Source: a virus. From it: a DNA stretch of 44,617 nucleotides. The stretch covers positions 1 through 44,617 of the IMG/VR virus record IMGVR_UViG_3300013014_000053, one strand, 5' to 3'. Below, piece by piece: positions 1 to 44,617 of the stretch. Under the pieces are notes generated by a model, which was not told the origin of the DNA, ran no database searches, and saw only the letters and a program-made list of their open reading frames with translations. Positions within the stretch are counted from its first letter, which is position 1; each line of letters opens with the position of its first letter. A program made the position numbers and the translations under genes.

Positions 1-87
1 ACAACTACAGCAGGTCCAGGTACAACTACGACAACTACAGCAGGTCCAGGTACAACTACGACAACTACGGCAGCACCAGGCCCAACC
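1..87 (+). repeat. 30-bp tandem repeat encoding Thr-rich linker
   Basis: Bases 1-30 and 31-60 are identical, and 61-87 is a diverged third copy. Each unit encodes a T-T-T-A-G-P-G-T-T-T type linker in frame with the fibre gene. Such repeats can expand or contract by whole codons. Confidence 0.9.
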
Positions 88-2319
88 ATAATACAGTATA
101 CGTTAACAAATATAGGAACAGAAGGACTAACTATTCAGTCAATGACCTTCAACGATCCTCCAAATATAGGTCATATTGCTAATTTAATAAATTTAGGTGG
201 TTCTAGTGCTGAGACCGGTAATGCATCATTAGTCTATAACTTTCCCGCAAGTACAACACAAACTTTTACTCTAGATTATACTAATTCTGGAGCTGCCCCG
301 GGAACATATCTTGGTAATGTAATTATTGGCGGTAGTAATAGTACCAGTCAAACTATAAATAGTACCATTACGGTCGTTGGAGGAGGTACTACTTCAACTA
401 CAACAGCAGGACCAGGTACTACTTCAACTACAACAGCAGGACCATCACCATCTGGAGTCGGGGCTATATTTGGATTTGGTGCTGATGCCTCATCTGCATA
501 TCTTTCAACGACCAATCTAGTGTCTGCCACTGGTGTTGTTGCTGCTGATGTTACTAGTGTTGGCACTGGTAGATTTGGTCTAGCAGCAGCTAGTTATGGC
601 GGTGATAAAGCTATATTTGGATTTGGAACCGCTGTTCTCTTGTTTGTTCCGTTGCAAGATTGTAATATAACCAATCTAGTAAATAATCTTGGTGTTGTTG
701 CTACAGATAATTCTGGTGTTGGTACTGCAAGGGGGGGTCTAGCAGCAGCAGGATATGGTGGCGATAAAGCTATATTTGGATTTGGTGAAATCAATAGTAG
801 TGGTTATACCCCTGTAAATATGACCAATCTAGTAACTAATACTGGTGTTGTTGCTACCGACCAATCCGCATTAACTGGTACAGCAAGATATCAACTAGCA
901 GCAGCAGGATATGGTGGCGATAAAGCTATATTTGGATTTGGTCAGGATTTCTATCCAGGGACTGTCTTTTCAATAACCAATCTAGTAGATAATCTTGGTG
1001 TTGTTGTTGCTGACCAAACCGCATTAACTGGTACCGCAAGGCAAGGTCTAGCCGCAGCAGGGTATGGTGGCGATAAAGCTATATTTGGATTTGGCTCTAA
1101 TAGTAGTGGTTATACCACTGTAAATATAACCAATCTAGTAAATAATCTTGGTGTTGTTGCTACAGATACCACTGGTGTTGGTACCGCAAGGCAAGGTCTA
1201 GCCGCAGCAGGATATGGTGGCGATAAAGCTATATTTGGATTTGGTTATACCGGTTCTTCCTACACTAACATAACTAATTTAGTATCTAATACTGGAGTTG
1301 TTGTTGCTGATCAAACCGCATTAACTGGTACTGCAAGATCGGCTTTAGCAGGAGCTAGTCTTGGTAGTGCAGTCACACCTACAACTACAACTACTACAAC
1401 AGCAGCACCTTCTGGGCCTACACAGGCTATATTTGGATTTGGAAGTGATCCACTTAATGACGTTTCAACAACCAACCTAGTAGATAGTAATGGTGTTGTT
1501 GCTGCTAACCAAACTGCATTAACTGGTACTCCGAGGAGTGGTTTAGCAGCAGCAGGATATGGCGGTGATAAGGCTATATTTGGATTTGGTTATGCATACC
1601 CTGCAGGTAATTATTCAGTAACCAATCTAGTAGATAATCTTGGTGTTGTAGTTGCAGATACACCCGGTGTTGGTACTCCAAGAAGAAGTGTGGCGGCAGC
1701 AGGATATGGTACTGATAAAGCTATATTTGGATTTGGATTTACTGGCACTTCTGTTTCAATAACCAATCTAGTAAATAATCTTGGTGTTGTTTCTGCTGAT
1801 CAAGCCTTATTAACTGGTACTCCAAGAGGTAATTTAGCAGCAGCAGGATTTGGTGTTGATCAAGCTATATTTGGATTTGGAGTTACGGGCACCAGTACTA
1901 CTTTATCAACAACCAACCTAGTATCTAATACTGGTGTTGTTTCTGCTGATCAAACTGCATTAACTGGTACTCCGAGGGCTAGTTTAGCAGCAGCAGGATA
2001 TGGCGGTGATAAAGCTATATTTGGATTTGGTTTTGATAATGGTACTTTTACACCGCTTTCAGTAACCAACCTAGTAGATAATCTTGGTGTTGTTGCTACA
2101 GATACCTCTGGTGTTGGTACTCCAAGGTCTGGTTTAGCAGCAGCAGGATATGGTACTGATAAAGCTATATTTGGATTTGGTACTACTCTGAGTAGTAGTG
2201 GTGGTACTAAGGTATCAATAACCAATCTAGTAAATAATCTTGGTGTTGTTGCTGTTGACCAAACTGCATTGACTGGTACTGCAAGAAGTGCTCTAGCAGC
2301 AGCTAGTTTTGGTACCTAA
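1..2319 (+). CDS. Tail-fibre/adhesin protein with two six-blade kelch-like propellers (5' partial)
   Basis: The frame is open from base 1, so the true start lies upstream of the window. It begins with a Thr/Gly/Pro linker, then a beta-rich Ig-like domain (about 93-370) homologous to the N-terminus of the next gene. A second Thr-rich linker leads to two blocks of six blades each, separated by another linker near 1378-1415. Each blade of about 45-50 residues has a constant core (AIFGFG, a variable loop, TNLV, GVV, GTxR, LAAAGYG). The R...LAAAGYG-x-AIFGFG part resembles a kelch strand pattern, so a six-bladed beta-propeller is inferred. The likely role is a virion surface fibre binding host or environmental glycans. 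The product is recognised by repeat architecture, not by close match to a named protein. Confidence 0.8.
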   Translation, partial: TTTAGPGTTTTTTAGPGTTTTTTAAPGPTIIQYTLTNIGTEGLTIQSMTFNDPPNIGHIANLINLGGSSAETGNASLVYNFPASTTQTFTLDYTNSGAAPGTYLGNVIIGGSNSTSQTINSTITVVGGGTTSTTTAGPGTTSTTTAGPSPSGVGAIFGFGADASSAYLSTTNLVSATGVVAADVTSVGTGRFGLAAASYGGDKAIFGFGTAVLLFVPLQDCNITNLVNNLGVVATDNSGVGTARGGLAAAGYGGDKAIFGFGEINSSGYTPVNMTNLVTNTGVVATDQSALTGTARYQLAAAGYGGDKAIFGFGQDFYPGTVFSITNLVDNLGVVVADQTALTGTARQGLAAAGYGGDKAIFGFGSNSSGYTTVNITNLVNNLGVVATDTTGVGTARQGLAAAGYGGDKAIFGFGYTGSSYTNITNLVSNTGVVVADQTALTGTARSALAGASLGSAVTPTTTTTTTAAPSGPTQAIFGFGSDPLNDVSTTNLVDSNGVVAANQTALTGTPRSGLAAAGYGGDKAIFGFGYAYPAGNYSVTNLVDNLGVVVADTPGVGTPRRSVAAAGYGTDKAIFGFGFTGTSVSITNLVNNLGVVSADQALLTGTPRGNLAAAGFGVDQAIFGFGVTGTSTTLSTTNLVSNTGVVSADQTALTGTPRASLAAAGYGGDKAIFGFGFDNGTFTPLSVTNLVDNLGVVATDTSGVGTPRSGLAAAGYGTDKAIFGFGTTLSSSGGTKVSITNLVNNLGVVAVDQTALTGTARSALAAASFGT
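391..450 (+). repeat. 30-bp tandem repeat encoding Thr-rich linker
   Basis: Units 391-420 and 421-450 agree except at the last few bases. They encode TSTTTAGPGT-like linker between the Ig-like domain and the first propeller. Confidence 0.85.
463..1371 (+). repeat. Six-blade propeller block 1
   Basis: Six in-frame repeats, each opening with an almost invariant stretch encoding AIFGFG and closing with LAAAGYGGD-like residues. The block ends at a Thr-rich linker. Confidence 0.85.
1426..2316 (+). repeat. Six-blade propeller block 2
   Basis: Six further AIFGFG blades run to the C-terminus of the first fibre protein. The last blade stops at GTARSALAAASFGT followed by the stop codon. Confidence 0.85.
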
Positions 2320-2326
2320 CTATTAG

Positions 2327-2370
2327 TATTCATACGCATATTGGATCATTGTAACAAGTTTATTATGAGA
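2327..2370 (+). repeat. Duplicated 3' flank, copy 1
   Basis: This intergenic stretch after the first fibre gene (TATTCATACGCATATTGG and onward) recurs with two substitutions at 5757-5800 after the second fibre gene. The tandem fibre genes were therefore duplicated together with their 3' untranslated sequence. Confidence 0.9.
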
Positions 2371-2410
2371 GAATAGCAATATTATAAATGAATAATTATA
2401 TATTTACTAT

Positions 2411-2418
2411 GATAAATA
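2411..2418 (+). promoter_or_regulatory. T4-like late promoter octamer GATAAATA
   Basis: GATAAATA lies 16 bases before the start codon of the second fibre gene. It resembles the T4 late promoter TATAAATA and recurs ahead of other structural genes in this window. Confidence 0.6.
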
Positions 2419-2434
2419 TATAAAAGATGAATAT

Positions 2435-5400
2435 ATGGCAGCAAGACAATTTACATTAAGAAATGCTGGAACAAGTAGTTTAGTTATACAGTCAGTGACT
2501 TTTAATGGTCTTTCTGGCATTGGTCATACCGCTAATTTGGTAAATTTAGGTGGTTCAAGCACCGAGACTGGTAATGCAACGTTGTCGTATACTCTTGCTT
2601 CAAATACTGTGCAAACTTTTACAGTAGATTATTATGACGCAGGCGCCGGCCTTGGAACATATACCGGTAATATAGTAATTGGTTGTAGCAATAATGTCAG
2701 TTCAACTACTATATCTAGTACAGTTCGGATTAATCCAACAACTACTACTACAACATCTACTACTACAACATCTACTACTACAACAACCACACGAGCACCT
2801 ACTACAACAACTACACGAGGACCTACTACAACAACTACAACAGCAGGACCAGGTACAACTACAACCACACGAGCACCTACAACTACAACTACAACTACAG
2901 CAGCTCCATTATCTGGAGCTAGGGCTATATTTGGATTTGGTAGCAATGGCTCTCTTAATTTTCTTGCTATAACTAATAAAGTATCTGATACTGGTGTTGT
3001 ACAGACCGATATTACTTATCCGTTTAGTACTCCAAGATATGGCGCGGCAGCAGCAGGATTTGGAGGAGATCAAGCTATATTTGGATTTGGTCAAATTAAA
3101 ATTGCTAACGTCTTCATCCCGACTTCTATAACCAATCTAGTAGATAATACTGGTGTTGTTGCTACTGATACTGAGGGTGTTGGTACTGCAAGATATAGTC
3201 TAGCAGCAACAGGATATGGCGGTGATAAGGCTATATTTGGATTTGGTGAAACTAGTGGTCCTACCGTTGTCTCCATGACCAACCTAGTAGATAATACAGG
3301 TGTTGTTGCCACTGATACTACAGGTGTTGGTACTCCAAGGCGAAGTTTGGCAGCAGCTAGTTATGGTTATGATAAGGCTATATTTGGATTTGGCGTTCGA
3401 ACTGGTGGGGCGACTTCTATAACCAATCTAGTATCTAATCTCGGTGTTGTTGCTACTGACCAAACCACATTAACTGGTACAGCAAGGCAAGGTCTAGCAG
3501 CCGCAGGATATGGGTATGATAAAGCTATATTTGGATTTGGTTGGGATATTAATCTTATTTATGTTTCAATAACCAATAAAGTAACTAATACCGGAGTAAT
3601 TGCCGCAGATATTACTAGTGTTGGTACTGCAAGGCAAGGTCTAGCAGGATCAGGCTATGGCAGTGATACAGCTATATTTGGATTTGGTAGTTCCAATGGT
3701 CCTGTTTATTATTCAATAACCAATCTAGTATCTAATCTTGGTGTTGTTGCTACTGATACTGCTGGTGTTGGTACTGCAAGGTCGTTTCTTGCAGCAGCAA
3801 GATTTGGTGCTACTGTAGTTCCACCTAGTACTACCACAACAACGGCAGGACCACCAGCTGGACTTAATGCTATATTTGGATTTGGACGGGTCGATGGAGA
3901 TGGTTATTTTTCAATGACCAATAAAGTATCTGATACTGGCGTTGTTGCTACAGATACTACTGGTGTTGGTACTGCAAGAAATAGGTTAGCAGCAGCAGGA
4001 TTTGGCGGTAATAAAGCTATATTTGGATTTGGAGACCGCGGTGGTGAATTTGGTACTTCCATAACTAATACTGTATCTGATCAAGGGGTTGTTGCTACAG
4101 ATACCGCTGGTGTTGGTACAGGAAGGATGGATCTAGCAGCAGCAGGATATGGCAGTGATAAAGCTATATTTGGATTTGGACATGTCAATTTCGCCGAGAC
4201 TGAGTTATCAATAACCAATCTAGTAGATAATACAGGTGTTGTTGCCACTGATACTACAGGTGTTGGTACTGCAAGATATGGTTTAGCAGCCGCAAGTTAT
4301 GGCGGTGATAAAGCTATATTTGGATTTGGACAGGCCAATTTAATCAATGTTTCAATGACTAATCTAGTATCTAATCTCGGTGTTGTTGCTACTGATACTA
4401 CTGGTGTTGGTACTGCAAGACATTATCTAGCCGCAGCAGGATATGGTAGTGGTCAGGCTATATTTGGATATGGTCTAATCAGTGGTTATGTTTCAGTAAC
4501 TAATTTAGTATCTGATCAAGGGGTTGTTGCTACAGATACCGCTGGTGTCGGCAGTGCAAGGGGTTATCTAGCAGCAGCAGGATTTGGTGGCGATCAGGCT
4601 ATTTTTGGATTTGGAACTGTTTCTGGCGGCGGTTCTGGTACTGCAATAACTAATCTAGTAAATAATCTCGGTGTTGTTGCTACTGATACAGCCGGTGTTG
4701 GTACTGGAAGATGGGGACTAGCAGCAGCAAGTTATGGCAGTGGATCCGCACCAATCAATACCACGACTACAACCACATCAGGATCTACAACTACTAGTAC
4801 AACCACATCAGGATCTACAACTACTAGTACAACCACATCAGGATCTACAACTACGACAACGGCAGCACCATCAACTGGATTTAGAGCTATATTTGGATTT
4901 GGGTATGTTTCATTTAGTACTAATATAACTAATCTAGTATCTAATACTGGTGTTGTTTCTACAGATACCGCTGGTGTTGGTACTGAAAGGGAAAGTCTAG
5001 CAGCAGCCGGGTATGGTGGTGATCGAGCTATATTTGGATTTGGAATAGATACGTCTGGGTACCTGTCGATGACTAATCTAGTATCTAATACTGGTGTTGT
5101 TGCTACTGATACTACTGGTGTTGGTACTACAAGATATTATCTAGCAGCAGCAGGATATGGCGGTGATAAAGCTATATTTGGATTTGGTACTACTGGTAGT
5201 AGAACTAATATAACCAACCTAGTATCTAATACTGGTGTTGTTGCGACAGATACCGCTGGTGTTGGTACTGCATTAAGTACTCTAGCAGCAGCCGGGTATG
5301 GTTATGATAAGGCTATATTTGGATTTGGAGTGGATACCTTATTTGTTACAGTTTCAATAACTAGTCTATTTTCTAATACTGGCATTTTTGTTAGTGAATC

Positions 5401-5749
5401 TACAAGTGTTGGTACTGCAAGGGAAAGTCTAGCAGCAGCAGGATTTGGAGGAGATCAAGCTATATTTGGATTTGGGTACTTGGGCGGTACCGGGGATTTG
5501 TCAATAACCAATCTAGTGTCTAATCTTGGTGTTGTTGCTGCTGACCAAACTGCATTAAATGGTTCTCCAAGATATAATCTAGCGGCAGCAGGGTATGGCG
5601 GTGATAAGGCTATATTTGGATATGGAAGAGCCTTTGGCGCCATTACCAACGTAACCAATCTAGTATCTAATCTTGGTGTTGTTGCTACAGATACTCTTGG
5701 TGTTGGTACTGCACGAGAACGTCTAGCAGCAGCAGGATATGGCACTTGA
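2435..5749 (+). CDS. Tail-fibre/adhesin protein with three six-blade kelch-like propellers
   Basis: The 1104-residue product starts at the ATG following a late-promoter octamer. Residues 1-100 form a beta-rich Ig-like domain paralogous to that of the upstream fibre protein (shared NLGGSS-ETGNA, QTFT-DY, GTY-GN-I). A Thr/Pro/Arg linker (about 100-160) precedes three blocks of six AIFGFG blades, separated by linkers near residues 465-478 and 770-817. Blade cores are nearly invariant, while the loop after AIFGFG and the two residues after GTxR vary strongly. The inferred role is a multi-propeller virion adhesin. One blade in block 2 and one in block 3 read AIFGYG. It ends with a partial copy of the 3' flank found after the previous gene, evidence of tandem duplication. 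Confidence 0.82.
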   Translation: MAARQFTLRNAGTSSLVIQSVTFNGLSGIGHTANLVNLGGSSTETGNATLSYTLASNTVQTFTVDYYDAGAGLGTYTGNIVIGCSNNVSSTTISSTVRINPTTTTTTSTTTTSTTTTTTRAPTTTTTRGPTTTTTTAGPGTTTTTRAPTTTTTTTAAPLSGARAIFGFGSNGSLNFLAITNKVSDTGVVQTDITYPFSTPRYGAAAAGFGGDQAIFGFGQIKIANVFIPTSITNLVDNTGVVATDTEGVGTARYSLAATGYGGDKAIFGFGETSGPTVVSMTNLVDNTGVVATDTTGVGTPRRSLAAASYGYDKAIFGFGVRTGGATSITNLVSNLGVVATDQTTLTGTARQGLAAAGYGYDKAIFGFGWDINLIYVSITNKVTNTGVIAADITSVGTARQGLAGSGYGSDTAIFGFGSSNGPVYYSITNLVSNLGVVATDTAGVGTARSFLAAARFGATVVPPSTTTTTAGPPAGLNAIFGFGRVDGDGYFSMTNKVSDTGVVATDTTGVGTARNRLAAAGFGGNKAIFGFGDRGGEFGTSITNTVSDQGVVATDTAGVGTGRMDLAAAGYGSDKAIFGFGHVNFAETELSITNLVDNTGVVATDTTGVGTARYGLAAASYGGDKAIFGFGQANLINVSMTNLVSNLGVVATDTTGVGTARHYLAAAGYGSGQAIFGYGLISGYVSVTNLVSDQGVVATDTAGVGSARGYLAAAGFGGDQAIFGFGTVSGGGSGTAITNLVNNLGVVATDTAGVGTGRWGLAAASYGSGSAPINTTTTTTSGSTTTSTTTSGSTTTSTTTSGSTTTTTAAPSTGFRAIFGFGYVSFSTNITNLVSNTGVVSTDTAGVGTERESLAAAGYGGDRAIFGFGIDTSGYLSMTNLVSNTGVVATDTTGVGTTRYYLAAAGYGGDKAIFGFGTTGSRTNITNLVSNTGVVATDTAGVGTALSTLAAAGYGYDKAIFGFGVDTLFVTVSITSLFSNTGIFVSESTSVGTARESLAAAGFGGDQAIFGFGYLGGTGDLSITNLVSNLGVVAADQTALNGSPRYNLAAAGYGGDKAIFGYGRAFGAITNVTNLVSNLGVVATDTLGVGTARERLAAAGYGT
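2924..3810 (+). repeat. Six-blade propeller block 3
   Basis: Six AIFGFG blades, the first preceded by a GAR tail of the linker and the last ending LAAARFGATV before the next Thr-rich linker. Confidence 0.85.
3869..4740 (+). repeat. Six-blade propeller block 4
   Basis: Six blades, one with AIFGYG. It ends LAAASYGSGSAP before a Thr/Ser/Gly linker. Confidence 0.85.
4771..4860 (+). repeat. Three 30-bp repeats encoding a Thr/Ser/Gly linker
   Basis: Units 4771-4800 and 4801-4830 are identical; 4831-4860 diverges in its last bases. They encode a TTTSGSTTTS-type linker between propeller blocks. Confidence 0.9.
4886..5746 (+). repeat. Six-blade propeller block 5
   Basis: Six blades; the fourth departs from consensus (ITSLFSNTGIFVSES instead of TNLVSNTGVVATD), and the last reads AIFGYG. 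The block ends at the stop codon. Confidence 0.85.
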
Positions 5750-5756
5750 TTATCTT

Positions 5757-5800
5757 TATTCATACGCATATTGGATCATTCTAACAAGTTTGATATGAGA
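5757..5800 (+). repeat. Duplicated 3' flank, copy 2
   Basis: Near-identical to 2327-2370. No T-rich terminator structure is obvious in either copy, so the reason for conservation is unclear beyond recent duplication. Confidence 0.9.
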
Positions 5801-5920
5801 AAAATATGTTTCATGACTTTTAGATAGGCATATATATTCAATACAGCAAGGATCAATTCATATCATTTCTCTAAAAAGATATGCTATTGTCAATGCTAAC
5901 TTTTTATATAAGGAATATAT

Positions 5921-6562
5921 ATGCCATCAAAATTTAACTCTGAATTTAATTACCGTTACCTGGTCAACGGCGAAACACCTTGGGAAAAAATCAAAATCCT
6001 TAAAGGATTTTTGGAAGGTAGAAAACGTGCTGCTTGTTTGGAAGAAGTTGCCGCAAAAAAACGTTTGGCAAAAGAACTAGAATTGGAAAACTGCAAAAAT
6101 AACAATGCATTACCCCATGTTATCTTAAATTTAGAAGCAGAACTCTTAGAATCTAAATCTTTTGATGAAGGACAAAATGAAGCATGGGAATTAAATCGAC
6201 AAGAAATTGCATTTTTAGAAAGTTTTCTAGCAGAAATATATGAGGTCGCTGAACAAACTAGAATTCCCGGTTATACAGATGAACAAATGTTTGAAGCAAA
6301 TGCTGCATACGAGTTTACTGTTATGCTTGGAAAAGAAATTCAAGCAGAAATTATTGCAAATGGTCGACCATCACCTGCAAAATTAAGAAATGCTATGTCA
6401 AATCCATATACATTTGAAACTTTGAAGAGAGTAGGACTAGTTCCACAAGAAGCAGTCTTATTAGATACTACTGTTCAAAATCCATTAGAGTTGGCATTTA
6501 ATGAAGTTGTTACTGAAACTAAAAATTTACAAATTCAACATAGTAACGTAAAAACAGAGTAA
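5921..6562 (+). CDS. Conserved phage protein, fibre-associated helper candidate
   Basis: The 213-residue product starts at an ATG preceded by AAGGAATATAT. It is charged and mostly alpha-helical by composition (many K, E, A, L), with no signal peptide or membrane segment. A distinctive stretch near 150-170 contains NGRPSPAKLRNAMSNPYTF. I recall similar proteins beside structural genes of T4-like environmental phages but know no function. Lying between two giant fibre genes and on the same strand, it could be a fibre chaperone or an attachment component; this is inference from position only. Confidence 0.6.
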   Translation: MPSKFNSEFNYRYLVNGETPWEKIKILKGFLEGRKRAACLEEVAAKKRLAKELELENCKNNNALPHVILNLEAELLESKSFDEGQNEAWELNRQEIAFLESFLAEIYEVAEQTRIPGYTDEQMFEANAAYEFTVMLGKEIQAEIIANGRPSPAKLRNAMSNPYTFETLKRVGLVPQEAVLLDTTVQNPLELAFNEVVTETKNLQIQHSNVKTE

Positions 6563-6624
6563 TCTTTGTACCTAAAAATCATTTGGTATAAAGATGTACT
6601 GTGCAGGTAAGATAATATAAATTT

Positions 6625-6632
6625 GATAAATA
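6625..6632 (+). promoter_or_regulatory. T4-like late promoter octamer GATAAATA
   Basis: GATAAATA stands 28 bases before the third fibre gene, which has a TCAGGA ribosome-binding region just before its ATG. Same octamer as ahead of the second fibre gene. Confidence 0.6.
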
Positions 6633-6660
6633 TTCATAGAATATATTTCAGGAATATCCA

Positions 6661-9600
6661 ATGACCTATGCACAGTACAATCTTATAGAAGCATCTGATT
6701 TCAATGCCCTAATTGGTAACAATCCTGGTAATACAGCAAATACACTTAACACTACATGGGCCGTTGGTAACGGTAACGCTGGTTACGGACAGCAGCAGGT
6801 AGCAAATGTTGCTATAGGATATACTGTTGCTAATATTGATTGGGCTACTTTAATTAATAATACCGCAAACTCAGCGGCTCATCAAGGTTCTACAATTACT
6901 AGTGTTACTCCACCTTCTGGCGGAAATACTATAGCATATATTGCTGCGGTTACAAATAATTTAACTACAATTTATAATAATCGTCTTAATGCAGTAGCGC
7001 AAGGGCTGATCCCTGCATCTAACACTGTTACTAGTGGTAACACGTGGACTAGTAATATAGTATTCACTCAGACAGCATCTTTTGCGAATGGTGATGCGGC
7101 TCGATACTTTTTTAATGCAGGTGGACAGTTAGTTATTACCTGTGCTCATCCAACTGGTAGTACAATTAACAATATATTCCATGGTTTAGCTGCAAACATA
7201 GGCAATGTTACATTAAGTTCACCTACAACAGGTGTTATAAATGTTGCCGGTAATTCGTTTAGTGGTATTAGTAAATTAGGAGGAAGTGGACAAACACCTA
7301 GTATACTTACTAACAATGGGTATTATGCGTTGACAACTAGTAACGCAAATGTATTTACACAAATTGATGGTGTGGATTCTACTTTTAGTTCTAGCTATAT
7401 TAATATAAAAGTTAAATCTAATGGAACTCAAGGTAGTTACGGAGATGCAGGAAATGTTATAACATTCTATACTACATGGCAGGAACTACCAGTTGGTACG
7501 ACAGTATCAGCAGGTACGGCAACTACGCTAACTGCGATTTATCCATCAAGTAATAATATTGCCAACACTTGGGGTACGGTAACTGTTCAAGGATCATCAC
7601 CGATCACACCAACAACTACTACTACAACTACAACAGGCCCGGGCACTACAACTACAACTACAGCAGCTCCATCACCAGCTCCAGCTGGATCTGCTATATT
7701 TGGATTTGGATTTGGTACTAAACCGAGTGGTCAAGGTGCACTCAACATGACCAATCTAGTAAATTATTTTGGTGTTGTTGCTACAGATACCACTGGTGTT
7801 GGTACTGAAAGATCTGGTCTAGCAGCAGCAGGATATGGTGTTGGTCAGGCTATATTTGGATTTGGTTACACCGGTGGTGGTACTTATTTTTCGATCACCA
7901 ATCTAGTATCTAGTGCTGGTGTTGTTGCTACAGATACGACTGGTGTTGGTACTGCAAGGCGAGAACTAGCAGCAGCAGGATATGGTAGTGGTCAGGCTAT
8001 ATTTGGATTTGGTGAAGACGCCGGCTCGGTTGCCGTTTCAATAACCAACCTAGTAGATAATACAGGTGTTGTTGCTACTGATACTACTGGTGTTGGTACT
8101 GCAAGGAATGGACTAGCAGCAGCCGAATATGGTGTTGGTCAGGCTATATTTGGATTTGGAAGTTCTTCTGGTGGGTATTATACGAATATAACCAATCTAG
8201 TAAATAATCTTGGTGTTGTTGCTACTGACCAAACTGCATTAACTGGTACTATAAGATCTAGACTAGCAGCCGCAGGATATGGCGGTAATAAAGCTATATT
8301 TGGATTTGGAAATGATGGGGTATCTCATGTTTCAATTACCAATCTAGTATCTAATCTTGGTGTTGTTGCTGCTAACCAAACCGCATTAACTGGCACAGCA
8401 AGATCTAATCTAGCAGCAGCAGGATATGGTGGTGATAAAGCAATATTTGGATTTGGAGCTTTTGGTAGCGGTTTAACCCGAACTTCTATAACCAATCTAG
8501 TATCTAATCTTGGTGTTGTTGCTGCTGATGTTACTGGGGTTGGTACTGCAAGGCAAGATCTAGCCGCAGCAGGATTTGGTAGTGGACCCCCACCATTGAC
8601 TACAACTACAACTACAGCAGCTCCAACACCTACACCTGGATCTGCTATATTTGGATTTGGATTGAATAATGTCGGCGATGAAACATCAATAACCAATCTA
8701 GTAAATAATAACGGTGTCGTTAGTAATGATGTTACTAGTGTTGGTACTGCAAGGCAAAGTCCAGCAGCGGCAGGATATGGCACTGATAAGGCTATATTTG
8801 GATTTGGATTTGCAAATCTACTAAGTTACATCGCAATAACTAATCTAGTATCTAATCTTGGTGTGGTTGCCACAGATACTGCTGGTGTTGGTACTCCAAG
8901 ATCTGCTTTAGCAGCAGCAGGATATGGTGGTGATAAAGCTATATTTGGATTTGGTAATGATAATAGTGGTGCACCTTTTTCAATGACCAATCTAGTAAAT
9001 AATCTTGGTGTGGTTGCTGCTGATACCACTGGTGTTGGTACGGCAAGATATGGTCTAGCAGCAGCAGGATTTGGTGTTGGTCAAGCTATATTTGGATTTG
9101 GAAATACTGGCATTGCTGTTTCAATAACCAATCTAGTAGATAATAACGGTGTTATTGTTTCTGAAACTGCTGGTGTTGGTACTGCAAGATATGGTCTAGC
9201 AGCAGCAGGGTATGATAGTGATAAAGCTATATTTGGATTTGGTAGATCATCTAGTTTAACATCAATAACCAATAAAGTATCTAATCTTGGTGTCGTGCAG
9301 GCTGATGTTACCAATCTTAGCTCTACAGCAAGAGATGCTCTAGCAGCAGCAGGATACGGTAGTGGTCAAGCTATATTTGGATTTGGTAGAGTAGGCCCCT
9401 CATCGGGAACTGCTTCGGTTCGAATAATCAATCTAGTAAATAACCTAGGTACTATTGTTAGTGAATCTGCTGGTGTTGGTACTCCAAGGTCTGGACTAGC
9501 AGCAGCAGGGTATGGTGGTGTACCTCCTTCGCCACCTACAACTACAACTACAACTACAATAGGCCCAGGCACTACAACTACTACTACAACCGCAAGTCCA

Positions 9601-11604
9601 GGACCAACTAGAGATGGAAAAGCTATATTTGGATTTGGATTTGCTGGCGGCTCTGATGTTTCAATAACCAATAAAGTAAATAATATTGGTACTGTTACTA
9701 CAGATACTACAGGTGTTGGTACTGCAAGAGTAATACTAGCAGCCGCAAGTTATGGCGGTGATAAAGCTATATTTGGATTTGGACGGGCCGGTGGCATCGA
9801 TGTTTCAATAACCAACCTAGTATCTAATCTTGGTGTTGTTGCCACAGATACAACTGGTGTTGGTACTGCAAGATATGGACTAGCAGCAGCAGGGTATGGT
9901 GGTGATAAAGCTATATTTGGATTTGGGGTGGGATCGCTTGCGTCGTCCACAATAATTAATCTAGTATCTAATACTGGTGTAGTTGCTACAGATACGGCTG
10001 GTGTTGGTACGGCAAGATCTCAACTAGCAGCAGCCGGCTATGGTTATGATAAAGCTATATTTGGATTTGGAGCAAGTGGGGTTGGTTTATTCTCAATAAC
10101 CAATCTAGTAAATAATCTTGGTGTTGTTGCTACAGATACTGCTGGTGTTGGTACTCCGAGGTATGGTCTAGCAGCAGCAGGATATGGTACAGACAAGGCA
10201 ATATTTGGATTTGGTGTTACTAGTAATCCAACTAGTATAACCAATCTAGTATCTAATCTTGGTGTTGTTATTGTTGATCAAGCCGCATTAACTGGTACTG
10301 CAAGATATGGACTAGCAGCAGCAGGATATGGCGGTGATAAAGCTATATTTGGGTTTGGTTTTACCAACATTTCTCTTGGCAACCCTACTAACGTAACCAA
10401 TCTAATAACTAATACTGGTGTGGTTGGCAATGATGTCACTGGTGTTGGTACTGCAAGGTCAGGTCTAGCAGCAGCCGGATATGATAATGTACAACCACTG
10501 AATTATACATTTCCGATACCTGGTACTTACTCTGTAGCACCTATACCCGGCTACCCCTATCTTGCACTAGAATTGGTTGGTGCGGGGGGCGGTGGAGGCG
10601 GCACTGATGGATACGGCGCTAGTTATGCAGGTGGTGGCGGTGGTTCTGGTGGGTATTCTTTTGATATTTTAGATACTACCGGAACAAGTGGTAACTTCAC
10701 TGTAACTGTAGGCGCTGGCGGAACTGCTGCTAGTGCTAGCCTCGACGGTACTGTTTATCCAGGTGTACCTGGCATAACTAGAACTGGTACAAAAAATGCT
10801 GGAACCGGAGGCATATCTTCACTACTATACGGTTTAACAAATTATTATACTGCTCTAGGAGGAGTTGGAGGTACCGGTAATACAGGTAGTAACGATGATG
10901 GTGTGGGCGGAGCTGGCGGTATAGGTAGAACTATTTCTGGTAATCCTGGAGTCACCCCTTCTACTCCGATAGATATTTATCCAGCAGCAGCAGGAGGCGC
11001 TAGCGTATATGGTGGATTTGGTACAGGTGGAGCTAGTCAAAATAGTAACTTTACTTCTAATTCAGATGCAAACTTGCCACAAGCCGGTGGTAATGGTTAT
11101 GTAAGAATGCAATTCTCTAGCACTCTACCTAGTACAACTACTACAACTACTACTGCTGCACCAAGTGGTACTATCAATACTGCATTGTTTACTTACTTAA
11201 CAAATAATAGTTTTTATGGATCAATTTCTGGTGGAACCGATGCTAGCACATATATTTTATTTTATTCTAACGGTAACTTTGCAATTCTTGATCAATCAGG
11301 AACTAATTTAACCAATGGAGCCCCAACTAATCAATATTGGTTCAGTGGGGGATTTGTAACTCCGGGATTAGTCCATTGGTTCAGATTTACACAAACTGCT
11401 GTGAATGGTTATACCGCTACAGCTACAACTGGTTGGATTCAACCAGGAGTCGCCGGGATCGCAGCAGCATATGTAGCAAATAATTATAATGCAACTACAG
11501 ACGCAACTTATACCATAGAAGTTGCGTCAGATTCATCAGGTACTAACATCGTAGCAACCGCTACCGGGGTGTTAATATCCGCAACACAGTACCCTCCCCC
11601 GTAA
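6661..11604 (+). CDS. Giant tail-fibre/adhesin with three six-blade propellers, glycine-rich domain and C-terminal domain
   Basis: The 1647-residue product has a different N-terminus from the two other fibres: about 310 residues rich in N, T and G, starting MTYAQYNLIEASDFNALIG, probably a virion-attachment or shaft region. A Thr-rich linker leads to three blocks of six AIFGFG blades separated by Thr/Pro linkers. After the last blade comes a glycine-rich domain (about 1280-1480; runs such as GAGGGGGG and GNGYVRMQF) like the glycine-rich tip domains of phage adhesins. A short Thr linker then leads to a beta-rich C-terminal domain of about 140 residues ending TQYPPP, which I do not recognise. 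Eighteen blades in all. Probably a receptor-binding fibre. Confidence 0.82.
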   Translation: MTYAQYNLIEASDFNALIGNNPGNTANTLNTTWAVGNGNAGYGQQQVANVAIGYTVANIDWATLINNTANSAAHQGSTITSVTPPSGGNTIAYIAAVTNNLTTIYNNRLNAVAQGLIPASNTVTSGNTWTSNIVFTQTASFANGDAARYFFNAGGQLVITCAHPTGSTINNIFHGLAANIGNVTLSSPTTGVINVAGNSFSGISKLGGSGQTPSILTNNGYYALTTSNANVFTQIDGVDSTFSSSYINIKVKSNGTQGSYGDAGNVITFYTTWQELPVGTTVSAGTATTLTAIYPSSNNIANTWGTVTVQGSSPITPTTTTTTTTGPGTTTTTTAAPSPAPAGSAIFGFGFGTKPSGQGALNMTNLVNYFGVVATDTTGVGTERSGLAAAGYGVGQAIFGFGYTGGGTYFSITNLVSSAGVVATDTTGVGTARRELAAAGYGSGQAIFGFGEDAGSVAVSITNLVDNTGVVATDTTGVGTARNGLAAAEYGVGQAIFGFGSSSGGYYTNITNLVNNLGVVATDQTALTGTIRSRLAAAGYGGNKAIFGFGNDGVSHVSITNLVSNLGVVAANQTALTGTARSNLAAAGYGGDKAIFGFGAFGSGLTRTSITNLVSNLGVVAADVTGVGTARQDLAAAGFGSGPPPLTTTTTTAAPTPTPGSAIFGFGLNNVGDETSITNLVNNNGVVSNDVTSVGTARQSPAAAGYGTDKAIFGFGFANLLSYIAITNLVSNLGVVATDTAGVGTPRSALAAAGYGGDKAIFGFGNDNSGAPFSMTNLVNNLGVVAADTTGVGTARYGLAAAGFGVGQAIFGFGNTGIAVSITNLVDNNGVIVSETAGVGTARYGLAAAGYDSDKAIFGFGRSSSLTSITNKVSNLGVVQADVTNLSSTARDALAAAGYGSGQAIFGFGRVGPSSGTASVRIINLVNNLGTIVSESAGVGTPRSGLAAAGYGGVPPSPPTTTTTTTIGPGTTTTTTTASPGPTRDGKAIFGFGFAGGSDVSITNKVNNIGTVTTDTTGVGTARVILAAASYGGDKAIFGFGRAGGIDVSITNLVSNLGVVATDTTGVGTARYGLAAAGYGGDKAIFGFGVGSLASSTIINLVSNTGVVATDTAGVGTARSQLAAAGYGYDKAIFGFGASGVGLFSITNLVNNLGVVATDTAGVGTPRYGLAAAGYGTDKAIFGFGVTSNPTSITNLVSNLGVVIVDQAALTGTARYGLAAAGYGGDKAIFGFGFTNISLGNPTNVTNLITNTGVVGNDVTGVGTARSGLAAAGYDNVQPLNYTFPIPGTYSVAPIPGYPYLALELVGAGGGGGGTDGYGASYAGGGGGSGGYSFDILDTTGTSGNFTVTVGAGGTAASASLDGTVYPGVPGITRTGTKNAGTGGISSLLYGLTNYYTALGGVGGTGNTGSNDDGVGGAGGIGRTISGNPGVTPSTPIDIYPAAAGGASVYGGFGTGGASQNSNFTSNSDANLPQAGGNGYVRMQFSSTLPSTTTTTTTAAPSGTINTALFTYLTNNSFYGSISGGTDASTYILFYSNGNFAILDQSGTNLTNGAPTNQYWFSGGFVTPGLVHWFRFTQTAVNGYTATATTGWIQPGVAGIAAAYVANNYNATTDATYTIEVASDSSGTNIVATATGVLISATQYPPP
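7693..8583 (+). repeat. Six-blade propeller block 6
   Basis: Six AIFGFG blades between Thr-rich linkers. Blade junctions use both GGDKAIFGFG and GVGQAIFGFG variants. Confidence 0.85.
8644..9519 (+). repeat. Six-blade propeller block 7
   Basis: Six blades; the final two carry irregular cores (ADVTNLSST and IVSESAGVG). Confidence 0.85.
9622..10485 (+). repeat. Six-blade propeller block 8
   Basis: Six blades ending LAAAGYDNV, followed directly by the glycine-rich domain. Confidence 0.85.
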
Positions 11605-11613
11605 GTTAAAAAT

Positions 11614-11664
11614 TTATCATCACACTCATAATTAGCTATATAAAGCTATACGGTGTGATGATAA
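11614..11664 (+). promoter_or_regulatory. 12-bp inverted repeat abutting the glycosyltransferase start
   Basis: TTATCATCACAC (11614-11625) and its exact complement (11653-11664) enclose 27 bases and end one base before the ATG at 11666. No Shine-Dalgarno sequence is visible, so the stem could control translation or mark an mRNA processing or end site. There is no following T-run, which argues against a classic terminator. Confidence 0.55.
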
Positions 11665-11665
11665 C

Positions 11666-12604
11666 ATGAAAAAAAATCTAAGATTTATTTGCGTACAACC
11701 TGCCATTGATTACTATACTTGGCAAGTTGAAGTTATGATTAATAACTTCATGGAAAAAGGAATAAACCCTAACTACATTGACGTAGTATGTGGTATACAA
11801 AACAATCATGTTCCTGAAAGATGGCAAAAATTAGCTAACCATTATAATATGGTTAGATTCTTCTTCTATAACAATACTAGACAATCACCTGGCTATATTA
11901 GCTCTCTAAGACCACATATAATGAAAAAACATTTTCAAGCTAGACCTGAATTACTAGATGAAGCCATATTCTATCACGATAATGATATCATGTTCACTGA
12001 TCGGATAAACTTTGATCAATTTTTAGAAGACGATATATGGTATGGTTCAGATTGTCGTTGGTATATCTCTCACGATTACATCATTAGCAAAGGTGAAGAT
12101 GTATTGGACGCTATGTGCAATATTGTTAAGATTGACAAATCTTTGGTTAAAGAAAATGAGCTAAACAGTATTGGTGCTCAATACTTAATGAAAAATCTTA
12201 CCGCAGAATTTTGGGAAAACGTTGAACGTGATTGTGAAAAGTTATTTGTGGATATTACTGCTATGAATAACATTAAAAAGCAAGCAAATCCTGGATACCA
12301 TGAATTGCAAATTTGGTGCGCTGATATGTGGGCTGTACTTTGGAATGGATGGAAACTAGGTAACAAAACAGAATGTCATAAAGACCTTAGCTTTAGTTGG
12401 GCTACTTCACCGGCAAGAGAATGGAACGATCATAAAATATTTCATAATGCAGGTGTTACTGGAACAGAAAATGGTCAATTTTACAAAGCTAACTATATGC
12501 AAACATTACCCTACAATCAACCCCTAGAAATAAAGCCTGATTATTGTAGTTACCATTATTGGCTATGGGTACAAAAAGTTGCCCAAATGTCTTGCTTAAC
12601 ATAG
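11666..12604 (+). CDS. Putative GT-A-type glycosyltransferase
   Basis: The 312-residue soluble protein has an acidic metal-binding motif of the DxD class at residues 105-107 (FYHDNDIMF) in a hydrophobic-strand context, the usual layout for GT-A glycosyltransferases that bind nucleotide sugar through a divalent cation. Later motifs are IWCADMWAVLW (about 217-227) and HNAGVTG near residue 260. The general plan recalls viral glycosyltransferases and, loosely, eukaryotic peptidyl hydroxyproline/serine glycosyltransferases with a DMW/EMW motif; this second likeness is from memory. It follows three fibres with long Thr-rich linkers, so O-glycosylation of the fibres is an attractive but unproven role. 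A large hairpin precedes the start. Confidence 0.6.
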   Translation: MKKNLRFICVQPAIDYYTWQVEVMINNFMEKGINPNYIDVVCGIQNNHVPERWQKLANHYNMVRFFFYNNTRQSPGYISSLRPHIMKKHFQARPELLDEAIFYHDNDIMFTDRINFDQFLEDDIWYGSDCRWYISHDYIISKGEDVLDAMCNIVKIDKSLVKENELNSIGAQYLMKNLTAEFWENVERDCEKLFVDITAMNNIKKQANPGYHELQIWCADMWAVLWNGWKLGNKTECHKDLSFSWATSPAREWNDHKIFHNAGVTGTENGQFYKANYMQTLPYNQPLEIKPDYCSYHYWLWVQKVAQMSCLT

Positions 12605-12615
12605 AGCTAAAACTG

Positions 12616-12623
12616 TATAAATA
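12616..12623 (+). promoter_or_regulatory. T4-like late promoter TATAAATA
   Basis: An exact match to the T4 late consensus octamer, 31 bases before the His-rich gene, which has a strong AAGGAG ribosome-binding site. Confidence 0.65.
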
Positions 12624-12653
12624 ATATTGTATACTTTATAAAGGAGTTACAAA

Positions 12654-12971
12654 ATGCAAGCAAAAATTTTATCTATATTACTTTTGTTTCCCTTAAGTGC
12701 GATAGCACAACACCATCATCATGGTATGAGACATTTTGATCATCATCAAGCTCATCGTGGAGGATGGGGTTGGGTAGCACCTGCTGTCATCGGCGGGGCT
12801 GTAGTATATGGGTTAACTCGTCCTTCTCCTGTAATAGTTCAACAACCAGTCTACATTCAACAGCCTCCCGTTGTTGTTCAGCCTCAGGTTGTAATTATTG
12901 ATGGAGTAGAGTATACTAAACAAACTATGATAGTAAATGGTGTATCACAAGAAGTTTTGATACGCCAGTAA
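12654..12971 (+). CDS. Secreted His-rich small protein
   Basis: The 105-residue product starts after AAGGAGTTACAAA. Residues 1-19 form a convincing signal peptide (basic start, leucine-rich core, cleavage near AIAQ). The mature N-terminus is packed with histidine (HHHHGMRHFDHHQAHRGG), followed by a short hydrophobic segment (APAVIGGAVVYGL) and a Val/Pro/Gln-rich region (VIVQQPVYIQQPPVVVQPQ), ending in a small polar tail. The His cluster suggests metal binding in the periplasm; similar His- and Pro-rich envelope proteins are common in proteobacteria. Its role in infection is unknown. It may be a host-derived gene acting on the envelope during lysis or superinfection. Confidence 0.7.
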   Translation: MQAKILSILLLFPLSAIAQHHHHGMRHFDHHQAHRGGWGWVAPAVIGGAVVYGLTRPSPVIVQQPVYIQQPPVVVQPQVVIIDGVEYTKQTMIVNGVSQEVLIRQ

Positions 12972-12989
12972 AGAATTGTTGTAAAAACC

Positions 12990-13290
12990 GAAAGGAAAGA
13001 AGCAAGTTAAAAGACGGGCAAGACTCGGGTTCGACTCCCGACCGGTCCACCAAAAGCATACTAGAGTGATGCTGGGGAAGAGTAATAGTCAGCGGTTAAT
13101 AAATCTTCCAAGTATGCTTTTGATGGGCCGGCCATGGTATCGATTGACGGATGAGTAGATGAGTGGACAACACGATAGGCGATGGACGTAATCCAAGCAA
13201 AATCTATAAATGCCAACGATGAGGTATTTGCTATAGCCGCATGAGGCTGAGCCGGAGTAGGAAAGACTCTGTAAAATAACTAACCTGTAA
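12990..13290 (+). ncRNA. ssrA: Permuted two-piece tmRNA
   Basis: The acceptor piece comes first: T-arm TCGGG-TTCGACT-CCCGA (13025-13041), acceptor strand CCGGTCC (13042-13048) and encoded ACCA (13049-13052). The coding piece follows, beginning GGGCCGG (13125-13131), which pairs over all seven positions with the acceptor strand and creates G3-U70, the alanine identity pair. The intervening spacer is closed by an exact 12-bp stem (13051-13062 with 13111-13122), typical of the excised loop of permuted tmRNA. The coding piece carries a D-arm-like TGGTATCGATTGACGG and a tag frame at 13212-13244 encoding ANDEVFAIAA then TGA, matching the usual tmRNA tag style. 13002-13009 and 13281-13288 can pair imperfectly as the P2 helix joining the two pieces. 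Outer ends are approximate. Confidence 0.93.
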
Positions 13291-13316
13291 TAGGCCCGAA
13301 AGGGCCTATTATTTTG
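13289..13316 (+). terminator. Rho-independent terminator of ssrA
   Basis: A perfect 9-bp stem AATAGGCCC/GGGCCTATT with GAAA tetraloop, followed by a T-rich tract. It sits just after the tmRNA coding piece. Confidence 0.9.
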
Positions 13317-13342
13317 TTGTTTTTCCGCAACAAACCCAAAAT

Positions 13343-13371
13343 TTGACATTAATTGGGTATAAGCGTATACT
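13343..13371 (+). promoter_or_regulatory. Sigma-70 promoter
   Basis: TTGACA at 13343-13348, 17-bp spacer, TATACT at 13366-13371. It drives the gene at 13402. Confidence 0.85.
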
Positions 13372-13401
13372 GTATCTATAGTGAGAAACAAGGAGAGCGA
13401 G

Positions 13402-13773
13402 ATGAGCGAACTGACTTACAAGACTTGGGAAGAGTACACTCCGCTTGAGCAGGCTGCAATGACCTACTGGGATATGTACAAGGACGCTTACAATTTCCGC
13501 CCCCGTAGTGTGGACACGTCCAAATGGACACTAGCAGACTTCCAAAAGGAGTTCGAAACCCTGCAGTTTATCATCAACCGCAATGAGGCCCAACGTATCG
13601 AGGACGAGGCTGCGGCTGTCGCCCGTTTCGAAGCCCGTATCGCTAGCATCATCCAATTGGGTGCTAAGGATCGTGCAATGGCACTGCGTTGGATTCACGA
13701 GGCTGAGGACACGGACGGCGACGATGAGTACCTCTGCTACACGGTTGGCATCCCTTATGGATATTTCAAATGA
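13402..13773 (+). CDS. Small acidic conserved phage protein
   Basis: Start chosen at ATG 13402 because AAGGAGAGCGAG precedes it; an upstream in-frame GTG at 13381 lies at the predicted transcription start and has no ribosome-binding site. The 123-residue product is acidic and helical, with a central E/A/R-rich segment and a C-terminus DEYLCYTVGIPYGYF. No membrane segment or known motif. The gene is visibly richer in G and C, with CGT/CGC arginine codons, than the fibre genes, like the other sigma-70-driven genes that follow. Function unknown; expected early expression from its own promoter. Confidence 0.7.
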   Translation: MSELTYKTWEEYTPLEQAAMTYWDMYKDAYNFRPRSVDTSKWTLADFQKEFETLQFIINRNEAQRIEDEAAAVARFEARIASIIQLGAKDRAMALRWIHEAEDTDGDDEYLCYTVGIPYGYFK

Positions 13774-13883
13774 CATTCACTTTAACTACCCCAACTGGTA
13801 AGGTCATGCAGTTCTATTTGCAGGCTACGGCTGAATTGTATCAGATACTTTACCAAGGCACAATCACTAAGGCTTCTGCTTGA
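13770..13883 (+). CDS. 37-residue small protein
   Basis: The ATG overlaps the upstream stop (ATGA at 13770-13773), implying translational coupling. The product has a TTPTGKVMQFYLQATAELYQ core that I recall from other phage small proteins. Its TGA stop lies inside the TTGACA of the next promoter. Function unknown. Confidence 0.6.
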   Translation: MTFTLTTPTGKVMQFYLQATAELYQILYQGTITKASA

Positions 13884-13908
13884 CATTAATTCAGGCAGTT
13901 GCTATAAT
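13880..13908 (+). promoter_or_regulatory. Sigma-70 promoter for the MoxR-like gene
   Basis: TTGACA 13880-13885, 17-bp spacer, TATAAT 13903-13908. The -35 contains the stop codon of the preceding small gene. Confidence 0.9.
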
Positions 13909-13942
13909 CTTTTTATCGTAGTTTTTTCAACAGGAGTAAGAA

Positions 13943-15043
13943 ATGGCTCAAGTATCTGACAATCTCACCGTTACTAGTGTTCAGGCCCGTAAAGCAATTC
14001 TCAAGGCTTTCAAGGTCAAACGTCCCGTGTTTCTCTGGGGCCCTCCCGGTATCGGTAAGTCTGAGGTTGTTTCTGAAATCACCGAGGAGCTTGGTGGTTT
14101 TATGATTGATTTGCGTATGGCACAAATGGAACCCACTGATATTCGTGGTATTCCTTTCTTCAATAAAGACATTGGCAAGATGGACTGGGCTCCCCCGGTT
14201 GATCTCCCTGACGAGGAACTTGCTAGTCAGTACCCTATCGTCTGTCTGTTCTTGGACGAGATGAATTCGGCTGCCCCTGCTGTACAGGCTGCAGGATATC
14301 AGTTGATTCTCAATCGCCGTGTTGGTAAGTACAAACTTCCTGACAACGTGGTTATTGTTGCGGCAGGCAACCGTGATAGCGATAAGGGTGTTACTTATCG
14401 TATGCCGATGCCCCTTGCTAATCGGTTCTTGCATATTGAAATGCGACCCGATTTTGCTTCGTGGCAGAACTGGGCAGTTAACAAAGGCATCCATAAGGAT
14501 GTGGTTGGTTATCTGTCTTTCGCTAAACAGGATCTCTATGATTTTGATTCAAAGTCCTCTAGCCGCGCATTCGCTACTCCCCGTAGCTGGTGCTTTGTCA
14601 GCGATTTGCTGAATGATGACGAAGACACGGACTCTGATACACTGTTCAACTTGGTCGCAGGTTCTGTAGGTGAAGGTCTTGCTGTTAAGTTTATGGCACA
14701 CCGTAAGGTTGCAGGTCAGATGCCCGAGCCTAGCGATATTCTCGCAGGTAAGGTCAAAGAACTCCGTGTCAAGGAAGTGTCGGCAATGTACTCCCTCACG
14801 ATTAGCCTGTGCTATGAATTGAAGGACGCTCTTGACAACAAACGTGTCAACACCAAACAATTCCACGAAATGGCTGATAATTTCTTCAGCTACATCATGG
14901 CAAACTTTGAAACTGAGTTGGTCGTAATGGGTGCGAAGGTTGCTCTGAAAACGTATCGTCTTCCGATCGAACCCAGTCAGTTGAAACATTTTGATGACTT
15001 CCACAAGAAGTACGGCAAGTACATTGTAGAAGCAGGTAATTAA
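13943..15043 (+). CDS. MoxR-type AAA+ ATPase
   Basis: A 366-residue AAA+ protein with Walker A GPPGIGKS (33-40), Walker B LFLDE (102-106) and a sensor-1 region VIVAAGNRDSD near 135-145, followed by an RMPMPLANRF arginine-finger-like segment. This is the layout of the MoxR/CobS branch, chaperone-like ATPases that act with VWA-domain partners on metal-containing or other complexes. The start is backed by CAGGAGTAAGAA. It has its own promoter and terminator, and the VWA partner lies immediately downstream, so the two probably form a complex. The substrate in the phage is unknown. Confidence 0.85.
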   Translation: MAQVSDNLTVTSVQARKAILKAFKVKRPVFLWGPPGIGKSEVVSEITEELGGFMIDLRMAQMEPTDIRGIPFFNKDIGKMDWAPPVDLPDEELASQYPIVCLFLDEMNSAAPAVQAAGYQLILNRRVGKYKLPDNVVIVAAGNRDSDKGVTYRMPMPLANRFLHIEMRPDFASWQNWAVNKGIHKDVVGYLSFAKQDLYDFDSKSSSRAFATPRSWCFVSDLLNDDEDTDSDTLFNLVAGSVGEGLAVKFMAHRKVAGQMPEPSDILAGKVKELRVKEVSAMYSLTISLCYELKDALDNKRVNTKQFHEMADNFFSYIMANFETELVVMGAKVALKTYRLPIEPSQLKHFDDFHKKYGKYIVEAGN

Positions 15044-15044
15044 T

Positions 15045-15069
15045 AAAAGGGGAGGCAACTCCCTTTTTT
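15045..15069 (+). terminator. Rho-independent terminator
   Basis: GGGAG-GCAA-CTCCC stem-loop (15050-15063) followed by TTTTTT, directly after the MoxR-like gene. Confidence 0.85.
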
Positions 15070-15072
15070 CAC

Positions 15073-15101
15073 TTGCAATTAAATACGGTATGTGTTATAA
15101 T
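15073..15101 (+). promoter_or_regulatory. Sigma-70 promoter for the VWA gene
   Basis: TTGCAA 15073-15078, 17-bp spacer, TATAAT 15096-15101, then AAAGGAG before the ATG at 15130. Confidence 0.8.
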
Positions 15102-15129
15102 ATAACATATATACGATAAAGGAGTAGGT

Positions 15130-16416
15130 ATGAGTGATGTAGTCGCCCCAACTAAAAAGCGTAAACGTAGTAAAAAATTTGAAAATTTGGTCGGCCCTAC
15201 CGATGCCAAAGTAGACTTCAATGCCCGTGAGCGGTTGGTAACTGCCCGCATTGGTCTGCTTCTCCGTCATTCATTCTTTGGTAACCTTGCAACCCGTATG
15301 CAATTGGTTAACGCCGATGAATGGTGCTCTACAGCCGCTACTGACGGATTGAAATTCTATTACAATTCTCGGTTTATTATGATGCTCAAGCCCAAGGAAG
15401 TTGAATTCTTGGTTGGGCATGAAGTACTTCATGTAGTATACGATCATATTGGTCGTCGAGGCAACCGTGATCCCCAACTTTGGAACATTGCTGATGACTA
15501 CGCGGTTAATGCCGACTTGAAACGGCACAAGGTCGGTGAGTTTATCAAAACGGTTCCTTGCTTGTATGAAGCAAAATATGACGGTAAGAGTGCCGAAGAA
15601 ATCTATGATGACCTTTATGAGAAGGCTGAAAAGATTAACATTGAGGATCATATCGACCAAATGATTGATGATCATATGGAAGGTGAGGGTTCTGAGTCTG
15701 AAGGTGACGGCGAAGAAATTGACGGTAGTGGTAAGGTCAAAGGTCGTCCGAAAATGTCTGGTGAGGAACGTGAACGTGTTCGCCAAGAAGTAAAACAGGC
15801 TATCATCAATGCGGCTTCTTCTGCTGAAGCAGGTTCTATTCCTAAAGGTGTTGAGCGGCTGATCAAACAGCATACTAACCCAATAATGCCTTGGCGTGAA
15901 TTGATTCAGACTAATTTGACAAGTGCTATTCGGACTGACTTTAGCTTTATGCGTCCTAATCGTCGAGGTTGGCATATGGACGCTATCATGCCTGGGATGA
16001 CCCCAGGTGAAGAAATCGATGTTGTAGTTAGCCTTGATATGTCGGGTTCTATTACCGATAAACAAGCTCAGGCATTCTTGGGTGAGATTGCCGGTATGAT
16101 GGATGCGTTTGATGGATATCGGGTGCATGTATTTTGTTTTGATACAGAAACTTACAATCCACAAGACTTTACCAGCGAGAACTTGGATACAATTGATTCA
16201 TATGAACCAGTTGGTGGAGGTGGTACTGATTTTGATTGCATCTTCAGTTATCTTAAAGAAAATGCAATTGTGCCCAAACGTTTGATTGTGTTCACGGATG
16301 GCTACCCTGGTGGTAGCTGGGGAGATCCTGACTATTGTGATACCACATGGATCATTCATGGTGACAAGGATCCTAATCCCCCATTTGGGACGTTTGCACT
16401 ATATGACGGGGCATGA
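15130..16416 (+). CDS. Metallopeptidase-like/VWA-like protein (DUF2201-type), MoxR partner
   Basis: The 428-residue product has an N-terminal zinc-peptidase-like domain with HEVLH at 97-101 and another His at 106. A highly charged acidic linker (about 160-225) separates it from a C-terminal VWA-like domain with a MIDAS DMSGS motif at 303-307 and later GGGGTDF and FTDGYPGG motifs. This two-domain plan matches the DUF2201 family, which bacteria and phages encode beside a MoxR-type ATPase. The pair here has separate sigma-70 promoters rather than one operon promoter. The biological substrate is unknown; metal binding and remodelling are inferences from the family. Confidence 0.85.
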   Translation: MSDVVAPTKKRKRSKKFENLVGPTDAKVDFNARERLVTARIGLLLRHSFFGNLATRMQLVNADEWCSTAATDGLKFYYNSRFIMMLKPKEVEFLVGHEVLHVVYDHIGRRGNRDPQLWNIADDYAVNADLKRHKVGEFIKTVPCLYEAKYDGKSAEEIYDDLYEKAEKINIEDHIDQMIDDHMEGEGSESEGDGEEIDGSGKVKGRPKMSGEERERVRQEVKQAIINAASSAEAGSIPKGVERLIKQHTNPIMPWRELIQTNLTSAIRTDFSFMRPNRRGWHMDAIMPGMTPGEEIDVVVSLDMSGSITDKQAQAFLGEIAGMMDAFDGYRVHVFCFDTETYNPQDFTSENLDTIDSYEPVGGGGTDFDCIFSYLKENAIVPKRLIVFTDGYPGGSWGDPDYCDTTWIIHGDKDPNPPFGTFALYDGA

Positions 16417-16651
16417 TCTAATATATGAATCCCCCGATAAGGGGGAAACTATATATGCTAGAAAAGTAGGATCTACTGACAGGGTGTTAATTTCAATGAG
16501 TGAAAAGGCTTGGTCTCGTATCAATGAACAAGAGCAAGTCGAGATTTGGAAAGATATTAGAGGATTAGCAAAAACCAATCCATCGTTGAATGATGTATTG
16601 GATAGATTGTTAGTAGTTTATAACCTTATCAAAAAAGAAAATTCACTATGA
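16403..16651 (+). CDS. Small conserved phage protein
   Basis: The start at ATG 16403 overlaps the end of the VWA gene by 14 bases in another frame. The first part, HDLIYESPDKGETIYARK, looks like a small beta domain I recall from other phages, so the shorter alternative at 16496 is less likely. The 82-residue product has a helical C-terminal half. No known function; probably cotranscribed with the VWA gene. Confidence 0.6.
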   Translation: MTGHDLIYESPDKGETIYARKVGSTDRVLISMSEKAWSRINEQEQVEIWKDIRGLAKTNPSLNDVLDRLLVVYNLIKKENSL

Positions 16652-17055
16652 TGTATATTGGTACAAGCTTGGGTGGTTGCTTGCGTAGCATCCTAGATGG
16701 CGAAGTATCCGAGGACCGTGTTTTGACGATTATTACTAGGACTCACTGCGAAACTTACGATTCGTTGGTCAACGTAGTTAAATTGTATTACTCTGAAGGT
16801 AATAACTATGCTAGAAATCCTCAGCGGTACGACTTAACAAAATTTGATTTTGAGACCGTGTTGGATTTAGCTAGTAGGCTTTATAATTCAGGTAGAATTC
16901 ATCAACCTAGGCTTTACTCAGATAGTGATTATTTGCCTATTGCCTTTGCTTTTCAAGAACTTTGGCTCCAAGTAGTACCAACTAATACTAATTCTTCACC
17001 TGCGGTGATTGATGCGTATGAAAAATACAAGATGTTAGATTCTCTAACCCGATGA
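16648..17055 (+). CDS. Conserved phage hypothetical protein
   Basis: The 135-residue product starts in an ATGA overlap with the preceding gene and begins MMYIGTSLGGCLRSIL. It is a soluble, mixed helical protein with no recognisable catalytic motif. Similar small proteins starting MYIGTSLG occur in other environmental phages, from memory. The overlapping arrangement with both neighbours suggests a translationally coupled cluster 16403-17285. Confidence 0.6.
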   Translation: MMYIGTSLGGCLRSILDGEVSEDRVLTIITRTHCETYDSLVNVVKLYYSEGNNYARNPQRYDLTKFDFETVLDLASRLYNSGRIHQPRLYSDSDYLPIAFAFQELWLQVVPTNTNSSPAVIDAYEKYKMLDSLTR

Positions 17056-17285
17056 TAGAGATTGATCCTGTTGTTTGGTTTAGTGATCGGGAGGTTAATT
17101 TTAAACCTCCACATTTCGTTATGACCAACACTCATATTACTGAAGAATCTAAATTTTGGATTTTAAAAAATTTAAAAGGTAGATTTTCATTAATTGAAAA
17201 TGGTTATATAACAAGGAATAAAAAGTTTGTACCTGCTTTTGAAGATCCACAAGAAGCAATTCTTTATGAGTTAGCTTGGTCTTGA
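17052..17285 (+). CDS. Hypothetical protein, 77 residues
   Basis: Starts in an ATGA overlap (17052-17055) with the upstream gene. The product has a central IENGYITRNKKFVPAFEDPQ segment and no membrane or catalytic motifs. Short proteins ending in a 'DPxEAxLYELAW' pattern may belong to the same broad class as the small LRW-tail proteins near 42 kb, but this is weak. Function unknown. Confidence 0.55.
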   Translation: MIEIDPVVWFSDREVNFKPPHFVMTNTHITEESKFWILKNLKGRFSLIENGYITRNKKFVPAFEDPQEAILYELAWS

Positions 17286-17345
17286 TAAATTTTTAGTATA
17301 TAGTAAAAATCAATTAAATAATGATATAATCAAGGAGAATATGAT

Positions 17346-18026
17346 ATGAGTTTTTTAAGACATGTTGGTAAACACGGTGATCGCAAAGTTGCAGTAATCT
17401 TCCGTGAAGTGCCCGGTGAATCACATATGTGCCTAGTCACATATACAGAAACGTTGAATATGCATATTCATGATCCAATTATTAAATGTATTGAAAGTGA
17501 CATTGGTCAGAACAGTCAAAATCTAGCTGATGCATTACATCGTAGCTATACCAAAGACGGTAAACCAATTTTACAAACACTACACCTTGAAGGACAGTTG
17601 AAAAAAGTTCAAACTGCTCAAATTATAATGACTCCTCAACCTAATACTCAAATTAGATTGGATGAACTGAATAAGATTTTAGATGAGATGCAACAAGGTG
17701 AAGAAGCCGTTAAGCGATTAGCTGAAATGGATAAGAGCATGGGAATGCAAACCAAGTCTGAAGTTATTAGAAAGATGCGTGGTCCACAAACACAACCTGC
17801 ATATCCAACTGGTGATGTAATGGGCGATCAGCAATTGGCTAAACAGCGGTTAGATCAAGCAATTAAGATGGAAAGTGAAGCACAAGGTCTTATGTCTGAA
17901 GCAAAACGGTTAAAGGCAGAGGCAAGGTCACTTGATCCTAATGTAGCACCTACTGGGGAAGCATCAGTTGTTGTGGAGGTCCCATCACCAAAAGCAAAAA
18001 AATCAAGAGCTAAAGCGGTTGCATAA
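17346..18026 (+). CDS. Conserved T4-like phage protein with coiled-coil tail
   Basis: The 226-residue product is preceded by AAGGAG. The N-terminal half begins MSFLRHVGKHGDRKVAVIF and contains VTYTETLNMHIHDPI. From about residue 105 onward the protein is strongly helical and charged (repeated Q, E, K, A), consistent with a coiled coil, and it ends in a basic tail KAKKSRAKAVA. I recall homologues in environmental T4-like phages without a function. The basic tail could bind nucleic acid. It overlaps the next gene (ATG at the stop codon), giving an operon with DHFR and thymidylate synthase. Confidence 0.65.
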   Translation: MSFLRHVGKHGDRKVAVIFREVPGESHMCLVTYTETLNMHIHDPIIKCIESDIGQNSQNLADALHRSYTKDGKPILQTLHLEGQLKKVQTAQIIMTPQPNTQIRLDELNKILDEMQQGEEAVKRLAEMDKSMGMQTKSEVIRKMRGPQTQPAYPTGDVMGDQQLAKQRLDQAIKMESEAQGLMSEAKRLKAEARSLDPNVAPTGEASVVVEVPSPKAKKSRAKAVA

Positions 18027-18322
18027 TGTCACCTGAATTCATTGAAAAATGGGAACACATCCTCGAGGATGTTGAAAAACAAAAAATTCCTATTGGCTTT
18101 ATTAAAAAAGTAGTTATCAAACTAATAGGAAAGAAACAGCAAACTCTGAATATTGAGAAATTTTTAAATCAAGGTTTAGAACCAGAGCAAGTAGAAGATT
18201 TAGTTAATAAAAGATTAACTGAATTGGATGATTTAGTTACTAGCGTAGAATTTATTCTTAATGTACAGAGTATTGCGGACACTGTCCAACCTGAAACGGA
18301 CAGATTATTAGGTAATTTATGA
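18026..18322 (+). CDS. Hypothetical protein, 98 residues
   Basis: Begins at the last base of the previous stop codon and overlaps the DHFR start by four bases. Soluble, helical and acidic, with an NIEKFLNQGLEPEQVEDLVN segment typical of a helix-turn-helix-like or small helical bundle. Not recognised. Tight overlaps on both sides show coupled translation in the nucleotide-metabolism operon. Confidence 0.6.
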   Translation: MSPEFIEKWEHILEDVEKQKIPIGFIKKVVIKLIGKKQQTLNIEKFLNQGLEPEQVEDLVNKRLTELDDLVTSVEFILNVQSIADTVQPETDRLLGNL

Positions 18323-18792
18323 GACTCATTGTTGCCTGTGATCCTAAAGGTGGAATAGGCTATAAGAACAAATTGCCCTGGAGTAAAATCGAGGGCGATT
18401 TGCCAAGATTCAAAAGATTAACTCAGGATAAAACTGTAGTTATGGGTCGCAATACTTGGGATAGTCTTCCAGTAAAACCTTTACCTAACAGATACAATGT
18501 TGTAGTAACTACAAAACCAATTATACTACCTAACAATGTTAAAACAATTGCTCATTTAGATGACTTGAAATATTTTTATGAGCCATGGATAATGGGAGGA
18601 GCAAAGTTAATACAAACATGTTGGGAAAGAATTACTAAAATTCACTTGACCACTACCTTTGCCGAATATGCTTGTGATACTTTTATAGACTTGAAAAAAT
18701 TACGGGGGGAGTTTAGAATTTCACATGAAGAGGTTCGTAGTGACCATACATATGAAATTTGGGACAGAGATCATCCTGATTATTGGAAATAA
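18319..18792 (+). CDS. folA: Dihydrofolate reductase
   Basis: The 157-residue protein has the usual bacterial DHFR length. Visible family motifs are the N-terminal IVACDPKGGIGYKNKLPW (substrate and Met20-loop region), VVMGRNTWDSLP (NADPH site) and IMGGAKL in the middle. It reduces dihydrofolate to tetrahydrofolate with NADPH, regenerating the cofactor consumed by the adjacent thymidylate synthase; T4 carries the same pair (frd and td). It starts in an ATGA overlap with the gene before and ends two bases before the ATG of the synthase. Confidence 0.95.
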   Translation: MRLIVACDPKGGIGYKNKLPWSKIEGDLPRFKRLTQDKTVVMGRNTWDSLPVKPLPNRYNVVVTTKPIILPNNVKTIAHLDDLKYFYEPWIMGGAKLIQTCWERITKIHLTTTFAEYACDTFIDLKKLRGEFRISHEEVRSDHTYEIWDRDHPDYWK

Positions 18793-18794
18793 AA

Positions 18795-19709
18795 ATGCAA
18801 AATTATCATGATTTGCTTAAAGATATACTAGAGAACGGCGAAACAAAAGACGATAGAACAGGTGTAGGTACAGTATCTGTCTTTGGTAGACAATTAAGAT
18901 TTGATTTACGCAAGGGTTTTCCTGCTGTTACTACTAAAAAGTTAGCATGGAAAGCCTGTGTAGGTGAGTTGTTATGGTTTATTGAAGGTAGTGGTGATGA
19001 ACGTAGATTAGCTGAAATTACACATGGTAGTAAAGATGGTACAGTTACCATATGGACTCCAAATGCATTATCAAGTTATTGGAAACCTAAAGCTAAGTTT
19101 GAAGGTGATTTAGGCAGGGTATATGGTGTACAATGGCGAGATTGGAAACATAATACTCTTAAATCTTCCAAACATTATGTTCAACATAGTAAATCTGATA
19201 AAACTCATTATGATTCAACAGTAATGGAAAGGTCAGTTGACCAATTAGCAAACTTATTAGAAGGATTAAAGACAGACCCTAATGGTCGTAGACATATTCT
19301 TAGTGCATTGAATGTCGGTGAATTAGATCAAATGGCATTGCCACCTTGTCATGTTATGAGCCAATACTATGTGAACAAGAACCGTGAATTAAGTTGTCAT
19401 ATGTACCAAAGATCAGTGGATGTTTTCCTAGGATTGCCCTTTAATATCGCTAGTTATGCTCTACTAACTCATTTGATTGCTCATCATTGTGGTTACAAAG
19501 TTGGGGAATTAATTATCAGTACTGGTGATACACATATCTATACCAATCACATTGATCAAGTTAAGGAACAATTGACCCGAGAACCATTGCCCTTACCTAC
19601 ATTGATGTTACCTGTAGAAAAGAAAGATATTTTTGAAATGACCATGAATGATATTCATTTAGAAGGGTATACCAGTCATGGCCCAATCAAAGCGGAAATG
19701 GCTGTATGA
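18795..19709 (+). CDS. thyA: Thymidylate synthase
   Basis: Start taken at ATG 18795; an in-frame TTG at 18783 lies inside the DHFR gene. The 304-residue ThyA-type enzyme has DDRTGVGT near the N-terminus, the catalytic cysteine in LPPCHVMSQ (Cys185), RRHILSALNVGELDQM before it, and RSVDVFLGLPFNIASY after. It methylates dUMP to dTMP using methylene-tetrahydrofolate. It is longer than the 264-residue E. coli form because of an insert around residues 118-150, as in many phage and bacterial enzymes. Its stop overlaps the next gene's start. Confidence 0.95.
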   Translation: MQNYHDLLKDILENGETKDDRTGVGTVSVFGRQLRFDLRKGFPAVTTKKLAWKACVGELLWFIEGSGDERRLAEITHGSKDGTVTIWTPNALSSYWKPKAKFEGDLGRVYGVQWRDWKHNTLKSSKHYVQHSKSDKTHYDSTVMERSVDQLANLLEGLKTDPNGRRHILSALNVGELDQMALPPCHVMSQYYVNKNRELSCHMYQRSVDVFLGLPFNIASYALLTHLIAHHCGYKVGELIISTGDTHIYTNHIDQVKEQLTREPLPLPTLMLPVEKKDIFEMTMNDIHLEGYTSHGPIKAEMAV

Positions 19710-19954
19710 AAGATTACATTGAAACTAAAGTACACACATTCAGTATAGGTGATGTTGATGATCCTGATATCTATGCTTCTCAGCCTCTTTGGGAATTTCA
19801 ACAGACAGAAAAGGGCAAGTGGATTATGGATAATGCTATAGAGCAACCAACTTGGCATAGGTATGTTGATCATGTACATTTTGGTCATACATATGCTATT
19901 ACAGCTAAATTGCCTAAAGAAAAATATACATTTTTCAAACTTAAGTTTGATTAA
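19706..19954 (+). CDS. Conserved small phage protein
   Basis: The 82-residue product begins in an ATGA overlap with thymidylate synthase. Features are an acidic DVDDPDIYASQPLWEFQQT segment and a basic, aromatic C-terminus. Soluble, no known motif. Its position suggests coexpression with DHFR and thymidylate synthase, the last gene before the late-promoter region. Confidence 0.6.
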   Translation: MKDYIETKVHTFSIGDVDDPDIYASQPLWEFQQTEKGKWIMDNAIEQPTWHRYVDHVHFGHTYAITAKLPKEKYTFFKLKFD

Positions 19955-19960
19955 TTGATT

Positions 19961-19978
19961 CCCGTAGATAAATACGGG
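19961..19978 (+). promoter_or_regulatory. Late-promoter octamer inside a hairpin
   Basis: CCCGTA (19961-19966) and TACGGG (19973-19978) are exact complements around GATAAA, and the octamer GATAAATA spans 19967-19974. The spanin ATG is at 19980, about where a T4-type late transcript would start, so the mRNA may be leaderless. Confidence 0.55.
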
Positions 19979-19979
19979 T

Positions 19980-20447
19980 ATGTGGATCTTATCTGTTTTA
20001 CCTAGTTACGCTATACATGGTTTATTATCTGTTGGTATTATTGGTGTAATATTAGGCTTTGTATTAGGGTTTATTCCTTTAATCGGGAAATATAAACTTC
20101 CTATTCAAATTATAAGTATATTAGTTCTAACCCTTGCCTTATATTTAGAAGGTGGGTTAGAAAACGAACGGTTATGGCAATTAAAAGTAAAAGAAGTAGA
20201 AGCTAAAGTTGCGGTATCAGAAGTTAAGGCTGTAGAAAAAACTGTAGAAATACAAGAAAAGATTATAAACAAAACTAAAATCATTAAACAAAAGGGCGAT
20301 GATATAATAAAATATATTGATAAGGAAATCGTTAAAAAAGAAGAGATTATCAAGTACATAGAAAATTGCCCGGTGCCACAGGAAATTATTGAACAACATA
20401 ATAAGATTGTAAACTTATCTAGTCAATCCTCAGGAGAGAAGAAATGA
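19980..20447 (+). CDS. Inner-membrane spanin-like protein
   Basis: The 155-residue product has two predicted membrane segments (about 10-36 and 41-57) and then a long, highly charged alpha-helical region rich in K, E, I and V (about 60-130), the coiled-coil periplasmic design of an i-spanin (Rz). A lipoprotein gene overlaps its stop codon, the usual Rz/Rz1 arrangement. Two membrane segments rather than one is atypical; a holin-like contribution is possible. It would join inner and outer membranes for the last step of lysis. It follows a late promoter octamer. Confidence 0.65.
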   Translation: MWILSVLPSYAIHGLLSVGIIGVILGFVLGFIPLIGKYKLPIQIISILVLTLALYLEGGLENERLWQLKVKEVEAKVAVSEVKAVEKTVEIQEKIINKTKIIKQKGDDIIKYIDKEIVKKEEIIKYIENCPVPQEIIEQHNKIVNLSSQSSGEKK

Positions 20448-20719
20448 GGACTCTTATACCAGTAATATTATTGTTATCTGCCTGTGCTACTACGCCTGTT
20501 CCAGTAGAGCGTAAATTTCCTCCATATCCTAGTGCATTATCAGAAAAATGCGAACCGTTAAAACCTATTGAGCCTGGTGATAAAGTACCTATTACAGACA
20601 TGTTAAAAGTTGTAGTAGAAAACTATGTGAGATATTATAATTGTGCTACCAAAGTTGAGAGTTGGCAAGAATGGTACACCGAACAGAAAAAAATCTTTGA
20701 AAGTGTAAATCAAAAATAA
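20444..20719 (+). CDS. Outer-membrane lipoprotein spanin (o-spanin, Rz1-like)
   Basis: The 91-residue product starts in an ATGA overlap with the i-spanin candidate. A signal sequence MRTLIPVILLLSAC ends in the lipobox LSAC, with Cys14 as the lipidated residue, followed by a proline-rich stretch (TTPVPVERKFPPYP) typical of o-spanins. The C-terminal half is helical and contains two more cysteines. Together with the upstream gene it would fuse inner and outer membranes at lysis, which indicates a Gram-negative host. Confidence 0.75.
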   Translation: MRTLIPVILLLSACATTPVPVERKFPPYPSALSEKCEPLKPIEPGDKVPITDMLKVVVENYVRYYNCATKVESWQEWYTEQKKIFESVNQK

Positions 20720-20721
20720 CT

Positions 20722-20729
20722 CATAAATA
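20722..20729 (+). promoter_or_regulatory. T4-like late promoter octamer CATAAATA
   Basis: CATAAATA stands 20 bases before the ATG of the fibre-like gene at 20750, with GAGGTTATG between serving as a ribosome-binding region. Confidence 0.55.
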
Positions 20730-20749
20730 CATTATGAGGTTATGAAAAT

Positions 20750-21289
20750 ATGTCTACACAAGAAATCATTAATATAGGTACGTCACCTAATGACGGTCAG
20801 GGTGATCCATTACGCACGGCTTTTGCGAAGATAAACAATAATTTTACCAATTTATTTAATACTACGTTTAGTACCTCTACTGCGTACTCTTTAGGTAATT
20901 CTACTAACCAAGTAATATATACCGCACCTGTTGAAACTTTTACACAGGCAATGCTTCAAATTAGATCAAGCAACCCTTTAACATCGGATAGTCAAGATAT
21001 TACGCTTTCAGCACAAATTACAAATGATAATGCTAGTGTGAGGTTCACTGGATACGGTACTACAATTAATGGTAATGCTATAACTAACTATGATATGGAC
21101 GTGTTTGCCTCTAACGTTCGTGTTTTAGTTAATCCAATTGGAAATGCTACATTACTACATTTTATTTCTTCTCAAGTTACTTTTATTGGTGTCGATGTTC
21201 CTGGTCTAAACATTCAATTAGATGGTTATGTAGATGGATACGATATGTCTACAGAAAATGACTTGTTTATAACAACTGAACAAGCATGA
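20750..21289 (+). CDS. Fibre/appendage structural protein
   Basis: The 179-residue product begins with a motif common in virion proteins of T4-like environmental phages: IINIGTSPNDGQGDPLRTAF then KINNNFTNLF. The rest is beta-rich with many N, T, S and V residues and no membrane segment. The N-terminal motif usually marks a head, neck or fibre attachment region, so this may be a short whisker or fibre subunit. A late promoter octamer precedes it, and its stop overlaps the next gene (ATGA). Confidence 0.65.
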   Translation: MSTQEIINIGTSPNDGQGDPLRTAFAKINNNFTNLFNTTFSTSTAYSLGNSTNQVIYTAPVETFTQAMLQIRSSNPLTSDSQDITLSAQITNDNASVRFTGYGTTINGNAITNYDMDVFASNVRVLVNPIGNATLLHFISSQVTFIGVDVPGLNIQLDGYVDGYDMSTENDLFITTEQA

Positions 21290-21669
21290 GGGCCCATGAA
21301 TTTATTACTGAGAGCGTAGAAGAAAAACTAATGCCCGATCAAGCAGGGGCCCTTCCTGCTACTTATGTAATTCCTGAATTACCAAATCAAGATCCTTATT
21401 TACAATATAGATTTTCAGTAGCGATTGCAGGTGCAAAAGGAGCTGAAAAACGTAAACAAGATGGTGTTAGTAGTATGTCTAGAGAAGGACCATTTGGTGA
21501 AAGCGAGATTGTAGTATCATATGGTCATGATGTAGGTCCATATATTGATGATGCACTTAAATCTATGGGTATGAAAGGAAAGCGTAGAGTATCAACACCT
21601 AAAAGTGAAGAAACTACGGATGTTACTAAAACTAGCCCCATGAAGCCTTTTAAGGGATATAAAAGGTGA
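21286..21669 (+). CDS. Head-packaged internal protein candidate A
   Basis: The 127-residue product starts MRAHEFITES. This resembles the T4 capsid targeting sequence, which begins with a pattern like MKTYQEFIAE and is cut by the prohead protease at (I/L)-x-E; here I-T-E fits. It shares VIPELPNQDPYLQYRF and a C-terminal KPFKGYKR with the next gene. Start and stop overlap both neighbours (ATGA/GTGA type), so three paralogues are translated together. The inferred role is a small protein packaged in the capsid and injected with DNA. Confidence 0.6.
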   Translation: MRAHEFITESVEEKLMPDQAGALPATYVIPELPNQDPYLQYRFSVAIAGAKGAEKRKQDGVSSMSREGPFGESEIVVSYGHDVGPYIDDALKSMGMKGKRRVSTPKSEETTDVTKTSPMKPFKGYKR

Positions 21670-22028
21670 GAGCAAGAGAGTTTATTGCCGAACGCAATTT
21701 ATTTATAATTCCTGAACTAACATCAGGTGATCCTTACCAAATCTATAGATTTGGTGTTGCTATTGCTAGAGCTAGAAGTGAATCAGGAGATTGGGATAAG
21801 GTCAGAGATAGTCAACAAAGAAATGACGGTAAGTTTTCAGGTGAAAGTCCCTTTAGTGAAAATGCTATAGTAGCACCACAATATGAAGATGGATCTATTA
21901 TAAATAAAGCATTGGGATATGAAAATATTCCTGGTGGAAAGAAAGCAATACCAATGTCATCTGGATATGAATTGCCCACTGATAATAAACCTAGTCCATT
22001 GAAACCGTTTAAGGGATATGCAAGATGA
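21666..22028 (+). CDS. Head-packaged internal protein candidate B
   Basis: Start at GTG 21666, overlapping the previous stop. The 120-residue product begins MRAREFIAER, with I-A-E matching the prohead-protease cleavage pattern, and shares FIIPELTSGDPYQIYRFGVA and a terminal KPFKGYAR with its upstream paralogue. The middle is charged and poorly structured by composition. The same inference of capsid targeting applies. Confidence 0.6.
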   Translation: MRAREFIAERNLFIIPELTSGDPYQIYRFGVAIARARSESGDWDKVRDSQQRNDGKFSGESPFSENAIVAPQYEDGSIINKALGYENIPGGKKAIPMSSGYELPTDNKPSPLKPFKGYAR

Positions 22029-22417
22029 GAGCAACAGAATTTATAATTGAAGCAACAGCAGATGATGGATCTCATGGTAAAAGAAAAGGTAAATTGCATC
22101 CGGATGTAAAATCCGCACTTGGTATGATTCATAGAGTAGCCGGTACTGCTGACAGAACATATGATTTAAATCGTGCTATGATGGCAGTTGCTAGTTCAAA
22201 TGGAAAAGAATTTAGTCACCAGCCAGATGGAGAAAGTTGGATTGGCAGAAGTAATATGGCTGCTCCTTATACTAAAGAAGAACATGATATGTTACATCAT
22301 GCTTATAAATCAATTGGTACTCCGGTTCAATCGGCAACAGATGATTTCAGAAGAGAGCCTGACGATACACACAAAGTTAGTCCTCATAAGCCATTCAAGG
22401 GTTATAAAAGAAAATAA
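22025..22417 (+). CDS. Head-packaged internal protein candidate C
   Basis: The 130-residue product starts in an ATGA overlap and begins MRATEFIIEA (I-I-E at the expected cleavage position). Its centre differs from paralogues A and B, with a helical region YDLNRAMMAVASSNGKEF and a WIGRSNMAAPYTKEEHD stretch, but it ends in the same HKPFKGYKRK tail. A shared N-terminal signal, shared tail and variable middle are what one expects of internal virion effectors under diversifying selection. Confidence 0.6.
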   Translation: MRATEFIIEATADDGSHGKRKGKLHPDVKSALGMIHRVAGTADRTYDLNRAMMAVASSNGKEFSHQPDGESWIGRSNMAAPYTKEEHDMLHHAYKSIGTPVQSATDDFRREPDDTHKVSPHKPFKGYKRK

Positions 22418-22441
22418 TTTCATCATCAAAGCCGAGAATAA

Positions 22442-22459
22442 GTAATTTGTACAAATTAC
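22442..22459. promoter_or_regulatory. 18-bp perfect palindrome upstream of methyltransferase
   Basis: GTAATTTGTACAAATTAC reads the same on both strands and ends 10 bases before the methyltransferase ATG. It could be an operator for a dimeric regulator or an RNA hairpin blocking the start. No AT-rich terminator tail follows. Confidence 0.5.
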
Positions 22460-22469
22460 AAGGTTTTCA

Positions 22470-23159
22470 ATGATTGATATTAATAATACCCTAGACCTAG
22501 TAAAACTTAAGTTTTACAACGACTACCTTTACCAATGTCACATATATGATGAAGGCGAAAGTGGATACCATAAACAACTTACTGGTGAAGTTGTAAAATC
22601 TTACGTTGACCCATTAAATTTAGCCAAAGATGCTTTAATTTTAGATTTGGGTTGTGGCCCGGGTTATTTCTTAGATGAAATGAAAGAAAGGGGCTATACC
22701 AATCTAATTGGTGTTACCCTTAGTCCCAATGACGTTAAAATGTGTGAAGATAAAGGCCATACTGTTAAAAAATATGACTTGTCATTCTTGCCACAAGAAC
22801 AAGGTTATTATGATGAAAGTGTAGACTTTATATTTCTAAGACATGCACTAGAACATAGTCCATATCCAATATTTACATTAATGGAATACAATAGGGTATT
22901 AAAACAAAATAGTAAGATTTATATTGAGGTACCTGCTCCTGATTGTGAAAGAAAGCACGAATATAACTTGAATCATTATAGCATTTTTGGTGCTGCTCAG
23001 CTATCAGCATTACTTGAGCGTACTGGATTTAATGTCAACACCTTTAATATATTAGAGTTTAATTTAGAAATACCCAATACCGACGGTGAACCTGTTCCAG
23101 TTAAAGAAAGGTTTTATTGTATAGTTGCCACTAAAGCTAGGCCGCTAGACATTAAATAA
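22470..23159 (+). CDS. Class I SAM-dependent methyltransferase
   Basis: The 229-residue protein has motif I LDLGCGPGYFLDEM (near residues 59-72), an acidic-loop follow-up, and a DFIFLRHALEHSPYP motif in the place where many Ubi/Coq-type and sugar/small-molecule methyltransferases have HxLEH. It transfers a methyl group from S-adenosylmethionine; the substrate cannot be deduced. No DNA-methyltransferase PPY/DPPY motif is present, so a DNA target is unlikely. Modification of a virion or host glycan is possible, given fibres and a glycosyltransferase in the same genome. Confidence 0.8.
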   Translation: MIDINNTLDLVKLKFYNDYLYQCHIYDEGESGYHKQLTGEVVKSYVDPLNLAKDALILDLGCGPGYFLDEMKERGYTNLIGVTLSPNDVKMCEDKGHTVKKYDLSFLPQEQGYYDESVDFIFLRHALEHSPYPIFTLMEYNRVLKQNSKIYIEVPAPDCERKHEYNLNHYSIFGAAQLSALLERTGFNVNTFNILEFNLEIPNTDGEPVPVKERFYCIVATKARPLDIK

Positions 23160-23162
23160 AAC

Positions 23163-23192
23163 GATAAATACTCTCTATATGAGAGTATTTTT
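23163..23192 (+). terminator. Hairpin terminator overlapping a late-promoter octamer
   Basis: AATACTCTC (23167-23175) pairs with GAGAGTATT (23181-23189) and is followed by T residues. The octamer GATAAATA (23163-23170) overlaps the left arm. The site could end methyltransferase transcription and start the following fibre gene. Confidence 0.6.
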
Positions 23193-23227
23193 ATGGCTAG
23201 CCGTAAAATTACATAAAGGAATACAAT

Positions 23228-23610
23228 ATGAAACCTAGTGAGATATTACGTAGCTTAGCTGACATGATTGATGCAAGACAGCAAATACAATTGTAGTGCG
23301 TGATGCTAATGGTGCAATCAATGTTAACGGTTGGACAGTAGGAACACATTTAACAGCAGTGAATTACACAGCAACTAATAGTGATTATTGGATTGGCACT
23401 ACAACTAAAAATAAAACCATTACATTGCCCAACGCAGCCAATGGTGCATCTAATGGTAGACAATATCAAATCGTCGATGCAGTTCACACAGGCAACCCTG
23501 GCACTACTATTGCCGCACAAAGTCCTGCTACAGTAGTCGGTAATCAACCTAGTCAACAGGGTCAAATAATAATTGCTACTTATGTGGGTACAACTTGGTA
23601 TTTAAATTAA
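23228..23610 (+). pseudogene. Fibre-like structural gene with apparent -1 frame disruption
   Basis: An ATG at 23228 (preceded by AAAGGAATACA) opens a frame MKPSEILRSLADMIDAR, a start motif I recall from phage structural proteins, but it stops at 23294. The -1 frame from about 23278 to 23610 encodes TANTIVVRDANGAINVN and then a beta-rich domain (DYWIGTTTKNKTITLP) typical of fibre proteins. Joining the two needs one extra base near 23276-23280. The alternative is that the second part starts at GTG 23296 as a 104-residue protein. No clear slippery heptamer is seen, so a single-base deletion or an assembly error is favoured over programmed frameshifting. Confidence 0.55.
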
Positions 23611-23612
23611 TT

Positions 23613-23882
23613 ATGTTTGATCCTTTCCAACAAGCAAAGATACAGCGTAGCTATTCTAAACTCAGGGATACCGTCCCTGAGAAAGATATGTCATTAGACG
23701 ATTTAAAAAGATTAAGTGGTGCAGGTAAAATTACTGGTGAATCAGCAACAGTAGACCATGAATTAAATGCCAAAAAAGCACAATATATTCGTGAGAATAA
23801 TATCAAGCCAGGTGACCAAGCTTGGTTCAAAGTTATGTTTGCAAAACCACATCTTACTGGCGAAGATCCTTTTTCCAAATAG
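23613..23882 (+). CDS. Small conserved protein upstream of terminase
   Basis: Start chosen at ATG 23613, just after the preceding stop; a longer frame from TTG 23595 has no support. The 89-residue product contains LRDTVPEKDMSLDDLKRLSG and a C-terminus FAKPHLTGEDPF. Soluble, charged, helical. It lies directly before the terminase large subunit, where a small terminase might be expected, but it is much shorter than T4 gp16 and shows no DNA-binding motif. Function unknown. Confidence 0.6.
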   Translation: MFDPFQQAKIQRSYSKLRDTVPEKDMSLDDLKRLSGAGKITGESATVDHELNAKKAQYIRENNIKPGDQAWFKVMFAKPHLTGEDPFSK

Positions 23883-23890
23883 TAGCCGTT

Positions 23891-23898
23891 ACTAAATA
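23891..23898 (+). promoter_or_regulatory. Late-promoter-like octamer ACTAAATA
   Basis: ACTAAATA ends five bases before the terminase ATG (23904). If used as a T4-type late promoter the transcript would begin at or next to the start codon. Confidence 0.4.
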
Positions 23899-23903
23899 AT
23901 TGT

Positions 23904-25451
23904 ATGAGCGGAACTTCTACATTAGTAAAAACACCGTATGTAAAAACCAAGTTCGCAACACAAAAACAGTTAGACGATTTTATCAAGTGTTGTGATCCTA
24001 AAACAGGTTATCTGTATTTCATGGATAACTTCTTTTATATACAACACCCTACCAAGGGCAGCATGGTCTATCATCCATGGGCTTATCAAGAACGGTTAAT
24101 TCATACATATCATAACTATCGGTTTAGTATTAGCTTGATGCCTCGTCAAAGTGGTAAAAGTACCAGTGCAGCAGGATATTTACTTTGGTATGCCATGTTT
24201 AATCCTGACTCTACGATTCTTATAGCAGCACATAAGTACACTGGCGCACAAGAGATCATGCAAAGGATAAGGTACGCCTACGAAAATTGTCCTGACTATA
24301 TTAAAGCAGGTGTTACTACTTACAATAAAGGCTCACTAGACTTTGAGAATGGAAGTCGTATTGTAAGTGCAACTACTACTGAAAATACAGGTCGTGGTAT
24401 GTCTATCACATTATTGTATTTGGACGAGTTTGCATTCGTTAGACCTACTATTGCTGAACAGTTTTGGACTTCTATTACTCCTACATTATCAACTGGTGGT
24501 AAAGCAATTATCACTAGTACTCCAAACAGTGACGAAGACCAATTTGCTCTTATTTGGAAAGGTGCTAATAAAACAGAAGATTCATATGGTAATCAAACTG
24601 AATTAGGAGTCAATGGCTTTAAAGCCTATAGAGCATACTGGCACGAGCAACCAGGGCGTGATGATAAATGGGCAGAAGAGATGAAAGCCCAATTAGGAGA
24701 AGATCGCTTTAACCGAGAAATCGGTTGCGAATTTATTATCGCGGATGAAACTCTTATTAATCCAAATACACTGATTGAGTTAACTGGAATAGAACCTATA
24801 CAAAGAATGGGCCAAGTTCGTTGGTATAAAAAACCAGAGAAAGGTAACATATATGTTGTTGGTTTAGATCCTAGCTTAGGCACCGGTGGAGATCCTGCAG
24901 CAATTCAAATCTTTGAAGCAAATACTACTACACAAATTGGTGAGTGGAAACACAATAAAACTGACATTCCTAATCAAGTTAAGTTATTGGCACAGATTAA
25001 CAAATATATCATAGAATGCACTAATGAACCTAACAACCTTTATTATTCAATAGAAAATAATAGCATAGGAGAAGCGGCATTAGTATCAATCAACGAATAT
25101 GGTGAATCAAATATCAGTGGTATATTTTTAAGTGAGCCTGGTAAAAAACGTAAAGGATTTAATACTTCACATAAAGTAAAATTAGCTGCCTGTGCTAAAT
25201 TTAAAACTCTATTGGAAAGTAAAAAATTACAAATCAATAGTAGAAGTTTAGTATCAGAGTTAAAAACCTTTATAGCCAGTGGTGGTAGTTATGCGGCTAA
25301 AATAGGCGACACCGATGATTTAGTAATGAGTACACTATTAGTTGTTCGTATGTTACAGCAACTAGGTGACTATCATTATGAATTGGAATCACATATGAGA
25401 GACCATGACGAGTTTATAGCACCGCTCCCATTTTTTGCGGTATTAAATTAA
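23904..25451 (+). CDS. terL: Terminase large subunit (gp17-like)
   Basis: The 515-residue packaging motor has the ATPase Walker A variant RQSGKST (81-87), Walker B LYLDE (171-175) and a coupling-motif region ITSTPNSDEDQF, followed by the RNase H-like nuclease: catalytic Asp in VVGLDPSLG (Asp322), YSIENNSIGEAAL, and DDLVMSTLLVVRML near the C-terminus. It pumps DNA into proheads and cuts concatemers. It is somewhat shorter than T4 gp17 (610 residues) but complete in motifs. No Shine-Dalgarno sequence precedes the ATG. Confidence 0.95.
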   Translation: MSGTSTLVKTPYVKTKFATQKQLDDFIKCCDPKTGYLYFMDNFFYIQHPTKGSMVYHPWAYQERLIHTYHNYRFSISLMPRQSGKSTSAAGYLLWYAMFNPDSTILIAAHKYTGAQEIMQRIRYAYENCPDYIKAGVTTYNKGSLDFENGSRIVSATTTENTGRGMSITLLYLDEFAFVRPTIAEQFWTSITPTLSTGGKAIITSTPNSDEDQFALIWKGANKTEDSYGNQTELGVNGFKAYRAYWHEQPGRDDKWAEEMKAQLGEDRFNREIGCEFIIADETLINPNTLIELTGIEPIQRMGQVRWYKKPEKGNIYVVGLDPSLGTGGDPAAIQIFEANTTTQIGEWKHNKTDIPNQVKLLAQINKYIIECTNEPNNLYYSIENNSIGEAALVSINEYGESNISGIFLSEPGKKRKGFNTSHKVKLAACAKFKTLLESKKLQINSRSLVSELKTFIASGGSYAAKIGDTDDLVMSTLLVVRMLQQLGDYHYELESHMRDHDEFIAPLPFFAVLN

Positions 25452-25458
25452 TAATTCA

Positions 25459-25466
25459 GATAAATA
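25459..25466 (+). promoter_or_regulatory. T4-like late promoter octamer GATAAATA
   Basis: GATAAATA ends eight bases before the ATG at 25475, again with no visible Shine-Dalgarno sequence between. Confidence 0.5.
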
Positions 25467-25474
25467 TTATTACT

Positions 25475-28069
25475 ATGCCTATACAAACTGATACTATTAA
25501 CCGTAGCCTTTATGATTTACTAACCGTAAGATACGATGATGTAACTCCATTAGATTCCGAAGAAAAAACTACCGCACCTGAAGAAGCCGATATTTTCAGA
25601 TTTACTTTTGAAAAAGATGGTGAATCATATGGTAAGGTATATGTCACCATTGATAATAGTAGAAATCTAGTTCTATATTATGGTGATGAAGTAGAAGATA
25701 GTCCCGATACTAATACTTCGGGAACCGAATTTACTGACAGTTGGTCAGGTTTTAGAAATATGCTTAAGCAGTGGTCACAACGTAAGCAATTAGATTTTGA
25801 ATTGAAAAATAAAAATCACTTAGCTAAAGATATGGCTCAAAGAACATATAATAAAGAAAAAGAAAACTTAGGTGAAAGTTATTATCCAATGGGTAAAAGA
25901 GGTAGCTATAGCGATGCCGTGCCCAATGTTAAGATAATTATTCAACATACTCGCCAAATTGGTGAAGGTGAGCAAAGGTATCGTAATATAGATAAAATAT
26001 TTGTAGAAAACACAATGGGTGAAAGATTTGCTGTGCCAAGCAATAAGCCTGGTATAGCCAAAGTATATGCTAGACATATTGCTGAAGGTGGGTCACCTTA
26101 TGACGATAGAGGTCGTCATATTACTTCACTAGTAGAAGAATATACAAAAATGGCTGGCTTTGTTAGAGCCACTAAAAATAAACAATTTAATGAATCAACT
26201 AATATGTTGATACAAGAGGGTATTAATCATTATCAATCGTTAAGAGAAACACTAAGCAGAATGATAGGTCGCCGTGGATATAACGCATATTTTGAAGCAT
26301 GGCAACCTATATTAAGTGAAGAAATCACCGAGGAAACGAATCTTAACGAACTATTTGTTCAAGAAACAATTGATCCTAGAATTGAGTCAGTAATGCCAAT
26401 TCTTTCTAAATTATATAAAAAGGTAAGTGAAATGAAAGAAATCAATCAATTAGAAGAGTGGGCTGATAGCATAATAAATGAATACGCAGAAAATGATAAT
26501 ATTGGATATATTCAATTATTACAAAGCAAATTAAAAGCAGGTAAACCACTGACCTCCCAAGAAAAAGAAAAACTTAAAGCATATCTTGCAGCTAAGAATT
26601 TAGGATTAAAAGAAGGTGAAACTTCGTCCAATCCAATGGGAATTCCTGAATCTGAGCTTGATGAAGGCAAGGGAGCTATAAGAAAGTTCTTAGCTGGTTT
26701 AGGAATCGTAGGTGCATTGGGAGCATATATTAGTAGTGAAGATGAAGCCATACTACAAAAAATGGCTGTGAAATATGACCAAGCACAGACTTTGGAACAA
26801 AAAGCACAAATCAAGCGAGACATTGAAAGAGTTACCAAAGGTAGTTTAGTCAAAGAAGAAGATTTAGAAGAAAGCGGGTTACAGGCATATCTTGGTAATA
26901 AGAAATATGGCAAAGAAGGTATGGATGCACTACGCAAAGCAGGTCGTGAACATGTTGGTAAGGAAAAAATGGCAGCTATTCGTGCTAAGTATGACAAACT
27001 AGATGAAGAAGATATGGCAGAAAGTTCACAAAGAGTTGATCGTCTTGTTACTAGAGCGTTAAAAATAATGCGTGGGGGAACAACTGCTGATGCTATAGCA
27101 GCATTAAAAACTGTCCTTGGTGAAATGGAGTATAATGAACGTCCACAATTTTATGATTTCTATATTAGGCAAATGGTTGATATGTACGGCAAGCAAGGTA
27201 TGGCGGAAGATTTAGATGCTAACCAAAAGCGTGTAGGACAATTAGGCCCAACCGAAAAGGTAGGACCTAAGGGCGCAGTTGGTAAACTAGTTGGCGCTAG
27301 TGAAAGTATTAGAGAAGGTCAAGAAGACTTAGATACCATCAAACGATTATTGGGTGAAGGGTTAGCAGGAGAATTTGCAGGTGGCACCCTTGGAGGAGTC
27401 GCTGGCAATCTAGCGGGCACCGCAATTGGCGGACCAATTGGTGGAATTGTCGGAGGCGCAGTAGGTGGTGCCGCCGGCGGAATCGCTGGACGTGAATTAA
27501 CCAAAGAAGACCAACTTAATGAGTTTGCCTTTCTTGCACCTGCATTAGCGGCTGGCGCAAGAGCATTATTACCATTATTATCTCGTGCTGGTCCTGCATT
27601 AGGCCGTATGGCATCTACCGCAGGAAAAGCCGGTGCTGAAGTAGCCGGAAAAGCAGCAACTGGAATTGGTAAAGGTGCTGTAGAACTTGGTAAATCAGCA
27701 GCGCAGTCAACAGCCCAAAATGCAGGTAAAGTTGGTTTAGGTGCCGGCATATACTCAATAGCTGATGAGATTGGTAAATCAATTCCTCAAGGCTTGAATA
27801 AAGTTTATACAGATGCAACACAAGCCACTAGCGCATTAACTAGTATTCTTGGTAATGCACTTGATGGCAAAACTATTGGTGAATTAGGAATGGCAGCCGC
27901 TAAATATGCGATACCGTTGGGTATACTATTAGCCGCACTATACGGTGGTAAGAAAATAATTGACCAAGTAATGTCTGAAGGGGAAGATGATAGTATTATG
28001 GGATCAATCGGTAAAACATTTGAAGGTCAAGAAGACTTAGATACTATCAAACGATTATTGGGTAAATAA
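25475..28069 (+). CDS. Large virion-associated protein with glycine-zipper segment
   Basis: The 864-residue product has an N-terminal region (SLYDLLTVRYDDVTPLDS and onward) that I recall as conserved in marine and freshwater T4-like phages without a function. The middle is helical and very charged. Around residues 618-665 is a glycine zipper (GGTLGGVAGNLAG, GGPIGGIVGGAVGG) and around 680-770 an Ala/Gly-rich helical segment; a membrane segment occurs near 805-825. The 14-residue motif starting EGQEDLDTIKRLL occurs at 614 and again at the C-terminus (850-863). The membrane-active composition and late promoter suggest a head-internal or ejection protein. That role is inference. Confidence 0.65.
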   Translation: MPIQTDTINRSLYDLLTVRYDDVTPLDSEEKTTAPEEADIFRFTFEKDGESYGKVYVTIDNSRNLVLYYGDEVEDSPDTNTSGTEFTDSWSGFRNMLKQWSQRKQLDFELKNKNHLAKDMAQRTYNKEKENLGESYYPMGKRGSYSDAVPNVKIIIQHTRQIGEGEQRYRNIDKIFVENTMGERFAVPSNKPGIAKVYARHIAEGGSPYDDRGRHITSLVEEYTKMAGFVRATKNKQFNESTNMLIQEGINHYQSLRETLSRMIGRRGYNAYFEAWQPILSEEITEETNLNELFVQETIDPRIESVMPILSKLYKKVSEMKEINQLEEWADSIINEYAENDNIGYIQLLQSKLKAGKPLTSQEKEKLKAYLAAKNLGLKEGETSSNPMGIPESELDEGKGAIRKFLAGLGIVGALGAYISSEDEAILQKMAVKYDQAQTLEQKAQIKRDIERVTKGSLVKEEDLEESGLQAYLGNKKYGKEGMDALRKAGREHVGKEKMAAIRAKYDKLDEEDMAESSQRVDRLVTRALKIMRGGTTADAIAALKTVLGEMEYNERPQFYDFYIRQMVDMYGKQGMAEDLDANQKRVGQLGPTEKVGPKGAVGKLVGASESIREGQEDLDTIKRLLGEGLAGEFAGGTLGGVAGNLAGTAIGGPIGGIVGGAVGGAAGGIAGRELTKEDQLNEFAFLAPALAAGARALLPLLSRAGPALGRMASTAGKAGAEVAGKAATGIGKGAVELGKSAAQSTAQNAGKVGLGAGIYSIADEIGKSIPQGLNKVYTDATQATSALTSILGNALDGKTIGELGMAAAKYAIPLGILLAALYGGKKIIDQVMSEGEDDSIMGSIGKTFEGQEDLDTIKRLLGK
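27314..27355 (+). repeat. 42-bp direct repeat, copy 1
   Basis: Encodes EGQEDLDTIKRLLG; matches 28022-28063 at 41 of 42 positions. Here it is followed by Glu, giving L-G-E, which fits the T4 prohead-protease cleavage pattern. Confidence 0.9.
28022..28063 (+). repeat. 42-bp direct repeat, copy 2
   Basis: Second copy at the very end of the same gene, followed by Lys and the stop codon. Recombination between the copies would excise 708 bp in frame. Confidence 0.9.
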
Positions 28070-28079
28070 ACTTCTAAAA

Positions 28080-28101
28080 AACCGCACAAAAAAGTGCGGT
28101 T
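28080..28101 (+). terminator. Terminator hairpin
   Basis: AACCGCAC and GTGCGGTT pair around six A residues, preceded by an A-run and followed by TT only, then a second palindrome TCCCATATATGGGA at 28102-28115. It separates late genes from the gp32 promoter. Confidence 0.75.
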
Positions 28102-28124
28102 TCCCATATATGGGATAAATATAC

Positions 28125-28153
28125 TTGACGGATCGCTGTAAGTAGTTTATACT
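28125..28153 (+). promoter_or_regulatory. Sigma-70 promoter for the gp32-like gene
   Basis: TTGACG 28125-28130, 17-bp spacer, TATACT 28148-28153, about 70 bases before the start codon. An ATAAATA motif at 28115-28121 just upstream could add late transcription. Confidence 0.75.
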
Positions 28154-28226
28154 TACGATTCGTTAGTCACTCATGGTGAGTGGCGAATATTAAACAGAGA
28201 CCATCTCAATTTTAAGGAAAAATATC

Positions 28227-29204
28227 ATGGCATCACTCGCAGAAATCCGCGCTCGTATTGCAGCGCAAGACACAAAAGCACAACGCACCCCCGGTGCTCA
28301 ATCTGATAACTCAATCTACGCTCATTGGAATATGGAAGAAGGTACAACCGCTACCGTTCGTTTCCTACCAGATGCGAATCCTTCAAATACGTTCTTTTGG
28401 GTAGAACGTCAAATTATTAAACTTGCCTTCAATGGTGTAAAAGGTAGTACCGATTCTAAACGTGTTGAAGTTCAAGTACCATGTCTAGAAATGTACGGTG
28501 ACAGTTGCCCTATTCTAGCAGAGATTCGTCCATGGTATAAGGATGAGACTCTTAAAGAAATGGCTAACAAGTATTGGAAAAAACGTAGTTACTTGTTCCA
28601 AGGTTTTGTACGTCAAAACCCAATTGGTGATGACAAGGTTCCCGCGAATCCTATTCGTCGGTTCGTCATTAGCCCACAAATCTTTACCATCATCAAATCT
28701 AGTTTGATGGATCCTGAAATGGAAGAATTGCCCACTGACTATATGCGCGGTCTTGATTTTAACATCAAGAAAGCTAGTAAAGGTGGCTATGCTGACTACT
28801 CAACTTCTAACTGGGCACGTAAAGAAAGCGCACTAACTCAGGCTGAACAAGATGCTATTGAAGCACATGGTCTTTTCAATCTTACTGAGTTCTTGCCTAA
28901 AAAGCCAAATGAAGCCGAGTTGCGTATCATCAAAGAAATGTTTGATGCTTCAGTAGATGGTCAACCATACGACAATGATCGTTGGGGATCATACTATCGT
29001 CCATATGGGCTAGAAGCACCTACAGGTAATGGTAGTCAAGCAGTTGCTACTGAGGTTAAGGTTAATAATAAACCCGTAGAAGCTATGGAAGAAGATGACC
29101 CTATTGCTTCGGCTGAGCCTATTTCAATTCCTAAAGCACCAGCTGGTGATAAGGCACAAGACATTCTAGCAATGATTCGTGCCCGTCAGAATAAGCCCGC
29201 TTAA
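28227..29204 (+). CDS. 32: Single-stranded DNA-binding protein (gp32-like)
   Basis: The 325-residue product starts after TAAGGAAAAATATC. It has the gp32 plan: a basic N-terminal region, an OB-fold core with aromatic and basic strands (ATVRFLPDA, YLFQGFVRQ), and an acidic stretch near 280-290 (AMEEDDP). The zinc-module region shows CLEMYGDSCP (Cys86 and Cys94), where T4 gp32 has a Cys-His zinc site; the expected CxxC second cysteine is replaced (CPIL), so zinc binding may be altered or lost. It coats single-stranded DNA in replication and recombination and is followed by the UvsX and UvsY partners. Confidence 0.88.
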   Translation: MASLAEIRARIAAQDTKAQRTPGAQSDNSIYAHWNMEEGTTATVRFLPDANPSNTFFWVERQIIKLAFNGVKGSTDSKRVEVQVPCLEMYGDSCPILAEIRPWYKDETLKEMANKYWKKRSYLFQGFVRQNPIGDDKVPANPIRRFVISPQIFTIIKSSLMDPEMEELPTDYMRGLDFNIKKASKGGYADYSTSNWARKESALTQAEQDAIEAHGLFNLTEFLPKKPNEAELRIIKEMFDASVDGQPYDNDRWGSYYRPYGLEAPTGNGSQAVATEVKVNNKPVEAMEEDDPIASAEPISIPKAPAGDKAQDILAMIRARQNKPA

Positions 29205-29211
29205 GTAGAGA

Positions 29212-29233
29212 AGGGAGGGTATATACCCTCCCT
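29212..29233 (+). promoter_or_regulatory. Strong 22-bp palindrome between gp32 and next gene
   Basis: AGGGAGGGTAT pairs perfectly with ATACCCTCCCT. There is no T-tail, so it is more likely an mRNA-stabilising or partial-attenuation stem at the end of the gp32 message than a full terminator. Confidence 0.65.
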
Positions 29234-29248
29234 ATACAGGAGAACAAT

Positions 29249-29479
29249 ATGACATTACCAGACGAAAGATATCGTGCCTTAAAGCAGGGTAAAAAACTAT
29301 TAGAAGAACTATGTGATCCGGGTCGTACTCCTCGTGTCCCTAGTTTAGTACGGGATAAGGCTAGAACAGCACTTAGGCATTTTCCCAGTGATTATGAAAT
29401 TGACCGAATGGCTGATCAATGTCCCGAGATACTTGATAATCAACCATTTAGTATGTATAATGTTGGATTAAACAGATAA
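29249..29479 (+). CDS. BPSL0761-like small protein
   Basis: The 76-residue product begins MTLPDERYRALKQGKKLLEE and contains VRDKARTALRHFPSDYEIDR, the pattern I associate with the BPSL0761 family of proteobacterial small proteins (P-x-ER-x-AL near the start, R-HYP-x-DI in the middle). Soluble and basic. The start has AGGAGAACAAT ahead of it. Its bacterial relatives are of unknown function; presence here suggests gene exchange with a proteobacterial host. It lies in the gp32-uvsX cluster. Confidence 0.6.
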   Translation: MTLPDERYRALKQGKKLLEELCDPGRTPRVPSLVRDKARTALRHFPSDYEIDRMADQCPEILDNQPFSMYNVGLNR

Positions 29480-29493
29480 TAAGGAAAACTATT

Positions 29494-29685
29494 ATGTCAA
29501 AATTAAGCAAATTAGATAAAGTAAATGAATCAATCACTATCAATCGTTATGACAATGGTTGGATGGTTGAAGTAGGCGGTCGTAATGATGAAAGCGATTG
29601 GAAGAACTGTAAGATTGTATGTAATTCAGAAGAGGAAGTTCTTAACGTAGTTAAAGAATGGAATACAATGGATTTGGACAGTTAA
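29494..29685 (+). CDS. Conserved small phage protein
   Basis: The 63-residue acidic product is preceded by AAGGAAAACTATT and contains ITINRYDNGWMVEVGGRND, a small beta-sheet-like segment, then a helical tail (SEEEVLNVVKEWN). One base separates its stop from the uvsX ATG. Unknown function; the arrangement suggests cotranscription with the recombination genes. Confidence 0.6.
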   Translation: MSKLSKLDKVNESITINRYDNGWMVEVGGRNDESDWKNCKIVCNSEEEVLNVVKEWNTMDLDS

Positions 29686-29686
29686 A

Positions 29687-30754
29687 ATGACCAAACCATT
29701 TGATATAAGTAAATTTCGCCGTGACATTACTAAATCTATTGAGGGACTTAGTATCGGGTTCAATGATCCCACTGATTGGATATCTACAGGTAATTTCGCC
29801 CTCAATTATCTTATATCCGGTGATTTTAATAAAGGCGTACCTCTTGGTAAGGTTACTGTCTTTGCCGGAGAATCAGGAGCAGGAAAATCATTCATTTGTT
29901 CAGGAAACCTAGTACGCCATGCACAACAACAGGGTATTTTCGTAGTATTGATTGATACAGAAAATGCCCTTGATGAAAAATGGCTACATGCTTTGGGTGT
30001 ATCTACAGAAGAAGATAAGCTGTTGAAGTTAAATATGGCTATGATTGATGATGTGGGTAAAACTATATCAGAATTTATGAAGACATATAAAGTACTACCT
30101 GAAACTGATAAACCAAAGGTTTTGTTTGTACTTGATAGCTTGGGTATGTTGCTAACTCCCACTGACGTTAATCAATTTGAAGCAGGTGACATGAAAGGTG
30201 ATATGGGTCGTAAGCCCAAAGCATTAACAGCACTTGTGCGTAATTGTGTTAACATGTTTGGTAGTCATAATGTAGGATTAGTTGCTACTAATCATACATA
30301 TGCTAGTCAGGACATGTTTGACCCAGATGATAAAATTTCAGGTGGTCAAGGCTTTGTGTATGCGTCAAGCATTGTTGTTGCTATGAAAAAACTCAAACTC
30401 AAAGAAGACGAGGATGGTAATAAGATTAGTGAGGTACGTGGTATTCGGTCGGCATGTAAGATTATGAAAACTCGTTATGCCAAACCTTTTGAAAGTGTTC
30501 AAGTTAAAATCCCTTATGAAACGGGAATGAGCCCCTATTCAGGTCTACTTGATATGATTGAAAAGGCTGAACTTGTTAAGAAAGAAGGTAACAGTCTTGT
30601 TTACACTACCCTTGATGGAGAAATCATTAAGAAGTTTCGTAAAGCATGGGAAGCAAATGCTGATGGTTGCCTAGATAAAGTAATGACCGAATATAGCCAA
30701 AAAACAACTCGTAAGATAAGTAATGTATTACCTGAGGAGGAAAATGCAGAATGA
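29687..30754 (+). CDS. uvsX: UvsX/RecA-type recombinase
   Basis: A 355-residue strand-exchange ATPase with Walker A GESGAGKS (61-68), LIDTENALDEKWL after it, Walker B region VLFVLDSLGML, and an L2-like region GLVATNHTY with SGGQGFVYASS. It lacks the C-terminal domain of bacterial RecA and has the T4 UvsX length (about 390) minus a little. It forms filaments on single-stranded DNA with gp32 and UvsY to start recombination-dependent replication. Its stop overlaps the next gene (ATGA). Confidence 0.92.
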   Translation: MTKPFDISKFRRDITKSIEGLSIGFNDPTDWISTGNFALNYLISGDFNKGVPLGKVTVFAGESGAGKSFICSGNLVRHAQQQGIFVVLIDTENALDEKWLHALGVSTEEDKLLKLNMAMIDDVGKTISEFMKTYKVLPETDKPKVLFVLDSLGMLLTPTDVNQFEAGDMKGDMGRKPKALTALVRNCVNMFGSHNVGLVATNHTYASQDMFDPDDKISGGQGFVYASSIVVAMKKLKLKEDEDGNKISEVRGIRSACKIMKTRYAKPFESVQVKIPYETGMSPYSGLLDMIEKAELVKKEGNSLVYTTLDGEIIKKFRKAWEANADGCLDKVMTEYSQKTTRKISNVLPEEENAE

Positions 30755-31002
30755 GTCTAGATATTATTTCATCCGTTTGGGATGCATTGAGTACACACAT
30801 TGATTTAAATGAACGCAAGTATGCGGCAGAAACTCTTGTTGATTTTTTAATTGACAATGATTTTCAACCAAATGAAATTTTAGAACACTTTCAGGGTGAT
30901 ACTGAAATGACCCATGCAATCAAAGGTTGGGTCGATCAATATGGTGATGATGATTTTGATTTTGATGACGTAGAAGACGCAGATACAGACGATTGGGATT
31001 AA
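30751..31002 (+). CDS. Small very acidic protein between uvsX and uvsY
   Basis: The 83-residue product starts in an ATGA overlap with uvsX. The first 60 residues are helical (LNERKYAAETLVDFLIDNDF); the C-terminus is a run of acidic residues (DDDFDFDDVEDADTDDWD). Such tails can mimic DNA or contact clamp/SSB partners. T4 places its late co-activator gp33 near gp32, but no similarity that I can see supports naming it gp33. It ends one base before the uvsY ATG. Confidence 0.65.
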   Translation: MSLDIISSVWDALSTHIDLNERKYAAETLVDFLIDNDFQPNEILEHFQGDTEMTHAIKGWVDQYGDDDFDFDDVEDADTDDWD

Positions 31003-31461
31003 ATGGCAAATTGGTACACACGAATCTCACAAGACTTATCCGTCATACCTGATTTCATAACGTACTACGAATTAGAACTAGTTACTTCTAAAAAAGAGGT
31101 AACAATATACGGCAATGTTGAAAAAAACATTGCCGGCTTACCCGGTATCACTGAAAAACATTTTTCTAACTTACAAGAAATTGAGGCAATATTAAATTAT
31201 CTCAATATTCAATTAAGAAAGATTCGTAGAAAACATTTTCAAAAATATTTGGAGGCATATAATCGGGCTTTAACAAGCCGTGATGCTGAAAAATATGTTG
31301 ATGGTGAAGATGAAGTTATTGATTTTGAAACAATAATTAATGAAGTAGCCTTGATTAGAAATAGATATTTAGGAATCATGAAGGCATTGGAGAGCAAGAA
31401 CTTTATGTTAGGTCATCTAGTTAGATTAAAAACAGCGGGGATGGAAGATTTTACTATCTAA
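31003..31461 (+). CDS. uvsY: UvsY-like recombination mediator
   Basis: The 152-residue, mainly helical, charged protein is slightly longer than T4 UvsY (137). The C-terminal part (YLGIMKALESKNFMLGHLVR) aligns by eye with the T4 pattern of a W/Y-x-x-x-L-x-A-x-x-S-R-x-F-x-x-x-H segment. Location directly after uvsX and gp32 supports the call. UvsY loads UvsX on gp32-coated DNA. Its last eight bases overlap the end of the antisense HNH gene. Confidence 0.75.
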   Translation: MANWYTRISQDLSVIPDFITYYELELVTSKKEVTIYGNVEKNIAGLPGITEKHFSNLQEIEAILNYLNIQLRKIRRKHFQKYLEAYNRALTSRDAEKYVDGEDEVIDFETIINEVALIRNRYLGIMKALESKNFMLGHLVRLKTAGMEDFTI

Positions 31462-32179
31462 CGCAATTTGGTCCGTGACCATGCCTGCCGAAATTTGATG
31501 AATCCAAAGTTTTACCACATTTCTCACAGGTCTTTTTTAATCTTGGCGGATGTTTCTTTGTCTTTTTAATAAGCCCTGTGAATATTTTACAATTTTCGCC
31601 GTGCGATCTGTTATAGTTAGCACTATCCATAACGTTATTACAATGGATACAGGTAATTTTTTTCTGAGAACAGTGTAAACCTCTTTCTATTTGTTCTAGA
31701 ACATGTTTTTTATGAAATTCTTTGTTTTGTAAAATCCATGAACCTTCTTTAATTTTTTGTTGGATTATTTTGTCTCGTTCTTTGTTAGCCTTAGTTAAGT
31801 TTTCTTTATTTTGAAAACCTAAAATACCTTTTTGTGCTCTCGCCTGGCTGGACCTTTTTTGAATTTCTCCACCCAATAAATGATGCGTCCCATTAAGAAC
31901 TCTCAGCTTATTTTGTTGTCTATTCAACCTCGTAAGTGTTTCAGGATCTACACCAAGTTTTCTACCAATTAATACACAGGCAGCGTAATCTTTTTGAAAA
32001 AGATGTATATCGTAATGTTCTTGTAAAGTGACCGCTATTAAATTAATTGGATCATTATTATTATGATTCCCATCTACATGATGAATTTCATAACTTCTTC
32101 CGTTTGGTTCTTTTGGAATTTTACCGTAATGATTTTCATAAATCCTACGGTGTTTGTTAGTACCGCAATAAATACACAT
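31454..32179 (-). CDS. HNH homing endonuclease
   Basis: Start placed at the ATG at 32179 on the minus strand because GAGGAG lies seven bases before it; a TTG further upstream has no such site. The 241-residue product opens with CIYCGTNK, then the HNH core HHVDGNHNNNDPINL with a trailing EHYDIH. The C-terminus carries two related zinc-finger-like repeats (CIHCNNVMDSANYNRSHGENC and CEKCGKTLDSSNFGRHGHG), probably for DNA recognition. It is free-standing, antisense to all neighbours and next to uvsY, as expected of a mobile homing gene. Confidence 0.85.
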   Translation of the reverse strand: MCIYCGTNKHRRIYENHYGKIPKEPNGRSYEIHHVDGNHNNNDPINLIAVTLQEHYDIHLFQKDYAACVLIGRKLGVDPETLTRLNRQQNKLRVLNGTHHLLGGEIQKRSSQARAQKGILGFQNKENLTKANKERDKIIQQKIKEGSWILQNKEFHKKHVLEQIERGLHCSQKKITCIHCNNVMDSANYNRSHGENCKIFTGLIKKTKKHPPRLKKTCEKCGKTLDSSNFGRHGHGPNCVR

Positions 32180-32334
32180 GCTGATGCTCCTCAATAGCGT
32201 TAGAGTAGTTGGGAATCCCCATTCCGCGAACTACACTTTTATTTATCCCGTTTAACTTGTATATTTGATTGTTATGTGCTATTCTTAACAATCATTAAAC
32301 AGCCGGCATGGAAGATATTCAAATAGGATAAAAT

Positions 32335-33207
32335 ATGTCAAATAATATTAATAAAGGGTATTCAACCCAAAATACAATGTGGAATCAACAAATACAACAA
32401 ATAACACCCCTAACTACTGCTCAAATTAGCAATATGACTGCAAGTTATAATCTTGCTAATGCTGTTAATTATCCCAGTATATCCTCTATTAATTTGAATG
32501 ACATTATAAAATCAACAACTGGTTATCATGATGGCAAGTACATTAAAACTTATCAAATTATTGAGGCTGCTGAAGATTTGTTGGTGTTAAGTGTAGCCCA
32601 TAAAAGATTATTGAGTGAAAAGATTTCAGCACTTGCAAAATCATTTGCATTTAGAAATATTCTGGATTCAGTTGTTTTTGAAAATTTAAACGATAATGAC
32701 CGAGAAATCGCTAACTCTATTAGAAAATATTATAGCCAACAAATAATAATGTGGGCGCTTAAAGGAATTAAATTAACAGCATTTAGAGAAGATTTAAAAA
32801 CTTATATTAATGGTGAAGGTAATAAATTTGTAGAAAATACTATTCCATTAGTAACTAAATTGCCTTATTTTTATGATTATGATATTAAATTAGATGAAAT
32901 AAAAAGAGAGTTTACTACAGATACCGAAAGGTTTAATCTTGCTACCAATAATCCTAGTAAGCGAAGTTTCATTTTAACTCCGATTAAATCACTATCTCGT
33001 AAAACTAAAAGAGTAAAGTGTATTGAATATTGGTTGAAAGATAATCATAATCAAGCCTATAAAATAGAAATTGAACATAATAATACTTTACAACACTTAT
33101 GGGATAAAACTTTTAATTCTAGTAAATTAGAAATATTGGGTTACATTAAAGTAAAACGTTTAGATGATTTAAATTATTTTCATATATTTGGTTGGGAAGT
33201 GTTGTAA
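32335..33207 (+). CDS. Unknown phage protein, 290 residues
   Basis: Starts at an ATG preceded by AGGATAAAAT. The product is rich in N, I and K. The N-terminal 50 residues are polar and Gln/Thr-rich; the middle is helical (IIEAAEDLLVLSVAHKRLLSEK) and the C-terminal third has a beta-like KIEIEHNNTLQHLWDK segment. There is no Walker motif, membrane segment or signal peptide. Strongly AT-rich codon use, unlike the sigma-70 cassette genes just downstream. I do not recognise it. Confidence 0.6.
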   Translation: MSNNINKGYSTQNTMWNQQIQQITPLTTAQISNMTASYNLANAVNYPSISSINLNDIIKSTTGYHDGKYIKTYQIIEAAEDLLVLSVAHKRLLSEKISALAKSFAFRNILDSVVFENLNDNDREIANSIRKYYSQQIIMWALKGIKLTAFREDLKTYINGEGNKFVENTIPLVTKLPYFYDYDIKLDEIKREFTTDTERFNLATNNPSKRSFILTPIKSLSRKTKRVKCIEYWLKDNHNQAYKIEIEHNNTLQHLWDKTFNSSKLEILGYIKVKRLDDLNYFHIFGWEVL

Positions 33208-33227
33208 TTTTACTACATCTTGGAAAG

Positions 33228-33256
33228 TTGACAATAAATGGGCAAGGATGTATAAT
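33228..33256 (+). promoter_or_regulatory. Sigma-70 cassette promoter 1
   Basis: TTGACA (33228), the shared spacer start ATAAATGGG, total spacer 17 bp, TATAAT (33251). The leader has AAGAAAACGGAGAAG before the ATG at 33288. Confidence 0.92.
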
Positions 33257-33287
33257 GAAATTATACGCTAAGAAAACGGAGAAGCAA

Positions 33288-33497
33288 ATGGAATTTGAAG
33301 CTACAGTCATTAATACTATTAAACCAATACTAGGCTCAAAAGAATTGGTAGATTTTAGCTATGGCACATTGTTCGTAACCTGTGCCGAAGAGAAAGCCCG
33401 TTGTATTTTTCACACACTTTGTGACAATTTTGGCGGAGTCAACAAAGTCCGCATCAGCAAATGTGGTGAGGAATTTGCCTACGATTTTGTCGCTTGA
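33288..33497 (+). CDS. Small protein in promoter cassette 1
   Basis: The ATG at 33288 follows the shared CGGAG ribosome-binding leader; longer frames upstream run into the promoter and are rejected. The 69-residue product reads MEFEATVINTIKPILG and contains three cysteines and a KVRISKCGEEFAYDF tail. Soluble alpha/beta by look. Unknown function. Its TGA stop falls inside the TTGACA of the next promoter. Confidence 0.65.
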   Translation: MEFEATVINTIKPILGSKELVDFSYGTLFVTCAEEKARCIFHTLCDNFGGVNKVRISKCGEEFAYDFVA

Positions 33498-33522
33498 CAA
33501 TAAATGGATTTGGATCTATAAT
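33494..33522 (+). promoter_or_regulatory. Sigma-70 cassette promoter 2
   Basis: TTGACA (33494) begins one base before the upstream gene's TGA; ATAAATGG spacer start, 17-bp spacer, TATAAT (33517). Confidence 0.92.
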
Positions 33523-33552
33523 ACTTGTATTGAATCAACAAAAGGTCACAAA

Positions 33553-33753
33553 ATGACACAGTTTATTGCTAAAGGTTACATTGAAAACGGTGACTCAGCC
33601 ATTCTTTGGAGAATGGCCGACTACCACTATCAACTGGAAGTTGGGTTTGGAACACCTAGACAACGGTCCATTGATTTGACGGATACCGAGTACTACGATG
33701 CTTATTGTATGTTGCAGGCAATTTGTATGGATAAAGTGGAAGTTGTTGCGTAA
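33553..33753 (+). CDS. Small protein in promoter cassette 2
   Basis: ATG at 33553 lies 31 bases after the -10 box with AAAGGTCACAAA before it; longer upstream in-frame starts lie inside the previous gene and promoter. The 66-residue product contains GYIENGDSAILWRMADYHYQ and an acidic-aromatic segment DTEYYDAYCML. Unknown function; expected early. Confidence 0.6.
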   Translation: MTQFIAKGYIENGDSAILWRMADYHYQLEVGFGTPRQRSIDLTDTEYYDAYCMLQAICMDKVEVVA

Positions 33754-33771
33754 AAACAACATTACCAAAGG

Positions 33772-33800
33772 TTGACAATAAATCAGGTTCCCTGTATAAT
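33772..33800 (+). promoter_or_regulatory. Sigma-70 cassette promoter 3
   Basis: TTGACA (33772), ATAAAT spacer start, 17-bp spacer, TATAAT (33795); leader with AACGGAG before the ATG at 33834. Confidence 0.92.
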
Positions 33801-33833
33801 AGAATCTTAGACAGTTAAACAACGGAGTTCAAA

Positions 33834-34091
33834 ATGCGTACACCAACTATCATCAACGGTCTGAAAAACTCTCAAAAATTCCGTGTGATTTTCAAGGGCG
33901 ATGGCTCTGAAAATGACATTGGTATGTACATGACGGTCAAGCAAATGTCCGAAATGTTTGCTACGACCAATGCCCGATCATTGTGTTATGAAGCCCTTGA
34001 GATGTTGGCTTCTGAGCGCCAATCTACAAAAGCCATTGTAGGGCTTGGTACTACAATCCGTGGTAAGCAAATTCAAATTGATTTGATTTAA
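33834..34091 (+). CDS. Small protein in promoter cassette 3
   Basis: The 85-residue product follows an AACGGAGTTCAAA leader. It contains a helical MTVKQMSEMFATTNARSLCYEAL segment and a short beta-rich tail GLGTTIRGKQIQIDL. No known motif. Likely transcribed with the next gene, which has its own ribosome-binding site but no promoter. Confidence 0.6.
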   Translation: MRTPTIINGLKNSQKFRVIFKGDGSENDIGMYMTVKQMSEMFATTNARSLCYEALEMLASERQSTKAIVGLGTTIRGKQIQIDLI

Positions 34092-34102
34092 AAGGAAATA
34101 TA

Positions 34103-34375
34103 ATGAGTAGATTAGCGTTTATTGGCCGACCGTGGGTAGCGTTTGACGCAACAGATTTGCAACACCGAGCTTGGTTCGCAGAGTTTCGAAAATTAGGCAC
34201 TTGGGGAAAGTGTCCTGTGCGATTCATCATTCCAGATGAACACGGTGATCTTATCACTATGATCCAACGACGCTTGATTGATTATTATGTGGGTAAAGAA
34301 TTTGAACCAATTAATGTAACTTCAGCTCCGTTGACCTATAGTCCATTTGATACACCTAAGGCCGTAAATAATTAG
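34103..34375 (+). CDS. Small conserved protein
   Basis: The 90-residue product starts after AAAAGGAAATATA. It contains LAFIGRPWVAFDATDLQHRAW and a basic central region. No membrane segment or known catalytic site. Probably an operon with the genes on each side (12 bases after the previous stop, 8 bases before the amidotransferase-like start). Confidence 0.6.
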   Translation: MSRLAFIGRPWVAFDATDLQHRAWFAEFRKLGTWGKCPVRFIIPDEHGDLITMIQRRLIDYYVGKEFEPINVTSAPLTYSPFDTPKAVNN

Positions 34376-34383
34376 GCTTATTA

Positions 34384-35025
34384 ATGAAGCCTAGAATAGC
34401 ATTATTCCTTAATGATCCAGAATGTTCGGTCATCTGTTGCGCTGGTATATATGAGGCACTATCTGAACAGTATGACATTCGTATCTTTACCAAACACGAC
34501 CTTACTACAAAAATTTTAAAAAAAGCTGATATTATTGCCTTTCCAGGTGGAATTGGTAATAGTGGTTCTTTTGAAGAATTACTTGAAGATAAAGTAGATA
34601 TAGTAAAAGAATACCTAGCCAAAGGTGGCAGATATCTTGGTATTTGCATGGGAGCTTATTGGGCAGGGCATTATTACTTTGATATATTGGATGGAATCAA
34701 GGTTGTACAATATATCAAACGCCGCGATACCGAAATCAAACGTAGTTATGCTACCGTAGCCGAAGTGAATTGGAATGATCATAAAGAAAATATGTATTTC
34801 TACGATGGGTGTGCCTTTATATGTAAACCACATAAACAGAAAACTATTGCTACTTACGCCAACGGTGATCCAATGGCTATTATGCAAAATAGAATTGGCT
34901 TGATTGGTTGTCATCCTGAATCATCATTATCATGGTATCGCCAACCCTATTTAAAACAATATTGGCACGAATTTCGGCACCATGAATTATTATTAAATTT
35001 TGTTAATGACTTAATGGAAAGGTAA
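34384..35025 (+). CDS. Class I glutamine-amidotransferase-like protein (BPL_N type)
   Basis: The 213-residue protein has the alpha/beta fold of the amidotransferase/DJ-1 superfamily: IIAFPGGIGNSGSFEEL near residue 55, the nucleophile elbow GICMGAYWAG (Cys near residue 86) and a distal histidine-glutamate region GCHPESSLSW. The CMGAYW elbow and the PGG-G segment match the N-terminal domain found with biotin-protein ligases in fungi and as stand-alone bacterial proteins. The catalytic triad Cys-His-Glu appears present. Substrate unknown; uncommon in T4-like phages. Confidence 0.7.
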   Translation: MKPRIALFLNDPECSVICCAGIYEALSEQYDIRIFTKHDLTTKILKKADIIAFPGGIGNSGSFEELLEDKVDIVKEYLAKGGRYLGICMGAYWAGHYYFDILDGIKVVQYIKRRDTEIKRSYATVAEVNWNDHKENMYFYDGCAFICKPHKQKTIATYANGDPMAIMQNRIGLIGCHPESSLSWYRQPYLKQYWHEFRHHELLLNFVNDLMER

Positions 35026-35111
35026 TGAATAGTAATCAATTTGATCGTATAATTGCTATTTGGGGTTGGATTATTATAATCATTGTGCTACATTATGAAT
35101 ATGGTAGGTAA
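35025..35111 (+). CDS. 28-residue single-span membrane peptide
   Basis: Starts in a TAATG overlap with the previous gene. A polar start (MNSNQFDR) is followed by a hydrophobic segment IIAIWGWIIIIIVL, long enough to cross a membrane, and a short polar tail. Too short to be certain, but the overlap and composition suggest a real small membrane gene. Confidence 0.45.
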   Translation: MNSNQFDRIIAIWGWIIIIIVLHYEYGR

Positions 35112-35183
35112 ATTATGATCAGGGTCTATATAAAATGATTTGGAGTGCCATACTGGACAACAAAAAGATACCAAGGAAAAACA

Positions 35184-35396
35184 ATGAGTAAAATTGTACT
35201 AAGTTGTGGGCACGAGGTAAACGACTTTGATCACGCTTATCATATTATGACCAAAGGTACAGATCGTTATGGTGAACGGGCTATTGTATATCAAACTGTC
35301 TGCGGACCTTGTGAAGATCGTTATAGACAACAGGGACAGATTTTTGACTTTGAAGAAGTAGCACATCAGTGGGTTGGTAAGGATAATACCGTATAA
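35184..35396 (+). CDS. Small Cys/His protein, possible zinc binder
   Basis: Start at ATG 35184 after AAGGAAAAACA; longer frames lack a ribosome site. The 70-residue product has CGHEV near the N-terminus and CGPCEDRYRQ in the centre, a spacing of C-x-H and C-x-x-C that could bind zinc. The tail is acidic and aromatic (FDFEEVAHQWVG). Unknown role, in the early cassette region. Confidence 0.6.
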   Translation: MSKIVLSCGHEVNDFDHAYHIMTKGTDRYGERAIVYQTVCGPCEDRYRQQGQIFDFEEVAHQWVGKDNTV

Positions 35397-35425
35397 AAAC
35401 AATATTAAACCTTTAAGGAATAATT

Positions 35426-35587
35426 ATGAATATTGAATTGGATCGTGAAACAATTAGTGATGAATTATATAACAAACTTCTACAGCATTTTGTGAACAAG
35501 GCAGTGGCACAAGGTGTGTTTGTGACTAAACACACTAAATTCGAAGACTGGGTACTAACCTGTCGTGTAGAAAACACAGTGCATTGA
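35426..35587 (+). CDS. 53-residue small protein
   Basis: ATG 35426 follows TTAAGGAATAATT. The product is helical at the start (LDRETISDELYNKLLQHF), then basic (VTKHTKFEDWVL). Its TGA stop lies inside the TTGACA of the next promoter, as for other cassette genes, which supports it being real despite its size. Confidence 0.6.
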   Translation: MNIELDRETISDELYNKLLQHFVNKAVAQGVFVTKHTKFEDWVLTCRVENTVH

Positions 35588-35612
35588 CAGGAATTCTGAA
35601 GCCGTGTATACT
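35584..35612 (+). promoter_or_regulatory. Sigma-70 cassette promoter 4
   Basis: TTGACA (35584), 17-bp spacer of different sequence from the others, TATACT (35607); the leader contains AAAAAAGGACC before ATG 35642. Confidence 0.85.
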
Positions 35613-35641
35613 TACTAACTTAACTGAAAAAAGGACCTAAC

Positions 35642-35881
35642 ATGTACGACGATAACCTTTCCGAAGATGATTTTGCTAACCTAGATTTTTTGATTGAACT
35701 AGATCCTCAAGGACTACAGGCATGGTTAGACGCCGCAGATAATGATGATTTGGTTTATGCCTTAGAAATTCTTAGGCCACTGATTACCAATTTGACTCTC
35801 AAGGAATTGGCAATCATGGATTTGGTCACTAACACCGATTTGGCAGATGAGGTGGTGGATCGTATCCGTAAGCTTAAGTAA
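35642..35881 (+). CDS. Small acidic helical protein
   Basis: The 79-residue product is strongly acidic and leucine-rich (LSEDDFANLDFLIELDPQGL, LKELAIMDLVTN), predicted helical. No known motif. Acidic early proteins of this type can act on host enzymes as DNA mimics, which is only a possibility here. The start has AAAGGACCTAAC ahead. Confidence 0.6.
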   Translation: MYDDNLSEDDFANLDFLIELDPQGLQAWLDAADNDDLVYALEILRPLITNLTLKELAIMDLVTNTDLADEVVDRIRKLK

Positions 35882-35891
35882 ATTTCTGCAT

Positions 35892-35920
35892 TTGACAATA
35901 AATAGACACGGGCGTATAAT
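35892..35920 (+). promoter_or_regulatory. Sigma-70 cassette promoter 5
   Basis: TTGACA (35892), spacer start ATAAATAG, 17 bp, TATAAT (35915); leader CTGAGAAAACGGAGT shared with the two promoters downstream. Confidence 0.93.
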
Positions 35921-35951
35921 AGACTTATACGCTGAGAAAACGGAGTTACAA

Positions 35952-36146
35952 ATGAGCGCAATGAGCAATCTTTATACAGAAATCCAAGAACTCCTTGAAG
36001 AAGGATTGTTCCCAACGGTGATCGCAAGTCGGCTTGGTGTTCCTCTGAATTGGGTAGATCAGGTCCGTATGGATTTGGATCCCCCTGATCTGTCACCTGA
36101 CAGTGAGGAGCAGTTCCAAGACTACGATTCAGCTATCGCAGGTTGA
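35952..36146 (+). CDS. Small HTH-like protein in promoter cassette 5
   Basis: ATG 35952 follows the shared CGGAGTTACAA leader; upstream in-frame sequence is promoter. The 64-residue product has a helix-turn-helix-like stretch, EGLFPTVIASRLGVPLNWV, followed by an acidic tail. Could be a small DNA-binding regulator. Its TGA stop is inside the next TTGACA. Confidence 0.6.
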   Translation: MSAMSNLYTEIQELLEEGLFPTVIASRLGVPLNWVDQVRMDLDPPDLSPDSEEQFQDYDSAIAG

Positions 36147-36171
36147 CAATAAATGGGTTTGGGTGTATAAT
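36143..36171 (+). promoter_or_regulatory. Sigma-70 cassette promoter 6
   Basis: TTGACA (36143), ATAAATGGG spacer start, 17 bp, TATAAT (36166); leader CACTGAGAAAACGGAGT. Confidence 0.93.
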
Positions 36172-36202
36172 ATATACATACACTGAGAAAACGGAGTAAG
36201 TA

Positions 36203-36397
36203 ATGGTAACACAAACACTGTATAGCAACTCGGTAGATTTTTTTAGCCGATTTGAAGCCGACACTTTTTCTATGGAAATCTTGGATGACACTACTGGTAA
36301 CTGGGAAGGTTACATTGGCGTCGGTGGCGAACTGGTTCAGGCTGCAGGCTTCGATGCTAGCACCGGTAACGGCTGGTACGACGATACCCTGATTTGA
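36203..36397 (+). CDS. Small acidic protein in promoter cassette 6
   Basis: The 64-residue product follows the shared CGGAGTAAGTA leader. It is acidic and aromatic (DFFSRFEADTFSMEILDD, GNGWYDDTLI). Soluble. No known motif. The stop TGA lies inside the -35 box of the following promoter. Confidence 0.6.
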   Translation: MVTQTLYSNSVDFFSRFEADTFSMEILDDTTGNWEGYIGVGGELVQAAGFDASTGNGWYDDTLI

Positions 36398-36422
36398 CAA
36401 TAAATGGTTTTGGCTGTATAAT
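36394..36422 (+). promoter_or_regulatory. Sigma-70 cassette promoter 7
   Basis: TTGACA (36394), ATAAATGG spacer start, 17 bp, TATAAT (36417), leader CACTGAGAAAACGGAGT, then a GTG start at 36454. Confidence 0.93.
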
Positions 36423-36453
36423 ATACACATACACTGAGAAAACGGAGTAACAA

Positions 36454-37488
36454 GTGGCACAAGTTCTAGTCAAATACGGCGAGTACCGTAATCTTCCCGT
36501 GATCAATACTAAATTCACCCTTGTCAAGGATTTTCATCAGGGCAAGAAAGGTGCTTACATCACTGTTAAGAACGATGGGCAATTTCCAATCGCTATTAGC
36601 GTGGTTAAGGTTAAAGTAAATAATGTTATGAATGTAGAATATCTTGATGGAGAACCTGTAATGGCGCAAGCTGTGGAATTTAAAGCACTGAAAACCCCCG
36701 CGGTCGAGACCGAGCAAGAAGCAATGGATCGGATCGCTACCCGTTTTCAAATTCTTGATGACATGTCCAAGGCATGTATCAACGGCGATATCCGTGCAAT
36801 GATTGTGTCAGGTCCTCCAGGAGTTGGTAAGTCATTTGGTGTTGAGACCCAATTGGAAAAGGCTGCAATGTTTGACAAAATTGCAGGCAAACGTGTACGC
36901 TTTGAAATTGTCAAAGGTGCAATGACTCCAATTGGACTGTACTGCACACTGTACAAGTACTCTGATCCAAAGAACGTCCTAGTATTTGACGATTGCGATT
37001 CGGTCTTCCAAGATGATTTGGCTCTGAACATTCTCAAGGCTGCTCTTGACAGTGGTAAACGTCGGCGCATTTGCTGGAACTCGGATAACTCTATGCTTCG
37101 CCGTGAGGGTATCCCCGAGTCATTTGAATTCAAAGGTTCGGCAATTTTTATCACTAACTTGAAATTTGAGAACCTCAAATCCAAGAAATTGCAAGATCAC
37201 CTCGAGGCTCTGCAAAGTCGTTGTCACTTTCTTGACCTAACGATTGATACGGAGCGTGATAAGATTCTTCGGATCAAACAGGTTCATCGTGATTGTGACG
37301 GTGGATTGTTTAAAGACTATGATTTTGAAGGTGACGAGGGCGATCAAATCCTAAACTTCATGGAATCAAATAAGTCTAAACTCCGTGAATTGTCGCTACG
37401 CATGGCACTAAAGATTGCGGATCTGACTAAAGTGTCATCTTCAAACTGGCGTGTACTTGCGGAAAGCACTGTGATGAAACGCGGTTGA
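36454..37488 (+). CDS. AAA-type ATPase
   Basis: GTG start supported by the CGGAGTAACAA leader. The 344-residue product has an N-terminal beta-rich domain (about 1-80) of unknown kind and an AAA-type core with Walker A GPPGVGKS (120-127), Walker B NVLVFDDCDS and a sensor-1 strand AIFITNLKF. A second acidic Walker B residue appears as D-D. It differs from the MoxR-like protein at 13943 and has no VWA partner beside it. G+C and codon use match the other sigma-70 genes. Substrate unknown; followed by a strong terminator. Confidence 0.8.
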   Translation: MAQVLVKYGEYRNLPVINTKFTLVKDFHQGKKGAYITVKNDGQFPIAISVVKVKVNNVMNVEYLDGEPVMAQAVEFKALKTPAVETEQEAMDRIATRFQILDDMSKACINGDIRAMIVSGPPGVGKSFGVETQLEKAAMFDKIAGKRVRFEIVKGAMTPIGLYCTLYKYSDPKNVLVFDDCDSVFQDDLALNILKAALDSGKRRRICWNSDNSMLRREGIPESFEFKGSAIFITNLKFENLKSKKLQDHLEALQSRCHFLDLTIDTERDKILRIKQVHRDCDGGLFKDYDFEGDEGDQILNFMESNKSKLRELSLRMALKIADLTKVSSSNWRVLAESTVMKRG

Positions 37489-37515
37489 TAATTTTCTCTC
37501 TCTGAAGTGGTTTTT

Positions 37516-37541
37516 AGGGGGATTTAAATCCCCCTTTTTTT
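37516..37541 (+). terminator. Rho-independent terminator
   Basis: A perfect palindrome AGGGGGATTTAAATCCCCCT (37516-37535) followed by further T residues, after the AAA-type gene. Confidence 0.9.
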
Positions 37542-37551
37542 GCCTTTTAAC

Positions 37552-37580
37552 TTGAATAATTTTTTGGATGAGTGTATAAT
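37552..37580 (+). promoter_or_regulatory. Sigma-70 promoter, possibly leaderless transcript
   Basis: TTGAAT (37552), 17-bp spacer, TATAAT (37575). The ATG at 37587 lies seven bases after the -10 box, so transcription should start at or next to the start codon. Confidence 0.75.
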
Positions 37581-37586
37581 CTATCG

Positions 37587-38354
37587 ATGATAACAGGCAC
37601 CGTTAAGATAATAATTGACAATGATAAGATTTTAATGAGCTTACCATTTTCAAAAACATTTATTAAGGACTTGCGAAGTCAGGAAATCTTTGGTTTATAT
37701 TGGAATTCTGATGCTGTTAGATATGAAACAATATTTTCAACCGATACGTTAAAAAAACTAATCAATACCGTATCTAATCATTTTTCTACTATAGAATATT
37801 GTTCAAATGCAACCAGTGTTATTGATTGTATTAATGAATACACCTCGATTAAATATTGGCAACCTACATTAGTTTGTAGGAATGGTTTTCACTATATTGC
37901 GGCTAGTAATCAACATTTAGATGATGCAATAAAAGATATTCCGTTAAATAGTAATATAAAAACACTTTCGCTACTGGCAGAATACGGAATTGCAATTGAT
38001 CAACAATTAATTGGGTCCGATAATAAATTAATCTTTGCATCTAATTATTATGCTCAATTTGATTATAATAATACAGAGTGTATAACGTATTGGTTAAAGG
38101 AAATCGAGTGCGATTGTGTTATATTTGCAAGCAGACCTTATACTACCGTTGGTACATTTTTATACAATGAGTGTATAAAACAAGGATTACATGTTACTAT
38201 AATGCATGATGAATTGAATTTAGATTTGGAATACAAACAAGTTAAACGGCCGGTTATGATTAGATTTTTGTCTAACCAATATCCGTTCCCCCATAGTTTA
38301 AATATTAAAAAGGTAATTAAAATTACCAATTCTTTACCGGTTGATGTTAAATGA
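37587..38354 (+). CDS. Unknown protein upstream of UvsW
   Basis: Start at ATG 37587; the in-frame GTG at 37572 is part of the promoter. The 255-residue product is rich in N, I and D and mixed alpha/beta, with VIFASRPYTTVGTFLYNECI near the centre and a C-terminal VIKITNSLPVDVK. No Walker or helicase motif. It overlaps the UvsW start by four bases (ATGA), so the two are translated together; a UvsW partner is possible. Not recognised. Confidence 0.6.
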   Translation: MITGTVKIIIDNDKILMSLPFSKTFIKDLRSQEIFGLYWNSDAVRYETIFSTDTLKKLINTVSNHFSTIEYCSNATSVIDCINEYTSIKYWQPTLVCRNGFHYIAASNQHLDDAIKDIPLNSNIKTLSLLAEYGIAIDQQLIGSDNKLIFASNYYAQFDYNNTECITYWLKEIECDCVIFASRPYTTVGTFLYNECIKQGLHVTIMHDELNLDLEYKQVKRPVMIRFLSNQYPFPHSLNIKKVIKITNSLPVDVK

Positions 38355-39808
38355 AGCAAGTTAAACTAGAAATAAAAGACGAAGTTAATTGTAAATTTGT
38401 CGGTCTAGAACTTAGTGAACGTAAAGCCCTTGTAAAAATGTTTGAATACGAGATACCTGGTGCAAGATATTTACCAAGTGTCCGTTTAGGTAGATGGAAT
38501 GGAAAAGTCAGCTATTTTAGTTTAGGTGGTAGTACATTCATCAATCTATTGCCTGAAATTATTCCTATATTGGATCGTGCTGGATACGACATTGAGTTGG
38601 AAGATATTAGAGAATATCGTACAAACTTTGAATTCAACCAAGTGTCTGAATCTACCTTTTCTCATAAAGTTTGGCCCAAAGGTCATCCTAAAGTAGGTGA
38701 GCCAATTGTACTTAGAGATTATCAGATACAAATTATTAATGACTTTTTAACTAATCCGCAAAGTCTACAAGAAATTGCAACTGGTGCAGGTAAGACTATC
38801 ATGACTGCCGCACTAAGTTACAGTATTGAAAAATACGGTCGTAGTATTGTAATCGTTCCAAATAAAAGTCTAGTTACACAAACTGAAGCAGATTATAAAA
38901 ACCTTGAACTAGATGTTGGTGTTTATTTTGGAGATAGAAAAGAAATAGGAAGAACTCATACTATATGTACTTGGCAAAGCCTTAACAATATGCTTAAAAA
39001 AACAAAAGCAGACGAGGCTGAAGTTCCAATTGGTGAATTTTTAGATGGTGTGGTATGTGTAATGGTTGATGAAGTACATCAAGCAAAAGCCGATGCTCTT
39101 AAAACATTATTAACTGGAGTAATGTCACATATCCCAATTCGTTGGGGATTGACTGGAACTATACCTAAAGCTAAATTTGAAGCACAGGCTTTGTTTGTTA
39201 GTTTAGGTCCCGTAATAAATAAACTCTCAGCTAGCGAATTACAAGATCAGGGAGTTCTTGCTAGGTGTCATGTTAACATTGTTCAATTGCAAGATAAGGT
39301 TGAATTTTCAAATTATCAAAGTGAATTAAAACATCTACTTGAAGACAAAAATAGATTAGATAAAATTGCAGACTTGATAGATAAGATTAAAGATTCAGGT
39401 AATACATTAATTTTAGTAGATAGGGTTAACGCAGGAAATGAAATCGTAAGTAGAATCCCCGACAGTGTTTTTATAAGTGGCGAAACAAAACTTACAGAGA
39501 GAAAGGATGAGTATGATAGTGTGGCGACTAGCAATGGAAAGGTTATTGTGGCGACTTACGGTGTGGCCGCTGTGGGTATTAATATCCCCCGCATTTTTAA
39601 TTTGGTTCTTATTGAGCCCGGAAAAAGCTTTGTCCGTGTTATACAAAGTATCGGGCGAGGCATTAGAAAGGCAGAGGACAAGGATCACGTAATGATTTGG
39701 GATATTACCTCTTCATGTAAATTTGCCAAACGTCATTTGACCCAACGAAAAGCTTTTTATAACGAAGCAAACTATCCTTTTGATGTTGAAAAATTAAATT
39801 ATAAATGA
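38351..39808 (+). CDS. uvsW: UvsW-like superfamily 2 helicase
   Basis: The 485-residue SF2 helicase shows a T4 UvsW-like N-terminal domain (about 1-110), Q-motif region LRDYQIQII, motif I ATGAGKT (143-149), DEVH box (240-243), motif III GLTGT, and motif VI IQSIGRGIRK near 435, followed by a C-terminal KRHLTQRKAFY tail. In T4, UvsW remodels branched DNA and R-loops and switches replication from origin to recombination mode, which fits the presence of UvsX, UvsY and gp32 here. Confidence 0.92.
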   Translation: MKQVKLEIKDEVNCKFVGLELSERKALVKMFEYEIPGARYLPSVRLGRWNGKVSYFSLGGSTFINLLPEIIPILDRAGYDIELEDIREYRTNFEFNQVSESTFSHKVWPKGHPKVGEPIVLRDYQIQIINDFLTNPQSLQEIATGAGKTIMTAALSYSIEKYGRSIVIVPNKSLVTQTEADYKNLELDVGVYFGDRKEIGRTHTICTWQSLNNMLKKTKADEAEVPIGEFLDGVVCVMVDEVHQAKADALKTLLTGVMSHIPIRWGLTGTIPKAKFEAQALFVSLGPVINKLSASELQDQGVLARCHVNIVQLQDKVEFSNYQSELKHLLEDKNRLDKIADLIDKIKDSGNTLILVDRVNAGNEIVSRIPDSVFISGETKLTERKDEYDSVATSNGKVIVATYGVAAVGINIPRIFNLVLIEPGKSFVRVIQSIGRGIRKAEDKDHVMIWDITSSCKFAKRHLTQRKAFYNEANYPFDVEKLNYK

Positions 39809-39820
39809 TATACTATTAAA

Positions 39821-40321
39821 ATGAACATACTTCTCTTAGACAATACCAAATACAATCTAGAAAATCTTCCTGATGAAATTGACGATCTTAGGTTTGCTAT
39901 ACTAGACAACAGTAATCCTAGCAACGTAGACTATCATTATATCCCACTAATCTTTTTAGAAAGCTTTAATAGTCCTGCGCTTGTACTACAAGTTGGCGAA
40001 CATAAAATTAAAATGCCAGTAGATTGGCAAATATTGATCGGTGAAAAAGAACATGGTGATTTAGAAACACTACCACTGACTAGTATTAACGATAGAGGTT
40101 TTAGTGCATTTGAGTTTAATCCACTTTCATCATTTAGTCCTAGCTTTTTACCAATCGAGATAGTGGATATCTACCATGATGTAACTTGGTATGCACCTAG
40201 ATTAAAGAATGGTCAATTTTTGTGTGTTCCATTAGAGCCCGGCCCTAAACCCCAGTGTGCTTATTTTGTAAAAGAAGTAAGTCGTAATTGTGAATTGGTT
40301 GATTACAATCAGGCGTTTTAA
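39821..40321 (+). CDS. Conserved T4-like phage protein
   Basis: The 166-residue product contains the repeated-looking LEPGPKPQCAYFVKEVS near the C-terminus and SSFSPSFLPIEIVDIYHDV in the middle. I recall related proteins next to uvsW or clamp-loader genes in environmental T4-like phages, without known function. Soluble, acidic, beta-rich. Stop overlaps the next start by one base (TAATG). Confidence 0.6.
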   Translation: MNILLLDNTKYNLENLPDEIDDLRFAILDNSNPSNVDYHYIPLIFLESFNSPALVLQVGEHKIKMPVDWQILIGEKEHGDLETLPLTSINDRGFSAFEFNPLSSFSPSFLPIEIVDIYHDVTWYAPRLKNGQFLCVPLEPGPKPQCAYFVKEVSRNCELVDYNQAF

Positions 40322-40908
40322 TGGCAAAAGAAAAAGTAGCTAGTGACGAAAAATTTGACAAACAAGATTTTGACTTGTTTGAAGCCCTTACTGCTTTGGA
40401 TAAAAAAGACTATGGGTATTATGATAGGTTAACTACAGAACAGCAAAAGAAGTTTGTACCTTTTATGATGCTACACTGGATGAGTGCTATCAAAGGTTCA
40501 AGTGATTTGCAAAGGTATTACTTACAAAGTATAGACTATCATGCTAATAAATATTTCCTTAATGAATCTATTTCTAAACATCCTAAATTACAATGGCTAA
40601 TGTTGTGTGCTAGTAGTCCAGGACTAGGAAAACAGTTTCATCAATGGATTCCTCATATTAAAGATAGAGTAAGTAAACTAAAAGAACCTGCTAAAGCAAA
40701 AGATACTAAAGAATATTTTACTAAAATTTATCCTAAAGCTAACAAGGATGAATTACAAGAAATCACTAGTGCATTTGTTGAATCACAAAATCGTAAGATG
40801 CATTTAGCTAAATTATTCCCTAATCTAAAGCTACAAGATATTGAAGTTTTAAATACATTGATTACCGATGATGATATTAACAACTATGAAAGAGACTCAG
40901 GAAACTAA
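40321..40908 (+). CDS. Clamp-loader small subunit candidate (gp62-like)
   Basis: The 195-residue product is helical, with a core KKFVPFMMLHWMSAIKG, then HANKYFLNESIS and HPKLQWLMLCASSPG-GKQFHQWI. T4 gp62 (187 residues) has comparable blocks: a 'YSKFMVENALS' segment followed by 'Y-MNLI' and 'P-GKRYGKWAK'. The order and spacing agree by eye, and placement beside uvsW suits a replication gene, but no gp44-like ATPase subunit is in this window. A moderate-strength call only. Confidence 0.45.
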   Translation: MAKEKVASDEKFDKQDFDLFEALTALDKKDYGYYDRLTTEQQKKFVPFMMLHWMSAIKGSSDLQRYYLQSIDYHANKYFLNESISKHPKLQWLMLCASSPGLGKQFHQWIPHIKDRVSKLKEPAKAKDTKEYFTKIYPKANKDELQEITSAFVESQNRKMHLAKLFPNLKLQDIEVLNTLITDDDINNYERDSGN

Positions 40909-41584
40909 ATCTCCTTATTCATGTGAGTTTTGTAAGAGATCGTTTATTAGAGAATCCACGGTGCTCAAACATATATGTGAGTATAAACATCGTTGGATGG
41001 ATAAAGATAAGCAAGGCAATAGATTAGGTTTTCAGTCTTGGGTAGAATTTTATAAGAAGAATTCTACCAGTAAAAAACAAAAAACATATGAAGAATTTAT
41101 TCGTAGTGCATATTATATTGCGTTTGTAAAATTTGGATCATATTGTATAGATGTAAATGTATTAAATGTTAGTAGGTATATTGATTGGTTGTTGAAAAAC
41201 CAAATTAAAATTGATTCATGGTGTCAAGATTCTAACTATACTAAATTTCTTATTGAGTATTTGCGTATAGAAGATCCTATGGATGCTATAGCCAGAAGTA
41301 TTGAAACTACTATCAACCTGGCAGAAGTTGAAAGAATTCTTAGCAAAGATTATCTAAGATATGGTAATTCAAATAAAATTTGCTATGCAATTACTACAGG
41401 TAAATTGAGTCCTTGGATTCTTTATCATAGTGCTAGTGGAAAAGAGTTCTTAGACAAACTAGATGAATCGCAAATTAAAATGATCATTGACTATTTGAAT
41501 CCTGAACTATGGGCAATTAAATTTAAACGAGAACCTGAAAAGGTTGATGAAGTTAAATCATTACTAACATTAGCAGGTTATTAA
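40886..41584 (+). CDS. C2H2 zinc-finger phage protein
   Basis: Start taken at ATG 40886 (MKETQETKSP); an ATG at 40868 would lengthen the overlap with the previous gene. The 232-residue product has a C2H2-type finger near residue 12: CEFCKRSFIRESTVLKHICE, ending KH. The rest is helical with SAYYIAFVKFG and IDPWILYHSASG-like segments. I recall this as a conserved protein of cyanophage and pelagiphage T4-likes near replication genes, without known function. A DNA- or protein-binding role is plausible. Confidence 0.65.
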   Translation: MKETQETKSPYSCEFCKRSFIRESTVLKHICEYKHRWMDKDKQGNRLGFQSWVEFYKKNSTSKKQKTYEEFIRSAYYIAFVKFGSYCIDVNVLNVSRYIDWLLKNQIKIDSWCQDSNYTKFLIEYLRIEDPMDAIARSIETTINLAEVERILSKDYLRYGNSNKICYAITTGKLSPWILYHSASGKEFLDKLDESQIKMIIDYLNPELWAIKFKREPEKVDEVKSLLTLAGY

Positions 41585-41781
41585 TGTCAGATAAACATAA
41601 GGTAAGAATTCCGTGGCGTAAGGGTATGACATTAACAGCTTGGGATGAGATTTGTATTTGGGCTCTTAAAAATTATGGTACACCGGGCTCTAAATATGTA
41701 ACAACCCTGACCGAAGATTATATGGATTTTTTATTTTCAGATGAAAAGGATGCCATACATTTCTCATTAAGATGGTTATGA
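41584..41781 (+). CDS. Tiny LRW-tail protein 1
   Basis: The 65-residue product starts in a TAATG overlap and ends DAIHFSLRWL. It is the first of six tiny overlapping genes whose products share a C-terminal acidic-aromatic strand ending F-x-LRW-like and often a W-C-x-x-x-FG segment. Its middle has DEICIWALKNYGTPGSKYV, which fits that pattern. Unknown function. Confidence 0.6.
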   Translation: MSDKHKVRIPWRKGMTLTAWDEICIWALKNYGTPGSKYVTTLTEDYMDFLFSDEKDAIHFSLRWL

Positions 41782-42041
41782 CTACCATTAGACCTTTTCA
41801 AGATTATGATGATAATGATCCAAATATTCAACAAAGGGCTAATCGTTGGAAGTATTGGGAAGCATTAAAAACCATACGTAAAGAATATATGGAATCAAAA
41901 AGTGGATTTGATGCATATGAGTTTGAAGATTACTTATTAAATAGGTATGGTATACGAATGAATTTAGTAAGTGGTAATATTACAGATGGATATGAAATAG
42001 TTGATGAAAAAAAATATCTGATATTTTTATTAAAATTTTAA
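41778..42041 (+). CDS. Tiny LRW-tail protein 2 (divergent)
   Basis: Start at ATG 41778 in an ATGA overlap. The 87-residue product is the most divergent of the array, with a charged helical middle and an ending KKYLIFLLKF that keeps the hydrophobic F-x-L pattern without the Trp. It ends in a TAATG overlap with the next gene. Confidence 0.55.
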   Translation: MTTIRPFQDYDDNDPNIQQRANRWKYWEALKTIRKEYMESKSGFDAYEFEDYLLNRYGIRMNLVSGNITDGYEIVDEKKYLIFLLKF

Positions 42042-42253
42042 TGACGGCTGTAATAATAGAAAATAAAAGTAGTAGTGAAATCAGTAGTATTATACATGAA
42101 TTAAAAACACATGGGTTAATTGCTAATGAACATTATGAATTTAGATACTTTCCCGGTACTTGGGATCCTATGCTGGGTGAAATCCCAAAAAAGTGTGAAT
42201 TTAATTTCAAAGATGATAAACTAGCTAGTTGGTTCATGTTGATATGGGGATAG
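42041..42253 (+). CDS. Tiny LRW-tail protein 3
   Basis: The 70-residue product ends DDKLASWFMLIWG. It has a GLIANEHYEFRYFPGTW middle. The bases coding the final Trp-Gly-stop also contain the ATG of the following gene in another frame. Confidence 0.6.
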   Translation: MTAVIIENKSSSEISSIIHELKTHGLIANEHYEFRYFPGTWDPMLGEIPKKCEFNFKDDKLASWFMLIWG

Positions 42254-42489
42254 CATACAATTATTATGAAGGGGTTACTTGGGAATTGACCAAAGTAGGA
42301 TGGTACGAATGTTGCATCAATTCAGAAAGAGTAGATAGATTTGATCATTTTTCTAATATAATTGAATGGTTGCATGAAAAAATTGATAAGTGTGAACGTC
42401 ATTCTAGATGGATATTGACTCATACAGACATGTGTTTTAAATTTAGGTATGAACGTGATTATTTGCTTTTCATGTTAAGGTGGGGATGA
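42244..42489 (+). CDS. Tiny LRW-tail protein 4
   Basis: Start at ATG 42244 (MGIAYNYYEG); upstream TTG in frame is unlikely. The 81-residue product contains three Cys and several Trp, and ends ERDYLLFMLRWG. It overlaps the previous gene by 10 bases and the next by 4. Confidence 0.6.
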   Translation: MGIAYNYYEGVTWELTKVGWYECCINSERVDRFDHFSNIIEWLHEKIDKCERHSRWILTHTDMCFKFRYERDYLLFMLRWG

Positions 42490-42680
42490 AATTACTAAAG
42501 GCTAATCAAGCTGATAGTCTAGTAGTCATCATAAGAGATTATGAATTTTTTGATGGAGACACTACTGAAGCTATGGATGAATGGTGTTGGCAAACATTTG
42601 GTTATCATCCTAGAGAAGGCATGGTAATGACATTTCGTGAACCTAGCCATACCAATTGGTTTATGTTGAGATGGGGATAG
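42486..42680 (+). CDS. Tiny LRW-tail protein 5
   Basis: Start at ATG 42486 in an ATGA overlap. The 64-residue product has DEWCWQTFGYHPREGMVMTF and ends HTNWFMLRWG, the fullest form of the shared design (W-C-x-x-x-FG then F-x-LRWG). Confidence 0.62.
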   Translation: MKLLKANQADSLVVIIRDYEFFDGDTTEAMDEWCWQTFGYHPREGMVMTFREPSHTNWFMLRWG

Positions 42681-42919
42681 AGAATAAATCGCGCCGAAAA
42701 AAATCAACAGATGATTGGCATACAGTGATTACTGGAAAAGAAAATCACTGGCAGGCAACTCAATGGTGTACTGAACAATTTGGCCGACGCTGGGGTGTTG
42801 TAGATAATCGAGATGGTATATGGTGTTGCTTTTGGGCTGGTCGAGAACAATTTAGTTCTTATAAATGGTATTTTGAAAATGAGTATGATATTATTTGGTT
42901 TACATTGAGGTGGGCATGA
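42671..42919 (+). CDS. Tiny LRW-tail protein 6
   Basis: Start at ATG 42671 (MGIENKSRRKK), overlapping the preceding WG-stop by 10 bases. The 82-residue product has ATQWCTEQFGRRWGVVDN, then a Cys/Trp-rich strand, and ends DIIWFTLRWA. The stop overlaps the PsiE start (ATGA). Confidence 0.62.
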   Translation: MGIENKSRRKKSTDDWHTVITGKENHWQATQWCTEQFGRRWGVVDNRDGIWCCFWAGREQFSSYKWYFENEYDIIWFTLRWA

Positions 42920-43335
42920 ATAAACAATTACAAAACATAGACAACATTGGAAACACTTTAGTTGGTGTATTCCATAGAATCGCACTATTTGGCATAGGAG
43001 CTGCTACAATATGGGCAGCTGGATCAGATTTTATAGAAATGTTTAGCCAAACTCGTGCTAGTATTGATGACCTATTACTACTGTTTATCTATTTAGAAAT
43101 TGGGGCTATGGTTGGCATATATTTCAAAACCAACCATATGCCAGTGCGTTTTCTAATTTATATTGCTATTACAGCACTAACCCGGCACATGGTAGATTTG
43201 GTGGCAATTGGGGATGAATCTATGACAAATATATTGACATTGGCAGGGGCAACTCTTATACTTGCTATTAGCTTGTTGCTGATTAGAATGGCCAGTAGTA
43301 AATATCCTAGTAACCAACATGAGGATTTAGGATAA
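42916..43335 (+). CDS. psiE: PsiE-family membrane protein
   Basis: Start at ATG 42916 in an ATGA overlap with the preceding gene. The 139-residue product has about four membrane segments and the PsiE-like centre LLLFIYLEIGAMVGIYFKT, then MPVRFLIYIAITALTRHMV, matching the E. coli phosphate-starvation-inducible protein in length and order (its counterpart is F-x-Y-F-E... and PLRYFVYIGITAI-R). The biochemical role of PsiE is not established. In the phage it may act in phosphate stress or on the inner membrane. A host-derived auxiliary gene is likely. Confidence 0.8.
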   Translation: MNKQLQNIDNIGNTLVGVFHRIALFGIGAATIWAAGSDFIEMFSQTRASIDDLLLLFIYLEIGAMVGIYFKTNHMPVRFLIYIAITALTRHMVDLVAIGDESMTNILTLAGATLILAISLLLIRMASSKYPSNQHEDLG

Positions 43336-43898
43336 TGAAATTTAAATCAGATGTAGATATTGACTTTGGAGATAGAGACTCTATTCTTCGGTATATTAAG
43401 CATACTCCTGCAGCTATGCGTAAAGTTAATCCTATAAGAAAACATGCTACAGGAATTTATGTAACAGATATTCCATATGATCCAATGAATCACATGGCTG
43501 CTATTGATTATGCAGATGCAGAAAATAGAGGTTATTTAAAATTAGATTTTCTTAATGTTCATGTTTACAATAAAGTAAAAAGTGAAGAACATTTAATTGA
43601 ATTGATGAGAGAACCTGATTGGTCTAATTTAAAAAATAAAGCTTTTGTAGAACAGTTAATTCATTTGAATAATCATTATAATTCAATACAAAAGATGCCT
43701 GAACCTATTAATAGTATACCTAGGTTAGCTATGTTTTTAGCTGTTATTAGACCTGCTAAAAAACATTTGATTGGTAGAACTTGGAATGAAATCGCAAAAA
43801 CTGTATGGGATAAGGGAGATGATGGATATCATTTTAAGAAGGCGCATGCCATTTCCTATTCATGGCTCGTAGCAGTGCATATGAATTTATTAGGGTAA
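43335..43898 (+). CDS. Minimal DNA polymerase III alpha-like protein
   Basis: The 187-residue product carries the motifs of the bacterial C-family polymerase palm in order: SDVDIDFGDR (Asp8 and Asp10; compare PDxDIDF-x-R), KHATGIYV (compare THAGGVVI), RGYLKLDFLNV (Asp71; compare VKFDFLGL), LAMFLAVIRPA (compare ALVALFRPGP) and YHFKKAHAISYSWL (compare YGFNKSHAAAYAL). All three catalytic aspartates appear present, yet the protein is about one sixth of full length and lacks PHP, thumb and tau-binding regions. Homology is strongly indicated; polymerase activity is not known. It may be a replication accessory or a regulatory mimic. Confidence 0.7.
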   Translation: MKFKSDVDIDFGDRDSILRYIKHTPAAMRKVNPIRKHATGIYVTDIPYDPMNHMAAIDYADAENRGYLKLDFLNVHVYNKVKSEEHLIELMREPDWSNLKNKAFVEQLIHLNNHYNSIQKMPEPINSIPRLAMFLAVIRPAKKHLIGRTWNEIAKTVWDKGDDGYHFKKAHAISYSWLVAVHMNLLG

Positions 43899-44270
43899 TC
43901 TTTTTACTAGTGTAATACTACGTTTTTTGGATCTACGTTTATGTAGTTCAGCTAAACTACATACAGGACCATGAATTATAATTAAATTTTTATTTGTAAA
44001 GGTTCTTAAAAAAGGTCTAAACATAGACCATTCTTCTTTTAAAAATAAATTAATAGGTATTAATCTATTACTCTCCCACCACCATGTCTCGCCTAATTTT
44101 AAAAAAATGTTTTTGGCTTCTAAATCAAGTATTGCACCATAATCATATATAGTGGTTACAGTATCATCACGGTTTTGCACTATACCAACATAGTCTTGGT
44201 CGGCATAGGAGCACACTGTAATAAAAGGGTGATGCTCGGTTAATTTAGTAAAAAAATCTTTTTGAACCAT
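43890..44270 (-). CDS. Conserved phage protein on the minus strand
   Basis: The 126-residue product begins MVQKDFFTKLTEHHPFITVCSY and has YVGIVQNRDDTVTTIYDYG, GETWWWESNRLIPIN and a basic C-terminus RRSKKRSITLVKRL. I recall close relatives in marine and freshwater T4-like phages, with no function assigned. It runs opposite to its neighbours and its 3' end overlaps the preceding gene by nine bases, so transcription converges there. No Walker motif or membrane segment. Confidence 0.7.
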   Translation of the reverse strand: MVQKDFFTKLTEHHPFITVCSYADQDYVGIVQNRDDTVTTIYDYGAILDLEAKNIFLKLGETWWWESNRLIPINLFLKEEWSMFRPFLRTFTNKNLIIIHGPVCSLAELHKRRSKKRSITLVKRLP

Positions 44271-44322
44271 ACAGAATATTTACTCTAGTTTACCCGAATT
44301 AATAATTAAATATATAGAGACT

Positions 44323-44328
44323 AAATAC
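44323..44328 (+). promoter_or_regulatory. Late-promoter-like TAAATA
   Basis: ACTAAATAC around 44321-44329 resembles the octamers ahead of other structural genes. AAGGAG follows at 44332, then the GTG start at 44347. Confidence 0.4.
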
Positions 44329-44346
44329 TAGAAGGAGCTCAAATTT

Positions 44347-44617
44347 GTGTACTCAACCGCAGTATTTCTCTATACGCAGCGACAAATTGTTGTTTTATTA
44401 TCAGGATATTCACCGAGGAGATATATGCCCGTATATGCCAAACCCCTAACCCTTCACAGAGGGGTAGATAACCAAATTCAATTTCAGTTCTTAAACCAAG
44501 AACAGAAACCCGTGGATATAACAGGTAAGCAAATTACATGTAGAATTATTAATTATGAAGGTAATGCAACACTTTTACAAAAGAGTCTTACCTTACAATT
44601 GCCCGCTACAGGTATAG
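44347..44617 (+). CDS. Virion structural protein (3' partial)
   Basis: A GTG start at 44347 is chosen because AAGGAG precedes it by about ten bases; the ATG at 44425 is a shorter alternative with GGAG nearby. The visible 90 residues include YTQRQIVVLLSGYSPRRYMP and LHRGVDNQIQFQFLNQEQKP followed by VDITGK, a sequence type I recall from structural proteins of environmental T4-like phages. The frame remains open at the window end. A late-promoter-like motif lies just upstream. Probably a neck, baseplate or head-decoration component. Confidence 0.7.
   Translation, partial: MYSTAVFLYTQRQIVVLLSGYSPRRYMPVYAKPLTLHRGVDNQIQFQFLNQEQKPVDITGKQITCRIINYEGNATLLQKSLTLQLPATGI

Follow-up and report, generated by a model that had tools for sequence, protein, structure and literature searches.

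Circularly permuted, two-piece tmRNA genes are typical of alphaproteobacterial, some betaproteobacterial and cyanobacterial genomes (PMC9004378). The same paper reports tmRNA in 402 of 18,146 phages; of the 133 unique structures that it describes, 53 are two-piece, and 50 of these 53 come from marine or aquatic samples. Elsewhere, 79 phage tmRNAs and, in a 2025 database, 11,946 permuted tmRNAs are listed (PMC11915505), huge phages with both tmRNA and SmpB are described in a text that leaves the form of the tmRNA unstated (PMC7162821), and the Sinorhizobium jumbo phage AP-J-162 is given one tmRNA and Atu_ph07 none (PMC11242549). Regarding the intervening sequence of the permuted gene, PMC11915505 describes one case that contains a tRNA-Ala (GCA-2688965), which is termed unique there, and one that contains a repetitive element.

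The DNA analysed here, referred to as the window, is a linear IMG/VR virus record of 44,617 nt (44.6 kb; IMGVR_UViG_3300013014_000053). A preliminary description of its letters had proposed a phage permuted tmRNA at positions 12990-13316, to be checked with ARAGORN and the Rfam covariance models, and the proposal was confirmed by both. ARAGORN called a permuted tmRNA with the tag ANDEVFAIAA, and two Rfam models matched above their gathering scores, these being RF04321 (tmRNA_permuted) at 12994-13244 with 109.6 bits against a cut-off of 47 (E=1.3e-20) and RF01850 (beta_tmRNA) at 12943-13314 with 106.1 bits against a cut-off of 84 (E=2.1e-31). Within clan CL00001, beta_tmRNA was the sole clade-specific model reported by Rfam for the window, and tmRNA alone was reported, with no riboswitch.

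All elements of the gene were found on the plus strand and in the order previously described, T-arm and CCGGTCC-ACCA ahead of GGGCCGG, so that the 3' half with its CCA lies upstream of the 5' half. The acceptor piece, comprising the 5' strand of helix P2, the T-arm, the acceptor 3' strand and the encoded CCA, was assigned to 12972-13052 from the RF01850 and RF04321 alignments, the predicted fold and the colinearity with a sister viral contig (L122) from 12970 onward, its 5' end being approximate. From sequence, parser and fold, the T-arm was placed at 13025-13041 (stem strand TCGGG at 13025-13029, loop TTCGACT at 13030-13036 and CCCGA at 13037-13041), followed by the acceptor 3' strand CCGGTCC at 13042-13048 and the discriminator A with CCA (ACCA, 13049-13052). 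The same evidence placed the acceptor 5' strand GGGCCGG at 13125-13131, where the coding piece starts, with a presumed RNase P site on its 5' side. All seven acceptor pairs form in sequence and fold, and both G3-U70 and A73 of the alanine identity are present. The intervening spacer at 13053-13124, delimited in the same way, measures 72 nt rather than the 73 bases first counted; it is closed by a stem and has no spanning ORF. The 12-bp spacer stem of the preliminary description (CAAAAGCATACT with AGTATGCTTTTG) is indeed exact and is present in the minimum free energy (MFE) fold, though it starts within the encoded CCA, whose CA supplies the first two bases. The D-loop region CCATGGTATCGATTG at 13132-13146 was placed by the Rfam alignment and by the co-occurrence of T-loop and D-loop types. 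The tag reading frame, GCC...GCA-TGA at 13212-13244, was recovered by ARAGORN as ANDEVFAIAA-UGA, ends in a hydrophobic degradation signal and closes where the RF04321 match ends, at 13244. The terminator that had been noted after it was located at 13287-13312, as an 11-pair stem with a T tail.

The MFE structure of 12972-13190 contains the T-arm, the seven acceptor pairs extended by A73-U, the 12-bp spacer stem and helix P2, the last being absent from the preliminary description. In P2, TGTTGT at 12977-12982 (UGUUGU in the RNA) pairs with ACAACA at 13167-13172 and joins the two pieces. The position of its 5' strand implies that the RNA starts about 15-20 nt upstream of the start first given. 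In a comparison with 200 shuffles, the energy of this fold had a z of -2.78, and a single shuffle was as stable. Since the tmRNA parser accepts a sequence only if it has G3-U70, a paired T-stem and 7/7 acceptor pairs, acceptor and T-stem pairing is unusable as evidence of covariation, for which P2, the sister comparison and the covariance-model matches are usable. Across 144 distinct phage sequences, the strands of P2 vary and the pairing is kept. In a test confined to the position of P2, designed after the weak result of a looser-window test, the helix score averaged 13.50 for own strands and 11.21 for swapped strands (sd 0.149, best 11.66), and none of 200 swaps reached the own-strand value. 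The looser window gave a small excess, 14.64 against 14.21 (sd 0.17, best swap 14.52).

The T-loops and D-loops of 160 parsed phage tmRNAs were also compared, with kinship among the sequences left in the counts. TGGT was found in all 66 D-loops listed for the 72 sequences with T-loop TTCGACT, TAG in 17 and CAG in 1 of the 18 sequences with TGCGAAT, and CAG in the 10 with GGCAGTG. This matching of types presumably reflects the D-loop/T-loop contact of tRNA. Each of the non-standard T-loops TGCGAAT, GGCAGTG and GGCGGTA has its own D-loop type, which suggests a swapped tertiary contact.

The window encodes a large terminase, UvsX, UvsY, SSB and a helicase, phage genes lie downstream of the tmRNA, and phage-type families are found on both sides of it. 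The contig is that of a phage, as had been stated. The accompanying "T4-like" label needs refining, as the nearest cultured terminases include those of the jumbo phages PA5oct, Phosso, GAP32 and Atu_ph07 (43-52% identity); the window is a jumbo-phage fragment. Adjoining the tmRNA, at 13943-16416, is a gene pair encoding an AAA (MoxR-like) ATPase and then a DUF2201 metallopeptidase/VWA protein. At 142-11604 there are giant ORFs of 725, 1104 and 1647 aa. They contain tandem repeats that have diverged, each about 49 codons long (144-153 bp), gave no Pfam match and are probably tail or fibre proteins. Upstream of the tmRNA on the same strand, a single promoter candidate was found, a weak sigma-70-like match (TTGTAA-17-TATACT, 9/12) at 12889-12917 on the plus strand, within the upstream ORF; the 901-base region scanned has three promoter-like sites against 2.0 in shuffles, which is not above chance. 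Among relatives, a sigma-70-like promoter of at least 10/12 was found upstream in 41 of 150 regions, compared with 5 when each of the 150 was shuffled once. A strong sigma-70-like match (TTGACA-17-TATACT, 11/12) lies at 13343-13371, just past the tmRNA terminator and upstream of the next gene.

The sister contig L122 (335,035 bp) is colinear with window positions 12970-20064 at 86% identity. Between the two tmRNAs, 46/51 positions are identical in the upstream piece, 73/76 (96%) in the ACCA and spacer, 130/136 in the rest of the coding piece and 37/38 in the terminator, compared with 15/24 in the T-arm and acceptor 3' strand and 15/22 in the acceptor 5' strand and D-loop. Acceptor pairing is nevertheless full in both (GGGCCGG/CCGGTCC in the window and GGGGGTG/CACCTCC in L122). 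The tRNA-like module, at 13025-13146 in the window and approximately 4084-4204 in L122, differs with compensation, whereas the rest of the tmRNAs is 90-97% identical. The module thus changed on both flanks of a nearly unchanged spacer, perhaps by two recombinations or by serial compensation. The L122 tag, read from the alignment, ends in FSLAA. ARAGORN misses this near-identical copy, which is detected by the covariance model.

The preliminary description had considered a permuted tmRNA unusual in a T4-like phage. This was not borne out, given the two-piece phage tmRNAs of PMC9004378, their occurrence in viral records bearing a relative of the neighbouring ATPase, and cultured phages. From a search of viral contigs for relatives of this ATPase, the best 80 loci were kept, and from these 38 records were taken, mostly by length, including all six with a prior ARAGORN tmRNA call (L143, L147, L149, L150, L156 and L157). 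RF04321 scored above its cut-off in 28 of the 38, or in 22 of 32 when those six are set aside, and the parser accepted 27 of the 28 matches (7/7 acceptor pairs, G3-U70), L228 being the one that failed. No permuted tmRNA was found by RF04321 in the remaining 10 of the 38, which is not proof of its lack because none of the records was rated at least 90% complete. In the other 42 of the best 80 loci, ARAGORN called no tmRNA; this is weak evidence, as ARAGORN also missed L122. Cultured phages with an ARAGORN permuted tmRNA were Synechococcus phage BUCT-ZZ01 (Kyanoviridae) and Brevundimonas phage Bajun. In the BUCT-ZZ01 record (ON615601.1, 116584-117836; L330), hypothetical proteins are annotated over the permuted tmRNA (tag ANDETFSMALAA), which is itself unannotated. 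The window tmRNA and its relatives show that many members of a group of T4-like jumbo phages, for which metagenomes are the main source, carry a two-piece tmRNA. The window tmRNA is an ordinary member of the known phage two-piece tmRNAs, with a short, empty spacer.

When the spacers of relatives were read, some were found to have a Shine-Dalgarno (SD) motif and an ATG right after the CCA. The exact pattern CCACCATAAGGAAGTTTRATG was found in 52 viral stretches, 46 of which were accepted by the parser as permuted tmRNAs, their spacers measuring 151-415 nt; the six rejected were L239, L241, L243, L265, L266 and L280, with L243 and L280 cut at the locus end and L239 a contig with an acceptor mismatch. 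A second, looser pattern gave 29 further loci. Identical copies were left out before counting, as was L026 (721-nt spacer, no ARAGORN call, probably a false parse). L295 was parsed twice and both parses were kept among the 59 long spacers, and L066, where the apparent "tRNA in spacer" is probably a tRNA cluster and not a tmRNA, was retained among the parsed tmRNAs.

Under a strict rule (an ATG ORF of at least 15 codons, starting at most 30 nt from the CCA and stopping at most 12 nt before or 3 nt beyond the spacer end), spacer ORFs were found in 41 of 160 unique parsed tmRNAs, against 3.4% after interior shuffling. An SD-like motif accompanies 40 of the 41, and one of the 41 (L075, 16 aa) is probably a chance case. 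Under a looser rule (an ORF that has at least 20 codons and covers no less than 70% of the spacer), 51 of the 59 spacers of at least 100 nt contained an ORF, compared with an interior-shuffle null mean of 3.8 and maximum of 9 (200 rounds), and so did 3 of 100 shorter spacers. Most of the 59 long-spacer loci had been selected for SD and ATG, the null keeps the SD and start, and the open frame was not selected. The ORFs of L232, L279 and L283 run beyond the spacer and are outside the cargo count. In the ATPase-based sample, which involved no selection for SD or ATG, a strictly spanning ORF was found in 4 of 28 tmRNA records (L213, L219, which equals L141, L220, and L229/L230), and the ORFs of L212 and L217 miss the strict rule, one closing early and one overrunning the spacer. 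A further search, aimed at GGGG-type acceptors, yielded 66 loci, from which 36 unique tmRNAs were parsed; a spanning ORF was present in 16 of these 36 long spacers against 2.4 expected (maximum 6), and absent from 20. Spacer genes were seen in L212, L213, L217, L219, L220, L229/L230 and the sets L232-L283, L284-L312 and L334-L399, in many of these spacers. The 72-nt spacer of the window contains no spanning ORF under either rule.

The 51 cargo ORFs were grouped into 24 families, 12 of them single-member. Among the families are a thioredoxin (PF00085, 4e-21) and a membrane protein with DUF2061 (PF09834, 3.5e-20), besides a 122-aa family and numerous short proteins that are hydrophobic. For 8 of the 10 families tested, no Pfam match exceeded the cut-off, and a PHROGs search of ten families gave E < 0.001 for thioredoxin only. 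A "GNAT-like" label for the 122-aa family was rejected, as Pfam gives it no support. The pN/pS was 0.18 for the 122-aa family (8 sequences), 0.30 (4 sequences) and 0.11 (5 sequences, few changes) for two further families, and 0.92 for the family MSRSSPW (3 sequences, 20 differences), which carries no purifying signal. Selection acts on several cargo families. Tag frames are intact in most cargo-bearing tmRNAs, and folds predicted from the T-arm to the 5' acceptor strand have paired spacer ends in 49 of 51 cases and at least six acceptor pairs in 51 of 51. Similar coding pieces were found with different cargo (L270/L312, 87%; L212/L253, 83%; L220/L252, 81%), and very dissimilar ones with a shared cargo family (L229/L272, 33%; L237/L273, 37%). 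In a protein search for the 122-aa family, 15 of 16 viral loci lay against tmRNA sequence, two being cut at a contig end with one side seen. In the sixteenth locus (L326:1501-1851), the family, 68% identical, occurs as a domain between the QGVAEG repeats of a long phage protein, a possible source of the cargo. In L239/L322, a cargo-bearing tmRNA has the acceptor strands CTGGTCC and GGGCCTG, which no longer match fully, as if after recent recombination. The spacer of L226 (within 1501-1779, minus strand), from an alpha-type permuted tmRNA, contains a tRNA-like sequence for which an unusual anticodon of 4 bases was called.

DNA queries from L213, L237, L250 and L238 and one protein query yielded no cultured phage with a cargo spacer; two matches to phage G in the DNA search covered 7% of the query. 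Among the open-access papers searched, in part through the best 20 matches of a listing, none was found to describe a tmRNA spacer that contains a protein gene, and the parts of PMC3978253 and PMC11898562 consulted contain nothing on the subject. The cargo-slot form looks new as an arrangement. ARAGORN made a permuted call in 36 of 60 long-spacer cases, compared with 87 of 100 short-spacer cases; long spacers make permuted tmRNA genes harder to detect.

SmpB was not found in any of 21 related records, the window included, most of them fragments. This implies the use of host SmpB, and reliance of the phage on host factors is plausible; the window, too, is a fragment, and genome parts beyond it could hold SmpB or a second tmRNA. 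The best Rfam clade model over 20 related loci was beta in 12, alpha in 5 and neither in 3, so that the clade model does not fix the host. The betaproteobacterial model fits the window tmRNA, a fit that need not indicate its host or origin. Two tag-region pattern scans of genome contigs gave no matches, and plasmids gave none.

We consider it probable, at roughly 0.87, that the window RNA is a functional phage-encoded circularly permuted tmRNA, processed by the host, charged by AlaRS, dependent on SmpB and used for tagging during infection. The gene is presumably transcribed into a precursor in which the spacer stem is predicted to continue the acceptor stem. The enzymes that process tRNAs in the host would remove the spacer, with RNase P acting at the GGG end and 3' processing at the CCA, after which the acceptor stem and P2 would keep the two pieces joined. 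The tmRNA would be charged by host AlaRS via G3-U70, host SmpB would carry it to stalled ribosomes, and ANDEVFAIAA, an ALAA-like degradation tag, would be added during infection. The phage may benefit in that ribosomes are kept recycled while host mRNA is destroyed.

In this phage family, the spacer probably doubles as a slot, filled in a number of relatives by a complete small protein gene, the window representing the short, empty form. The cargo SD is predicted to lie within the spacer stem, so that cargo translation and tmRNA maturation may compete. The cargo UGA often appears as part of a UGAU leader beside the presumed RNase P site; where a single U separates this UGA from GGG, excision of the spacer would release a minimal mRNA that has its own SD, AUG and stop. 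The tRNA-like module, the tag module and the spacer cargo would recombine separately, and the window tmRNA would be an empty-slot member with a tRNA-like module unlike that of its sister. We lean slightly towards the wider proposal that the permuted tmRNA is a nested-gene platform, in which an exchangeable spacer slot holds selected protein genes, one precursor gives a two-piece tmRNA and a minimal mRNA, and the modules recombine separately. If true, this would be a new arrangement, in which a stable RNA has a protein gene within the spacer that it discards, presumably expressed from the same precursor, and it yields testable predictions on the coupling of RNA processing to translation.

Two other readings question whether the elements belong to the phage or are genes at all. 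The permuted form, being typical of the bacterial genomes named above (PMC9004378), and the fit of the beta model to the window could point to a captured host ssrA or an assembly chimera, that is, to functionless bacterial DNA misassembled or passively carried. This reading is largely refuted and is very improbable, as the tmRNA is colinear in an independent 335-kb viral contig, permuted tmRNAs occur in 28 of the 38 chosen ATPase-bearing records, and compensating changes in P2 and in the L122 comparison keep the structure. A bacterial insertion or chimera at this point is further made unlikely by the phage genes downstream, with phage-type families on both sides, combined with about 7 kb of colinearity that starts from the tmRNA 5' edge. 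Were the spacer ORFs of relatives chance open frames and not genes, the cargo slot would be wrong. The loci of the exact, looser and GGGG-acceptor scans were selected for an SD-like motif and ATG after the CCA, half of the families (12/24) are single-member, one rests on a TTG start, MSRSSPW is without a purifying signal at a pN/pS of 0.92 (20 differences), and 20 of 36 long GGGG-acceptor spacers lack a spanning ORF. Chance is nonetheless a highly unlikely explanation for ORFs in 51 of 59 long spacers, where a null that keeps the SD and most start codons averages 3.8 (maximum 9), for 16 of 36 against 2.4 (maximum 6), for the Pfam matches to thioredoxin (4e-21) and DUF2061 (3.5e-20), and for pN/pS values of 0.18, 0.30 and 0.11 (few changes) in three families.

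Other readings accept the RNA and differ on its use. It could act mainly as a decoy, either by titrating AlaRS or SmpB or as an inhibitor of trans-translation in the host, for which the tag-less tmRNA-like RNA of phage DS6A, reported to inhibit endogenous tmRNA, offers a precedent (PMC11915505). A decoy would need no tag frame, however, and in the window and most relatives the frame is open with a degradation-tag-like end, so the decoy is improbable. Alternatively, the tag might be altered to serve the phage, for example by marking proteins for a fate other than ClpXP degradation. The window tag ends in AIAA rather than ALAA, and phage tags vary (MAIAA, FLMAA and YRMVA, for example). As most have ends resembling hydrophobic-hydrophobic-Ala-Ala, and the sister tag ends in FSLAA, this reading is deemed unlikely.

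Compared with described systems, the window tmRNA shares with the RF04321 and RF01850 models the gene order, T-arm, acceptor stem with G3-U70, CCA, D-loop and tag frame. It differs from RF04321 in that P2 lies further upstream than the model places it, several outer model pairs are non-standard, and the gene is phage-borne. Methylophilales phage Melnitz and pelagimyophages likewise carry permuted phage tmRNAs, in their case in T4-like myophages and with early expression proposed; in the available text, the Melnitz tmRNA is of alphaproteobacterial/SAR11 type and lies under a glutamine riboswitch, with no spacer ORF mentioned (PMC9004378), whereas the best clade model for the window is betaproteobacterial. 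BUCT-ZZ01 and Bajun share the ARAGORN permuted call, with the tags ANDETFSMALAA and VAANDNAPFAVREAIAA, respectively, and their DNA has only short matches to the window, over 14% and 12% of the query. The case of GCA-2688965, as given in the available text of PMC11915505, resembles the cargo-bearing relatives in that the intervening sequence houses another gene; its cargo is a tRNA, while the window has none and the cargo of its relatives consists of protein genes.
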